A stretch of 44,277 bases of DNA from a virus: positions 1 to 44,277 of IMG/VR virus record IMGVR_UViG_3300013136_000846; one strand, 5' to 3'. A program made the translations under genes and the position numbers. A model generated the notes under the pieces. The model saw nothing but the letters and a program-made list of their open reading frames with translations. It ran no database searches and had not been told where the DNA came from. Positions 1 through 44,277 of the stretch are shown here, in pieces; the first letter of the stretch is position 1; each line of letters opens with the position of its first letter.

Positions 1-15
1 GGAGTGGATCTTAAT

Positions 16-483
16 ATGAGTATTGAGATGCATGATTATGAGAGAGATTTAGAAACAATACGAGATGAATCTAAAGAAACATTAGAGTGTCTTGCTAATT
101 TATATTTAGATGAAGAAACTATGAAAAACAAAAATATAAATAATATTATCACAAATGATGCGTTAGCTCTTTCTGATTTAAAATTTTCTATTTCCTGCTC
201 TAAAAGAGGTTTAATTAATTTAATGAGACAAATTGATAATGGTAGTGTAAATGCTGATTTATATACAGCTGTATCACTATTTCAAAGAGAAATGAAAGAA
301 GGTATTGAGGCTCTGTACAAACTTCAAAAAAATATGAAAGAATTTTTTAGAGAATTAAAAGGTGAACTGAAAGAGATAAATACAGGAGAGCATGAGGATA
401 AAACTAAATTTAGAGACATGAGAATTACGGATAGAGATATTAATAAATCTATTGATAAAATTCTTCAAGATAAAAGAAAATAA
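16..483 (+). CDS. Hypothetical helical protein, possibly 5'-incomplete
   Basis: I do not recognise this protein. It is about 155 residues, rich in Lys, Glu, Asp and Asn, with no Cys, and reads as mostly alpha-helical with coiled-coil-like stretches in the second half (around residues 80-125). An in-frame ATG lies at 16 and a GTG at 4. The frame is open to the window edge, so the true start may be either of these or lie upstream. It ends at a strong bidirectional terminator and converges on the DHH-protein gene. No catalytic motif or membrane segment is visible. Confidence 0.6.
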   Translation: MSIEMHDYERDLETIRDESKETLECLANLYLDEETMKNKNINNIITNDALALSDLKFSISCSKRGLINLMRQIDNGSVNADLYTAVSLFQREMKEGIEALYKLQKNMKEFFRELKGELKEINTGEHEDKTKFRDMRITDRDINKSIDKILQDKRK

Positions 484-507
484 AAAAGAGCCTTTCGGCT
501 CTTTTTT
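482..507. terminator. Bidirectional intrinsic terminator
   Basis: An A-run, a GAGCC / GGCTC stem with a TTTC loop, and a T-run form a symmetrical hairpin between the convergent genes ending at 483 and 521. It has A/T tracts on both sides, so it can end transcripts in both directions. Confidence 0.85.
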
Positions 508-520
508 ATGATTAATGTAT

Positions 521-2419
521 TTAATTTTTAAGCCATTTCATAAACTTCTGTTCACTATCTTTACTTAGATATTTATCTTCGTAAATGTCAAACATAAGTC
601 TAAAAGTTCGTTTAAGTTCATTTCTCTGTCTTCTTTGATTAAGAGTTGGATCTACTTTTGGTTTTCCAGCCTCTTGTTGAACATAAAGATCATCAAAACC
701 AAATTTTTCAACTACCCTTTGAAATAATTCACTTTCTTCTAAACGATTTTTACCATCTGCATTGAAACGCAATGAACCCAGGTTTCTAGAATTAATAGAT
801 CCATTTTCAATTTCATTAAAGTGAGTTTCTAACCAGATATCGTAAATTTTTCTCATTACAGGATTCTTAAATTTTTTAATATATTCTCTTTCTTCTATAT
901 CGTTAGATATTAAATAATTTAATATTTCTTTTTCATTTTTTTCAGTTTTCGCTTCTTCTTCACTACGAAGTCTATCTATATCCATAAGTTTTTTATTAAT
1001 ATCTTCAGGTTTAACTGTTCTTCTTCTTTCTTCCTCTTCATTCCAAGGCATCGTTATACTCCATTTAACACCAGATATATCATTAATAATTTTATTTTTA
1101 AACATATCTAAATATTTAACACCCTGATATGGACTTCTTTTACATTTTCCAAAGATATTTGATATCGTTCCAATACCATAATGTCCACCTGAAACAGTTC
1201 TATCGTCTTTATATCCCAAATAAACTTGAAAATTTTTAAGTAAAGATTCACAATATTTGCTTAAATCATCAATTGGATTACCATTTTTATCCTTAGGTAA
1301 ATCTTCTTCTTTCATACTTTTAATTTTTGTTCTTAAATCAGCAATTTGTAAAGTGTTTCCATATTGTAATAAGACAAAATTTAATTTAGGATCATCAGGT
1401 ACAATACCATTATCAAGATCCTGATGAAATAGTGCTTTTGCTCTAAGTGCATTAGACCATGTACCAGAAGGAACATACATTAGATTTCCAATAATTTGAT
1501 ATACACCTGGTTTTAATTGAAATTTCACCTTACCGGTTTCAATCGCATAACCATCAGGATCCACATCAGTATAAGGTAATTTTTTAGCAAAATCACGCCA
1601 AAAATCTAGTTGGTCGGTATATCTAATCTTATTACCTTTTTTATCAAAGCCTTGTTCTTCAAAACCTCTACCCTTAGTTCTTAATTCCATCTGACGTAAT
1701 CTTTCTCGTCCAGATGAAACAAATTCTGGCTCTTCTCCTTTTGTATCTGGATTGTTTTTAGGATAAAATAATTTAAATAGTCTATAGATATTATAAATTG
1801 AAGGTTGATTACATGCATTCACTACTTCAATGAAAGTTCTATCATCACTTCTTTTTATTAATTGATTCATAGCAGCAGCAAAATTGAGTTTTGCATTTTC
1901 ACTTTTTGCTATGGTTGACAAATCAAAATCAAGAATACTTCTAATATCAACATCATATTCACTATATTTTGCTGAATCTATCATATCAATCCAATCTTTT
2001 GTTTCTTTTGAAAATGGTACGCCTATTTGTTGAGCAATACCTTCGGCAGCCGAACCTGTCTCAGTTTTTACACTTGCTCTTTTTTGAGTTAATTTTAATT
2101 CTTCAGAAAATTTTCCGTGATGATCTACATATACATCAACACCAGGTATATCATTAGCAAAATCCAAAGCAATTGTTATTAATTCGGGATTAATACTAAA
2201 TGCTTGCCATCCTTCTTGATAATTTATAATACCATATTGTTTAATTTTAAATCCTTGATTTATTAAATAATTCTTCATTATAATAGCAGAAACTATACCA
2301 TCCATATCATCGTGAAATATAAGACATATATTTTTGCCGGATTTTCCTTTCTTTTTCCAGTATTCCTCACTTTTAGGTATTCTAGGTGCGGATTCAAATA
2401 ATTTAAAATTTATTATCAT
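521..2419 (-). CDS. DHH-family phosphoesterase-like protein
   Basis: This 632-residue protein carries DHH-superfamily metal-binding motifs near its N-terminus: H36-D37-D38-M39-D40-G41 (the HxDxDG-type motif), D86 in ALDFA, and D99-H100-H101 in VYVDHHG. Known members (RecJ, nanoRNase, c-di-AMP phosphodiesterases) cleave phosphodiesters with Mn2+, so a nucleic-acid or cyclic-nucleotide phosphoesterase role is likely. The roughly 450 residues after the DHH core are long for a nanoRNase and match nothing I recognise; they are charged, with a Lys/Glu-rich stretch around residues 460-520. The N-terminus (INFKLFES) resembles short amphipathic N-terminal tags in neighbouring proteins. The start ATG follows the HNH gene by 9 nt, so the two are probably co-transcribed. 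Substrate unknown. Confidence 0.75.
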   Translation of the reverse strand: MIINFKLFESAPRIPKSEEYWKKKGKSGKNICLIFHDDMDGIVSAIIMKNYLINQGFKIKQYGIINYQEGWQAFSINPELITIALDFANDIPGVDVYVDHHGKFSEELKLTQKRASVKTETGSAAEGIAQQIGVPFSKETKDWIDMIDSAKYSEYDVDIRSILDFDLSTIAKSENAKLNFAAAMNQLIKRSDDRTFIEVVNACNQPSIYNIYRLFKLFYPKNNPDTKGEEPEFVSSGRERLRQMELRTKGRGFEEQGFDKKGNKIRYTDQLDFWRDFAKKLPYTDVDPDGYAIETGKVKFQLKPGVYQIIGNLMYVPSGTWSNALRAKALFHQDLDNGIVPDDPKLNFVLLQYGNTLQIADLRTKIKSMKEEDLPKDKNGNPIDDLSKYCESLLKNFQVYLGYKDDRTVSGGHYGIGTISNIFGKCKRSPYQGVKYLDMFKNKIINDISGVKWSITMPWNEEEERRRTVKPEDINKKLMDIDRLRSEEEAKTEKNEKEILNYLISNDIEEREYIKKFKNPVMRKIYDIWLETHFNEIENGSINSRNLGSLRFNADGKNRLEESELFQRVVEKFGFDDLYVQQEAGKPKVDPTLNQRRQRNELKRTFRLMFDIYEDKYLSKDSEQKFMKWLKN

Positions 2420-2428
2420 AATATGTTT

Positions 2429-3217
2429 TTAATTTTTTAATCTTTTTGGTATATCATATAAACTTCCTTTAGATGAATTATTACATCTTTTTGTTATACA
2501 CAAATTGTTTATATTACCAATAACGATTGGTTCTATATTATTTTCAAAACCTTTTTTTACTGAAATCTTATGATCAATTGTTAAATATCTCTCATCATTA
2601 AAATTATATTTTCTATTCTCAATAATTAATTCATTATCATAATAATCTAAACCATTCCAATTATTATAAAGTTCCTTTTTATATTTACGTGTATAGTAAC
2701 TAACTTTTTTTCTATATTTTTCATAATCAGATAGATTATCGTCTGATACTTGAGTACCATTTTTTATTCTATTTTGCTTTAATCTTTCTTTTACAACTTC
2801 ATTTTGTGACGGATGCTCGACACCATATTTTTTTATAAATGTTTCTTTCATTTTTTCTTTCACAAATTCAACTTGAAACATATTATCAACACCATATTTT
2901 TTTTTAACTGCAGTTATTCTATTTGTTTTCATCAATTGCTTTTTAGTATTATTAAAATTTGAAAATTCAATCTGTCTACATTTTTCACAAGTATATTTCT
3001 GATTCTTGTTAAAAGCCTTCAAATAATCCTGATATTTAATAAATGTCTCATATCCACATTCGTCACATGAACAATTAACTTTACAATGAGACCCAGAAGT
3101 TAATTCTTGCGGTTTAACAAAAATTTTATCTTTACATTTAACGTCAAAACCTAAATCTTTATAATGTTGAATGTTATGATTAATTATAGTAACTTCTATT
3201 TTTTTATCTAAAATCAT
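2429..3217 (-). CDS. HNH-type homing endonuclease with Zn-finger and YG-repeat DNA-binding region
   Basis: A 262-residue predicted homing endonuclease. Residues 1-85 form a zinc-binding module (C51-x2-C54 and C77-x2-C80, with nearby C45 and C49). Residues 100-150 hold two KYGV(D/E)-type repeats followed by helix-rich segments, a likely DNA-recognition stretch. The C-terminus carries an HNH-like signature: D215-H216 in LTIDHKIS, N237-N238, and N246-N247 in the CNNSSKG loop. The N-terminal module is clearly related to that of the 547-residue nuclease at 16513-18156, although the catalytic domains differ. Its first 14 nt overlap the end of the upstream gene (3204-3659), so it reads as an insertion into a phage operon. 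Expected role: double-strand or nicking cleavage of cognate intron-less sites to spread itself. Confidence 0.85.
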   Translation of the reverse strand: MILDKKIEVTIINHNIQHYKDLGFDVKCKDKIFVKPQELTSGSHCKVNCSCDECGYETFIKYQDYLKAFNKNQKYTCEKCRQIEFSNFNNTKKQLMKTNRITAVKKKYGVDNMFQVEFVKEKMKETFIKKYGVEHPSQNEVVKERLKQNRIKNGTQVSDDNLSDYEKYRKKVSYYTRKYKKELYNNWNGLDYYDNELIIENRKYNFNDERYLTIDHKISVKKGFENNIEPIVIGNINNLCITKRCNNSSKGSLYDIPKRLKN

Positions 3218-3659
3218 CCTTTTTTTTTGATAATAATTTTGTCAAATCATCTATAAGTCTCTCACTATAAACAGATTTAAGGTTTTCAATAATACAAAAA
3301 TTACCATTTCCTTTAACCTTAATTCCATCTGTAATATTCTTAATGCCAGGCTTAGTAGAATAAAACTTCAATAAAGAATTAACAAAATCGTTAATATTAA
3401 TACTTAATTTTTCATTATACTTAACAACGTGCAATTCATTATCTTTACTTCTAAAATAATAATCAGTTTCAGAATATTTATTTTTTAAGGTTTCTAAAAT
3501 ATCTTTGAGATTAAAGTTGTTAAACTTAATAATTCTATCTTCTAATATTTCAATACCAATATTAGATTTATCGTTCGGACTCAATAATACATCTTCTTTA
3601 ATAGGACCACTATTAACTTCAGATGTTTTTTCAAAATCACTATACTTTCTAAGAGACAT
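3204..3659 (-). CDS. Hypothetical protein, paralogue of the 126-aa protein at 21123-21503
   Basis: Function not recognised. This 151-residue protein has a 70-residue C-terminal region that aligns by eye with the small protein at 21123-21503. Shared features are a KDNEL-x2-VKYN strand (DENEL-x2-IKYN in the other), an N-x-N/L-x3-FV segment, an IKVKGNGNFCIIENL stretch (LNIEGNDKFSIIKNI in the other) and a closing (D/E)(D/E)L-x3-L helix. The N-terminus, LRKYSDFEK, resembles the short amphipathic tags on nearby phage proteins. Both paralogues sit next to a homing-endonuclease gene. Start ATG at 3659; the 3' end overlaps the HNH gene by 14 nt. Confidence 0.65.
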   Translation of the reverse strand: MSLRKYSDFEKTSEVNSGPIKEDVLLSPNDKSNIGIEILEDRIIKFNNFNLKDILETLKNKYSETDYYFRSKDNELHVVKYNEKLSININDFVNSLLKFYSTKPGIKNITDGIKVKGNGNFCIIENLKSVYSERLIDDLTKLLSKKKDDFR

Positions 3660-3711
3660 GTGCCTAATTTATTTTTAGTATATATTAATAATTAAAAGTC
3701 GTTTTTAAAAC

Positions 3712-3740
3712 AAAAAATCCGAAATAAATTCGGATTTTTT
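3712..3740 (-). terminator. Intrinsic terminator after the Ala/Gln-repeat gene
   Basis: ATCCGAA (3717-3723) pairs with TTCGGAT (3729-3735) around an ATAAA loop, with A/T runs on both sides. On the minus strand the hairpin is followed by a U-run. It lies 19 nt past the stop of the gene at 3759-4280. Confidence 0.8.
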
Positions 3741-3758
3741 GATTATTTAATAACATAA

Positions 3759-4280
3759 TTAAATTTCCTGTGCAGGTACTTGTGCTGCAGCTGTTTGTGC
3801 TTGCTCTTGACCTTGAACATGAACTGCTGGTTTTTGTGCTTCAGTGTTCTGAATAGGTTGAGATTGTGCTTGTGGTTGAGCCTGAACCTGAGTTTCATCT
3901 TGTAATTCTTCTTGTGGTTGAGCTTGTGCCTGAACCTGAGCCTGAGCCTGAGCCTGAGCTTGTGCCTGTACAGGTGCTTTGTCAGAACCAGTAACAATTT
4001 CAACAGGTAGATTTTCTATATTAATATAATTTTCATTTGCCCATTGAACTAATCTCTCAGCTAATCTTTTTTCACCCATTTCAGCTCTAAGATCTTTACC
4101 AGTAGTTTCTTTAACTTTTTTGATAAACGAACTAATTAATGATTTAGGAAGATCAACATCTAAACTAACTCTATAGAAATCATCAATAGCTTCTACCATT
4201 TCGTTAACTGGTTCAACAACTGATTCCTTAACGGATTTCTTACTTTTGAAATCATCTAAACTTAAAATATTTTTTGCCAT
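3759..4280 (-). CDS. Hypothetical protein with Ala/Gln-repeat C-terminal tail
   Basis: A 173-residue protein of unknown function. Residues 1-100 look folded (N-terminus NILSLDDFKSKK, then a helix-rich domain). From about residue 104 it becomes a low-complexity tail of alternating Ala-Gln and Val/Pro-Gln dipeptides, encoded by an imperfect hexanucleotide repeat. Such tails are usually flexible linkers or surface-exposed arms. The N-terminal LSLDDF resembles the LSFQDF stretch in the acidic protein at 14135-15070. It is followed by its own terminator and preceded by an AT-rich region containing TATATA about 25 nt before the ATG, so it may be a single-gene transcript. A virion or prohead protein is possible but unproven. 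Confidence 0.65.
   Translation of the reverse strand: MAKNILSLDDFKSKKSVKESVVEPVNEMVEAIDDFYRVSLDVDLPKSLISSFIKKVKETTGKDLRAEMGEKRLAERLVQWANENYINIENLPVEIVTGSDKAPVQAQAQAQAQAQVQAQAQPQEELQDETQVQAQPQAQSQPIQNTEAQKPAVHVQGQEQAQTAAAQVPAQEI
3921..3969. repeat. Imperfect hexanucleotide tandem repeat (Ala-Gln coding)
   Basis: On the plus strand a GCCTGA-type hexamer recurs about seven times with small variants (AACCTG, GCTTGT). It encodes the (A/V)Q dipeptides of the gene at 3759-4280. Change in copy number would lengthen or shorten the tail in frame. Confidence 0.75.
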
Positions 4281-4386
4281 TTTTTAAAAATTATTTTTTC
4301 TTCTATATATTAATTTTAATAACTTAAAATTATTTTATCTATATATTAAATAAAAAATATCGTTTTTTTATTTAATAAAATTTTCT

Positions 4387-4394
4387 TATATTTG
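4387..4394 (+). promoter_or_regulatory. Candidate Bacteroidota-type -7 box upstream of nadE
   Basis: TATATTTG matches the TAnnTTTG -7 consensus of Bacteroidota primary-sigma promoters and lies 18 nt before the nadE ATG. The matching TTG -33 box is not obvious; the upstream region is T-rich. Read by eye only. Confidence 0.4.
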
Positions 4395-4411
4395 TATCAA
4401 ATAAAAACTAT

Positions 4412-5239
4412 ATGACAAAAATAGACAAAATCTCAACATGGTTATCTGAATTTGCCACTGAAAAAGGCTTTGATGGCTATGTAATAGGACTTAGTGGTGG
4501 AATTGATTCCGCAGTTTCTGCTTCACTTGCTGTTAGAGCTGTTGGTAAAGAAAAAGTACTTGGAATTCTTCTACCATGTACAATCACCGGTGAAAGAGAT
4601 AGAACTGAAGATGTAAAATTAGCAACTGAACTAGCTAATGATCTTGATATTAAAACTGTAACAGTCAGGTTAGATATACCTGCTGAAGATCTATTCAAAA
4701 ATATCAAAAATGTCACATCAGTTGAAGGTAAATTAGTTCTTTCTAATATTAAGGCAAGACTTAGAATGACAGCCATTCGTGCATATGCAGAAGCAAATCA
4801 TTGTCTTGTTCTTGGAACGACCAATAAAACAGAAGAATACTTAGGATATTACACAAAAGCAGGTGATGGTGGTGCTGGTGTTGATGTTGAGCCAATTGCT
4901 GATTTATTTAAATATGAAGTTTATGAAATCGCAAGAGAATTATGTGATATTCCTGAAGAAATTATCAATCGTGCTCCATCAGCTGGATTATTTGATGGAC
5001 AGACAGATGAAAGTGAAATCGGTATTACTTATAAAGAAATTGATAAATATTTGGAATTTCGTGAAGGACTTACTGATCATTTCAATATTAATCGATATAA
5101 GAATCATGGAGAGAATATGAAATTTAGAGCCAAACAAGCTAAAATTAGCTTTGAAGATAATGTGATTGATGAAATTGAAAAAAGAATTGTTATAAACAAT
5201 CATAAAAGAAACAACCCACCGACAATAACTTTAAAATAA
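4412..5239 (+). CDS. nadE: NH3-dependent NAD+ synthetase
   Basis: A 275-residue enzyme that amidates nicotinic acid adenine dinucleotide to NAD+ using ATP and ammonia. The PP-loop S28-G-G-I-D-S33 (ATP pyrophosphatase motif) is intact. Downstream are the GTTNKTE-x-YLGYYTKAGDG stretch and the PIADLFKYEVY motif, both typical of the family. Length equals that of single-domain bacterial NadE. No glutaminase domain is present, so it should use free ammonia. It is a single gene between a candidate promoter and its own terminator, leading a rightward block with DHFR and PhoH. In phages such genes sustain or rebuild NAD during infection, either for metabolism or against NAD-depleting defences. No NAMPT or NadV partner is in the window. 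Confidence 0.95.
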   Translation: MTKIDKISTWLSEFATEKGFDGYVIGLSGGIDSAVSASLAVRAVGKEKVLGILLPCTITGERDRTEDVKLATELANDLDIKTVTVRLDIPAEDLFKNIKNVTSVEGKLVLSNIKARLRMTAIRAYAEANHCLVLGTTNKTEEYLGYYTKAGDGGAGVDVEPIADLFKYEVYEIARELCDIPEEIINRAPSAGLFDGQTDESEIGITYKEIDKYLEFREGLTDHFNINRYKNHGENMKFRAKQAKISFEDNVIDEIEKRIVINNHKRNNPPTITLK

Positions 5240-5272
5240 AAAAAATGTGGATAAAGATATCCACATTTTTTA
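5239..5272. terminator. Intrinsic terminator after nadE
   Basis: ATGTGGATA and TATCCACAT form a nine-base stem with an AAGA loop, flanked by A-runs and T-runs, directly after the nadE stop codon. Confidence 0.85.
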
Positions 5273-5321
5273 TTTAAACTTTAATTACCATATTTTATAT
5301 GTATAATAAAAATTTATAAGA

Positions 5322-5843
5322 ATGAAGATAAACATAATAGTTTCCGTATCCGAAAACTGGGTCATAGGTAAGAATAACAAGTTATTATGGAAATTAAGTA
5401 ATGATCTTAAAAGATTCAAAGAATTAACCTCTTGGAATACTGTTATAATGGGTCAAAAGACTTTTGAATCTTTACCTAATGGCGCTTTACCAAATCGTGT
5501 AAATATTGTTTTAACAGATGATCCTAAATTTATTGCAAAAGATGCAATTACTGTTCGTAGTGTACCAGAATCTTTAGAAATTGCTATTGCTTCTACTAAA
5601 CAACATGAAGATTCTGATAATGACATCTTTATCATAGGAGGTGGAATGGTTTATAAACAATTCTTAAAATATGCTGATTCTATATACTTAACTAAAGTTC
5701 ATGTTAATATAGATGGTGATACATTTTTTCCGGAAATAAACGAAAATGAATGGAAATTAGTATCAGAAGAATTCAAGTCTAAAGATGATAAAAATGAATT
5801 TGACCACACATATCAAATATATAATCGAAAAAATAATTTATAA
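5322..5843 (+). CDS. folA: Dihydrofolate reductase
   Basis: A 173-residue DHFR, which reduces dihydrofolate to tetrahydrofolate with NADPH and so supports thymidylate synthesis. Family features are the N-terminal VSVSENWVIGKNN stretch, the WKLSNDLKRFKELT helix with catalytic acid D28, the TVIMGQKTFESLP cofactor loop, the IFIIGGGMVY Rossmann-type glycine loop, and the C-terminal TKVHVNIDGDTFFP strand. The usual Pro of the LPW motif is Leu (LLWKL), a conservative oddity. The start ATG at 5322 has only A-rich sequence upstream and no Shine-Dalgarno. It is followed after 2 nt by the PhoH gene, so the two are likely co-transcribed. No thymidylate synthase is seen in the window. Confidence 0.95.
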   Translation: MKINIIVSVSENWVIGKNNKLLWKLSNDLKRFKELTSWNTVIMGQKTFESLPNGALPNRVNIVLTDDPKFIAKDAITVRSVPESLEIAIASTKQHEDSDNDIFIIGGGMVYKQFLKYADSIYLTKVHVNIDGDTFFPEINENEWKLVSEEFKSKDDKNEFDHTYQIYNRKNNL

Positions 5844-5845
5844 TA

Positions 5846-7180
5846 ATGACTAAATCCAAAAGTAATAAAATTTTTGTAATAGACACCTCAGTGATTCTTT
5901 ATGATCACAATGCAATTTTCAATTTTGAGGATAATGATGTAGCAATACCTATTACGGTATTTGAAGAATTAGATAATTTTAAAAAGGGAAATGACACTAT
6001 TAATTTTGAAGCAAGAGAATTTATCAGAAGTATAGATAAAATCGCACTTAAGAGCACTCTTAATAATTGGGTAACCTTAAATGAAAGTAAGGGTAGATTT
6101 AAAGTTATTATGACAGAAAATCCAAATCCTGTGATTAATGCTATTAAAATTTTTCAAGATAATAAGCCAGATCATCATATACTCAATGCCACTCTCACTT
6201 TAATAAATGAAGAACCAAATAAAAAAATTACACTTGTAACAAAAGATATAAATCTAAGATTAAAAGCAAAATCGTTAAATATTAATTCTGAGGATTATTT
6301 AACAGGTAAAATAAAAGATACTTCAGATTTATTCACAGGAAAATCAACAATAGAAGGTGTAGATGATGCACTTATTACAAATATTTATAAAGAAGGATTC
6401 TGCCTTCCAGGAGACATATCATTAAAAAATACTGAAAACAATCATTATTTAATCATCAAGGGTAGTTCTTCTTCGGTTTTGGCATATTTCAATGCAAAAA
6501 CACAAAAGGTTGAAAAAATTGATAAACAAACTTGTTATAAAATCACACCAAGAAACTCCGAACAAGTATTTGCTCTGCATGCTTTATTAAATGATGATGT
6601 TAGATTAGTTTCACTTCAGGGCGTTGCAGGAACAGGAAAAACACTTTTAGCACTTGCTAGTGCCCTTCATCAAAAAAGAAATTTCAAACAAATTTTTCTT
6701 GCTAGACCAATCGTTCCATTAAGTAATCGTGATACAGGATTTTTACCTGGTACTTTGGATAGTAAACTTCAACCGTTTATGGAACCTTTATTTGATAATC
6801 TCAAGTTTATTCAAAGCCAATTTAGAGAAGCTGACAAGGAATTTAAATTTATAAATGAATGTATTAAGGATGAAAAAATTATCATTGCACCACTTTCGTA
6901 CATAAGAGGTAGAAGCATATCAAATGTTTTTTTCATCATTGATGAGTCACAAAATTTAACTCCACATGAGATTAAAACAATCATCACAAGATCTGGTGAA
7001 GGTACAAAAATGGTATTTACTGGTGATATTCAACAAATTGATACACCTTATCTTGATGCACAAAGTAATGGTTTATCACATATGATAGATAAAATAAAAG
7101 GTCATTCACTATATTCACACGTAACATTAGAAAAAGGTGAAAGATCAGATTTAGCAAACTTAGCGAATGAATTACTTTAA
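5846..7180 (+). CDS. phoH: PhoH-like protein with N-terminal PIN domain
   Basis: A 444-residue PIN-PhoH (PhoH2/YlaK-type) protein. The PIN ribonuclease domain at about residues 8-160 shows D13 in VIDTSV, E40-E41, and D134 in TKDINLR as metal-binding acids. The PhoH ATPase domain follows, with Walker A G259-V-A-G-T-G-K-T266 and Walker B FFIIDE (D366-E367), plus the MVFTGDIQQID sensor-like stretch. Known PhoH2 proteins are sequence-specific RNA helicases and ribonucleases. In phages the gene is common, and its role in infection is unsettled. Length matches bacterial PhoH2. It follows folA by 2 nt and ends in an AT-rich gap, with no hairpin terminator seen. Confidence 0.92.
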   Translation: MTKSKSNKIFVIDTSVILYDHNAIFNFEDNDVAIPITVFEELDNFKKGNDTINFEAREFIRSIDKIALKSTLNNWVTLNESKGRFKVIMTENPNPVINAIKIFQDNKPDHHILNATLTLINEEPNKKITLVTKDINLRLKAKSLNINSEDYLTGKIKDTSDLFTGKSTIEGVDDALITNIYKEGFCLPGDISLKNTENNHYLIIKGSSSSVLAYFNAKTQKVEKIDKQTCYKITPRNSEQVFALHALLNDDVRLVSLQGVAGTGKTLLALASALHQKRNFKQIFLARPIVPLSNRDTGFLPGTLDSKLQPFMEPLFDNLKFIQSQFREADKEFKFINECIKDEKIIIAPLSYIRGRSISNVFFIIDESQNLTPHEIKTIITRSGEGTKMVFTGDIQQIDTPYLDAQSNGLSHMIDKIKGHSLYSHVTLEKGERSDLANLANELL

Positions 7181-7216
7181 AAAATAAATATATAATATAA
7201 AATAAATACATAAAAT

Positions 7217-7987
7217 ATGTCACATTTTACAGTTTTAGTTATTGGTGAAAATTTTGAAGAGCAATTAGATGCTTTTTATGAACTTGAACAATCAATGAAT
7301 CAGAACGAAATGCGTAATGATCCGCGTGCAGAATTCATTTCAGAAATGAATCAACAAGAAATGAAAAAGGATTTCTTGCGAGTAAAAGATGAAAGTCCTG
7401 ATCTATATTATAAAAACATAGATGATTTTGCAAACTCATATCATGGATATATTAAGGAAACTATCGGAGAAACTGAAATGTGGGGAAGATATACAAATCC
7501 AAATTCAAAATGGGATTGGTATTCAATAGGTGGTAGGTGGACGGGAATGCTCAAAATTAAAGAAAATCCTAAATACCCTGAAGATGTTTATGTAGGTCGT
7601 CCTGGTTTAATGACAGAAAATGCTAAAATAGGTTATGCAGATAGTGCCAGAATTTGCGATATTGATTTTGAAGGTATGAAAAAAGAAAAACTAGAGAATC
7701 TAGAAAAAAATTGGGTTGAAATTGAAGCAAAAATTGCTAATAATAATGATGATGTTTATTGGATGTATGATGTGAAGAAAGATGATACCAAAGAATCATA
7801 TATTGAAAGAAATTCTGATTTTTCAACATATGCATTATTAAAAGAAGGAGAATGGTATGAAAAAGGTGAAATGGGATGGTGGGGTATTTCTATACATGAA
7901 AATGAAAATTGGAAAGAAGAATTTAATAAACTTATATTATCATTGCCAGAAGATACGTTATTAACAGTTGTAGATTGTCATATATAA
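7217..7987 (+). CDS. Conserved phage-type hypothetical protein (MSHFTVLVIG family)
   Basis: A 256-residue protein of a kind I recognise from many phages but with no assigned function. Hallmarks are the N-terminal SHFTVLVIGENFEEQL strand and the central WDWYSIGGRWTGML block (about residues 100-112), followed by an acidic Trp-rich C-terminal half (GEMGWWGISIHENENW). It is strongly acidic with no signal peptide or membrane helix. Its stop overlaps the start of the next gene by one base (TAATG), implying translational coupling. The upstream gap holds AT-rich TATA-like sequence that could be a promoter. Confidence 0.8.
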   Translation: MSHFTVLVIGENFEEQLDAFYELEQSMNQNEMRNDPRAEFISEMNQQEMKKDFLRVKDESPDLYYKNIDDFANSYHGYIKETIGETEMWGRYTNPNSKWDWYSIGGRWTGMLKIKENPKYPEDVYVGRPGLMTENAKIGYADSARICDIDFEGMKKEKLENLEKNWVEIEAKIANNNDDVYWMYDVKKDDTKESYIERNSDFSTYALLKEGEWYEKGEMGWWGISIHENENWKEEFNKLILSLPEDTLLTVVDCHI

Positions 7988-8205
7988 TGGAATACGTTTG
8001 TAAACATTGCGGATGCATTTTTGAACCACCTTTTCGAGATAACAAATATCAAAGCTTATTGGTTAAGTTGTTAGCAATAGCAATAGAATGTCCTCTCTGT
8101 GGAAGGGATTATACTGATATAGAATTAACAAAAAAAAGTAAATTATTACTTGACAGGAAAGCAAAAATAAATAAAATTGAAGAAAATAAAAAAACCTCTG
8201 ATTAA
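7987..8205 (+). CDS. Small zinc-ribbon protein
   Basis: A 72-residue protein with two knuckles, CKHCGC near the N-terminus and CPLCGRDY about 30 residues later, giving a four-Cys zinc ribbon, then a basic Lys-rich tail. I chose the ATG at 7987 because it overlaps the preceding stop (TAATG). A TTG four codons earlier is less likely. Probably a nucleic-acid-binding or adaptor protein; no specific function recognised. It ends at a strong terminator. Confidence 0.75.
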   Translation: MEYVCKHCGCIFEPPFRDNKYQSLLVKLLAIAIECPLCGRDYTDIELTKKSKLLLDRKAKINKIEENKKTSD

Positions 8206-8217
8206 TCAGAGTTTTTT
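8190..8217. terminator. Bidirectional intrinsic terminator
   Basis: CTCTGATTAATCAGAG (8196-8211) is a perfect 16-base palindrome flanked by A-run and T-run, placed between the convergent genes ending at 8205 and 8220. Confidence 0.88.
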
Positions 8218-8219
8218 AT

Positions 8220-8939
8220 TTATTTAGAATAGAAATTTTTCATTTCTTTTAATTGAATGACTAAATTTGGAGTCATAAAATCACCTTGCATACAATTATT
8301 TTTTGATATAGAAGACTCTACAGGTACAATTTCAATATCCTTATTGAATATTTGCTTAATCTTCTCTAAAATTTCATATTTGGATAGACAGTATGGATTT
8401 GATAAAATTGTAACATGATTATAGAGATCCCAACTTTTCATTATTTTTTCTGACCATTTAGACCACTCTAAAGTCGTATTTCCGTTCCAATATTGATTTG
8501 TGAATCCATTAACTGTTCCTTCTGAATTCAAAAACCATTCTAGAAAAGAATAACTTCCCTCTTTTTCAAAGCCTATAATAGATGATTTTATAATTTTAGT
8601 GTTATCTGAAAGAGATTGTCTAGCCATCTCTTTGGATTCTCCATAAGGTGTATCTGATGGTTCATCTGTGTCTGGATGTATAATCTTAACACCGAGAGAA
8701 TCAAGCCATATTGGTAGTTCATAATTTATTAAATTATAGAGATCATCACTAGGTTTTTTTTGAGGTATCATACCAATACAGTTAATGATATAATCAACTT
8801 TTTGTTCGGAAACAAATGATTTAAAATCCTCATCAGGCCATCTTAAATCTGTTGTAACTATATCATAATTCTTAGAAGTGAAATATGAATATACCATATT
8901 TCCTAATAAGCCATTGTGTCCTAAAATTAATATTTTCAT
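8220..8939 (-). CDS. RmlD-like NAD(P)-dependent sugar reductase
   Basis: A 239-residue short-chain dehydrogenase/reductase of the dTDP-4-dehydrorhamnose reductase type. The N-terminal G-x2-G-x2-G cofactor loop is GHNGLLG (residues 7-13), the catalytic Y-x3-K is in PYGESKEMA, and a VDYIINCIGMI strand resembles the RmlD substrate-side region. It is shorter than typical RmlD (about 290), so the exact product, probably a 6-deoxy-NDP-sugar, is uncertain. It is last in a leftward glycan cassette: the ATG overlaps the upstream glycosyltransferase stop by 4 nt (ATGA). It probably supplies an activated sugar to the neighbouring glycosyltransferases. Confidence 0.8.
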   Translation of the reverse strand: MKILILGHNGLLGNMVYSYFTSKNYDIVTTDLRWPDEDFKSFVSEQKVDYIINCIGMIPQKKPSDDLYNLINYELPIWLDSLGVKIIHPDTDEPSDTPYGESKEMARQSLSDNTKIIKSSIIGFEKEGSYSFLEWFLNSEGTVNGFTNQYWNGNTTLEWSKWSEKIMKSWDLYNHVTILSNPYCLSKYEILEKIKQIFNKDIEIVPVESSISKNNCMQGDFMTPNLVIQLKEMKNFYSK

Positions 8940-9907
8940 AATTTATTTTTTATTTTTAATATATTCATTGATTTAAATTGCTCGGTATTTTCAATAGTTT
9001 TAGTATAAAAAAGTTTACCATCAGCATATATATTTATAGATTTATTATTTTTATTTTTACCTAATAGTGTAAGAAGTTGCTCTCTTTTTATAAAACATCC
9101 ATTATATTCAATATAAATTGTAAAATTATTTGAATTATCAACAATATTTGAAAATAAATAAATATTATCACTTTCATCACAACAAGGAAAAATACCAGCG
9201 ACTAATCTCTTATTATCTATAAAATAATTATTATTTATATAGTTTAAAGCCGATGTAAAGTTTTGAAAATTAGATTTTTCTGTTAATTTTTTTGAAATTA
9301 AATTAATTTTAGCTTTATTTGCCATTAAGCCTCTATGAAAAACTTTCTCAACATTAGTTTCACCTGGTTTATTATAAAAATAGTCGTAAAATGTAGGTAT
9401 ACTTTCTGTCACTTTAAGTCCAATATTCGGGTTGCAAGAAAAAACAACTAAATACATAAAATCTGCTAATGGATAAGAACAAGAATCATAATTTTTTGAA
9501 CCTTCTCTGATTTCAGAAAAGGTTTCATCATCCAATTCAACATCAAAATCTAAAAAATAAACCATATCAAAACCTTTATCCTTAGCTAAAGCAAATCCAT
9601 TTCTGAGTTGAGTCCAAAATGCATAATCGTGATGAAAATCAAATGCTTTATCTATTCTAATGTTACTATCTTCATAAAAATACCAAAAACCTGTTTGATA
9701 TTTAGCAAAATCTTTTTGATATAAAATTTCATTATCAGGATCATAAACGAAGCCATCAACCTCTTTGATTATCTCTGCAGGTAATGTATAATGAGAACTA
9801 ATAAGAATTGGTAAATTGTGTTTTTTTAAATTACTTAGACATCTCCTTAATTCATTCAATCTTTCTTCTGTATGACAATACGCACCGATTAGAAAGCATT
9901 CTTTCAT
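8936..9907 (-). CDS. Putative GT-A glycosyltransferase
   Basis: A 323-residue predicted glycosyltransferase. The N-terminal strand (KECFLIGAYCHTEERLNELR) is shared with the protein at 12914-14032, marking the two as paralogues. A DxD-type metal and nucleotide-sugar motif occurs in MVYFLDFDVELDDETF near residues 120-135, preceded by a WTQLRNGF helix as in GT2/GT-A folds. The last 100 residues are Asn-rich with beta-strand character and no recognised domain. ATGA overlaps on both sides tie it to the dehydratase upstream and the reductase downstream. Sugar donor and acceptor unknown. Confidence 0.7.
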   Translation of the reverse strand: MKECFLIGAYCHTEERLNELRRCLSNLKKHNLPILISSHYTLPAEIIKEVDGFVYDPDNEILYQKDFAKYQTGFWYFYEDSNIRIDKAFDFHHDYAFWTQLRNGFALAKDKGFDMVYFLDFDVELDDETFSEIREGSKNYDSCSYPLADFMYLVVFSCNPNIGLKVTESIPTFYDYFYNKPGETNVEKVFHRGLMANKAKINLISKKLTEKSNFQNFTSALNYINNNYFIDNKRLVAGIFPCCDESDNIYLFSNIVDNSNNFTIYIEYNGCFIKREQLLTLLGKNKNNKSINIYADGKLFYTKTIENTEQFKSMNILKIKNKL

Positions 9908-10851
9908 ACTTTGTAGAAATCTTTTTTTAATAAAATCTGGCTCAGCTCTTCTTTTGAATATGTAAAATCTCGACTACAAAATTCATCACCAACAAATTTA
10001 CCAACCATATTATTCTTTTGAATATCAAGATAATGCATAAAATAACAATTTTTATCTTTTGAATAGTATGTTCTTGGTAATTCTTCTTTTGCTATCATAA
10101 TTTCATGAATTTTTTCAGAAATTCTAGGTTCACCAAGAGTATATTTTAATTCGAATTTCTCTTTGAAAATTTCAAATAAATCCTTAATAAGAAAACTTTT
10201 AGCATTAGGTATAACATTATAACCATTTACTCCTAGTGCATTTTCTATAACATCAATGGCATCATCAACATCTAACATAAATCTAGTCATTTCTTCTGAA
10301 TACAATGTTAATGAATAATTATTCTTAATACTATCCCAAATTAATGGTATAACACTTCCAGTTGAATTAGAAACATTACCATAAATAGCCGAAGATAGTC
10401 TAGTAGAACTTTTTTCTGAATTAACTATAAATAATTCACCAGCAACAAATTTCATAGATCCATAAAGTGTCGTAGCAGCTCTGGATTTATCAGAAGAAAT
10501 AAAGCAGGCGGACTCCATATCATTTTCTTCTGCACATCTACGAGAATTTATAGCACCATCTATAATAACTCTAACGGATTCTTCATAATTTTGATCTACT
10601 GCACCAATTTGTTTAAGAGAGGCAGCAAATATTCCAATATCTTGATTTTTAGATGCTCTTTTTAATAAATCAAAATTTCTAACATCACCAATAATACAAT
10701 TTACTTTTGGGAAATTCTTTTTAAGATAGTAATGTTTAGCTTCATCTCTAGAATAGATTGTTATTTCATTATTGTCATAATATCTATTAACAATATTTGT
10801 TCCGAGATAACCTGCACCTCCAGTTATAAAAATTCTTTTATTTTTAATCAT
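9904..10851 (-). CDS. FlaA1/PseB-like NDP-sugar 4,6-dehydratase
   Basis: A 315-residue extended short-chain dehydrogenase. The Rossmann loop is G11-G-A-G-Y-L-G17. The catalytic set S120-D121-K122 with Y130, eight residues after the Lys, reproduces the D132-K133-Y141 spacing of Helicobacter FlaA1/PseB. AASLKQIGAV and GSVIPLIWDSI are also typical of this subfamily. The expected reaction is UDP-GlcNAc to a UDP-4-keto-6-deoxy-hexose (inverting type), the entry to pseudaminic-acid-like or 6-deoxy-amino sugars. No PseC-H genes are seen here, so the product may go to the RmlD-like reductase next door. It overlaps the next gene by 4 nt. Confidence 0.82.
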   Translation of the reverse strand: MIKNKRIFITGGAGYLGTNIVNRYYDNNEITIYSRDEAKHYYLKKNFPKVNCIIGDVRNFDLLKRASKNQDIGIFAASLKQIGAVDQNYEESVRVIIDGAINSRRCAEENDMESACFISSDKSRAATTLYGSMKFVAGELFIVNSEKSSTRLSSAIYGNVSNSTGSVIPLIWDSIKNNYSLTLYSEEMTRFMLDVDDAIDVIENALGVNGYNVIPNAKSFLIKDLFEIFKEKFELKYTLGEPRISEKIHEIMIAKEELPRTYYSKDKNCYFMHYLDIQKNNMVGKFVGDEFCSRDFTYSKEELSQILLKKDFYKV

Positions 10852-10869
10852 TATAATTTATATTAATTT

Positions 10870-12336
10870 TTACTGCTTATAAAAATATATCATAGCAAAA
10901 CCAGGATTTAAATTTACCCAGCAATTAAATCCTCTTTTTAAATAGTTCTGAACAATATTATTTTTTTGTTCGTCATTCATATCATTAAAATTATACCATT
11001 TTATTGATATTTTATTAATTTTTGATAAATTAGTTTCGTTAATACCATTAATAATTTTTTCTTCTTTACCCATATTATCTATTTTCAAAAAATCGATATT
11101 ATCTATTAATCCAGCATTAAATAAATAATCTATGGTATATGAATATTCATTAACTTCATCTGATATATCTGAATTAAAAAGAATCGTATTCTTATAAGAA
11201 TTTAATCTTAATAATTCAAATTTTTCTAAATCTGATTCGAAACATATAATTTTTGAACTCATTTTTAGATACGAATATCTTTCAAAAAAACCTATATCGG
11301 CACCTATATCGAGAACAATATCACCAGAATTTATATTTAGTAATTCTCTATATTCAAAAAGTCTACATTCGTCATATTTTTGATTTAGTTCTGAATGTGA
11401 TCTATCTTGTTCTAAACTTATTACTTTATATTTATTTATAAAAAATGATTTTGAATTATTAAAACTTTCATTCATTTTCATTTTAATAAATTCTATCATT
11501 TCATCAGCATCTTTTAAATTTTTATTTTCGTGAAAATATAAGACTTGATTTTTATCTTCTGGAATATAATTCCATCCCCATCTATTACCGAAATTATTTG
11601 GACTTTTTCCATTCCAATAAGTATAAAAAAACTTTAAAATATTTGAATTTGTATTATATTTATCGTGTTGACAAAGGAGCGATAAATTAGATAATGGTAA
11701 AGTTTTTGTAAATCCATATTTATTATGCATAAAATTATGAAGACTTTCATCATTCCAAGCTAATAATTTATCATATAAACCTTTATTATAAATGTCATGA
11801 AAAATATCTAATATTTCCATAAAAAACCATTCACAATTTTTATTATAAAGAAAGAAGCAAGCATGCAGATCCTTTTTGAGAATTTTTCTAGGATAATTAA
11901 AATATTCACATATTTTTTCACCCATATGTTGAGCTGAACCATCTGGAGATCTAATAATTTGTTCATCATGTACATGAATTTCACCAATTGGATAATTTTC
12001 TATTTGAGAAAAATAATTAGATGCTAATTCTATATTTATATTTGCTACTATATCACCATCCATCCAAATATAATTATCAAATCCTTCTTTTAGTGACTCT
12101 ATACAGACCTGTTGTTTCCAAAACCATTTATCATGACTAGTTTTTATTGGAAATATAAGTTCTTTTTTTATTAAATTTGGATAATCAAAAGGTACTTTAC
12201 AATTTATACCATATACTATAATTTTTCTAGATGATACATTAGATAAAGAAATTACAAGCTTCTCTATTATATCCATATAATATAAGTCACCACATGTCAC
12301 ATACACGAAATCTGTATCATCATACTTAGTTATCAT
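10870..12336 (-). CDS. Fusion of glycosyltransferase-like domain and FkbM-type methyltransferase
   Basis: A 488-residue two-domain protein. Residues 1-290 look like a GT-A-type transferase: an N-terminal TDFVYVTCGDLYY strand, then KWFWKQQVCIES and NYIWMDGDIVAN with a D-G-D acidic motif. From about residue 310 a SAM-dependent methyltransferase of the FkbM type follows: SGDIVLDIGADIGFF (SAM loop), IICFESDLEKFELL, and FLKIDNMGKEEKIINGI near the C-terminus. FkbM enzymes O-methylate sugars and related products. A single chain that adds and caps a sugar is plausible. It overlaps the methyltransferase gene at 12333-12899 by 4 nt. Codon use is like its neighbours. Confidence 0.75.
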   Translation of the reverse strand: MITKYDDTDFVYVTCGDLYYMDIIEKLVISLSNVSSRKIIVYGINCKVPFDYPNLIKKELIFPIKTSHDKWFWKQQVCIESLKEGFDNYIWMDGDIVANINIELASNYFSQIENYPIGEIHVHDEQIIRSPDGSAQHMGEKICEYFNYPRKILKKDLHACFFLYNKNCEWFFMEILDIFHDIYNKGLYDKLLAWNDESLHNFMHNKYGFTKTLPLSNLSLLCQHDKYNTNSNILKFFYTYWNGKSPNNFGNRWGWNYIPEDKNQVLYFHENKNLKDADEMIEFIKMKMNESFNNSKSFFINKYKVISLEQDRSHSELNQKYDECRLFEYRELLNINSGDIVLDIGADIGFFERYSYLKMSSKIICFESDLEKFELLRLNSYKNTILFNSDISDEVNEYSYTIDYLFNAGLIDNIDFLKIDNMGKEEKIINGINETNLSKINKISIKWYNFNDMNDEQKNNIVQNYLKRGFNCWVNLNPGFAMIYFYKQ

Positions 12337-12899
12337 ATAAACTTAGAAATTCTTTTATCTTTTTTTCTATTAACTATACTTAATCCCATATCACATACTG
12401 GAAGAGTAACTATATCTAACTCTGGATGATTTGAATAAATATAATCATGTATATGATATGAATCTGAACAATATCCAGGTAGTAACATTATTTGATGAAT
12501 TGGATCTGTATCATGTAAGAATATAATACCAAATTCGTTTAGAATTTTTAGCGAATTCTCAAAATCTCTTCTCACATAAAGCCAATCATGATTGGCATCA
12601 ATAAATATAATATCAAATGTTTCAGTATTTCTTAAAAAAAATTCATCAGTCGTCATCAAGTGATATTCTATATTATTTTTATCTATTAATTTATCAAAGA
12701 TATCAACACCAACACATTTTTCGACACTATTTCTAATAAAATGAATATTATTACCATCAGCTACACCAAGTTCTAAGTATTTTTTACAATTGGTTGTTTT
12801 AACTATTTGTAGAATAATATTTGAATAAATATCTACATTTTTATAATCTGATATTTCATTAATATAATTATATCTACCATATGCATACTTATCTATCAT
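12333..12899 (-). CDS. Class I SAM-dependent methyltransferase
   Basis: A 188-residue small methyltransferase. Motif I is KYLELGVADGNN, followed by CVGVDIFDK (acidic ribose-binding end of strand 2), FDIIFIDANHDW (strand 4) and a GGIIFLHDT-like strand (FGIIFLHDTDP). This pattern fits the Methyltransf_24 group found in glycan and antibiotic clusters. It starts 14 nt after the upstream glycosyltransferase gene and ends in an ATGA overlap with the GT-FkbM fusion, so it belongs to the same leftward cassette. Substrate unknown, probably a sugar. Confidence 0.8.
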   Translation of the reverse strand: MIDKYAYGRYNYINEISDYKNVDIYSNIILQIVKTTNCKKYLELGVADGNNIHFIRNSVEKCVGVDIFDKLIDKNNIEYHLMTTDEFFLRNTETFDIIFIDANHDWLYVRRDFENSLKILNEFGIIFLHDTDPIHQIMLLPGYCSDSYHIHDYIYSNHPELDIVTLPVCDMGLSIVNRKKDKRISKFI

Positions 12900-12913
12900 T
12901 TTAATATATTTTT

Positions 12914-14032
12914 TTAATCAAATTTAGGCTGAATATTTTGAAATTTCATAACATTAATTATATTATCTTGTACCGGCTCATCATTAATTGAAATTGATAG
13001 TTGTTTATTATCTATTATTCTTGTTATTTCATTTATAGTGAAATTAGTTAATATTGAATGATATTTTTCTGTTATATTAAATGCGGTTATAGTTTCATCT
13101 TTTATACTAATTACTATTTTATTTATTGGTTTAGTAATTTCAAAAAATAAAATCTCAAATCTATTATGCTCATGATTGCTACCACCAAAAATAAAAAACC
13201 AATCATGTTCGTTACCAAATTCATCTTTATATTTCTTTTTAATTAGATCGAAACCATTAGCTTCTGATATAGTAGTATATACATCATTATCTTCTTTCTT
13301 TTCAATTGAATTTTTAGTCACAGCATCTCCTAGATGAAGTTTAAATTGTGAATCATCAAATTTCTTTATTTTATACGAATTTAAACCTATTGATATATTT
13401 TTTTGATTTCCTCTTTCTTCAATTTTTTTGATTACTTCCATTATATAAGTTTCTAGCATCGTATCTCTAGATGCTAAATATTTTTCTAGAGTTAATTCAT
13501 TTGTGAAAACATCTACAAAACTTTTTTTAATAGAAAAAAATACAATAAATATTAAATTTTCATCAGATACTTGATTGGCTGAGAAATCTCTAGGCTTCAT
13601 ATTGGTATATTCAAAAACCGCATCATACTCATCAAGAAAATTTTGATGTTTTCTAAAAACAAAATCACTAATGAAGGTATCATAATTAATTATATGTATT
13701 TTCTCATAATTTTTGGCTTTTAGAAATTTAAGAGACTCAACCCATTGATTCATAACAGCATATGAATAATCAGGATTAGGTATAGTTAATAATTTATTTG
13801 CTGTTTTATACCACTTCCATCTTATAATTGATTTTGATCCATCTCTGATGATGGGATTGGTTGAATCGTAAATGTAGAAAGTTGCAAGCTTCTGAACTTG
13901 TAAATCTAAAGGATAGTGAGCATGAATTAATATATCTATATTAAAATTCTTTAAATTATTTATGCATTTTATTAATTCTTCAACTCTATCCTGCGTATTA
14001 CAATATGAAGTGATTACGAAACATTCTTTCAT
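12914..14032 (-). CDS. Putative glycosyltransferase, paralogue of the protein at 8936-9907
   Basis: A 372-residue protein. Its first 100 residues match the pattern of the protein at 8936-9907 (KECFVITSYCNTQDRVEELIKCINNLK, with HAHYPL in place of SSHYTL), followed by a long insert and an IHIINYDTFISD strand where the paralogue has FLDFDVE. The DxD is reduced to N-Y-D-T, so catalytic activity is less certain. The C-terminal 120 residues (FFIFGGSNHEHNRFEILFFE) are beta-rich, perhaps a carbohydrate-binding accessory. I chose the ATG at 14032; a TTG one codon earlier is unlikely. It is first in the leftward cassette, divergent from the acidic protein at 14135. Confidence 0.68.
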   Translation of the reverse strand: MKECFVITSYCNTQDRVEELIKCINNLKNFNIDILIHAHYPLDLQVQKLATFYIYDSTNPIIRDGSKSIIRWKWYKTANKLLTIPNPDYSYAVMNQWVESLKFLKAKNYEKIHIINYDTFISDFVFRKHQNFLDEYDAVFEYTNMKPRDFSANQVSDENLIFIVFFSIKKSFVDVFTNELTLEKYLASRDTMLETYIMEVIKKIEERGNQKNISIGLNSYKIKKFDDSQFKLHLGDAVTKNSIEKKEDNDVYTTISEANGFDLIKKKYKDEFGNEHDWFFIFGGSNHEHNRFEILFFEITKPINKIVISIKDETITAFNITEKYHSILTNFTINEITRIIDNKQLSISINDEPVQDNIINVMKFQNIQPKFD

Positions 14033-14134
14033 CAAAAAACATTATTTTATTAAAATATATAGTTTTTTATATTGGTTTTATATTAAAAAAAATGAAATTA
14101 GTTTTTTTATATATACCATAAATAAATTTTTTAT

Positions 14135-15070
14135 ATGTTACCGAGAGAAACAACCGTTAGACAATTGAAAAAAATGCGAGAAGAAACCAAAGGAAAAGAT
14201 ATTGGTGATTTAACCGTAAATGATAGAATGAATAAAAACTTACCAAATTTACAATACATAGGTAATCCAGTCGATATGGGAATTGAATCTTGGGAAGAAT
14301 TTTCTAAGCGTGATAATAAATTACAAACAATCGCATTTAAATCAAAATTAGTTAATAAACCATTAGTTAAAGAAAATAAAAAAGAAATTATGGAAAATAA
14401 AATCAATAATGTATTAAGTTTTCAAGATTTTGATAAAAATTGGAAACCAGAAGAATCTAAAAAAACCAAAAGAACCGAGGTTGCAAAAGATATTTTAAAA
14501 GAAGATGTCGAAAAATTTGAAGCATTTTATAATGTTGAAGATTTAGATGATGAAGATTTAGAAGATCTAGAAGGTCTAGATACTGATGATTTAGATAATT
14601 TAGAAGATGATAATGTACTTGAATTTGAAGATGAAGATGATATTGATGAAAATGTTAAAACATTCGAAGCATTTAGTCTTAAAGATGTTGATAAAAAAGA
14701 GGTTAAACAACCTGAATATACAATATTGGGTGAAGAAAAAGAGCCTAAATCAAATCCGTTATTTGGTATTGGAGCCGTTAAAGATCAAGAAAATAAAAAA
14801 ATTGCTTGGTTTAATAATTTTGTAATTGATCCAAAGACACCAAAAGAAAGACCAATATTAAATGCTGGACAATTTATTAATACTGAGAAAGTTAAAGGCT
14901 ATATTAATAGAATCGAAGGTAATAAAGTTTATGTTGAATCTTTAGATGAACCCACAAAAATAGTTGAAATTAGTATTAAAGATGCTGTAAAACCACCTAT
15001 TGAGCAGAAAGAAGAATTAAATAAATTCAACGAAATAGTTGATAAACTGAATAAAGAATACTTAAAATAA
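14135..15070 (+). CDS. Acidic hypothetical protein, possibly virion or prohead associated
   Basis: A 311-residue protein with no recognised domain. A central stretch (about residues 130-170) is almost entirely Asp, Glu and Leu in D-L-E/D repeats, so it is very acidic and probably disordered. Two FEAF motifs (around residues 128 and 179) and an LSFQDF motif (around residue 94) resemble the N-terminal LSLDDF of the 3759-4280 protein. The C-terminal third looks folded, with beta-strands (GYINRIEGNKVYVESLDE). The upstream gap has CATAAATA, close to the T4 late-promoter TATAAATA, so late expression is possible. It ends at a strong terminator shared with the convergent gene. Confidence 0.65.
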   Translation: MLPRETTVRQLKKMREETKGKDIGDLTVNDRMNKNLPNLQYIGNPVDMGIESWEEFSKRDNKLQTIAFKSKLVNKPLVKENKKEIMENKINNVLSFQDFDKNWKPEESKKTKRTEVAKDILKEDVEKFEAFYNVEDLDDEDLEDLEGLDTDDLDNLEDDNVLEFEDEDDIDENVKTFEAFSLKDVDKKEVKQPEYTILGEEKEPKSNPLFGIGAVKDQENKKIAWFNNFVIDPKTPKERPILNAGQFINTEKVKGYINRIEGNKVYVESLDEPTKIVEISIKDAVKPPIEQKEELNKFNEIVDKLNKEYLK

Positions 15071-15072
15071 AC

Positions 15073-15105
15073 AAAAAAATCCTCTTTTTTAAGAGGATTT
15101 TTTTT
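15073..15105. terminator. Bidirectional intrinsic terminator
   Basis: ATCCTCTT pairs with AAGAGGAT around a TTTT loop, with a seven-A run before and an eight-T run after. It separates convergent genes ending at 15070 and 15104; the last bases overlap the stop of the leftward gene. Confidence 0.88.
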
Positions 15106-15985
15106 ATAGTTCGCTTAACACTATTCTTGCTATATTTCTTACATTATTTTCGTTAATAATAAATTTGGATTCACTATATCTGACACATTTTGCAAGATAT
15201 AATGGATGACCGCTATTATATCCATTTTCAGCATCACCAGATCCTCCAAAATCTACTATAATATTATATTTAGCCTTAGAAAAAAATCCAGGTATAAACA
15301 TAATACCACTTAAAGATCCTATATTAGCAATACAAAGAGGATCACTACATAATGATGCATACTCTTGAAGATTGACATGTTTAACCTTAACACCATCACA
15401 AAATCTTTCAGAATCTTTACCAACGACAAAAATATTAATATAATTTTTTAATTCATTAATTAGACGAAAAGACCATTCATCGCTCATGTTTCTGAAGGAT
15501 GCATGATCTCTTTTTCTAATTCCAAAACAAATATATTTTTTATTATTATGAATTGCTGTCGTATCACATTTTAAGAAATCGGTTATAATTTCCTTATCCT
15601 CATTAAAATATTTATATTCTCTATTTTGATTGTTATTTGATGTATAATATTCTTCAAAATAACACAAATTAAAATAATTTTTACAAGATTCTAAAACTTT
15701 TTCTACTAAGTTTAATTCCGAAATATCTTGATTTGATTTTTTTATTTCTAAATATTCCTCATATGATATAACATTGTTAAAAACAGACTGATATAGAAAT
15801 TTTCTATCTTTTTGTGTAACAATAACATCATCTTTAGATATTTTACCTTCTTTATAATATCTCTTACATAAGAGATGTGTTGTTACCATTTCCCAACCTA
15901 ATTCAAAGTACATTAATAGTGAATTAGAATCATTTCCTACTCTACCTTCAGATTTATTTACGGATACAATAATATATTTATTCAT
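15104..15985 (-). CDS. Hypothetical protein, possibly GT-B-like glycosyltransferase
   Basis: A 293-residue protein that I cannot assign firmly. The C-terminal half has the feel of a GT-B nucleotide-sugar-binding domain: a KYICFGIRKRDH strand, NIFVVGKDSERFC, then ANIGSLSGIMFIPGFF and a glycine-rich DFGGSGDAENGYNSG loop. The N-terminal half is helical and Tyr/Asn-rich. Such proteins occur in surface-polysaccharide loci, which fits the rest of the window. There is no membrane segment or signal. It lies 12 nt after the small Cys-rich gene and converges on the acidic-protein gene. Confidence 0.5.
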   Translation of the reverse strand: MNKYIIVSVNKSEGRVGNDSNSLLMYFELGWEMVTTHLLCKRYYKEGKISKDDVIVTQKDRKFLYQSVFNNVISYEEYLEIKKSNQDISELNLVEKVLESCKNYFNLCYFEEYYTSNNNQNREYKYFNEDKEIITDFLKCDTTAIHNNKKYICFGIRKRDHASFRNMSDEWSFRLINELKNYINIFVVGKDSERFCDGVKVKHVNLQEYASLCSDPLCIANIGSLSGIMFIPGFFSKAKYNIIVDFGGSGDAENGYNSGHPLYLAKCVRYSESKFIINENNVRNIARIVLSEL

Positions 15986-15997
15986 TTATTAATTTTT

Positions 15998-16192
15998 TTA
16001 TAAGATCTTTTCAACATAAAGATCACAATAATTAGAACATTTAGTTGTAATATGAAATTTCTTTTCTTTTCCATTTTTATCAAATAAAGGAGTTGCAAAA
16101 ATTTTAACTACATTAGTTTCACAGCACCCTATTTTCTTTGTTTGTTTTTGATAGTGAATACAATTGTCGCATCTATTCTGTTTAATTTCCAT
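15998..16192 (-). CDS. Small Cys-rich hypothetical protein
   Basis: A 64-residue protein from the ATG at 16192; a TTG nine codons earlier would only lengthen the overlap with the upstream gene. Six Cys occur in C-x2-C, CC, C-x3-C patterns (RCDNCIHYQ, GCCETNV, KCSNYCDLY), suggesting a bound zinc. The start overlaps the end of the 113-aa gene by 11 nt. Function unknown. Confidence 0.6.
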   Translation of the reverse strand: MEIKQNRCDNCIHYQKQTKKIGCCETNVVKIFATPLFDKNGKEKKFHITTKCSNYCDLYVEKIL

Positions 16193-16523
16193 AATTTTTT
16201 TTATTATTATATATGTCAAAAGATTCTATATGTTTTAATTTTTTAATTTCCTCATCTCTAATATCTTTCTGTTGTTTAGCTTTAATATTAGAAAATTTAA
16301 TCTGAGCATAATTTTCTAAACCAATATTCTTTGCTAACTTACCTATGATTTCGTGATTACTTTTTCTAAAAGTATATTCAAATTTTTTCAAAAGTAATTT
16401 AATATCATCCTCCGATAAATCTTCATGATTTTTAATTTTATTTACAAGTTCATTACCAGAATTTTTAAATCTATATTCTAACTTTTTATAGATTAAATCA
16501 TATTCATCCTTATCAAGTTTCAT
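16182..16523 (-). CDS. Hypothetical helical protein
   Basis: A 113-residue Lys-, Glu- and Asn-rich protein without a recognised domain. It contains an internal near-repeat: KKLEYRFKNSGNELVNKI (about residues 13-30) and KKFEYTFRKSNHEIIGKL (about residues 46-63), so it may have arisen by duplication of a helical unit. It overlaps the homing-endonuclease gene by 11 nt upstream and the Cys-rich gene by 11 nt downstream, so it is in the same leftward transcript. Confidence 0.6.
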   Translation of the reverse strand: MKLDKDEYDLIYKKLEYRFKNSGNELVNKIKNHEDLSEDDIKLLLKKFEYTFRKSNHEIIGKLAKNIGLENYAQIKFSNIKAKQQKDIRDEEIKKLKHIESFDIYNNKKNYGN

Positions 16524-18156
16524 ATTTTTGTTTATTTTTATATGTAAATTTTAAATTACCAGAATTATAAATTCTATAAATTTTTCTTTCCAGCATTATT
16601 TGATGCTCAGTTTTATTAGAATCATAACCTTCTTTCATTAATTTATCTTTTCTAAAATTAAATCTATATTTTCTAATACCATCAATTATATAATAATAAT
16701 TTGGTTGAGTCTTTTCAACAAATTCAAAACCTAATTTGTTATACAAATTACCTTTACTAAAACTTCTATCAGCATATGTAATTATTATTGAAGGATTATA
16801 ATTTTTAATAAAATAATTAAACAATTTACTTGCACCTCCTACAATATTAGTATTCAATTTATTACAAAATCTCAACAATTCATATTCATTTTCTTTAGTT
16901 GACTTTTTACCCATAGCAATTCTACGACTACCAAATGTCATCAAGCTAACTAATTCATTATCATAAAATAAACCAATTTTAATTTTAGAATTTATATATC
17001 CTTCAATATGATTTTTTTCAAGAAAATTTTTAACATCTTTAATATTAATGTTATTTTTAATATCACAATTTCTAGCAAAAATTTTTGTTGATATTAAACC
17101 AATTTTATTTAAAATTATAGATTTAACTATATCTTGTTTATATATCCAATCATCTTCGTAAATATGAATTAATTGTATTTCCTGTTTCTCACATTCTTCA
17201 GTTTTATTTAAATGATAATTATTTTCTTTATTTAATTCGTTATGCCAAAATAATCCATTAAATTCAAATGCTAATTTTAAATCAGGTAAATAAATATCCA
17301 ACTCATAAGGAGAAATTATATCCTTATTATTCAATTTAATTTCACCCTTATAATTCTCTAATATAAAATTAACCAATTGTATCTCTAATCCACTAACATT
17401 TTTTGATATTTCATTACACTCTGTACATAATATACTATTTGCTTTAATTCTATTCCAAAATAATTTATAATCAATAGTAAAATTATGATCTTGACCACAA
17501 TCACACTTAAATTCATACTGTCCATTTGACTTATAACCAATAAAAATATTTTTATATTTTTTTATTATTTCAGACTTATATAAACCCTTATCAAAAGAAT
17601 TTTTAAAACTCAGAAATTGATTCTCTTTCATTTTACGAGAAATTTCAATATTCTGACTTGGATACTCTACACCATACCTTTCTAAATTTGTAATTTTAGA
17701 TTTTTCAATATTTGTATAATTTTCATCACCATATTTTTCTAACTTAGTCTTTTTACCTTTTTCAAAAACTTCTTTAGATTGTTGAGGATATTCTACACCA
17801 AAATTTTTTAAACAAGTTTCTATCTTTTTATCCTTTATTATTTCAGAATTTGATACATTATTAACACCATACTTACTTAATACAGTAGACTTATTTTTTT
17901 CTTCTGAGCATTTTCTACTACAAGCATAATAGGTAGACAAGTTCTTAGTATTTAAATAATATCTATTTAATGAGATTTCTGTTTCATTTCCACAAATATC
18001 ACACTTTGCTTTTATTTTTACGCCAGATCCTGTCGGTAAATCAGACACCTTTACTGATAATACTTCATTATCGTCATTTACATTATAACCCTTATCCCTA
18101 TAATATTTAATTTGATTATTTGAAATTTTAATATTAACAAACTTAGACAAAATCAT
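16513..18156 (-). CDS. VSR/EDxHD-like homing endonuclease (Hef-type)
   Basis: A 547-residue free-standing homing endonuclease. Residues 1-85 hold a zinc module (C52-x2-C55, C79-x3-C83) related to that of the HNH enzyme at 2429-3217. Residues 95-175 hold four YG(V/D)-type repeats that probably read DNA. Next is a second zinc knuckle region (CDCGQDH; CTEC). The nuclease core shows E257, D287 in YELDIYLPDL, E298-F-N-G and W304-H305, then HIYEDDW, the arrangement of the very-short-patch-repair-like EDxHD superfamily. The final 200 residues match the C-terminal part seen in phage Hef-type proteins. It sits directly behind the truncated polymerase frame, the classic position of intercalated endonucleases at split gene 43. 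Start ATG at 18156. Confidence 0.85.
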   Translation of the reverse strand: MILSKFVNIKISNNQIKYYRDKGYNVNDDNEVLSVKVSDLPTGSGVKIKAKCDICGNETEISLNRYYLNTKNLSTYYACSRKCSEEKNKSTVLSKYGVNNVSNSEIIKDKKIETCLKNFGVEYPQQSKEVFEKGKKTKLEKYGDENYTNIEKSKITNLERYGVEYPSQNIEISRKMKENQFLSFKNSFDKGLYKSEIIKKYKNIFIGYKSNGQYEFKCDCGQDHNFTIDYKLFWNRIKANSILCTECNEISKNVSGLEIQLVNFILENYKGEIKLNNKDIISPYELDIYLPDLKLAFEFNGLFWHNELNKENNYHLNKTEECEKQEIQLIHIYEDDWIYKQDIVKSIILNKIGLISTKIFARNCDIKNNINIKDVKNFLEKNHIEGYINSKIKIGLFYDNELVSLMTFGSRRIAMGKKSTKENEYELLRFCNKLNTNIVGGASKLFNYFIKNYNPSIIITYADRSFSKGNLYNKLGFEFVEKTQPNYYYIIDGIRKYRFNFRKDKLMKEGYDSNKTEHQIMLERKIYRIYNSGNLKFTYKNKQKYET

Positions 18157-18182
18157 AACAAATTTTTAATTTATATATAAAT

Positions 18183-18209
18183 AAAAAAAGTGGTAATTTT
18201 ACCACTTTT
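18183..18209 (-). terminator. Intrinsic terminator right after the polymerase N-terminal frame
   Basis: AAGTGGTAA and TTACCACTT pair around a TT centre; on the minus strand the stem is followed by a U-run. It begins at the last base of the polymerase stop codon. This means transcription as well as translation is set to end here, before the endonuclease gene. Confidence 0.8.
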
Positions 18210-19741
18210 CACAAAGGAGTATCTTCTAATTTTTTTAACTCTTCTTTCAATTTTTCAAGTTCTTCATGTTTTTGCATCATTACTTTTTTCCATTTCTTTC
18301 TATCTGCATAAACCTCACCCATTACTTGTGTCACAACTCCCTGCTCCTTCCGAAATACAGAATCATTCAAAGTCACTATATCATCATCTTCTATCGGTAT
18401 TTGATGTCCATTAAAAATGGAATAGTTTTTTCCTTTAACTTTCTGTCCTTTATATGAATCCGCTGAAATATTAAATTGACGCATGGTTGTAGGATAAAGA
18501 GAAGCAAAATCAAAACAACAGGTCCAGGTTGCCATTCCTCTCACTGGTTCCTTAACCCATCCACCTTTAATTGATGAACCACCGCCTTCACCATATTCAT
18601 CACTTTGTTCATCTCTAACAAGAACAATATTTTTTTGATCTCTTAATTTTTCTCTTAATATACCTTCAGTTAGTGCAAGAGTTGATATTGCATCTTTAAT
18701 TTTAATTTTACCTAAGACTGCCATACTATACAGAATATCAATATATTTCATTTTTATATGAATTCTCTGAACAAGACAACTGTCAACTGCGTTATAATAA
18801 ACGAATTTTTTATAATCTTCTCTATGAAGTCTTTTTAAGTCACCTTCATAATTAATTTTTTTTACTTCTTTACCTAATATTTTTTCGGAAGCAAAATCAA
18901 GAGATAAACTTTCTTTTACTTTAACTGAGGTATCCCATTTTGAAAATAATTCCATATAGTCCACTATAACTCTATGTGCTGGCATTTCAGCATAGTTTTG
19001 CTTACCTGCTGAATTAAAATTAAAAGGAGTATTCATTTTTCTAGTAAAAGATGCAACATCAGGATCAATGCCGATTTTTCTAGCTCTTGCCACTAAAAAT
19101 ACCCAGTCGTATTCTATAAAATTCCATCCTGTAATAACAGGCATCTTAGGTACCAATTTATTAAAGAAATTATTTAATAAATCATATTCGTTTTTATACT
19201 GAATATACTTAAATGCGTAGTTAGTTTCAAATTTTTTGAAATGTAAATTGATATCAGATTCTATAGATTCTATCTGATTCTGTGATAAAGGTTCTGTACC
19301 AATTACTAATATCTTATTTTTATTAACAATAGATATTGTTTGAATTGCACTTTCAGCTAAATGAGGTTCTGGTTTTTTATCCAAAATCTCATTTTCAATA
19401 TCAACGAAGAATATATCAGGCTCGTTATAACTATAAATTTCTTCTTTTTCGTCATCAGCCAAATTATCTATAAAATCATAAATTGAATATCTATTTGGAT
19501 ATTTAGTGTATATTTCTTTTACAGCACTTCCATCCCAAGTTACATATTGTCCTGATTTTTCGCGATCATCATCACTTGTTTTAATAAACTTCGTGGGTCT
19601 TGGCCAATTTTTGTACTTTAACTTAATTTGACCAGATTTATCTATGTAAGAAATGATCAAATTATTGCTCCTATACTCTACATCCACTAACAATGTGTAA
19701 ATTATTATTTTTTTAATGCGATATTTATAGTCATTTAGCAT
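18209..19741 (-). CDS. 43: DNA polymerase, family B, T4 gp43-like, N-terminal fragment (exonuclease and motif A)
   Basis: A 510-residue protein corresponding to roughly the first half of T4 gp43 (about 900 residues). The 3'-5' proofreading exonuclease is complete: Exo I D114-x-E116, Exo II N206 and D212, Exo III Y316-x3-D320. Polymerase motif A follows (D411-F-A-S-L-Y-P, then RQFNIS). The frame closes about 100 residues later, in the coiled fingers-like helix (KKWKKVMMQKHEELEK). Motif B, motif C (YGDTDS) and the thumb are absent and found nowhere else in the window. A clean stop and a terminator follow, then an endonuclease gene. This matches the gp43A half of split polymerases in some T4-like phages, whose partner gp43B lies elsewhere. 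Alone it could proofread but not polymerise. The ATG at 19741 is clear. Confidence 0.92.
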   Translation of the reverse strand: MLNDYKYRIKKIIIYTLLVDVEYRSNNLIISYIDKSGQIKLKYKNWPRPTKFIKTSDDDREKSGQYVTWDGSAVKEIYTKYPNRYSIYDFIDNLADDEKEEIYSYNEPDIFFVDIENEILDKKPEPHLAESAIQTISIVNKNKILVIGTEPLSQNQIESIESDINLHFKKFETNYAFKYIQYKNEYDLLNNFFNKLVPKMPVITGWNFIEYDWVFLVARARKIGIDPDVASFTRKMNTPFNFNSAGKQNYAEMPAHRVIVDYMELFSKWDTSVKVKESLSLDFASEKILGKEVKKINYEGDLKRLHREDYKKFVYYNAVDSCLVQRIHIKMKYIDILYSMAVLGKIKIKDAISTLALTEGILREKLRDQKNIVLVRDEQSDEYGEGGGSSIKGGWVKEPVRGMATWTCCFDFASLYPTTMRQFNISADSYKGQKVKGKNYSIFNGHQIPIEDDDIVTLNDSVFRKEQGVVTQVMGEVYADRKKWKKVMMQKHEELEKLKEELKKLEDTPL

Positions 19742-19785
19742 TTTCGACTTATATATTTTTATATATACATATAAAATAAAAGTTT

Positions 19786-21090
19786 ATGACAAATCAAGAA
19801 AAATTCATCGAGAAGGCAATTATTAAACATGACAATAAATATGAGTACACCTTCTCCATGGGCAGGTAACCACCAATAGCCCTGGTTATATATGAGGAAT
19901 CCAGAAAAAAGATTAAAATAATTTGTAAAGAACATGGCATTTTTGAACAAGAACCAGCCAATCATTTAAGAGGTCAAGGTTGTCCAATATGTGCAGGTGT
20001 TAAAAGATCTACACTATCAGAATTTATAGAAAAAGCTAACAAAATTCATAATAATATTTATGATTATAGTTTAGTAAATTACAAAAATAATAAAACTAAT
20101 ATAAAAGTAATTTGTAAAGAACATGGAATATTTGAAACAAGACCAGATAGACATCTTAATTCTAAATCAGGTTGTCCAAAATGTGCAAATAATGTTCTAT
20201 ATACAACAGAAGAATTTATAAAAAAAGCAAATTTAATTCATAATAATAAATATGATTATTCAAAAATTAATTATAAAACAGCACTAGAAAAAATAAAAAT
20301 AATTTGTCCGGAACATGGTATTTTTGAACAAAGGCCAACAAATCATTTAAGAGGTGAAGGATGCATCAAATGCTCAGGACAATATCAATATTCAACGGAG
20401 GAATTTATTAAAAAAGCAAATATAATTCACAATAATTTATATGATTATTCTTTAACAGATTATAAAAATAGTCAATCTAAAATAAAGATAATTTGTGAAA
20501 AACATGGTATATTTGAGCAAAAAGCAAATTCACATTTACAAGGGTTCAAATGCCCAAAATGTTATAATGAAAAAAGAACATATTCCACAGAACAATTTAT
20601 AGAATTGTCAAAACTAAAACACGGTAACTTTTATGATTATAGTTTAGTAGAATACACACATAGCAGTAAAAAAGTTAAAATTATTTGCCCTATACATGGT
20701 GAATTTGAACAAAATGCAGGTGCTCATATTAGAGGTGTTGGATGCTTAGACTGTAATTCATCAAAAGGCGAAAAAGAAATAAGATTATTTTTAGAAAGAA
20801 ATAACATTAATTTTAGTACTCAGCACATATTTGAAAATTGTAAAAATGAAAGATATTTACCATTTGATTTCTTTTTACCAGAATTAAACATTTGTATTGA
20901 ATATGATGGCTTACAGCATTTTAAACCGATAGAGTATTTCGGAGGAGAAAAAACATTAGAAATAATAAAATCGCATGATAAAATTAAGACAGAGTTTTGT
21001 GCTAATAATAATATCACATTAATTAGAATAAAATATAATGAAAATATCTTAAATAAACTTCAATCATTTTTAGAAAAAAGAAACCTTTAG
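19786..21090 (+). pseudogene. VSR-like homing endonuclease with five or six Zn-repeat domains, interrupted by an in-frame stop
   Basis: A single frame runs from ATG 19786 to the stop at 21090, broken only by TAA at 19867. It encodes repeated units of about 60 residues with the pattern FIEKAN-x-IHNN-x-YDYS, then K-I-K-I-I-C-x2-HG-I-F-E-Q and GC-P-x-C (DUF723-like). The C-terminus (from about 20770) is a VSR/PD-(D/E)XK-like nuclease: PFDFFLPELNICIEYDG then QHF. After the TAA the frame stays open for about 406 codons but offers no ATG; the first alternative start is a TTG at 20605 in mid-repeat. Compared with the other repeats, about 30 nt including the stop are extra in the first unit. It is either a recently broken gene or a recoded one. 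It lies divergent to the polymerase fragment, 44 nt from its ATG. Confidence 0.75.
19856..19885 (+). other. GC-rich hairpin enclosing the in-frame stop
   Basis: CCA-T-GGGC (19856-19863, one bulged T) pairs with GCCCTGG (19879-19885). The 15-base loop contains AGG followed by the TAA stop at 19867-19869. The segment is much richer in G and C than its surroundings and coincides with the extra codons in the first repeat unit of the nuclease gene. Confidence 0.65.
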
Positions 21091-21122
21091 TTGTTAATAT
21101 ATAATTAAAATTAATATTTATA

Positions 21123-21503
21123 ATGACTAACGAAAAAGTGAGTTTTTATGGTAAAGTAGTTAAGATGCCAAGAAATACAAAGGCTAGAAATGCTTATAAC
21201 TTCTTAGAAAATGTTAAAGTTGATAAGAAGAAGTTATGGTATATTCTTATAGAGAAAGATGAAAATGAATTACAATGCATCAAATATAATAATAAAATGG
21301 GTGTTAATTTAAAAATATTTGTCGAACAACTTAAAGAATATCATAAAAAAGATAAAAAGTTATTTGAATATATTCAAAATCTAAATATAGAAGGTAACGA
21401 TAAATTTTCTATTATAAAAAATATACCTGATGTTGAGGTTATACCAGGTAAAAAAATGATTACCTTTTTAACAGAAGAATTAATTCAATTATTATATAAA
21501 TAA
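21123..21503 (+). CDS. Hypothetical protein, paralogue of the 151-aa protein at 3204-3659
   Basis: A 126-residue basic protein of unknown function. Its region from about residue 36 on aligns by eye with residues 65-145 of the 3204-3659 protein (DENEL-x2-IKYN, LKIFVEQL, LNIEGNDKFSIIKNI, LTEELIQLL). The N-terminal 35 residues (GKVVKMPRNTKARNAYNFLENV) differ and lack the amphipathic tag of the paralogue. It follows the interrupted nuclease gene by 32 nt and ends 5 nt from a convergent glycosyltransferase gene with no terminator between. Confidence 0.65.
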   Translation: MTNEKVSFYGKVVKMPRNTKARNAYNFLENVKVDKKKLWYILIEKDENELQCIKYNNKMGVNLKIFVEQLKEYHKKDKKLFEYIQNLNIEGNDKFSIIKNIPDVEVIPGKKMITFLTEELIQLLYK

Positions 21504-21508
21504 TATGA

Positions 21509-22459
21509 TTAACGAGGTATAGTATTATTTCTTAAATCTTCAAAAATTGGAATTATATCCTTAAAATTATTCTCTGTTTCTTTAATTTCTTGTACATACA
21601 TATATGTACAATTATTTGAATTTACTTTTATTTCCTGATTGAAGGGTGAAATTTGATACGTAATTTTACTAAAGTGTGTATCACTTGGACCGGAAATACC
21701 TGCATTATGAAAAATATAAGTTTCTTTCCATCTTTTAATATCATCAACGGCCCAACAAAAATCTAGATCCTTATTAATTTTTAGTTTATGATTGAAGTAA
21801 ACACCGTTCCATAAAATAGACCACATGTCGGCAGTCCAAGGCTGAATAGCTCCATTTTTATTATAAATGGATAGGGTAGATATCATATGATTATAAAGAT
21901 TTTCAGCATCATATAAAACTTTATGCCAAAAATTAACATCAATATTTTTTAATAAATATTGTGCACCACCAGCGTTATCATCAATCGATTCTATATCTTT
22001 TGGCGAAACACATACAATATCACACATTTCATTAAAAAGTTGATCACCACCTTTACTTTTAATATATTGGCTACTTATGTATAGTCTGGTATCGCTTACA
22101 TGCCAAAAATCATCTTCTAACATCTCAGAGAAATCTAATTTTTTAGTAAATGCGATATCAGGATCCACTAAAAAAATAGTTTCCTTAGAATATTCTGGAT
22201 GTTCAATATAAAATTTTTTCAAAAGATGTAACCGCAATGAACTTGGATATTTCATTCCTCTACGTTCATCTTTATATAAATAAAATTTACATTTAATTTG
22301 AGGACTATTAATTATTGCTTTTAATGCTGGACTTGGATCCTGTGTTGATATTATAAATACTGCATCTTCATCATAACCATATTTCATCAAATTATTAATT
22401 AATACTAAACACTGCCACAAATAATAATTGTGATCAAAAGTTGCACACACTATCTTCAT
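21509..22459 (-). CDS. GT-A type glycosyltransferase
   Basis: A 316-residue predicted transferase. The N-terminal MKIVCATFDHNYYLWQCLVL strand-helix, the RRGMKYPSSLRLHLLKKFY segment and the IFLVDPDIAFTKKL motif (D-P-D, about residues 96-104) match GT-A nucleotide-sugar transferases. A later NAGGAQYLLKN and an HNAGISG stretch give the His usual for metal binding near the C-terminal end of such folds. It is downstream of the TIG-protein terminator on the same strand and probably has its own promoter in the AT-rich gap (ATTTATATAAAC). Sugar and acceptor unknown. Confidence 0.75.
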   Translation of the reverse strand: MKIVCATFDHNYYLWQCLVLINNLMKYGYDEDAVFIISTQDPSPALKAIINSPQIKCKFYLYKDERRGMKYPSSLRLHLLKKFYIEHPEYSKETIFLVDPDIAFTKKLDFSEMLEDDFWHVSDTRLYISSQYIKSKGGDQLFNEMCDIVCVSPKDIESIDDNAGGAQYLLKNIDVNFWHKVLYDAENLYNHMISTLSIYNKNGAIQPWTADMWSILWNGVYFNHKLKINKDLDFCWAVDDIKRWKETYIFHNAGISGPSDTHFSKITYQISPFNQEIKVNSNNCTYMYVQEIKETENNFKDIIPIFEDLRNNTIPR

Positions 22460-22489
22460 TTTTAGATATATTTTTATTGTTTATATAAA

Positions 22490-22535
22490 TAAAAAAAAAT
22501 AATGTTTTACTAATTAGATTAATAAAACATTATTT
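22490..22535 (-). terminator. Intrinsic terminator after the TIG/Thr-rich protein gene
   Basis: AATAATGTTTTA (22498-22509) pairs perfectly with TAAAACATTATT (22523-22534). On the minus strand the hairpin is followed by nine or more U residues, 20 nt past the TIG gene stop. Confidence 0.8.
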
Positions 22536-22554
22536 ATTAAATTTTATTATAAAT

Positions 22555-24999
22555 TTATACTATACAAGCAGTTGCGCAATCAGCAGATGGTGTGATTAAT
22601 GGCTCAGGAATAGGACCATCACCACCAGCACCACCAAAGCCAAGCATTCTAATTACCTTACCAAATAATGGACTTTCAGAATCTGAAACATAATAGTAGT
22701 CATCAGAAGAATAGCTTCCATATATTGCTGTCATTTCATAAACAGCTGGTGCGCCACAAGCTGGACAAGTATAAACCTCAACTTCATACAAATATGCAGC
22801 TGTGGTTGTAGTTGTTGTTATTGGTGCGGTAGTGGTAGTTGTAGTTCCAGGTTCTGCTGTTGTCGTTGTTGTTGTACCACCTGCTGCGGTTGTGGTAGTA
22901 GTTGTTGTACCACCTGCTGCGGTTGTGGTAGTAGTTGTTGTACCTGCTGCAGTTGTAGTGGTTGTTGTACCTGCAACTGTCGTAGTTGTAGTTGTGCTAG
23001 TTATAGGTGCAGTGATAGTAAATATTGCTTGTTGATCGGTACCAACAGGAGTTTCAATTTTAATTGTTGCTACACCATAATTACCGTATGTATCTGGTAT
23101 ATAACCTCTTATTTCAGTATCTGAAATATAACTTTGTGAATCTAATAAATAATATGAACCTGCAATATAGATACTGGCATCAGTAAAATACTTTGCAAAT
23201 GAGGTTCCACTCATAGTTACTAATGTACCTTGTGGTCCTGATATTGGTGTAAAAGATAGAATGCTAGGATATGATGTTGGTGCAGAATAAATTTCGAAAG
23301 GTGTATAAGTATATGTACCATTAGTACCAGTTGCATACACGTTTACAAGTTTATTTTGACCTGCATTTACAAGTCCTGAAGGTATAGTTGTTACTAAATG
23401 TGTATCACTTATTGTAGTAGTTGTTGTACCTGAGCCAGAATATGATGTACCAAATGTAATTGTACTACCACTTAATACTGTACCATAAACATGAACAGTG
23501 TCTCCTGCTTTACCATAAACAGGCGAAACTGATGTTATAGTGGGTGTTGATCCAGATGGAGTAATCACAAATCCTGATTTAGTATAACTACCAGAAGTGT
23601 TAATAATTTTAACATCTACTGTTCCTGTTGGTGAAGATGCTGCAATTTGAGTTTTTACAAGAATTGTTGTTGCATCAGCACTAACAAGAGCTGCAACATT
23701 ACCATAATAAACAAGATTTCCACTTCCAACTTTAAAATTACTTCCGTTTAAGTTTACAGGTCTTCCTCTATATGCCGAAGTAGGATTAAAACTTGTTATT
23801 ATTGGCCCTGAGCCTGTTTGAGAGATAGTATAATCAAAAGGTGTAGATGAACCATATTGATTATTAACCACCACAGAATTAACACCAGGTACTAAATTAC
23901 TACTTAAATATACAGAAAGAGTTGCTGATTCTTGTGAAAGTATAGTAGCCACTTCATTACTAAATGAAATAGAAACTGTTCCATTAAAATTAGTACCAGT
24001 TACCGTAACTGTTTGACCAATAGTGGCACCCGTTGATAAAATTGAATAAACAGCTGGAAGTAAGCCAGCAGTTGAACCTGAAATTGTAAATCCAGACAAT
24101 GATAAATTTTGAACTCTAATATTTGTATCGCCGAGTGGAGTACCAGTTGCAATTTTTGCTGTTATATATGCTGGTGTAACTACTGTAATATCAGTTGCTG
24201 GTGTACTACCAAATCGAACCTGTATTTGTCCTTGCCTAAAGTTAGTTCCTGATATAGCAATTGTATCACCAATATATCCATAAGTTGGAAAAAATCCAGT
24301 AAATGTAGGATTATTATCTGAAACAAGATACTCAATTGGTGGTGAGCTTTTACCATAAGGTGTTTCTAAATATACTATGGTGTATCCAGTTGCCATAGAT
24401 GGTACCACTGCTGATAAAACTGTTGAACTTGTTGCACTTGTTTCACCAGTAGTAGCATTAAACCATGTGATAGTACTGCCTGGTACAAAGTTGTATCCAC
24501 CTATGGTTATAGTAGAACCAATAGATGCACTTGCAGGTATTATTGGTGGAACTATAACAGGTTTTATATCTCTATAATTAATTGTATAGCTAGAAGAGTT
24601 ACTTACACCATATGATGTAGTTACAACAACTGAAACTGATCCTAAATTATTAGGTACTACAACAGTTAATTGACCTGTTGATAAAACATTTACTGTTGTA
24701 CCAGATGCACTACCAAATGTTACTATGGTAGAGCCGTTAATAAAATTGGTACCGTTAATTGTTATTGTATCACCTACGAAGGAACTTCCAGCAGGAGATA
24801 TGCTGGTAATAGTTGGTGCTGAACCAGTTCCACTTAATACATAAAATACTGTACCATCATCATCAATTATCCAGAGACCTTGACCATCTCCACCTACGGT
24901 GGTATCGTCATAACCTAAATAAACATAACCTTTCTCTGGTAATTCAATTAGATTTTTAACTTGTTCTTTTTTTATCTTTTGAATTTTAATATAGCTCAT
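22555..24999 (-). CDS. Surface-type protein with seven IPT/TIG repeats and a Thr-rich stalk
   Basis: An 814-residue protein. Residues 1-60 form a unique N-terminal head (GYVYLGYDDTTVGGDGQGLW) of the kind found on phage fibre or decoration proteins. Seven immunoglobulin-like IPT/TIG repeats follow, each opening with a P-x-I-x-S-x-x-P, G-D-T-I-x-I-x-G-T-N-F type pattern. A stalk of six to seven TTTTTT-AAGG/AAG blocks (about residues 665-735) comes next, then a C-terminal domain with a CPACGAP knuckle and a Gly-rich end. There is no signal peptide or LPXTG/T9SS tail, so a virion adhesin fits better than a host-exported protein. The gene is 36 nt downstream of the TibC-like glycosyltransferase, and the Thr stalk is a plausible O-glycosylation target. 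I prefer ATG 24999 over a TTG at 25005. Confidence 0.85.
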   Translation of the reverse strand: MSYIKIQKIKKEQVKNLIELPEKGYVYLGYDDTTVGGDGQGLWIIDDDGTVFYVLSGTGSAPTITSISPAGSSFVGDTITINGTNFINGSTIVTFGSASGTTVNVLSTGQLTVVVPNNLGSVSVVVTTSYGVSNSSSYTINYRDIKPVIVPPIIPASASIGSTITIGGYNFVPGSTITWFNATTGETSATSSTVLSAVVPSMATGYTIVYLETPYGKSSPPIEYLVSDNNPTFTGFFPTYGYIGDTIAISGTNFRQGQIQVRFGSTPATDITVVTPAYITAKIATGTPLGDTNIRVQNLSLSGFTISGSTAGLLPAVYSILSTGATIGQTVTVTGTNFNGTVSISFSNEVATILSQESATLSVYLSSNLVPGVNSVVVNNQYGSSTPFDYTISQTGSGPIITSFNPTSAYRGRPVNLNGSNFKVGSGNLVYYGNVAALVSADATTILVKTQIAASSPTGTVDVKIINTSGSYTKSGFVITPSGSTPTITSVSPVYGKAGDTVHVYGTVLSGSTITFGTSYSGSGTTTTTISDTHLVTTIPSGLVNAGQNKLVNVYATGTNGTYTYTPFEIYSAPTSYPSILSFTPISGPQGTLVTMSGTSFAKYFTDASIYIAGSYYLLDSQSYISDTEIRGYIPDTYGNYGVATIKIETPVGTDQQAIFTITAPITSTTTTTTVAGTTTTTTAAGTTTTTTTAAGGTTTTTTTAAGGTTTTTTAEPGTTTTTTAPITTTTTTAAYLYEVEVYTCPACGAPAVYEMTAIYGSYSSDDYYYVSDSESPLFGKVIRMLGFGGAGGDGPIPEPLITPSADCATACIV
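22869..22944. repeat. 33-nt perfect tandem repeat in the Thr-rich stalk
   Basis: A 33-nt unit starts at 22869, 22902 and 22935; the first two copies are identical and the third matches for 10 nt, then diverges. It encodes the 11-residue TTTTTTTAAGG unit. Related, less exact units extend the repeat region to about 22800-23000. In-frame copy change would alter stalk length. Confidence 0.85.
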
Positions 25000-25035
25000 A
25001 TACAATGGTTTTTTTCTTCCATTATATATAAAATT

Positions 25036-27498
25036 TTATAATTCAAATTCCATATCCAAAATCTTATCTTTTTCGTAAAAAGATAATAATATTTTATCTG
25101 TTTCTTTATGGAGTTCAGTTTTTGGTATGCACCATAATGTATATTGTTTACTTAGTTTAAAATCTGCTAATGTATGATATATTTTATTTGAGTCTGGATT
25201 TTTAATATCAACGTTAATTGCTGGTGTATCTTGTTCATTACTATAGTTTAACAAAATTTTGTTTTCTTCTTTGTTATAATAAACTTTAATATCATCACCA
25301 TTTAATTTAATTGATATGTTATATTTGTTAAAATCAAATAGAATTTTATTCTCAACTAATTTTGAACTTAAAATTCTATTTACCACCATTTCTGGTGTTA
25401 TATTGATAGAGCATTCAAATTGTCTTTCTGTATCCTTATGTTCTGGACACCAATTCCAATCACCTCTATCGAATGCATATTTATTGAAGCAACCATTACA
25501 TACATTAAAATTGTGTACATTGATATTATCATTTTGAAATTCGCAAATAGGATTTGAGAAACCAGAAATCATAACCACCTTTTTACCTATTGCCCAAGCG
25601 AGCCAACTTAAGCCAGAACCAACACCTATAAAAAATTCGCTGTGTTTAATTTCATTAATTCTATGTTCGATTGGAAAGTCACCAGTTTTATCAATAACAT
25701 TTTGTAAATTAGTTTTCTGTTTACTTATAATCATCACTTTATATCCTTGAGCATTTAACCAATCAACTAATATTTGCCATCCCTTATTACTATCTTTGCA
25801 AGGATAATGCCAATGTTTAGTATTTGCGGTTGAAAATTGTGCTATACAAACATATTTTTCTTTTAATGGTCTTACGCCTTCTGGAATTCTTAATTGAGGT
25901 CTAATTTCTTTGTATTCCAATCCCAATATATCACTCGCAGTTTTTTGCATTGGTTGCTTTTTATAATCATAAGGATTTTTATTTATATCCATCGGTTGAT
26001 ACCAACCAATGGTATATTTAGCATAAATATCTGGATTATTATAGCCAGGTTCTACAAATGTAATATCTTTATATTGATCTCTAAAAAAATCATTTCGGAA
26101 TGTAGAAAGATAAACTTTACAATTATGTTTTTTCCTGAACTCCTCTGCATAAGGTGTCCAAGCTAAAGTATCACCAATTGATTTACTATCTAATTGAATT
26201 AAGACATCTTTATCTCTAAGATCGAAATTATGTGTTAATAACAGTGTATTTTCATGTTTAATATTGATTTTATATTCTTTATAATATTTTGCGTTAGTTG
26301 CACACCAAGTATTTGCAGCTAACTCAGTTTTGTATATTAAATCATTAGTATTTTTATCCAATATCTCAACACCAAATTTTAATTTAGTTGTACCTAAAAC
26401 CTCTATTCTAGCACCATCTGTGAAATTTATATTATACTCCAAATATTCAGGTTCATATCTATTAGTATCACCTAATACATTTTTATATTCATCTATTAAT
26501 AAACTACCAAAAGTCTTATTATCATCCTTTCTTTTTATATTAAAATGATCAAGAATCATTTGAGCATCATTATCAACATCCATACTCAAATATTTAACAT
26601 TTTTATATGAATCATACATGTTGATATATGTTGGTAAATTGTTTAAATAAACCGGTAAATCATATGAAGTTGCTTCTTTTATTGCTAGTGGATTAAGTTC
26701 TAAAATTGAAGGATGAACTAATAAATCAGATGCCTGATAGAATAATTCTACATCCTCACGTTCACCATAAATAAAACAGTTATCCAGTTTTTTTTCCATT
26801 ATTGGTTTCCAATAATCAGAAAAATTATCAGCCTGATTTCCAACAAAATGAAAATGTATCTTATAATCGTATAATTTTTTTGCAATATCAAAAAGATACC
26901 CTTGATTTTTATCTCTTGTAAATAATCCGACATTTAAAACATGAAAGTATTCAGGATCCAGATTAAGATGCTTGATAGATTGACTTTTGTTTTTTTCTAA
27001 TTTTTCAGTAGGATATTCAACTACAGAATAGGGTATTCCAAATTTACTATATTCCTGAGCAGAATAAGGTGATACAAAGATAAATTTATCTGGAAAATAT
27101 TTTTTATCATTAACATTAAAAGTTGAAGTATGTGTAGTTTCAACTATTTTATATTTTCTAGCATCTCTATATAACCATTGAATATGCTCTTCTCGCATTC
27201 CAAATATAAATTTTTCAGGAATTTCTTCCATATGTATTATATCTGGATTAATCTTTTCAACAATTTCTATAAATTTATCTCTAATTTCTTCATTATCACC
27301 CCAAACATTTCCAAGTGAAATAAATTTATCACCTAATAATTTTATTATTTTATTTCTTTGAACAACAAAGCTCCAAGCGATTTGTCTGTATTCTATCAAA
27401 TATACATCATTATCTTTTATTAAAGATTCTATTCTTTTTAGTGCAACAGAAGGTTGCCCTCCAGTTGATAAATGAGGACAAATTAGTAAAATTTTCAT
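25036..27498 (-). CDS. Fused GT4 glycosyltransferase and TibC/Aah-like O-heptosyltransferase
   Basis: An 820-residue two-enzyme chain. Residues 1-330 are a GT4-type GT-B transferase: ICPHLSTGGQPSVALKR at the N-terminus, LNVGLFTRDKNQGYL, FIYGEREDVELFYQASDLLVHPS and the E-x7-E motif ELNPLAIKEA. Residues 370-790 match the autotransporter strand-loop-strand O-heptosyltransferase family (TibC, Aah): SIGDTLAWTPYAEEF, a KHNCKVYLSTFRNDFF strand, QKTASDILGLEYKEIRP, and FFIGVGSGLSWLAWAIGKKV. The iron-finger cysteines are also present: CNGC, then WNWCPEHK and RQFEC. TibC-type enzymes move heptose from ADP-heptose onto Ser of autotransporter passenger domains. The gene ends 36 nt before the TIG/Thr-rich gene on the same strand, so the two probably work as enzyme and substrate. 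Confidence 0.88.
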   Translation of the reverse strand: MKILLICPHLSTGGQPSVALKRIESLIKDNDVYLIEYRQIAWSFVVQRNKIIKLLGDKFISLGNVWGDNEEIRDKFIEIVEKINPDIIHMEEIPEKFIFGMREEHIQWLYRDARKYKIVETTHTSTFNVNDKKYFPDKFIFVSPYSAQEYSKFGIPYSVVEYPTEKLEKNKSQSIKHLNLDPEYFHVLNVGLFTRDKNQGYLFDIAKKLYDYKIHFHFVGNQADNFSDYWKPIMEKKLDNCFIYGEREDVELFYQASDLLVHPSILELNPLAIKEATSYDLPVYLNNLPTYINMYDSYKNVKYLSMDVDNDAQMILDHFNIKRKDDNKTFGSLLIDEYKNVLGDTNRYEPEYLEYNINFTDGARIEVLGTTKLKFGVEILDKNTNDLIYKTELAANTWCATNAKYYKEYKINIKHENTLLLTHNFDLRDKDVLIQLDSKSIGDTLAWTPYAEEFRKKHNCKVYLSTFRNDFFRDQYKDITFVEPGYNNPDIYAKYTIGWYQPMDINKNPYDYKKQPMQKTASDILGLEYKEIRPQLRIPEGVRPLKEKYVCIAQFSTANTKHWHYPCKDSNKGWQILVDWLNAQGYKVMIISKQKTNLQNVIDKTGDFPIEHRINEIKHSEFFIGVGSGLSWLAWAIGKKVVMISGFSNPICEFQNDNINVHNFNVCNGCFNKYAFDRGDWNWCPEHKDTERQFECSINITPEMVVNRILSSKLVENKILFDFNKYNISIKLNGDDIKVYYNKEENKILLNYSNEQDTPAINVDIKNPDSNKIYHTLADFKLSKQYTLWCIPKTELHKETDKILLSFYEKDKILDMEFEL

Positions 27499-27517
27499 TT
27501 ATTTTCTTTATTCTTCT

Positions 27518-28285
27518 TTATTTTTCTTTATTTTCATGTATTTTTTCTTTACCAATAAGTTTATATTTTTTATATTTTTTAGAATTAAAAAAATTATCAC
27601 TACATCCTAAATATTCTTTAACATTTTTCTTTGTTTCAATATTTAATATTTCACCTTTGGGGTCTTCTATAAAATATCTCATAGATATTGCATTATTTAT
27701 ACCAGTATTTTTACCTTTTCTTATTTCACTCCAATGTTTTTTAGTTTCTTCTGAATGTTTTTTTCCATAATATGGATGATTTTCACCGTTTCTATTTAAT
27801 TTTTTTGCAGCATCTTTAAGTTTTTTTATTGTTTCTTTTGATTTATTTTTACCAGGATTTTCATCACCTTTCCATTTCTTCCTAAGAACATCTTTTTGTT
27901 CATCTGACATCTTTTGTGATTTTCGTTTTTCCTTTATTATTTTTTTTGATTCTTCTGTATGATGTTTACCAAACCAAGGATGATTTTCACCCCTCATTAT
28001 TCTATATGTTTTACCACCTTCACAAATATTATATGCAATTTTTCTATTTGTAGCATTAAGTTCTTTAATCCAAAAAATTTCTCTTTCATCCATTTGATTT
28101 TCATCGGTACAATATTCTAATATTTCTTTTTTAAAATTTTCTTTACCATATTTTTTTATTGCTGATATAATAAGCTTTCCAGAACCAAAATATTTATCAT
28201 CATTTTTAATATCCTGTCCAATATAAAATTTATTATTAATAAGATTTGTGATTTTATAAATTACCATAATGTTTTTTATTTGCAT
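27518..28285 (-). CDS. GIY-YIG homing endonuclease with NUMOD3 repeats
   Basis: A 255-residue Seg-type endonuclease. The GIY-YIG core is VIYKITNLINNKFYIGQD near the N-terminus, with K-I-T, the Y-I-G strand and the downstream E in the EREIFWIKEL helix. Residues 90-190 contain NUMOD3-type DNA-binding repeats (ENHPWFGKHHTEESKKIIKEK; ENHPYYGKKHSEETKKHW; KNKSKETIKKL). The C-terminal part (KNVKEYLGCSDNFFNSKKYK) resembles an IENR/NUMOD1-like helix-turn-helix. The ATG at 28285 or at 28267 (MVIYKI) could be used; the second places the core at the usual N-terminal position. It is inserted between the sulfotransferase and the heptosyltransferase, so it may be a recent arrival. An AT-rich 170-nt gap lies upstream. 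Confidence 0.9.
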   Translation of the reverse strand: MQIKNIMVIYKITNLINNKFYIGQDIKNDDKYFGSGKLIISAIKKYGKENFKKEILEYCTDENQMDEREIFWIKELNATNRKIAYNICEGGKTYRIMRGENHPWFGKHHTEESKKIIKEKRKSQKMSDEQKDVLRKKWKGDENPGKNKSKETIKKLKDAAKKLNRNGENHPYYGKKHSEETKKHWSEIRKGKNTGINNAISMRYFIEDPKGEILNIETKKNVKEYLGCSDNFFNSKKYKKYKLIGKEKIHENKEK

Positions 28286-28455
28286 ATATAAAAAACATAT
28301 ACACCCGTAGTTAGATTTGTTAATATATTCTTATTTTAATTTTTTAATCAATAATTCAAAAAGATTCAAAGTTGTGGAACAATCAATAATATTTTCATAT
28401 TTTACTTTATAATTTTATTTTCAATAATTTTTATATATTAACGGCTTTAAGTTCA

Positions 28456-29166
28456 TTAGATAAGTGTAATTTTTCTTTGAAATGGATATTCGAAAACTTT
28501 CCAAAGCCAGTTCTTCAGTTCATCATCAATAACAATTTTACTATTTATTTTTTTAGATTCATTTAGTTTTTTTAGATTAAAATCAACATTATATCTATTT
28601 CTTATAAATTCTTCAAATTTGTCTAATTCTGTTATATCAAATTCATAAGTGCATTTTTGATTAGATTTATAATAATTTTGTGAAGAAAGTGCTTTTACAG
28701 AAATATATTTAACAGATTTTTTTTTTATTTCTTCAATATCTTCTTTTACAAATTTTGAATAACAATAAATTTTATCATCGATATCATCTGAATATAATTT
28801 ATTCGAAAAATCAATATCAAAATTCTGATAAATAAAATCATTACTCAAATCTTCAAAATTAACGATTGATGTAAAACCATCTTTAGCAACACATGTAAAC
28901 ATATACTGAAATGCACTAAGTAATCTTTTTAACCAATCTCTTGAAATACAGATAGTTTCTTTATATCCAAAATATTTATAAAGATATTCTATTGTGGAAT
29001 GTAAATGTGCAGAATATCTACTATCCTTAGACTCTATCTCTAATAATTTATCATGATTACCAGCGTATTTTATATCTAAATCTGATGAAAATAAAGCTGA
29101 TTCAATAGAGTAGCTAGCACATCTTGGAACAGATAACCAAATCAAGTCATTATTGATTAAAATCAT
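28456..29166 (-). CDS. Sulfotransferase-like protein
   Basis: A 236-residue predicted PAPS-dependent sulfotransferase. The 5'-phosphosulfate loop is VPRCASYSIESAL (P14-R-C-A-S-Y-S20), the PKCASTSI-like pattern of carbohydrate sulfotransferases. The 3'-phosphate-binding stretch is ISRDWLKRLLSAF (R76-D77, R81, S84), close to the VRDP-x2-R-x3-S-x-Y consensus. Length is near the lower end for the family. The start ATG at 29166 lies inside the APS kinase gene (17-nt overlap), so the pair is translationally linked and the kinase can feed PAPS directly to this enzyme. The acceptor is probably a glycan or a protein on the cell surface or virion; not identifiable from sequence. Confidence 0.82.
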   Translation of the reverse strand: MILINNDLIWLSVPRCASYSIESALFSSDLDIKYAGNHDKLLEIESKDSRYSAHLHSTIEYLYKYFGYKETICISRDWLKRLLSAFQYMFTCVAKDGFTSIVNFEDLSNDFIYQNFDIDFSNKLYSDDIDDKIYCYSKFVKEDIEEIKKKSVKYISVKALSSQNYYKSNQKCTYEFDITELDKFEEFIRNRYNVDFNLKKLNESKKINSKIVIDDELKNWLWKVFEYPFQRKITLI

Positions 29167-29602
29167 TATTTTTCAATGATTTTTTTAAAATTTCAAAAGA
29201 TTCTTCGACTGTTTTATTAGTTGTATCTAAATCTATAAAATTATCTAAGGGCTTCTCGTAATTTTTAACAAAAAAGTTTTCTTTTCCTCTAAGATCAGAT
29301 GTATGCACATAAATTTCAATAAAATCAATATTAGTCAATTTTAATCTAAGTCTATCTCTTAAATCTCTAAAAGGAGAAACCATTGTTATTATGACATTAA
29401 TATTTTTTTTACTTAGAAAGTATGCTATATCATGCGCTCTTTCTATATTAATTCTTCTACCACTTTCACTATAATCATTGTTATCAAATATAAGTCTTAG
29501 GTCATCACCATCAATATGTATAACATTCTTCATACTTGAGGCTAATAATCCACCAATAGAAGTTTTTCCTGAGCCTGGTTGGCCTGTAAATAAATAAATC
29601 AT
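29150..29602 (-). CDS. cysC: Adenylylsulfate (APS) kinase
   Basis: A 150-residue enzyme expected to phosphorylate APS to PAPS, the sulfate donor for sulfotransferases. Motifs, in order, are the P-loop G7-Q-P-G-S-G-K-T14; HIDGDDLR (D31); DYSESGRRINIERAHDIAYFL, the APS-binding helix; VSPFRDLRDRLR (S76-P-F-R); FIEIYVHT and FVKNYEKPLDNFIDLDTT. These match CysC through its length. It is shorter than cellular CysC (about 180-200), losing some loop length, but no key motif is missing. No ATP sulfurylase is present in the window, so it depends on host APS. The 17-nt overlap with the downstream sulfotransferase is a strong functional hint. Confidence 0.88.
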   Translation of the reverse strand: MIYLFTGQPGSGKTSIGGLLASSMKNVIHIDGDDLRLIFDNNDYSESGRRINIERAHDIAYFLSKKNINVIITMVSPFRDLRDRLRLKLTNIDFIEIYVHTSDLRGKENFFVKNYEKPLDNFIDLDTTNKTVEESFEILKKSLKNNDFNQ

Positions 29603-29633
29603 ATGATATTATATGATATAATAAAAAAAATGT

Positions 29634-30407
29634 TTAATGAATAGATAAAAAATCTCTATAATTTATATGTATATAATTAAAAAGATTTAATGCGTATTTT
29701 TCATTTGTTTTTGGTCCTGGATGTACACCTTCTACACCAAAATCAATATAAGGATAATAATCACCGTCAAATCTAAATTCATCAGTAAAATTATTTTTAA
29801 TGAAAGAACCATTCCATAACCAATTACATTTCTTAGACTCTAGAAAAAATTTGATAAGTAAATGATTTTTGTACCAGTTCTGAAAATCGTTTTCATTATT
29901 AGATAATCTTAATAAAGCATCATATTGTTCTAAGCCTTCTGATGTTTCATTGAAATATCCCCATTTATTTATATGAAACGGTTCTATACCGCCATTTTCT
30001 GTAAAGAACTCTCTTCTATGCATTTCGGTATACATTATTAATACTAAATTCGGCTTAATTAAATCATAGAATGAAATTAAACATCTAGAAATATAATCGT
30101 TACTTCTACCACCGAATCCAAAATTAAGATTAACACCATTAGGTATATGACTACAAAATTTTGAGGTCCAAGTTTCATTATTATTAACACCTACACCTTC
30201 TGTTATGGAACAACCAATAGACATAACTCTGAAACCTTCTTTATATATCGAATCACCTCTAAAACCCAATTCATTATAGGTATATGTGCATAATCCAGTA
30301 TTATCTGAACCTGAGCCGTTATAAGTTTTATTAACTCTTTCAGATAGATTATATTTATATGAAGAAACTTCAAAATTGTCAGTTGTCCAATGTTTTAGTG
30401 ATTTCAT
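29634..30407 (-). CDS. SGNH hydrolase-like protein (1 of 4)
   Basis: A 257-residue SGNH/GDSL-like protein. Block I reads VMSIGCSITEGVG, so the usual G-D-S is G-C-S but the nucleophile Ser is kept. FGFGGRSNDYI supplies the block II glycine and block III Asn equivalent, and GVEGVHPGP near the C-terminus supplies the His of block V. SGNH proteins are esterases or, in surface-polysaccharide loci, O-acyltransferases or their partners. No membrane segment or signal peptide is seen, so a cytosolic or virion-borne role is likely. The start overlaps the stop of the 139-aa gene (ATGA), placing it in the carbamoyltransferase transcript. Confidence 0.75.
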   Translation of the reverse strand: MKSLKHWTTDNFEVSSYKYNLSERVNKTYNGSGSDNTGLCTYTYNELGFRGDSIYKEGFRVMSIGCSITEGVGVNNNETWTSKFCSHIPNGVNLNFGFGGRSNDYISRCLISFYDLIKPNLVLIMYTEMHRREFFTENGGIEPFHINKWGYFNETSEGLEQYDALLRLSNNENDFQNWYKNHLLIKFFLESKKCNWLWNGSFIKNNFTDEFRFDGDYYPYIDFGVEGVHPGPKTNEKYALNLFNYIHINYRDFLSIH

Positions 30408-30823
30408 TTGTCTTTTTTAGAATTCCAACTTATCTCCCAATCTTTAAACTCAGATGCTAAGCAATCTATTTTATAATCTTTTCTACCGCCAATCCATTCC
30501 TGAATTTTATTCTTAGCAGTATTTCTTATTCCATTTAATCCATGTGTTAACTCCAAGTTATTACCATCTTTAATACCTTTTCTATAATTGGCTTCATTAT
30601 ACCAAATATGTAAATTCATTTGAGATAATACTACTATTGCTCTGATAGTCTCAGATGTTATCTCTTTAGTTTCTTCTAGACATATATCAATATCATGTAA
30701 TATATCTTGTATTTCTTGAGCATATTCATCCTTATGTTCAGGAATAAAAACTTCTTTTAATTGACATATACTTAATCTATCAATTAATTCAGATAGTGTG
30801 GGTAAATATTTTCTTTCTTTCAT
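30404..30823 (-). CDS. Hypothetical helical protein, glycan-locus associated
   Basis: A 139-residue alpha-helical protein with a TLSELIDRLSICQLKE N-terminus and an IWYNEANYRKGIKDG region. It resembles small helical proteins I associate with phage and bacterial polysaccharide loci, but I cannot name a family with confidence. It has no Cys cluster or membrane segment. ATGA overlap with the SGNH gene downstream and a 3-nt gap from the 37-aa gene upstream place it inside one leftward operon. Confidence 0.6.
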   Translation of the reverse strand: MKERKYLPTLSELIDRLSICQLKEVFIPEHKDEYAQEIQDILHDIDICLEETKEITSETIRAIVVLSQMNLHIWYNEANYRKGIKDGNNLELTHGLNGIRNTAKNKIQEWIGGRKDYKIDCLASEFKDWEISWNSKKDK

Positions 30824-30826
30824 ATT

Positions 30827-30940
30827 CTAATGATTATAAATAAAAGGATCTCTTTTCCTTAATTCTTCTAATTTTTTTTCAAATTGTTTTTTACGTTTAT
30901 TCTTTTCAATTCTTTTCTTAATCCATTTAAAAATGTTCAT
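30827..30940 (-). CDS. Tiny basic protein, 37 aa
   Basis: A 37-residue Lys/Arg/Glu-rich peptide (N-terminus MNIFKWIKKRIEK, C-terminus RDPFIYNH). Its ATG overlaps the carbamoyltransferase stop (ATGA) and it ends 3 nt before the next start, so it fills the space between two operon genes exactly. A single amphipathic helix is likely. Function unknown; the tight spacing is the main evidence that it is real. Confidence 0.5.
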   Translation of the reverse strand: MNIFKWIKKRIEKNKRKKQFEKKLEELRKRDPFIYNH

Positions 30941-32574
30941 TTTATTTTGTTTTTTTTTATTATAAAATTATTCATAACCAATATATCCATATCAGTGTTT
31001 AGGAATGTGTCCATTGCATCTTGTGGTGTTAAAACCATAGTTTTATCTTTAATATTAAATGATGTATTAAGTAGAATTGGATAACCACTTTTTTCCTCAA
31101 ATTTTATTAACAGTTTATAAATAGAATTATATGGTGTAACTGATTGAACACGAGCTGTACCATCTACATGAGTGACTGCAAGTAATTTATCTTTATACTC
31201 AGATTTAACTTTTACCACCTGATTCATATAAGGTATGAATTCATTTGATTCAAAATAGATAGATTGCTTATCATAACAAACCATAGGTGCAAATGGTCTA
31301 AATCCTTCTCTTTTTTTAATTACCGCATTAATTCTATCTTTCATATTAGGTAAAGTTGGATTAGCTAATATGGATCTATTACCCAAAGCTCTTGCACCAA
31401 ATTCTATTTTATCCTGAAACCAACCAACAACCAGCCCAGAATTAAGTTCTTTTGATATTTTTTCTAATAGAGCATTTTCAGAGTGCTTAGAATATGTTAT
31501 AGATTCTGTGCTAGAGATAACATTATAAATTTCATCTTCTGTAAACGATGGGCCAAGAAAAGGATTTGCACTAATTCTAATGCTTCGTCCAAGTTTATTT
31601 GTTAAATAGTTTAGACATGAACCAATTGATGAACCAGCATCAGAAGGTGCAGGTGGTATCCAAATATGTTTATATAAACCATTCTCTACAATTTTTCCAT
31701 TTGCAGAACCATTATATGCACATCCGCCACCAAGACAAATTCTATCATACTTAGAAATATCTTTAGCATAAGAAATAATGCTGAAGAAAACTTCCTCATA
31801 TACTCTTTGAACTGAGGCTGCTAAATCTTTATGTTTATCTTCAAGTTTAGTATTAGGTAGCCTACATTCTATATTTAAATATTCTTCTAATTTATGATTA
31901 AACATAAGTGTAGATGATTTATCCCAATTGAAATAATTCATATCACATAAGATACCACCATTATTATCGTATACTAACAATTTTTTAATTTTTTCATAAT
32001 AAGTGCTTGAATTACCATAGGATGCTAATCCCATTACTTTATATTCACCTTCATTTGGTTTAAATCCTAAAAATGCCGTCATTGCAGAGTAAAATAAGCC
32101 AATTGAATGTGGATATTCTGAAGTTTTTATTTGAACAATTTTACCACCAAAACCATAACCTATTGATAATGATTGAGTTTCTCCTACACCGTCTATTGAA
32201 ACTATAACAGACTTATCAAAATTGGAACTTAAATAAGAATAGGTCATATGTGATAAGTGATGATTGGTATAGTGTGTGCTTTTTGATACTTTTTTAAGAT
32301 TAAACCAGACCTTTATTATATTTTTAATAGATTTAAAAAAAGATTTTTTTCTTTTTAGTCTTAATATGGGATTCTCATAGTAACAAACACATTCTATATC
32401 TTCTTTTTTTAAATTATATTTTTCGAAAATATAATTAATTGTCATTTTTGGAAATGAATTATCGTGTTTAATACCAGAAAATTTTTCTTCTTCACATGCA
32501 AAAATTAATTTATCATCTTCAAATAAACATGCAGATGAATCATGATAATATGCTGAAATTCCTATTATGAACAC
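30937..32574 (-). CDS. NodU/TobZ-family carbamoyltransferase
   Basis: A 545-residue carbamoyltransferase. The Kae1-like N-terminal domain shows GISAYYHDSSACL (H11-D12), the TNHHLSH metal-binding His cluster (H105-H106, H109), VSIDGVGE and LGGGCAYNGSANGK. The C-terminal YrdC-like/NodU domain shows GWFQDKIEFGARALGNRSIL, GFRPFAPMV and LLNTSFNIKDKT. Known members carbamoylate a sugar hydroxyl (NodU on Nod factors, TobZ on tobramycin, others on polysaccharides) using carbamoyl phosphate and ATP. The start is a GTG directly after the upstream TAA; no ATG is available nearby. Context (SGNH proteins, sulfotransferase, glycosyltransferases) points to decoration of a glycan. Confidence 0.9.
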   Translation of the reverse strand: MFIIGISAYYHDSSACLFEDDKLIFACEEEKFSGIKHDNSFPKMTINYIFEKYNLKKEDIECVCYYENPILRLKRKKSFFKSIKNIIKVWFNLKKVSKSTHYTNHHLSHMTYSYLSSNFDKSVIVSIDGVGETQSLSIGYGFGGKIVQIKTSEYPHSIGLFYSAMTAFLGFKPNEGEYKVMGLASYGNSSTYYEKIKKLLVYDNNGGILCDMNYFNWDKSSTLMFNHKLEEYLNIECRLPNTKLEDKHKDLAASVQRVYEEVFFSIISYAKDISKYDRICLGGGCAYNGSANGKIVENGLYKHIWIPPAPSDAGSSIGSCLNYLTNKLGRSIRISANPFLGPSFTEDEIYNVISSTESITYSKHSENALLEKISKELNSGLVVGWFQDKIEFGARALGNRSILANPTLPNMKDRINAVIKKREGFRPFAPMVCYDKQSIYFESNEFIPYMNQVVKVKSEYKDKLLAVTHVDGTARVQSVTPYNSIYKLLIKFEEKSGYPILLNTSFNIKDKTMVLTPQDAMDTFLNTDMDILVMNNFIIKKNKIK

Positions 32575-33279
32575 TTATATTAATTTTTTTTTAAATGAAT
32601 CTATCACACACTTTGCTATTAATTGCTGTCCATCTTGATTTGGATGACTATCATACCTCAAATATTCTAAATCTGATCTATTATAATTATAATCTGAAAT
32701 TCTAAGTTTGTTATCATTAATAAAATTATTAGCAGCATATGCAAATAAATCATTATGTTCGCTAAAAAACACAATATTTCTATTTCTATTTGTAGTTATT
32801 TTTCTTTTTATAAAATTTTCATAATTAGCAGATAAATGTAAAAACCAATATCTAACAATTACTCCGATAATTTTTTCTAAATAGTCAAAAATTAATGATA
32901 CATATTGAAAATTTTTTAATAGTAATTCAGTATCATATGCCATTACAAAGTCCATATACTTTATTTGTTTTTCATTTCTTTCTAGTGAATTCATTTCAAT
33001 ATAGCAAGAGTTCCATACATCACCATCATTATTAAGATAAGGTAAATCCAATCTATTACTATATGAAAATTGAAAAATCACAATATCACCTTTATTAATT
33101 TTTGGTAAATCAGAAATAAGTCTTTGTATTGAAGAATCACCAAGTCCACCATATGCTCTATTTTTTAAATCTAAATTGAGTTCTTCAGCAACAAAACTAG
33201 GCCAAAATATAATACCCAGGTCTTCCTCATGAGGTCTTGAATAAGTCCAACTACATCCATATGTCCAAAGTTTATTCAT
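32575..33279 (-). CDS. SGNH hydrolase-like protein (2 of 4)
   Basis: A 234-residue SGNH-like protein. Block I is TYGCSWTYSRP with S10 as nucleophile (G-C-S, not G-D-S). YGGLGDSSIQRL gives the block II glycine region, IVIFQFSYSNRLDL the block III strand, and YDSHPNQDGQQ carries D210 and H212 in the D-S-H-P form of block V. It is followed without a gap by the carbamoyltransferase (TAA directly before GTG), so the two are one transcript. It is divergent from the SGNH gene at 33368. Substrate unknown; acyl esters on sugars are the likeliest. Confidence 0.75.
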   Translation of the reverse strand: MNKLWTYGCSWTYSRPHEEDLGIIFWPSFVAEELNLDLKNRAYGGLGDSSIQRLISDLPKINKGDIVIFQFSYSNRLDLPYLNNDGDVWNSCYIEMNSLERNEKQIKYMDFVMAYDTELLLKNFQYVSLIFDYLEKIIGVIVRYWFLHLSANYENFIKRKITTNRNRNIVFFSEHNDLFAYAANNFINDNKLRISDYNYNRSDLEYLRYDSHPNQDGQQLIAKCVIDSFKKKLI

Positions 33280-33367
33280 TTACTTATATATAACAGATAG
33301 TATGTCAGAATTAATTTTTAAACTTTTTTTTTTACTAATATTATAAAATATAAAAAAAGTTTTCACC

Positions 33368-34249
33368 ATGCTTAAACATTTAATCACTGGCGGATGTAGT
33401 TTTAGCCATTACTCTGATGAAGATAGTTGGATAACTAATCTAACTAATTGGTTAAAAATCTACAATCCAAATTTAACATATGAACATACTGGATACAGAA
33501 GTCAAGGACAAGAAATGATACAAAAAAAAGTCACTCTTGCCATAACGGATGCTCTACAATCAGGTATAAAAGAAGATGAAATAATAGTGGTTGTTATGTG
33601 GAGTGGTACATATAGAAAAGCATGGTATATAGACAACAAAGATATAATAAAAGAAATGGTTAAAGGATGGCCGAACTTTCAAGGTGGAATGACAAGTCAA
33701 TTCTTAGATTTGAAAAATAATCAAGTAAAATATCCAAATTATTTTAAAACAAAATCAGGCGATTTTTTTGATTATAATCCAGAAGGTGGCTGGTATTTTA
33801 CAGTAGATGGAAGTGATTGTAAATTAGATTTTGTTCAACAATACTATTTACTGGATGGATATTATGGTGGAGTTGGAAAAACACATAGTAGTCTAGAAAA
33901 TATAATCATGTTGCAAAATTTTTGCAAACTTCATAACATAAAATTTTTTCAACAATTTTTTATGGATTTTGTGTATCAAGATATAGAACAAAATAAAAAT
34001 CATCAAATCATAAATTATTTATATAAGCAGTTAGACTTCAATAATATAATTACAGAAGGTATGTTTGAATATATACACACACTATTAGGTATACCTAGGC
34101 ATGAAGTAAAAAATATTACATATGAGGAAAGAAAAAAACTAAATGAAGGTAAATTATATTTCTCTAATGATGGCTTTCATCCAGGTAAATTAGGAGTATC
34201 AAATTGGTGTGATAATATTCTATTTCCTTTTTTAAAAAATAAAGTTTAA
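33368..34249 (+). CDS. SGNH hydrolase-like protein (3 of 4)
   Basis: A 293-residue SGNH-like protein. Block I is ITGGCSFSHYSDEDSW with S11. GYRSQGQEM and VVVMWSGTYRKAW stand in for blocks II and III (Ser/Gly in place of the usual Asn), and NDGFHPGKLG gives D268 and H271 in the canonical D-x2-H spacing of block V. It is the only one of the four on the plus strand. Its TAA overlaps the stop of the convergent fourth copy by 2 bases (TTTAAA), leaving no space for a terminator. Confidence 0.75.
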   Translation: MLKHLITGGCSFSHYSDEDSWITNLTNWLKIYNPNLTYEHTGYRSQGQEMIQKKVTLAITDALQSGIKEDEIIVVVMWSGTYRKAWYIDNKDIIKEMVKGWPNFQGGMTSQFLDLKNNQVKYPNYFKTKSGDFFDYNPEGGWYFTVDGSDCKLDFVQQYYLLDGYYGGVGKTHSSLENIIMLQNFCKLHNIKFFQQFFMDFVYQDIEQNKNHQIINYLYKQLDFNNIITEGMFEYIHTLLGIPRHEVKNITYEERKKLNEGKLYFSNDGFHPGKLGVSNWCDNILFPFLKNKV

Positions 34250-35064
34250 ATAAATCGTTTAGCTGAAATATAGCCATCATAAATTCTATGGCTATAAAAA
34301 TTAGGATATTTTTTTATTAATTCACCTAATTCATTAAGATACTTAATATCATCTATCGCATTTTCAATATTTTCTATATCTTCTATGGTTGCTTTAACAT
34401 CTATGTCAACACATTTCAATAATACATCATTTATCCAATTAAAATACATACGCGGTCGTGGATGATAATCATTGAATTTTTCAAATTCATATATCTTAGT
34501 AAAATCCCATAATTTTCCATCTACCGATAAATATTTATCAAACGACATTAATTTTATTTCTATATTTTGCTTAACATAAGTAATTAATTCATTTGTCTCA
34601 TACAATATATTATCTAGTAATATATTGTTTATACCCTCAGGAGACTCAAATAAATCACTTATTGATCCAAAAATATAATTCAACCTTTTACTGCTGAGAT
34701 ATTGATTCATTAGTATAATATTATTATATGATTTGAATAATAAACCGTCTATAGAAAATATTTTATCATTATAATCAGAAAAATGTGAAAGTGCATTACC
34801 TTTAGTTATCCAATATAAATCATTTTCATCATTAAGAAGGATATCAAGTCTGATTGGTTGAGTTAGAACAATTATAATTATATCATCTTGCGTAAACTTA
34901 AATTTTCTATCAGCTTCAACTATACGATATAATATATAATCATAACCTGCTCCTGATCTACCAAGATTATATCCTAAATTGCCATATAAAATAATATCCG
35001 CCCAAGTCGGCCAACTATAATCAGTAAAACTACAGCCAAAGGTAAAAATTCTTGGTTTACTCAT
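34246..35064 (-). CDS. SGNH hydrolase-like protein (4 of 4)
   Basis: A 272-residue SGNH-like protein. Block I is FTFGCSFTDYSW (S12), LGRSGAGYDYILYRI the block II/III region, IIIIVLTQPIRLDIL a core strand, and FNDYHPRPRMYF carries the block V Asp and His. It stands between the convergent third copy and a divergent epimerase gene at 35131, so it must have its own promoter in the 66-nt gap. Sequence identity to the other three copies is low outside the motifs, so they are not recent duplicates. Confidence 0.72.
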   Translation of the reverse strand: MSKPRIFTFGCSFTDYSWPTWADIILYGNLGYNLGRSGAGYDYILYRIVEADRKFKFTQDDIIIIVLTQPIRLDILLNDENDLYWITKGNALSHFSDYNDKIFSIDGLLFKSYNNIILMNQYLSSKRLNYIFGSISDLFESPEGINNILLDNILYETNELITYVKQNIEIKLMSFDKYLSVDGKLWDFTKIYEFEKFNDYHPRPRMYFNWINDVLLKCVDIDVKATIEDIENIENAIDDIKYLNELGELIKKYPNFYSHRIYDGYISAKRFI

Positions 35065-35130
35065 ATTTATTAATCTACTTATATAGTAAAAAAATAAAAA
35101 CCAAACACAATAGTTTTAATATATAAAATC

Positions 35131-36099
35131 ATGAAAATATTAATAACAGGTGGTGCAGGGTATCTTGGCTCTATTATCACACGAAAAATGCTAGAAGAAG
35201 GGCATAATGTAACTGTTCTAGATAATTTATTATTCAATCAAATATCAGCACTAGAATTTACATCAAATAAAAATTATAATTTTATTTATGGTGATGTCAG
35301 AAATGAAAAGTTACTGATAGATGAGATACAAAAACATGATGTAATAATTCCATTAGCTGCAATTGTCGGGTTCCCAGCTTGCGCAAATAATCCAAATTTA
35401 GCTTGGGAAATTAATTATAGACAAATAACAAATATAATACAATCTATTAGTAAAAATCAATTGATACTTTTTCCAAACACAAACAGTGGCTATGGTGTAG
35501 GTGAAGAAAATACTGAATGCACAGAAGAATCTCCTTTAACTCCAATCTCGGTTTATGGCGAAACTAAAGTTGCCGCTGAGAATGTGTTAAGAGAAAATAC
35601 TTCTGCTATTTGCTTTAGACTAGCAACAGTCTTTGGAACATCATTAAGAATGAGAACAGATTTATTGGTTAATGAATTTGTCTATAAAGCTATGACAGAT
35701 AAATATATTGTAGTATTTGAAAAAGATTTCAAAAGAAATTTTATACATATTCAAGATGTTGGTAGTGTATTTGCATATTCGTTAGAAAATTATAATATAA
35801 TGAAAAACAATTCATATAATGTTGGCTTAAGTGATGCTAACCTATCAAAAGATGAATTATTAGATATTATAAAAAAATATATTCCAGATTTTGCTATAAA
35901 TTATTCAACATTTTACAAAGATCCTGACAAAAGAAATTATATTGTCTCTAATAAAAAAATAGAGGCAACAGGCTGGAAACCAAAGTATAATTTAGATGAT
36001 GGTATTTTAGAATTAATGAAAACCTATAGGATCATAATTCCAAAGATGTCATCTGAGTTTAGAAATGGGTTTCCTCTTGGCTACACAAATCCAACATAA
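35131..36099 (+). CDS. NAD-dependent sugar epimerase/dehydratase
   Basis: A 322-residue extended short-chain dehydrogenase. The G-x2-G-x2-G loop is GGAGYLG (residues 7-13), the NDP-sugar pocket opens at PLAAIVGFPACANNP, and the catalytic Y-x3-K is in ISVYGETKVAAE. RNFIHIQDVG and YNVGLSDANLSKDEL are typical of this family. The closest match by eye is to GalE/GDP-mannose dehydratase-like enzymes of polysaccharide clusters, without specific product. It is first in a rightward operon: the RmlC-like gene follows after 5 nt. Confidence 0.85.
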   Translation: MKILITGGAGYLGSIITRKMLEEGHNVTVLDNLLFNQISALEFTSNKNYNFIYGDVRNEKLLIDEIQKHDVIIPLAAIVGFPACANNPNLAWEINYRQITNIIQSISKNQLILFPNTNSGYGVGEENTECTEESPLTPISVYGETKVAAENVLRENTSAICFRLATVFGTSLRMRTDLLVNEFVYKAMTDKYIVVFEKDFKRNFIHIQDVGSVFAYSLENYNIMKNNSYNVGLSDANLSKDELLDIIKKYIPDFAINYSTFYKDPDKRNYIVSNKKIEATGWKPKYNLDDGILELMKTYRIIIPKMSSEFRNGFPLGYTNPT

Positions 36100-36104
36100 A
36101 AGTT

Positions 36105-36647
36105 ATGAACAAATGGAACGATTTTCAAGAAAAACCATCTAAAAATTTTGGCTACAATGTTATAACATACATACCATCTATATTTAGGGAATTTAGAGGT
36201 GAAATATTTACGACCTTTCATTCAGAAGAGCACCCTGTAATGAAGCAAATACATTATGATAAAAGTGAGATTAGCATTCACGGAAGATTTTCCAGATCAT
36301 ATAAAGGAGTATTAAGAGGATTACATTATGATGATAAAACATGGAAGTTAGTACAAGCAGTTGTTGGTGAAATATATTTAGTAGTATTAGATGTTAGAAA
36401 TAGTTCACCAACCTATGGAATCTGGGAATCTTTCATTCTATCAGAAAGAGATAGAAATCAAGTTTTAGTTCCACCAGGATTTGCAAACGGTCACTATGCA
36501 TTAACAGATTGTATATTTCATTACAATCTATTTTATAAAGATGAATATGTAGATACTGATGCACAAGGAGTTATAAAATGGAATGATTCTAGATTTAATA
36601 TGGAGTGGCCGACTACCAATCCAATATTACAAAAAAGAGATATATAA
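36105..36647 (+). CDS. RmlC-like NDP-sugar 3,5-epimerase
   Basis: A 180-residue cupin-fold epimerase. The family signature is GVLRGLHYDDKTWKLVQAVVGEIYLVVLDVR, with catalytic H74, followed by PTYGIWESFILSERDRNQVLVPPGFANGHYAL and a GVIKWND-x-RFNMEWP C-terminus, as in RfbC/RmlC. The expected reaction is epimerisation at C3 and/or C5 of a 4-keto-6-deoxy NDP-hexose. Length matches the family. With the epimerase before it and the RmlD-like and PseB-like enzymes elsewhere in the window, it fits a deoxy-sugar pathway. The stop at 36647 is followed after one base by the TPP-protein ATG. Confidence 0.88.
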   Translation: MNKWNDFQEKPSKNFGYNVITYIPSIFREFRGEIFTTFHSEEHPVMKQIHYDKSEISIHGRFSRSYKGVLRGLHYDDKTWKLVQAVVGEIYLVVLDVRNSSPTYGIWESFILSERDRNQVLVPPGFANGHYALTDCIFHYNLFYKDEYVDTDAQGVIKWNDSRFNMEWPTTNPILQKRDI

Positions 36648-36648
36648 T

Positions 36649-37281
36649 ATGATTAAAAATTTAGAACAATACCCTATAGTAAAAGAAGCAAATTATACAA
36701 AAGATGAATTAATTACTTTTGAGAATAAAATGGTTAGCTATTGGGAGACAGGAAAGATTAAAGGTCCAATACATTTAAGTAACGGAAATGAAGATGAATT
36801 AATAGAAATAAGTAAAAGAATAAAACACAGTGATTGGGTTTTTTCAACTTGGAGATCACACTATCACGCTTTAATTAAAGGTATTTCTCCTGACTGGCTA
36901 GAAAATGAAATTCTAAAAGGTCATTCCATAACTATTGTAAATAAAGAAAAAAAATTTTATTCAACTGCAATTGTTAGTTCTTCAATTGCTATCGCTGTTG
37001 GAGTGGCATTGTCAAATAAAAGAGAAAAAAATGATGATATAGTATGGTGTTTTATTGGAGATATGGCATTTGAAACTGGTAATTTTTATGAAATGCATAA
37101 ATATGCTATCAATTTTAACTTACCAATTCGATTTGTAGTAGAAGATAATGGAGTATCAACAAATACACCAACAATTGAAACTTGGGGTGGAATTAAAAGA
37201 GATATACCAAGTGATGTTATTTGGTATGATTATAAAAATAAATGGCCGCATTACGGAACAGGAAAATGGGTGACTTTTTAA
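36649..37281 (+). CDS. E1alpha/transketolase-like TPP-binding protein
   Basis: A 210-residue protein matching the TPP-binding half of 2-oxoacid dehydrogenase E1alpha. An STWRSHYHALIKGIS region (R69, H71, H73) resembles the YRxH segment. The TPP/Mg motif is G137-D138-M-A-F-E-T-G-N ending at E166-D167-N168 by position, i.e. GD(x)nN. It is shorter than cellular E1alpha (about 330-360) and there is no E1beta partner nearby. The C-terminal GTGKWVTF looks like a natural end rather than a break. Short TPP proteins occur in glycan clusters, where they may build unusual sugar side chains; that is inference. ATG 36649 is used, not an upstream alternative. The last 16 nt overlap the next gene. Confidence 0.75.
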   Translation: MIKNLEQYPIVKEANYTKDELITFENKMVSYWETGKIKGPIHLSNGNEDELIEISKRIKHSDWVFSTWRSHYHALIKGISPDWLENEILKGHSITIVNKEKKFYSTAIVSSSIAIAVGVALSNKREKNDDIVWCFIGDMAFETGNFYEMHKYAINFNLPIRFVVEDNGVSTNTPTIETWGGIKRDIPSDVIWYDYKNKWPHYGTGKWVTF

Positions 37282-39254
37282 ATTTTGTTTATGATGACTG
37301 GAAACTAGACAAAAATGAGCCAAATCCAAATGGTGAAAAATATTTTTTTACAAAAGAAAATTCCTGGGCAGTCGGTGATCATGTAATGAGAACATTCAAC
37401 TATAATAATTATAAAAATTATAGAATTGAAGAAGTTGAAAAAAATCCAGATAAAAATTTTTATTATATAATGTGGAATAGGGAAATAAGATGGTTGTCCA
37501 TCGATAATAACATATTACCTATTAGTGATTATGTAATTAAATTAATAAAAAACAATAAAAATTTAAGAGTAATCTTTATAAATGAGCAAGAAGCAGAAAA
37601 TAAAAATAGCTTAATTCAATTAGAGAAAATTCTTAAAATTTATGATATAGATCCTAAACAATTTTGGCTCATTAGTAATAGTAGTAAAATGTTAGATCAT
37701 AAAAATGAATTAAATAGTGAAATTAATATTCATATAACTAGGGCAACAGGATACGCATTAAAACAGCATATGATAGATTTAGACTTTATAACAAAAAAAG
37801 AGAATATTTTCTTATGTCATAATAGATCACCAAAATCACACAGATATGGCGTTTTATGTTTACTAAAAAAATATAATATAATTGATTATACAGATTGGTC
37901 TATGATTAATCATTCAGATAATGTTCGATACTTTGAAGTTTTTACAGATTATGATATAAATTTATTACAAACAGAAATAAATTATTTTAATCAAATAAAA
38001 AGACAAAAAAGTAAATATGAAACTGAATATGATTGGTTTGATGATGAAAATAATATAAAATGGGGCGAAATCTACAATAAAAAAACTTTTGAAAATTCAT
38101 ATTTTAATATTGTCACAGAAACATTCTTCGATTCACCAGAGATTCATATAACAGAAAAGTCATTTAAACCATTCTGTGCTTATCAATTTCCATTAATATT
38201 AGCATCCAAACATCATATCAAAAAATTTAAAGAAATATATGATTTTGACTTTTTTGATGACGTAATTAATCATGATTATGATAATATTAGTAATCATAGA
38301 GATAGATTATTTAAATTTGTTGAAGAAGTAAAAAGAATTCAGGAAAATAAAGATTTTTTTATTACTTTCTATAATAATAATCAAAAAAGATTTGAAGAAA
38401 ATTTCAATAAAATGAAAAATATGAATCTTAATTATGATCATGATTTTTTTGATAGTTTAATAAATTGGCAAATTGAAAAAACAATAATTCAACCAACCAC
38501 TACAATTGAGCCAACTACAATTGAGTCAAGCACAGCAATCAAACTAAAAAATCAACAATTCATTAATAAAGAACCAGATATAGAAATAACTTTAGATTCT
38601 GGAATACATTTAATTTATCCGTCACAATTGGATGGTGGAGGTTCTTCTGCAAGATTTGATTTCATAGATATATTACAAAAAGATTTAAAAAAGAAATATA
38701 AGCACGCATATGAGTGGTGTTCTGGATTTGGTATTATTGGTTTTGATATGTTAGGAAACAATATATGCGAAAATATACATTTTAGTGATATACTTCCTTT
38801 AGCAATTGAAAACTGCTTATATAATGCAAAAAATAACAATGTTTCAGATAAAGTGTTTGGATATATAAGTGATAATGTAAAGTCATTACCAGTTGAACAT
38901 TTATTTGATTTAGTCGTCGGAAATGGACCATGTAATTTTAATCTAGAAGAATATACAAAATCTAGGTTAGAATATGAAAATAAAACATCTACAAATGAGA
39001 TACTAAAATGGAATATTGACGTGAGAATGGGAGTTGATGATAATTGTAAAATTCATATAGAATTTTTTGATAACATAACCAGTAAGATAACAGAAGATGC
39101 TGACATTCTATTAATTGTAAATAATAATCGTACTGACAAACTAATGTCAGCTGCTACCAAAAATGGATTTGAATTAATTCATAGATATCCAACTATACAT
39201 TTTTGTGGTGGAGGTGAGATTTATCATTTTAAATTAAAACAAAACTATGAATAA
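37266..39254 (+). CDS. Tandem-family glycosyltransferase-like protein fused to a methyltransferase
   Basis: A 662-residue protein, first of three tandem relatives. Residues 1-400 form the family module: FLNFVYDDWKLDKNEPNPNGEK at the start, SNSSKMLDHKNELNSEIN midway, then NSYFNIVTET, IHITEKSFKPF, QFPLILASKHHI and YDFDFFDDVINHDYD, a pattern like the acceptor-side motif of GT10-like transferases (xTEKx-x2-x, YD-x-I). After a Thr/Pro-rich linker (about residues 405-425) a class I methyltransferase follows: EWCSGFGIIGFDML, SDILPLAIENC and VVGNGPCNF (NPPY-like). Start ATG 37266 is chosen because the other two copies begin at the same point; it overlaps the E1alpha gene by 16 nt. Function inferred, sugar unknown. 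Confidence 0.7.
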   Translation: MGDFLNFVYDDWKLDKNEPNPNGEKYFFTKENSWAVGDHVMRTFNYNNYKNYRIEEVEKNPDKNFYYIMWNREIRWLSIDNNILPISDYVIKLIKNNKNLRVIFINEQEAENKNSLIQLEKILKIYDIDPKQFWLISNSSKMLDHKNELNSEINIHITRATGYALKQHMIDLDFITKKENIFLCHNRSPKSHRYGVLCLLKKYNIIDYTDWSMINHSDNVRYFEVFTDYDINLLQTEINYFNQIKRQKSKYETEYDWFDDENNIKWGEIYNKKTFENSYFNIVTETFFDSPEIHITEKSFKPFCAYQFPLILASKHHIKKFKEIYDFDFFDDVINHDYDNISNHRDRLFKFVEEVKRIQENKDFFITFYNNNQKRFEENFNKMKNMNLNYDHDFFDSLINWQIEKTIIQPTTTIEPTTIESSTAIKLKNQQFINKEPDIEITLDSGIHLIYPSQLDGGGSSARFDFIDILQKDLKKKYKHAYEWCSGFGIIGFDMLGNNICENIHFSDILPLAIENCLYNAKNNNVSDKVFGYISDNVKSLPVEHLFDLVVGNGPCNFNLEEYTKSRLEYENKTSTNEILKWNIDVRMGVDDNCKIHIEFFDNITSKITEDADILLIVNNNRTDKLMSAATKNGFELIHRYPTIHFCGGGEIYHFKLKQNYE

Positions 39255-40482
39255 GTATTTAAATTTAGTATATGACGATTGGGAGATAAATAACGAAAAT
39301 CCAAATCCTAACGGTCAAAAAAATTTTTATATTCACGAACCATCATCTTGGGTAAATAGTGATAGTACGATTCGATCTTTTTTCTATAATAATTATAAAA
39401 ATTATAAAATTGAAGATATAATAAAATATCCAGATGAAAATTTCTATTATATGCAATGGTTTAGACATTCATTTACTTATTCGTTCTTTGAAAAAAATGA
39501 ATTACCACTAACAAATGAGGTAATTGAATTATTAAAAAGTAATAAAAATCTAAAAATAATATTCATGAATCATTGTGAAATAGAACCTAAAGAATGTCTT
39601 ATATTTTTAGATAAAATACTTGAATCTAGAAATTTAGATCCTAATCAATTTTGGATAATCAATAATAATAGTAATTTAAGTGAATTTAAAAAAAACTTAA
39701 ATAGCAAAATAAATACACATACTACCCAGGCATTAGGATTTGAGATGACAGAAAGAAAAAAAATCGATTTTATAACGAAAAAAGAAAATATATTTTTAAA
39801 TCATAATCGTTCAGCAAGAATACAAAGATATACTCTATTAACTTTATTAAAAAAATATAATATTTTAGATGATACTGACTGGTCATTTCTAGATGCTCAA
39901 AGATTAAAGAATTCAACCAAAATTAATGATCTCTATTCAAAATTACTAACAGATTATGATATGAGACAACTTCAATCTGAAATGTCTTTTTTTACTAAAA
40001 TTGATAAAAAGAAGAGTAAATATGAAGAAGATACTACTTGGTTTGACGATGATCTAAATATACCATGGAGGTCAACATATTTACCAAAAACTTTTGAAAA
40101 TTCATATTTTAATATTGCCACAGAAACATATTTTAATTCTGAAGATATTCATATAACAGAAAAAACATTCATTCCATTTTGGGCTTATCAATTTCCCTTA
40201 ATACTAGCATCAAAACATCATATCAAAAAAGTCAAAGAAATATATGATTTTGATTTCTTTGACGATATAATTAATCATGATTACGATAATATCAAAAACA
40301 ACAGAGATAGATTATTTAAATTTGTTGAAGAAGTAAAAAAAATTCAGGAAAATAAAGATTTTTTTATCAATTTCTATAAAAATAATAAAAAAAGATTTGA
40401 AGAGAATTTCAATAAAATATCAAAACTTAATCTTGATTATGATTACAATTTTTTTGACAGTTTAATTCATTTGGACATATAA
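39247..40482 (+). CDS. Tandem-family glycosyltransferase-like protein, single module
   Basis: A 411-residue single copy of the same module: YLNLVYDDWEINNENPNPNG at the N-terminus and FENSYFNIATETYF, IHITEKTFIPFWAYQFPLIL, YDFDFFDDIINHDYDNI near residues 285-350, ending in a helical tail. It shares 69-nt and 113-nt identical DNA blocks with the next gene, a sign of recent duplication or gene conversion. The ATG overlaps the end of the previous gene by 8 nt. Glycosyltransferase activity is an inference from the GT10-like pattern and context. Confidence 0.7.
   Translation: MNKYLNLVYDDWEINNENPNPNGQKNFYIHEPSSWVNSDSTIRSFFYNNYKNYKIEDIIKYPDENFYYMQWFRHSFTYSFFEKNELPLTNEVIELLKSNKNLKIIFMNHCEIEPKECLIFLDKILESRNLDPNQFWIINNNSNLSEFKKNLNSKINTHTTQALGFEMTERKKIDFITKKENIFLNHNRSARIQRYTLLTLLKKYNILDDTDWSFLDAQRLKNSTKINDLYSKLLTDYDMRQLQSEMSFFTKIDKKKSKYEEDTTWFDDDLNIPWRSTYLPKTFENSYFNIATETYFNSEDIHITEKTFIPFWAYQFPLILASKHHIKKVKEIYDFDFFDDIINHDYDNIKNNRDRLFKFVEEVKKIQENKDFFINFYKNNKKRFEENFNKISKLNLDYDYNFFDSLIHLDI
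39492..39716 (+). repeat. Near-identical segment, copy 1 of 2
   Basis: Bases 39492-39560 (69 nt) and 39604-39716 (113 nt) are identical to 40762-40830 and 40874-40986, with a constant offset of 1270 nt. The 43-nt part between them differs at several sites. Confidence 0.85.
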
Positions 40483-40491
40483 GCAGCTATA

Positions 40492-40499
40492 TATAAATA
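40492..40499 (+). promoter_or_regulatory. T4 late-promoter-like box TATAAATA
   Basis: A perfect TATAAATA lies 18 nt before the ATG at 40517 in the 34-nt gap between two tandem genes. T4-like phages use this as the late promoter. In so AT-rich a genome a chance match is possible, and 18 nt is close to the start. Confidence 0.35.
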
Positions 40500-40516
40500 A
40501 AAACTAAAATTTGTAT

Positions 40517-43114
40517 ATGAGTATGTATTTAAATTTAGTATATGATGATTGGGAAATAAATAACGAAAATCCAAATCCTAACGGTCAAAAATATTTTTAT
40601 ACACACGAACCATCATCTTGGAGGGTAAGCTACAAAGTACTTGAAGATTTTGATTTTAATAATTATAAAAATTTTAGAATTGAAGATATAATAAAATATC
40701 CAAATGAGAATTTTTATTATCTACAATGGTTTAGACATTCTTATACTAATTCATTTTTTTCAAAAAATGAATTACCACTAACAAATGAGGTAATTGAATT
40801 ATTAAAAAGTAATAAAAATCTAAAAATAATTTTCATAAATCAATGTGAGTCTGAGTCTAAAGAATGTTTCATTTTTTTAGATAAAATACTTGAATCTAGA
40901 AATTTAGATCCTAATCAATTTTGGATAATCAATAATAATAGTAATTTAAGTGAATTTAAAAAAAACTTAAATAGCAAAATAAATACTCACACATCAAGGG
41001 CATCTGGATACGCTCTATCAAATTTTAGTGTAAACTTCATAAAAGAAAAAGAAAATTTATTTTTATGTCATAACAAATCATTAAGAGTGCATAGATATGC
41101 ACTCTTAGTATTAATGAAAAAATATAATTTATTATATGATACAGATTGGTCTTTAGTAGATGGTGTGTGTTTCAAAGAAAGTTATAAAATAGATGATTAT
41201 TATTCAGAAATATTTACAAATCTTGATATGAATATTTTTCGAAATGAAATGATTTTCTTTTCAAATATAAATAGACAACAAAGTAAATATGAATTAGACT
41301 TCACCGGATTTAACGATAAAAATCAAAATATACCTTTTATACAAAAATCATATGAAAATTCTTATTTTAATATAACTACTGAAACGAAATTTAATTCTGA
41401 AGATATTCATATAACTGAAAAATCTTTTAAGCCATTTTGTGGATTTCAATTTCCATTAATATTAGCATCAAAGCATCATATCAGAACTCTTAAAGAAATA
41501 TATGATTTCGATTTCTTTGATGATATAATTAACCACAGTTATGATAATATCAGTAATTCTAGAGATAGATTATTTAAATTTGTAGAGGAAGTTAAAAGAA
41601 TTCAGGAAAATAAAGATTTTTTTATTAATTTCTATAAAAATAATCAAAAAAGATTTGAAGAGAACCTTAATAAAATAAAAAAGATAAATCTTGATTATGA
41701 TATTACTTTTTTTAATAATTTGATTACTCAAGACATTGAGATAGAATATATACATCAATTATCACAATCACAAGAACAACCACAGTCACAAGAACAATTA
41801 CAAAAACAAATAAAAACAGAAAATCTTATAGAACAGCAAAAAATCAATGATTTTTTCAATTTGGTTTATGATAATTTCAATGATGAGAAAAACTATCCAA
41901 ATGAACCAAATTGTAAAAAATTATATACAAATTGTTATTTTATGCCTATTGATAGTGTGGTAAACTCTCTTACATTTCCTGAACAATATATTAAAAGATT
42001 TAAATTAAGTGATGTAGAAAAATATCCAGACAAAAAATTCTTCTATTTTATCACATTACTTCCTGGACAAATAAAAGAAAAAATTGATACTAATCAATTA
42101 CCTATGCCTCAAGAAGTCATAGATTATTGGAAAAAATTTAAAAATCTAATAATTGTTATAATGAATGAGCAGGAATCTGAAACAGAAGAAACATTTATAA
42201 CAATACATAATTGGACAAAATCAATGGAATTAGATCAAAATCAATTATGGATATCTAATAATAATTCTAAATTAGAAGAATTTAAAAAATCATTAAATAG
42301 TAATATAAATACTCATTCAACAGTTAAATTAGCTAATAGTATAGCTGCGCCTATAATAAGTTGTATCGGTCAAATTGATTTCAAAATTGAAAAAGAAGGT
42401 AAATTTTTTATGTGTCAAAATAGAAAAGTAAGACCTCATAGATATGGTCTACTTGTCTTATTAAAAAAATATAATATTCTTAATGATGTTGATTGGTCTT
42501 TAGTTAATGGCTGGGAAATGAAAAATAAGCCATATAGAGGTTTCTATTCAAATGTATTTAATGAAGAAGATATGGATTCCTTATTACCTGAAATTTTTTA
42601 TTTTAATAATATTGATCAAAAAAAGAGTAAATACGAAACCGAATATAATTGGTTTGATAATAGAGATACTAATAGTGATATAGAATGGAATAAAACATAT
42701 GATAAAAGAACATTTGAAAATTCTTATTTTAATATAACAACAGAAACAGAGTTTAATTCAAATCTTATACATATTTCAGAGAAATCATTTAAAGCCTTTT
42801 ATGCTTTACAATTTCCACTTATTTTAGCTTCTCCTAATCATATACAAGAAATTAAGAAAAAATATGATTTTGATTTTTTTGATGATGTAATTAATCATGA
42901 TTATGATAAAGAATTAAATCACAGAGAAAGACTCTTCAAATTCGCTAATGAAATTAAAAGAATAAATGAAAATAAAGATTTTTTTATAAAATTTTATGCT
43001 AATAATAAAAGTAGATTTATGGAAAATAATAGAAAAATAATTGAAAAAAGTAAAGATAATTCAGATCTAAACTTTCTAATAGATTTGTCAGGCTTAAACA
43101 TTGAAAAGAGATAA
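40517..43114 (+). CDS. Tandem-family glycosyltransferase-like protein, two fused modules
   Basis: An 865-residue protein made of two copies of the family module: the first at about residues 1-405 (YLNLVYDDWEIN to NKIKKINLDYD), then a Gln/Glu/Ser-rich linker (SQSQEQPQSQEQLQKQ), then the second at about residues 435-865 (FFNLVYDNFNDEKNYPNEPN to a divergent end). Both halves keep NSYFNITTET, the IH(I)(T/S)EKSFK block and FDFFDD(V/I)INH. The first half is closest in DNA to the 411-aa gene; the second is more diverged. I chose ATG 40517 over a TTG at 40511. Its product may act on two acceptors or two residues; function inferred. Confidence 0.7.
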   Translation: MSMYLNLVYDDWEINNENPNPNGQKYFYTHEPSSWRVSYKVLEDFDFNNYKNFRIEDIIKYPNENFYYLQWFRHSYTNSFFSKNELPLTNEVIELLKSNKNLKIIFINQCESESKECFIFLDKILESRNLDPNQFWIINNNSNLSEFKKNLNSKINTHTSRASGYALSNFSVNFIKEKENLFLCHNKSLRVHRYALLVLMKKYNLLYDTDWSLVDGVCFKESYKIDDYYSEIFTNLDMNIFRNEMIFFSNINRQQSKYELDFTGFNDKNQNIPFIQKSYENSYFNITTETKFNSEDIHITEKSFKPFCGFQFPLILASKHHIRTLKEIYDFDFFDDIINHSYDNISNSRDRLFKFVEEVKRIQENKDFFINFYKNNQKRFEENLNKIKKINLDYDITFFNNLITQDIEIEYIHQLSQSQEQPQSQEQLQKQIKTENLIEQQKINDFFNLVYDNFNDEKNYPNEPNCKKLYTNCYFMPIDSVVNSLTFPEQYIKRFKLSDVEKYPDKKFFYFITLLPGQIKEKIDTNQLPMPQEVIDYWKKFKNLIIVIMNEQESETEETFITIHNWTKSMELDQNQLWISNNNSKLEEFKKSLNSNINTHSTVKLANSIAAPIISCIGQIDFKIEKEGKFFMCQNRKVRPHRYGLLVLLKKYNILNDVDWSLVNGWEMKNKPYRGFYSNVFNEEDMDSLLPEIFYFNNIDQKKSKYETEYNWFDNRDTNSDIEWNKTYDKRTFENSYFNITTETEFNSNLIHISEKSFKAFYALQFPLILASPNHIQEIKKKYDFDFFDDVINHDYDKELNHRERLFKFANEIKRINENKDFFIKFYANNKSRFMENNRKIIEKSKDNSDLNFLIDLSGLNIEKR
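40762..40986 (+). repeat. Near-identical segment, copy 2 of 2
   Basis: This copy matches 39492-39716 with 69-nt and 113-nt identical blocks. It codes the FLDKILESRNLDPNQFWIIN region in both genes. Confidence 0.85.
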
Positions 43115-43159
43115 CTTTTAATATTTTTTATTATATAATAAAAAAACTATATTCAAAAT

Positions 43160-44101
43160 ATGAAAACAATATTAATAACAGGTTCTAGTGGTCTAGTCGG
43201 TTCTTATTTAACTAAAAACTGTCTAAATAAAAACTGGAAAGTAATAGCAGTAGATAAAATGGAGCCTAAGGAAGAAATATATAACGAAAATTATATATTT
43301 GAAAAACTAGATTTATTAATAGAAGATAATATAAAATACCTATTTAAAAATTATAAATTTGATGCTGTATTCAACTGTTTTGGAGTTAAGGGTTCTCCAT
43401 TAAAAGCAAAAAATCAGCCAGTAGATTTTTTATATCCATCAATTAAAATTAATACAGAAATAATTAATCAGTGTTATTTAAATGACACATGGCTAATTTT
43501 TGTTAGCTCTGTTGGTGTATATGGTCCATCAGAAAACTTTATAGAAGATGATCTCTGGAAATTATTTCCATCACAAGCTGATTGGTTTCCATCCTGGTCC
43601 AAAAGATTTGGAGAATTACTGTTAACAGCATATAAACAACAATACAATTATGATAAATGGTCTATAATTAGACCTGCTAATATATTTGGTGAATATGATG
43701 ATTTTTCTGGTAATGGTACAGTAATATCAACTATGGTTAAGAAAATATATGAATCAGATGGTAAACTTACAGCTTGGGGAGATGGCACACCAATTAGAGA
43801 TTTTGTATATGGAGAAGATGTTGCTAATGCTATCATAGATTTATTTAAAAAAAGATTAAATGTCACAATAAATTTTGGCTCAGGAGAAGAAATAACAATT
43901 AACAGTATGATACACAACTTAATAGATATAAGTAAAAAAAATGTAGAAGTAGAATGGGATACAACAAAACCAAATGGTGACATGAGAAGACAAATGAATA
44001 TTAAAAAACAAAAAGAATTTAATCTTTTACCTCATACAACATTTTATAAGGCATTAGAAAATACATATAAATATTATAGTGAGCAACAAAATAAAAAATA
44101 A
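43160..44101 (+). CDS. NAD-dependent epimerase/reductase, GDP-fucose synthase-like, catalytic Tyr replaced
   Basis: A 313-residue extended short-chain dehydrogenase with GSSGLVG cofactor loop (residues 8-14), VSSVGVYGP active-site Ser strand, an IIRPANIFGEYDDF stretch, and TPIRDFVYGEDVANAI near the C-terminus, close to GDP-L-fucose synthase. The Lys of Y-x3-K is present in PSWSKRFGE, but the Tyr four residues earlier is Pro, so normal proton transfer may be altered. It starts 45 nt after the two-module gene, with an A-rich leader, and a second epimerase begins 8 nt after its stop. Confidence 0.78.
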   Translation: MKTILITGSSGLVGSYLTKNCLNKNWKVIAVDKMEPKEEIYNENYIFEKLDLLIEDNIKYLFKNYKFDAVFNCFGVKGSPLKAKNQPVDFLYPSIKINTEIINQCYLNDTWLIFVSSVGVYGPSENFIEDDLWKLFPSQADWFPSWSKRFGELLLTAYKQQYNYDKWSIIRPANIFGEYDDFSGNGTVISTMVKKIYESDGKLTAWGDGTPIRDFVYGEDVANAIIDLFKKRLNVTINFGSGEEITINSMIHNLIDISKKNVEVEWDTTKPNGDMRRQMNIKKQKEFNLLPHTTFYKALENTYKYYSEQQNKK

Positions 44102-44109
44102 ATATAAAC

Positions 44110-44277
44110 ATGAATAAAGAATTAAAAATTTTAATTACAGGTGCTTCAGGATTAGTTGGTCAAAATTTAACCAATAAATTAATTAGCAGTGGATACGAAA
44201 ACGTATCTGTATCTATACATAAAACTACACCTAGAATATTATATGATAATGTTAAATATTTTCATGGAGATTTAACC
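44110..44277 (+). CDS. NAD-dependent epimerase/dehydratase, 5' part, cut by window edge
   Basis: The first 56 codons of a gene that continues beyond the window. KILITGASGLVGQNL contains the G-x2-G-x2-G Rossmann loop (G-A-S-G-L-V-G), and a YFHGDLT stretch follows at the usual place. The ATG is 8 nt after the preceding stop, so it is in the same operon. Probably another GalE- or Fcl-like enzyme. Confidence 0.7.
   Translation, partial: MNKELKILITGASGLVGQNLTNKLISSGYENVSVSIHKTTPRILYDNVKYFHGDLT

Follow-up and report, generated by a model that had tools for sequence, protein, structure and literature searches.

The window, the whole 44,277-b stretch of an IMG/VR virus record analysed here, encodes on its minus strand a protein (P0001) in which a GT4 glycosyltransferase domain precedes a TibC-type O-heptosyltransferase domain, and whose gene lies directly before that of a protein with TIG domains. 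Sequence comparisons and a structure model show the enzyme family, the retention of active-site and iron-finger residues, the GT4 fusion, the loss of the β-hairpin thumb and a stable linkage to the TIG gene. The account as a whole, inferred steps included, is that of a phage protein glycosyltransferase of the Aah/TibC family acting on a TIG adhesin, and is held with slightly better than even confidence.

A GT4–TibC fusion protein

The open reading frame for P0001 occupies exactly positions 25036–27498, as the first-pass annotation had it, and is read from the minus strand; in the other direction this interval is full of stops. A virus contig of 93,722 b (the sister contig) holds the same gene together with its neighbours at 100% protein identity. 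The structure was modelled with AlphaFold2 from 22 sequences (mean pLDDT 86.1), and the 820 residues run from the GT4 domain through a low-confidence linker (about residues 328–349) and the TibC-type domain to a β-rich extension:

25036..27498, minus: GT4–TibC fusion protein P0001, 820 aa, ATG start (open reading frame and translation, family matches, model pLDDT 86.1, fold match)
26518..27498, minus: GT4 (GT-B) domain, residues 1–327, EX7E at 267 (Glycos_transf_1, HepE fold match)
25363..26451, minus: TibC-type O-heptosyltransferase domain, residues 350–712, no β-hairpin thumb (TIGR04414, TibC fold match)
25411..25500, minus: iron-finger segment, Cys667, 670, 684 and 696 (alignment to TibC; kept across phage clusters)
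25039..25362, minus: β-rich C-terminal extension, residues 713–820, without family match (strands in the model)

The N-terminal GT4 fusion proposed earlier is borne out by a Glycos_transf_1 match at residues 173–291 (44.1 bits, cut-off 26.4) and by an EX7E motif (E267–E275). Residues 1–322 match Anabaena HepE (4xsu) with a Z of 23.7, other GT-B folds following at lower Z.

The TibC-type domain scores 323.6 bits against TIGR04414 (Aah/TibC; cut-off 200, residues 357–709), in agreement with the family named by the first-pass annotation and with no assignment to a generic GT9. By sequence, the TibC chains 4rb4 and 4rap match P0001 at E 3e-60 and 1e-59, and the modelled domain matches TibC over 353 residues with a Z of 37.4 and an rmsd of 2.3–2.4. 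LPS heptosyltransferase I reaches only 17.5 bits, Pfam TibC_1st remains below its cut-off (22.2 vs 27) and Pfam GT9 lies just above its own (22.5 vs 22). As a specificity control for TIGR04414, 200 bacterial genomes of one order were scanned. Four frames of 408–414 aa in 3 of the 200 genomes exceeded the cut-off, at 271.7 to 636.4 bits, and the listed matches below it comprised one TibC fragment of 80.8 bits and others of at most 46.5 bits. Because no listed match below the cut-off exceeds 80.8 bits, the P0001 domain is not a generic GT9, and a generic GT9 or LPS heptosyltransferase is ruled out by the TIGR04414 score, the 17.5-bit score of the LPS model and the bacterial control. A single-sequence scan of bacterial genomes yielded one partial relative. 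Sequence and model thus firmly place P0001 in the Aah/TibC family, as a member fused to a GT4 domain. The TibC-type region was earlier taken to be the C-terminal 420 residues; it comprises residues 350–712, and about the last 108 residues fall outside it. Extensions of 104–109 residues occur in the clade members L001, L002, L010 and L023. Inspection by eye had raised the suspicion that the extension is a second copy of the TibC barrel, which a comparison left unsupported (E 0.061 over 11 residues).

Active site, iron finger and assembly

In TibC, Asp110 is the catalytic base, and Thr226, Lys230, Arg286 and Trp305 bind the donor (PMC4358343). By alignment these correspond to Asp443, Thr557, Lys561, Arg613 and Trp632 of P0001, and Gly627, with which the block GSGLSWLAWA begins, corresponds to the stereoselectivity residue Pro300. 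In the 38 cluster sequences of the first scan (80 loci, ten of which were left out of clustering with fewer than 250 TibC-domain residues aligned), Asp443, Lys561, Cys667, Cys670 and Cys684 are identical throughout, and Cys696 is shared by 37, the remaining sequence having a gap. A further set of 48 (P0001 and 47 cluster representatives, some contigs recurring between both scans) has Asp443, Lys561 and Trp632 in every sequence and Thr557 in 47. That Lys561, Cys684 and Trp632 are so well kept is in part an effect of the search itself, since these residues sit in the scan patterns, the first of which contains Lys561 and Cys684 and the second Cys684 and Trp632. Arg613, which contacts adenine, is retained in the window's clade but in only 5 of 38 clusters, and the donor may therefore vary among phages. 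Two of three bacterial loci yielded a frame for this comparison, L135 having been excluded by the motif filter.

The alignment places all four iron-finger cysteines of a putative metal site, and of the "full set" of TibC signatures named by the first-pass annotation the cysteines and the GSGLSWLAWA block stand but the thumb is lacking. The thumb of TibC is a β-hairpin whose hydrophobic tip (Phe265, Val266) links dimers into a dodecamer, tip mutants being inactive dimers (PMC4358343). At this site P0001 has a 9-residue gap relative to TibC (a segment of 45 residues against 54, counted from the alignment), and in the model the hairpin strands are absent between residues 591 and 609, except for a two-residue bridge. 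Of 48 phage sequences, 32 have a segment of 43–45 residues here. With the thumb missing from both alignment and model, the dodecamer interface envisaged earlier is not found, and the phage enzyme probably assembles differently from the thumb-linked TibC dodecamer, as an iron-finger dimer or in another arrangement.

Linkage to a TIG protein

The seven-repeat TIG gene was correctly placed by the first-pass annotation, on the same strand and 36 nt past the stop codon of the fusion gene:

22555..24999, minus: seven-TIG-domain protein, ATG at 24999, putative acceptor and virion adhesin (TIG models, linkage)
22795..23010, minus: Thr-rich stalk of this protein, not conserved among clade members

PF01833 matches the protein in 7 stretches (117.3 bits), and NF058597 scores 70.5 bits (cut-off 30). 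A TIG gene lies downstream in 13 of 13 full-length GT4–TibC relatives of the first scan (66–100% identical); in L002 it is cut by the contig end, and in L023 about 250 nt containing an open reading frame of 72 aa separate the two genes. A scan with a profile built from five TIG proteins returned 13 relatives, all on the same 13 contigs, so that the pairing holds from either query and the two genes stay linked in these relatives. The independent evidence is smaller than 13, because these contigs make up only 4 clusters when their TibC domains are grouped at 80% identity. The TIG protein has diverged by 42–55% while still paired with the GT4–TibC enzyme, and as linkage the association is firm. 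Comparisons of the TIG protein with phage records and with PHROG gave no match. When these phages were searched for the TIG anchor at other places, 8 of 12 contigs gave matches, at one place each, apart from one additional weak hit whose frame contains a stop.

The TIG proteins of the clade lack the hydrophobic N-terminus that export would call for, consistent with phage proteins put together in the cytoplasm. The Ser/Thr-rich stalk stressed by the first-pass annotation is present in the window's protein, but of the 5 TIG types examined over their whole length 3 are without it: the window type and L023 bear poly-Thr stalks, whereas no run of Thr is seen in L003 or L011 and a single one in L005. 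In a published test TibC modified Ser, not Thr (PMC4358343), and the TIG region (residues 61–655) contains 82 Ser and 94 Thr. Should the TIG protein be the acceptor, modification would be more likely in this region than in the stalk.

The wider phage family and its neighbours

A profile scan of viral contigs returned at least 599 relatives among 600 stretches (IMG/VR loci). Among the 80 of these that were kept, 79 carry the GT4 and TibC domains in one frame, and they form 47 clusters at 80%. TibC-type matches were found in 4 of 50,697 phage records, namely two of 735,411 b, a third of 636,363 b and that of Microcystis phage Mel-JY01 (PP395634.1), an isolate on which a literature search found no paper. 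The Mel-JY01 frame (4750–8430) encodes 1226 aa, is annotated as methyltransferase FkbM and adjoins a gene annotated as "structural protein".

The gene directly downstream of the enzyme encodes at least 150 aa with a Ser+Thr content of at least 0.30 in 10 of 37 clusters, against 0 of 37 upstream and 14 of 256 genes further off; permutation within loci reproduced this in 26 of 20,000 cases, in a test that compares genes within loci, related loci not being independent. At a threshold of 0.25 the signal is weaker (14 of 37 vs 8.1 expected; 213 of 20,000), and at 0.22 the count is 16 of 37 (272 of 20,000). Several downstream neighbours are Gly/Ser/Thr repeat proteins, and the first 405 residues of one Gly/Ser/Thr-rich neighbour find matches in 17 phage records, for many of which the annotation is tail fibre. 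PhoH and epimerase control queries returned the sister contig only, and distant segments of the same contigs were therefore used as controls. Gly/Ser/Thr-rich windows occur at 17 of 20 TibC loci and in 7 of 20 of these segments, chosen by position only; in the paired comparison 17 favour the TibC locus, 3 tie and none reverse. The single window of L020 is fragile and disappears when the whole locus is scanned, and those of L011 begin at the margin of the locus, at a distance from the TIG gene. L003 and L005, both of the window's clade, have no Gly/Ser/Thr-rich stretch and account for two of the three ties; the window's own clade thus adds little to this signal.

Donor supply

Searches for HldC and GmhA covered the records of 50 of the 80 loci and returned an HldC-type match in 8 of 50 (1 over the cut-off) and a GmhA-type match in 3 of 50 (none over the cut-off). 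The stronger point for donor supply is linkage in gene rows. Such rows consist of GT4–TibC, cupin, HldC-like and HldA-like genes in L019, of GT4, TibC and HldC-like genes in L063, and of TibC, cupin, APS-kinase-like, HldD-like and HldA-like genes in L077, and a set of heptose genes lies close by on the opposite strand in L022. The scanned members of L019, L022 and L063 score best on heptose models, below the curated cut-offs, and the heptose-like calls in L077 rest on similarity to these members. In the window's clade, the contig of L023 has an HldC over the cut-off (201–202 bits) and G002–G005 have GmhA-like genes (202–208 bits, cut-off 209.45), all far from the enzyme. The sister contig yielded no HldC or GmhA match, and a host donor is therefore assumed for the window phage. 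Heptose genes do not single out TibC phages, since 31 records of cyanophages and marine viruses have HldA-like genes and only 4 phage records have TibC-type matches.

Genes possibly involved in glycan decoration

Further genes of the window may take part in building or decorating a glycan:

21509..22459, minus: phrog_4417 protein (P0008), next gene in most of the clade (219.8 bits)
28456..29166, minus: P0003, possible sulfotransferase on weak evidence (motifs by eye, model pLDDT 73.9)
29150..29602, minus: P0004, APS-kinase-like P-loop kinase, overlapping P0003 (APS_kinase model)
29634..30407, minus: P0005, SGNH-esterase-like by eye only (no family match)
30937..32574, minus: carbamoyltransferase, possible glycan decoration (Carbam_trans_C 206.6 bits, Carbam_trans_N 187.2 bits)

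In P0008, which found no match in Pfam or the PDB, a DPD motif seen by eye suggests a glycosyltransferase. Family models identify a GIY-YIG endonuclease gene between P0003 and the GT4–TibC gene. The first 11 structural rows for the P0003 model are sulfotransferases (Z 4.6–5.1, rmsd about 7), with a tied guanylate kinase at 4.5, and the best Foldseek E is 0.7. P0003 matches none of the Pfam sulfotransferase families, and a sequence search of the PDB returned nothing meaningful (best E 0.039, an unrelated protein). A sulfotransferase-like fragment in L022, considered as a P0003 homologue, shows no significant similarity to it. P0004 scores 56.4 bits against APS_kinase (cut-off 21.1) and 32.2 against Zeta_toxin (cut-off 22.3); it lies below every NCBIfam cut-off, and its PDB matches are APS kinases. 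The carbamoyltransferase occurs in L001 only, among 42 loci. APS-kinase-like homologues are found in 6 of the 38 cluster loci (L001, L002, L020, L021, L027 and L077), and also in L022, L113 and L116, three loci outside the 38 that were included by manual choice or reached via P0003. In L002 a pair of the P0003/P0004 type directly precedes GT4–TibC, and on the 335-kb contig of L116 homologues of P0003, P0004 and P0005 surround a stand-alone TibC gene, the P0005 homologue (59%) lying beside it. Sulfation of the glycan by genes of the P0003/P0004 type is accordingly offered as a hypothesis built on these similarities.

Proposed pathway and alternative explanations

During infection, the TibC domain would transfer heptose from ADP-heptose to Ser/Thr of newly made cytoplasmic TIG protein, the ADP-heptose being supplied by the host here and perhaps by phage enzymes in some relatives. 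The fused GT4 domain would add the next sugar; the APS-kinase-like protein and the possible sulfotransferase, perhaps also the carbamoyltransferase, would decorate the glycan; and the glycosylated TIG protein would become part of the virion, where it would serve as an adhesin or decorate the particle. The enzyme itself probably works as an iron-finger dimer or in another assembly. For the dedicated virion-glycosylation system suggested by the first-pass annotation, family membership, GT4 fusion, phage origin and TIG linkage speak in favour, while the stalk is not conserved. The points against the account are the restriction to 4 clusters, the variable stalk, the Ser-only activity of TibC, the lack of a TIG match in phage records and PHROG, the ties of L003 and L005, the weaker signal at 0.25, the sister contig without HldC and GmhA, the non-exclusive HldA-like genes and the presence of Arg613 in 5 of 38 clusters.

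The main rival explanation is that the enzyme modifies the host surface (LPS or host adhesins) and so excludes competing phages, its proximity to adhesin genes reflecting the gathering of genes around hypervariable tail fibres. The glycosyltransferases and rfaE that pelagimyophages carry in their tail-fibre region have been read in this way (PMC7029224), and HldA-like genes occur in 31 phage records as against TibC-type genes in only 4 of 50,697. In the published case, however, the TibC type acts on proteins (PMC4358343), the TIG pairing is two-way, and the TIG protein lacks a hydrophobic N-terminus for export; modification of the host surface is thus regarded as unlikely. A related view, in which virion proteins are glycosylated and the TIG neighbour is incidental to another, structural main acceptor, draws on the other tail-fibre-like neighbours outside the clade, where G008 and G009 gave no TIG match. 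It is judged improbable, given that the TIG protein and the enzyme stay together through 42–55% divergence of the former.

The adenine-contacting Arg is missing in 33 of 38 phage clusters and few records have heptose genes (8 of 50 HldC-type, 3 of 50 GmhA-type), as would be expected if the TibC-type domain used a donor other than ADP-heptose; yet Arg, Thr, Lys and Trp are all present in the window's clade, and several relatives carry heptose-synthesis-like genes in linkage with the enzyme; a different donor is considered quite unlikely. It is very improbable indeed that P0001 glucosylates phage DNA: the GT4 half resembles T4 AGT (1xv5, Z 19.6) among many GT-B enzymes, but many other enzymes of GT4 type rank above AGT, and the TibC half is of a kind that modifies proteins (PMC4358343).

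As a generalization of the preferred reading, glycosylation of a TIG adhesin, it is proposed tentatively, at somewhat less than even confidence, that large environmental phages carry a dedicated glycoprotein-adhesin pathway in which a GT4–heptosyltransferase builds an O-heptose-linked glycan, some lineages adding phage-made ADP-heptose and sulfation.

Relation to known systems

The enzyme family is known; its phage setting is unexpected. Like the TibC/Aah BAHT enzymes (TIGR04414; 4rap, 4rb4; PMC4358343), P0001 has an N-terminal barrel and a GT-B catalytic domain in its TibC-type part, keeps the catalytic Asp, the donor-binding Thr, Lys, Arg and Trp and the four iron-finger Cys, and is encoded next to a putative adhesin. 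Unlike them, it is encoded by a phage, has a GT4 domain fused ahead of its TibC-type part, is extended at its C-terminus and lacks the thumb, and its linked partner and putative acceptor is a TIG protein rather than the passenger domain of an autotransporter. The available text of PMC4358343 makes no mention of phages, and a literature search, whose scope excluded preprints and most subscription papers, found no phage TibC-type enzyme.

Virion glycosylation has been established in few phages. In mycobacteriophages, as cited in PMC12619734, its targets are capsid and tail-tube proteins; phage proteins thus carry glycans as proposed here, made by other enzymes, and the portion of that article available mentions no TibC type. 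The pelagimyophages resemble the present large phages in having glycan and heptose genes among tail-fibre genes, which were interpreted as modifying the host O-chain; their most represented family is GT8, and, in contrast to the phages encoding P0001 relatives, no TibC-type enzyme is mentioned in the accessible part of the report (PMC7029224). If the preferred account is true, tail-fibre-region glycosyltransferases would be makers of glycoprotein adhesins and not only modifiers of host LPS or phage DNA. On the broader, tentative reading, the TibC-type family would belong to phages no less than to bacteria, and the glycosylation of bacterial autotransporters may share its origin with that of phage adhesins. 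A TibC-type gene in at least 599 phage loci, linked to adhesin-like genes, would offer a concrete enzyme–acceptor pair. Since the isolate Mel-JY01 has a complete genome and such a gene on record, the idea is testable on real particles. Its frame resembles P0001 in having an N-terminal GT4 domain, a C-terminal TibC-type domain and a neighbour annotated as a structural protein, and differs in its length of 1226 aa, with further sequence between the domains, and in a neighbour that is not a TIG protein (no Pfam match).

Neighbouring genes

The following genes of the window are considered here:
9904-10851 (-), UDP-GlcNAc 4,6-dehydratase-like gene
16513-19741 (-), family B DNA polymerase gene and phrog_3339 homing-endonuclease-type gene (profile matches)
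21509-22459 (-), phrog_4417 protein
27518-28285 (-), GIY-YIG homing-type endonuclease (TIGR01453, 61.1 bits; NUMOD3)
35131-44101 (+), sugar gene cluster

The GIY-YIG endonuclease gene is an insert that separates the possible sulfotransferase gene (P0003) from the GT4-TibC gene. Among viral loci of the same clade, L003 carries a homologue (72%) at the equivalent position, and none is present at the corresponding position of L002. A second homing-endonuclease-type gene (phrog_3339, 404 bits) lies directly downstream of the family B DNA polymerase gene; the latter covers profile positions 13-503 out of 856, and the polymerase may be split.

In the sugar cluster, two genes are of the nucleotide-sugar epimerase/dehydratase type, one is for an RmlC-like epimerase, and another has a product resembling the alpha subunit of E1 dehydrogenases. 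Elsewhere, the UDP-GlcNAc 4,6-dehydratase-like gene, scoring 163.6 bits with the PseB model (below its cut-off of 407.75), is adjoined by methyltransferase genes. A DPD motif recognized by eye in the phrog_4417 protein suggests a glycosyltransferase. This protein has matches in 72 phage records, many of them Lactobacillus and Enterococcus phages, and in some the gene is located close to that of the major tail protein.

Related loci

Two further loci have the following features:
L116, 3006-4676 (+), three small genes resembling, by eye, those of 2-oxoglutarate dioxygenases
L116, 6352-7404, radical-SAM-like gene
L128 (PP395634.1), 739-2298 (-), annotated 'hypothetical protein' of Microcystis phage Mel-JY01

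The dioxygenase-like and radical-SAM-like genes are part of the glycan cluster on the 335-kb phage contig. The Mel-JY01 product is rich in Pro, Val, Glu, and Leu (Ser+Thr, 4%). It resembles what a Gly/Ser/Thr-repeat fibre gene would yield if translated from its antisense strand, and the annotated strand may therefore be wrong.
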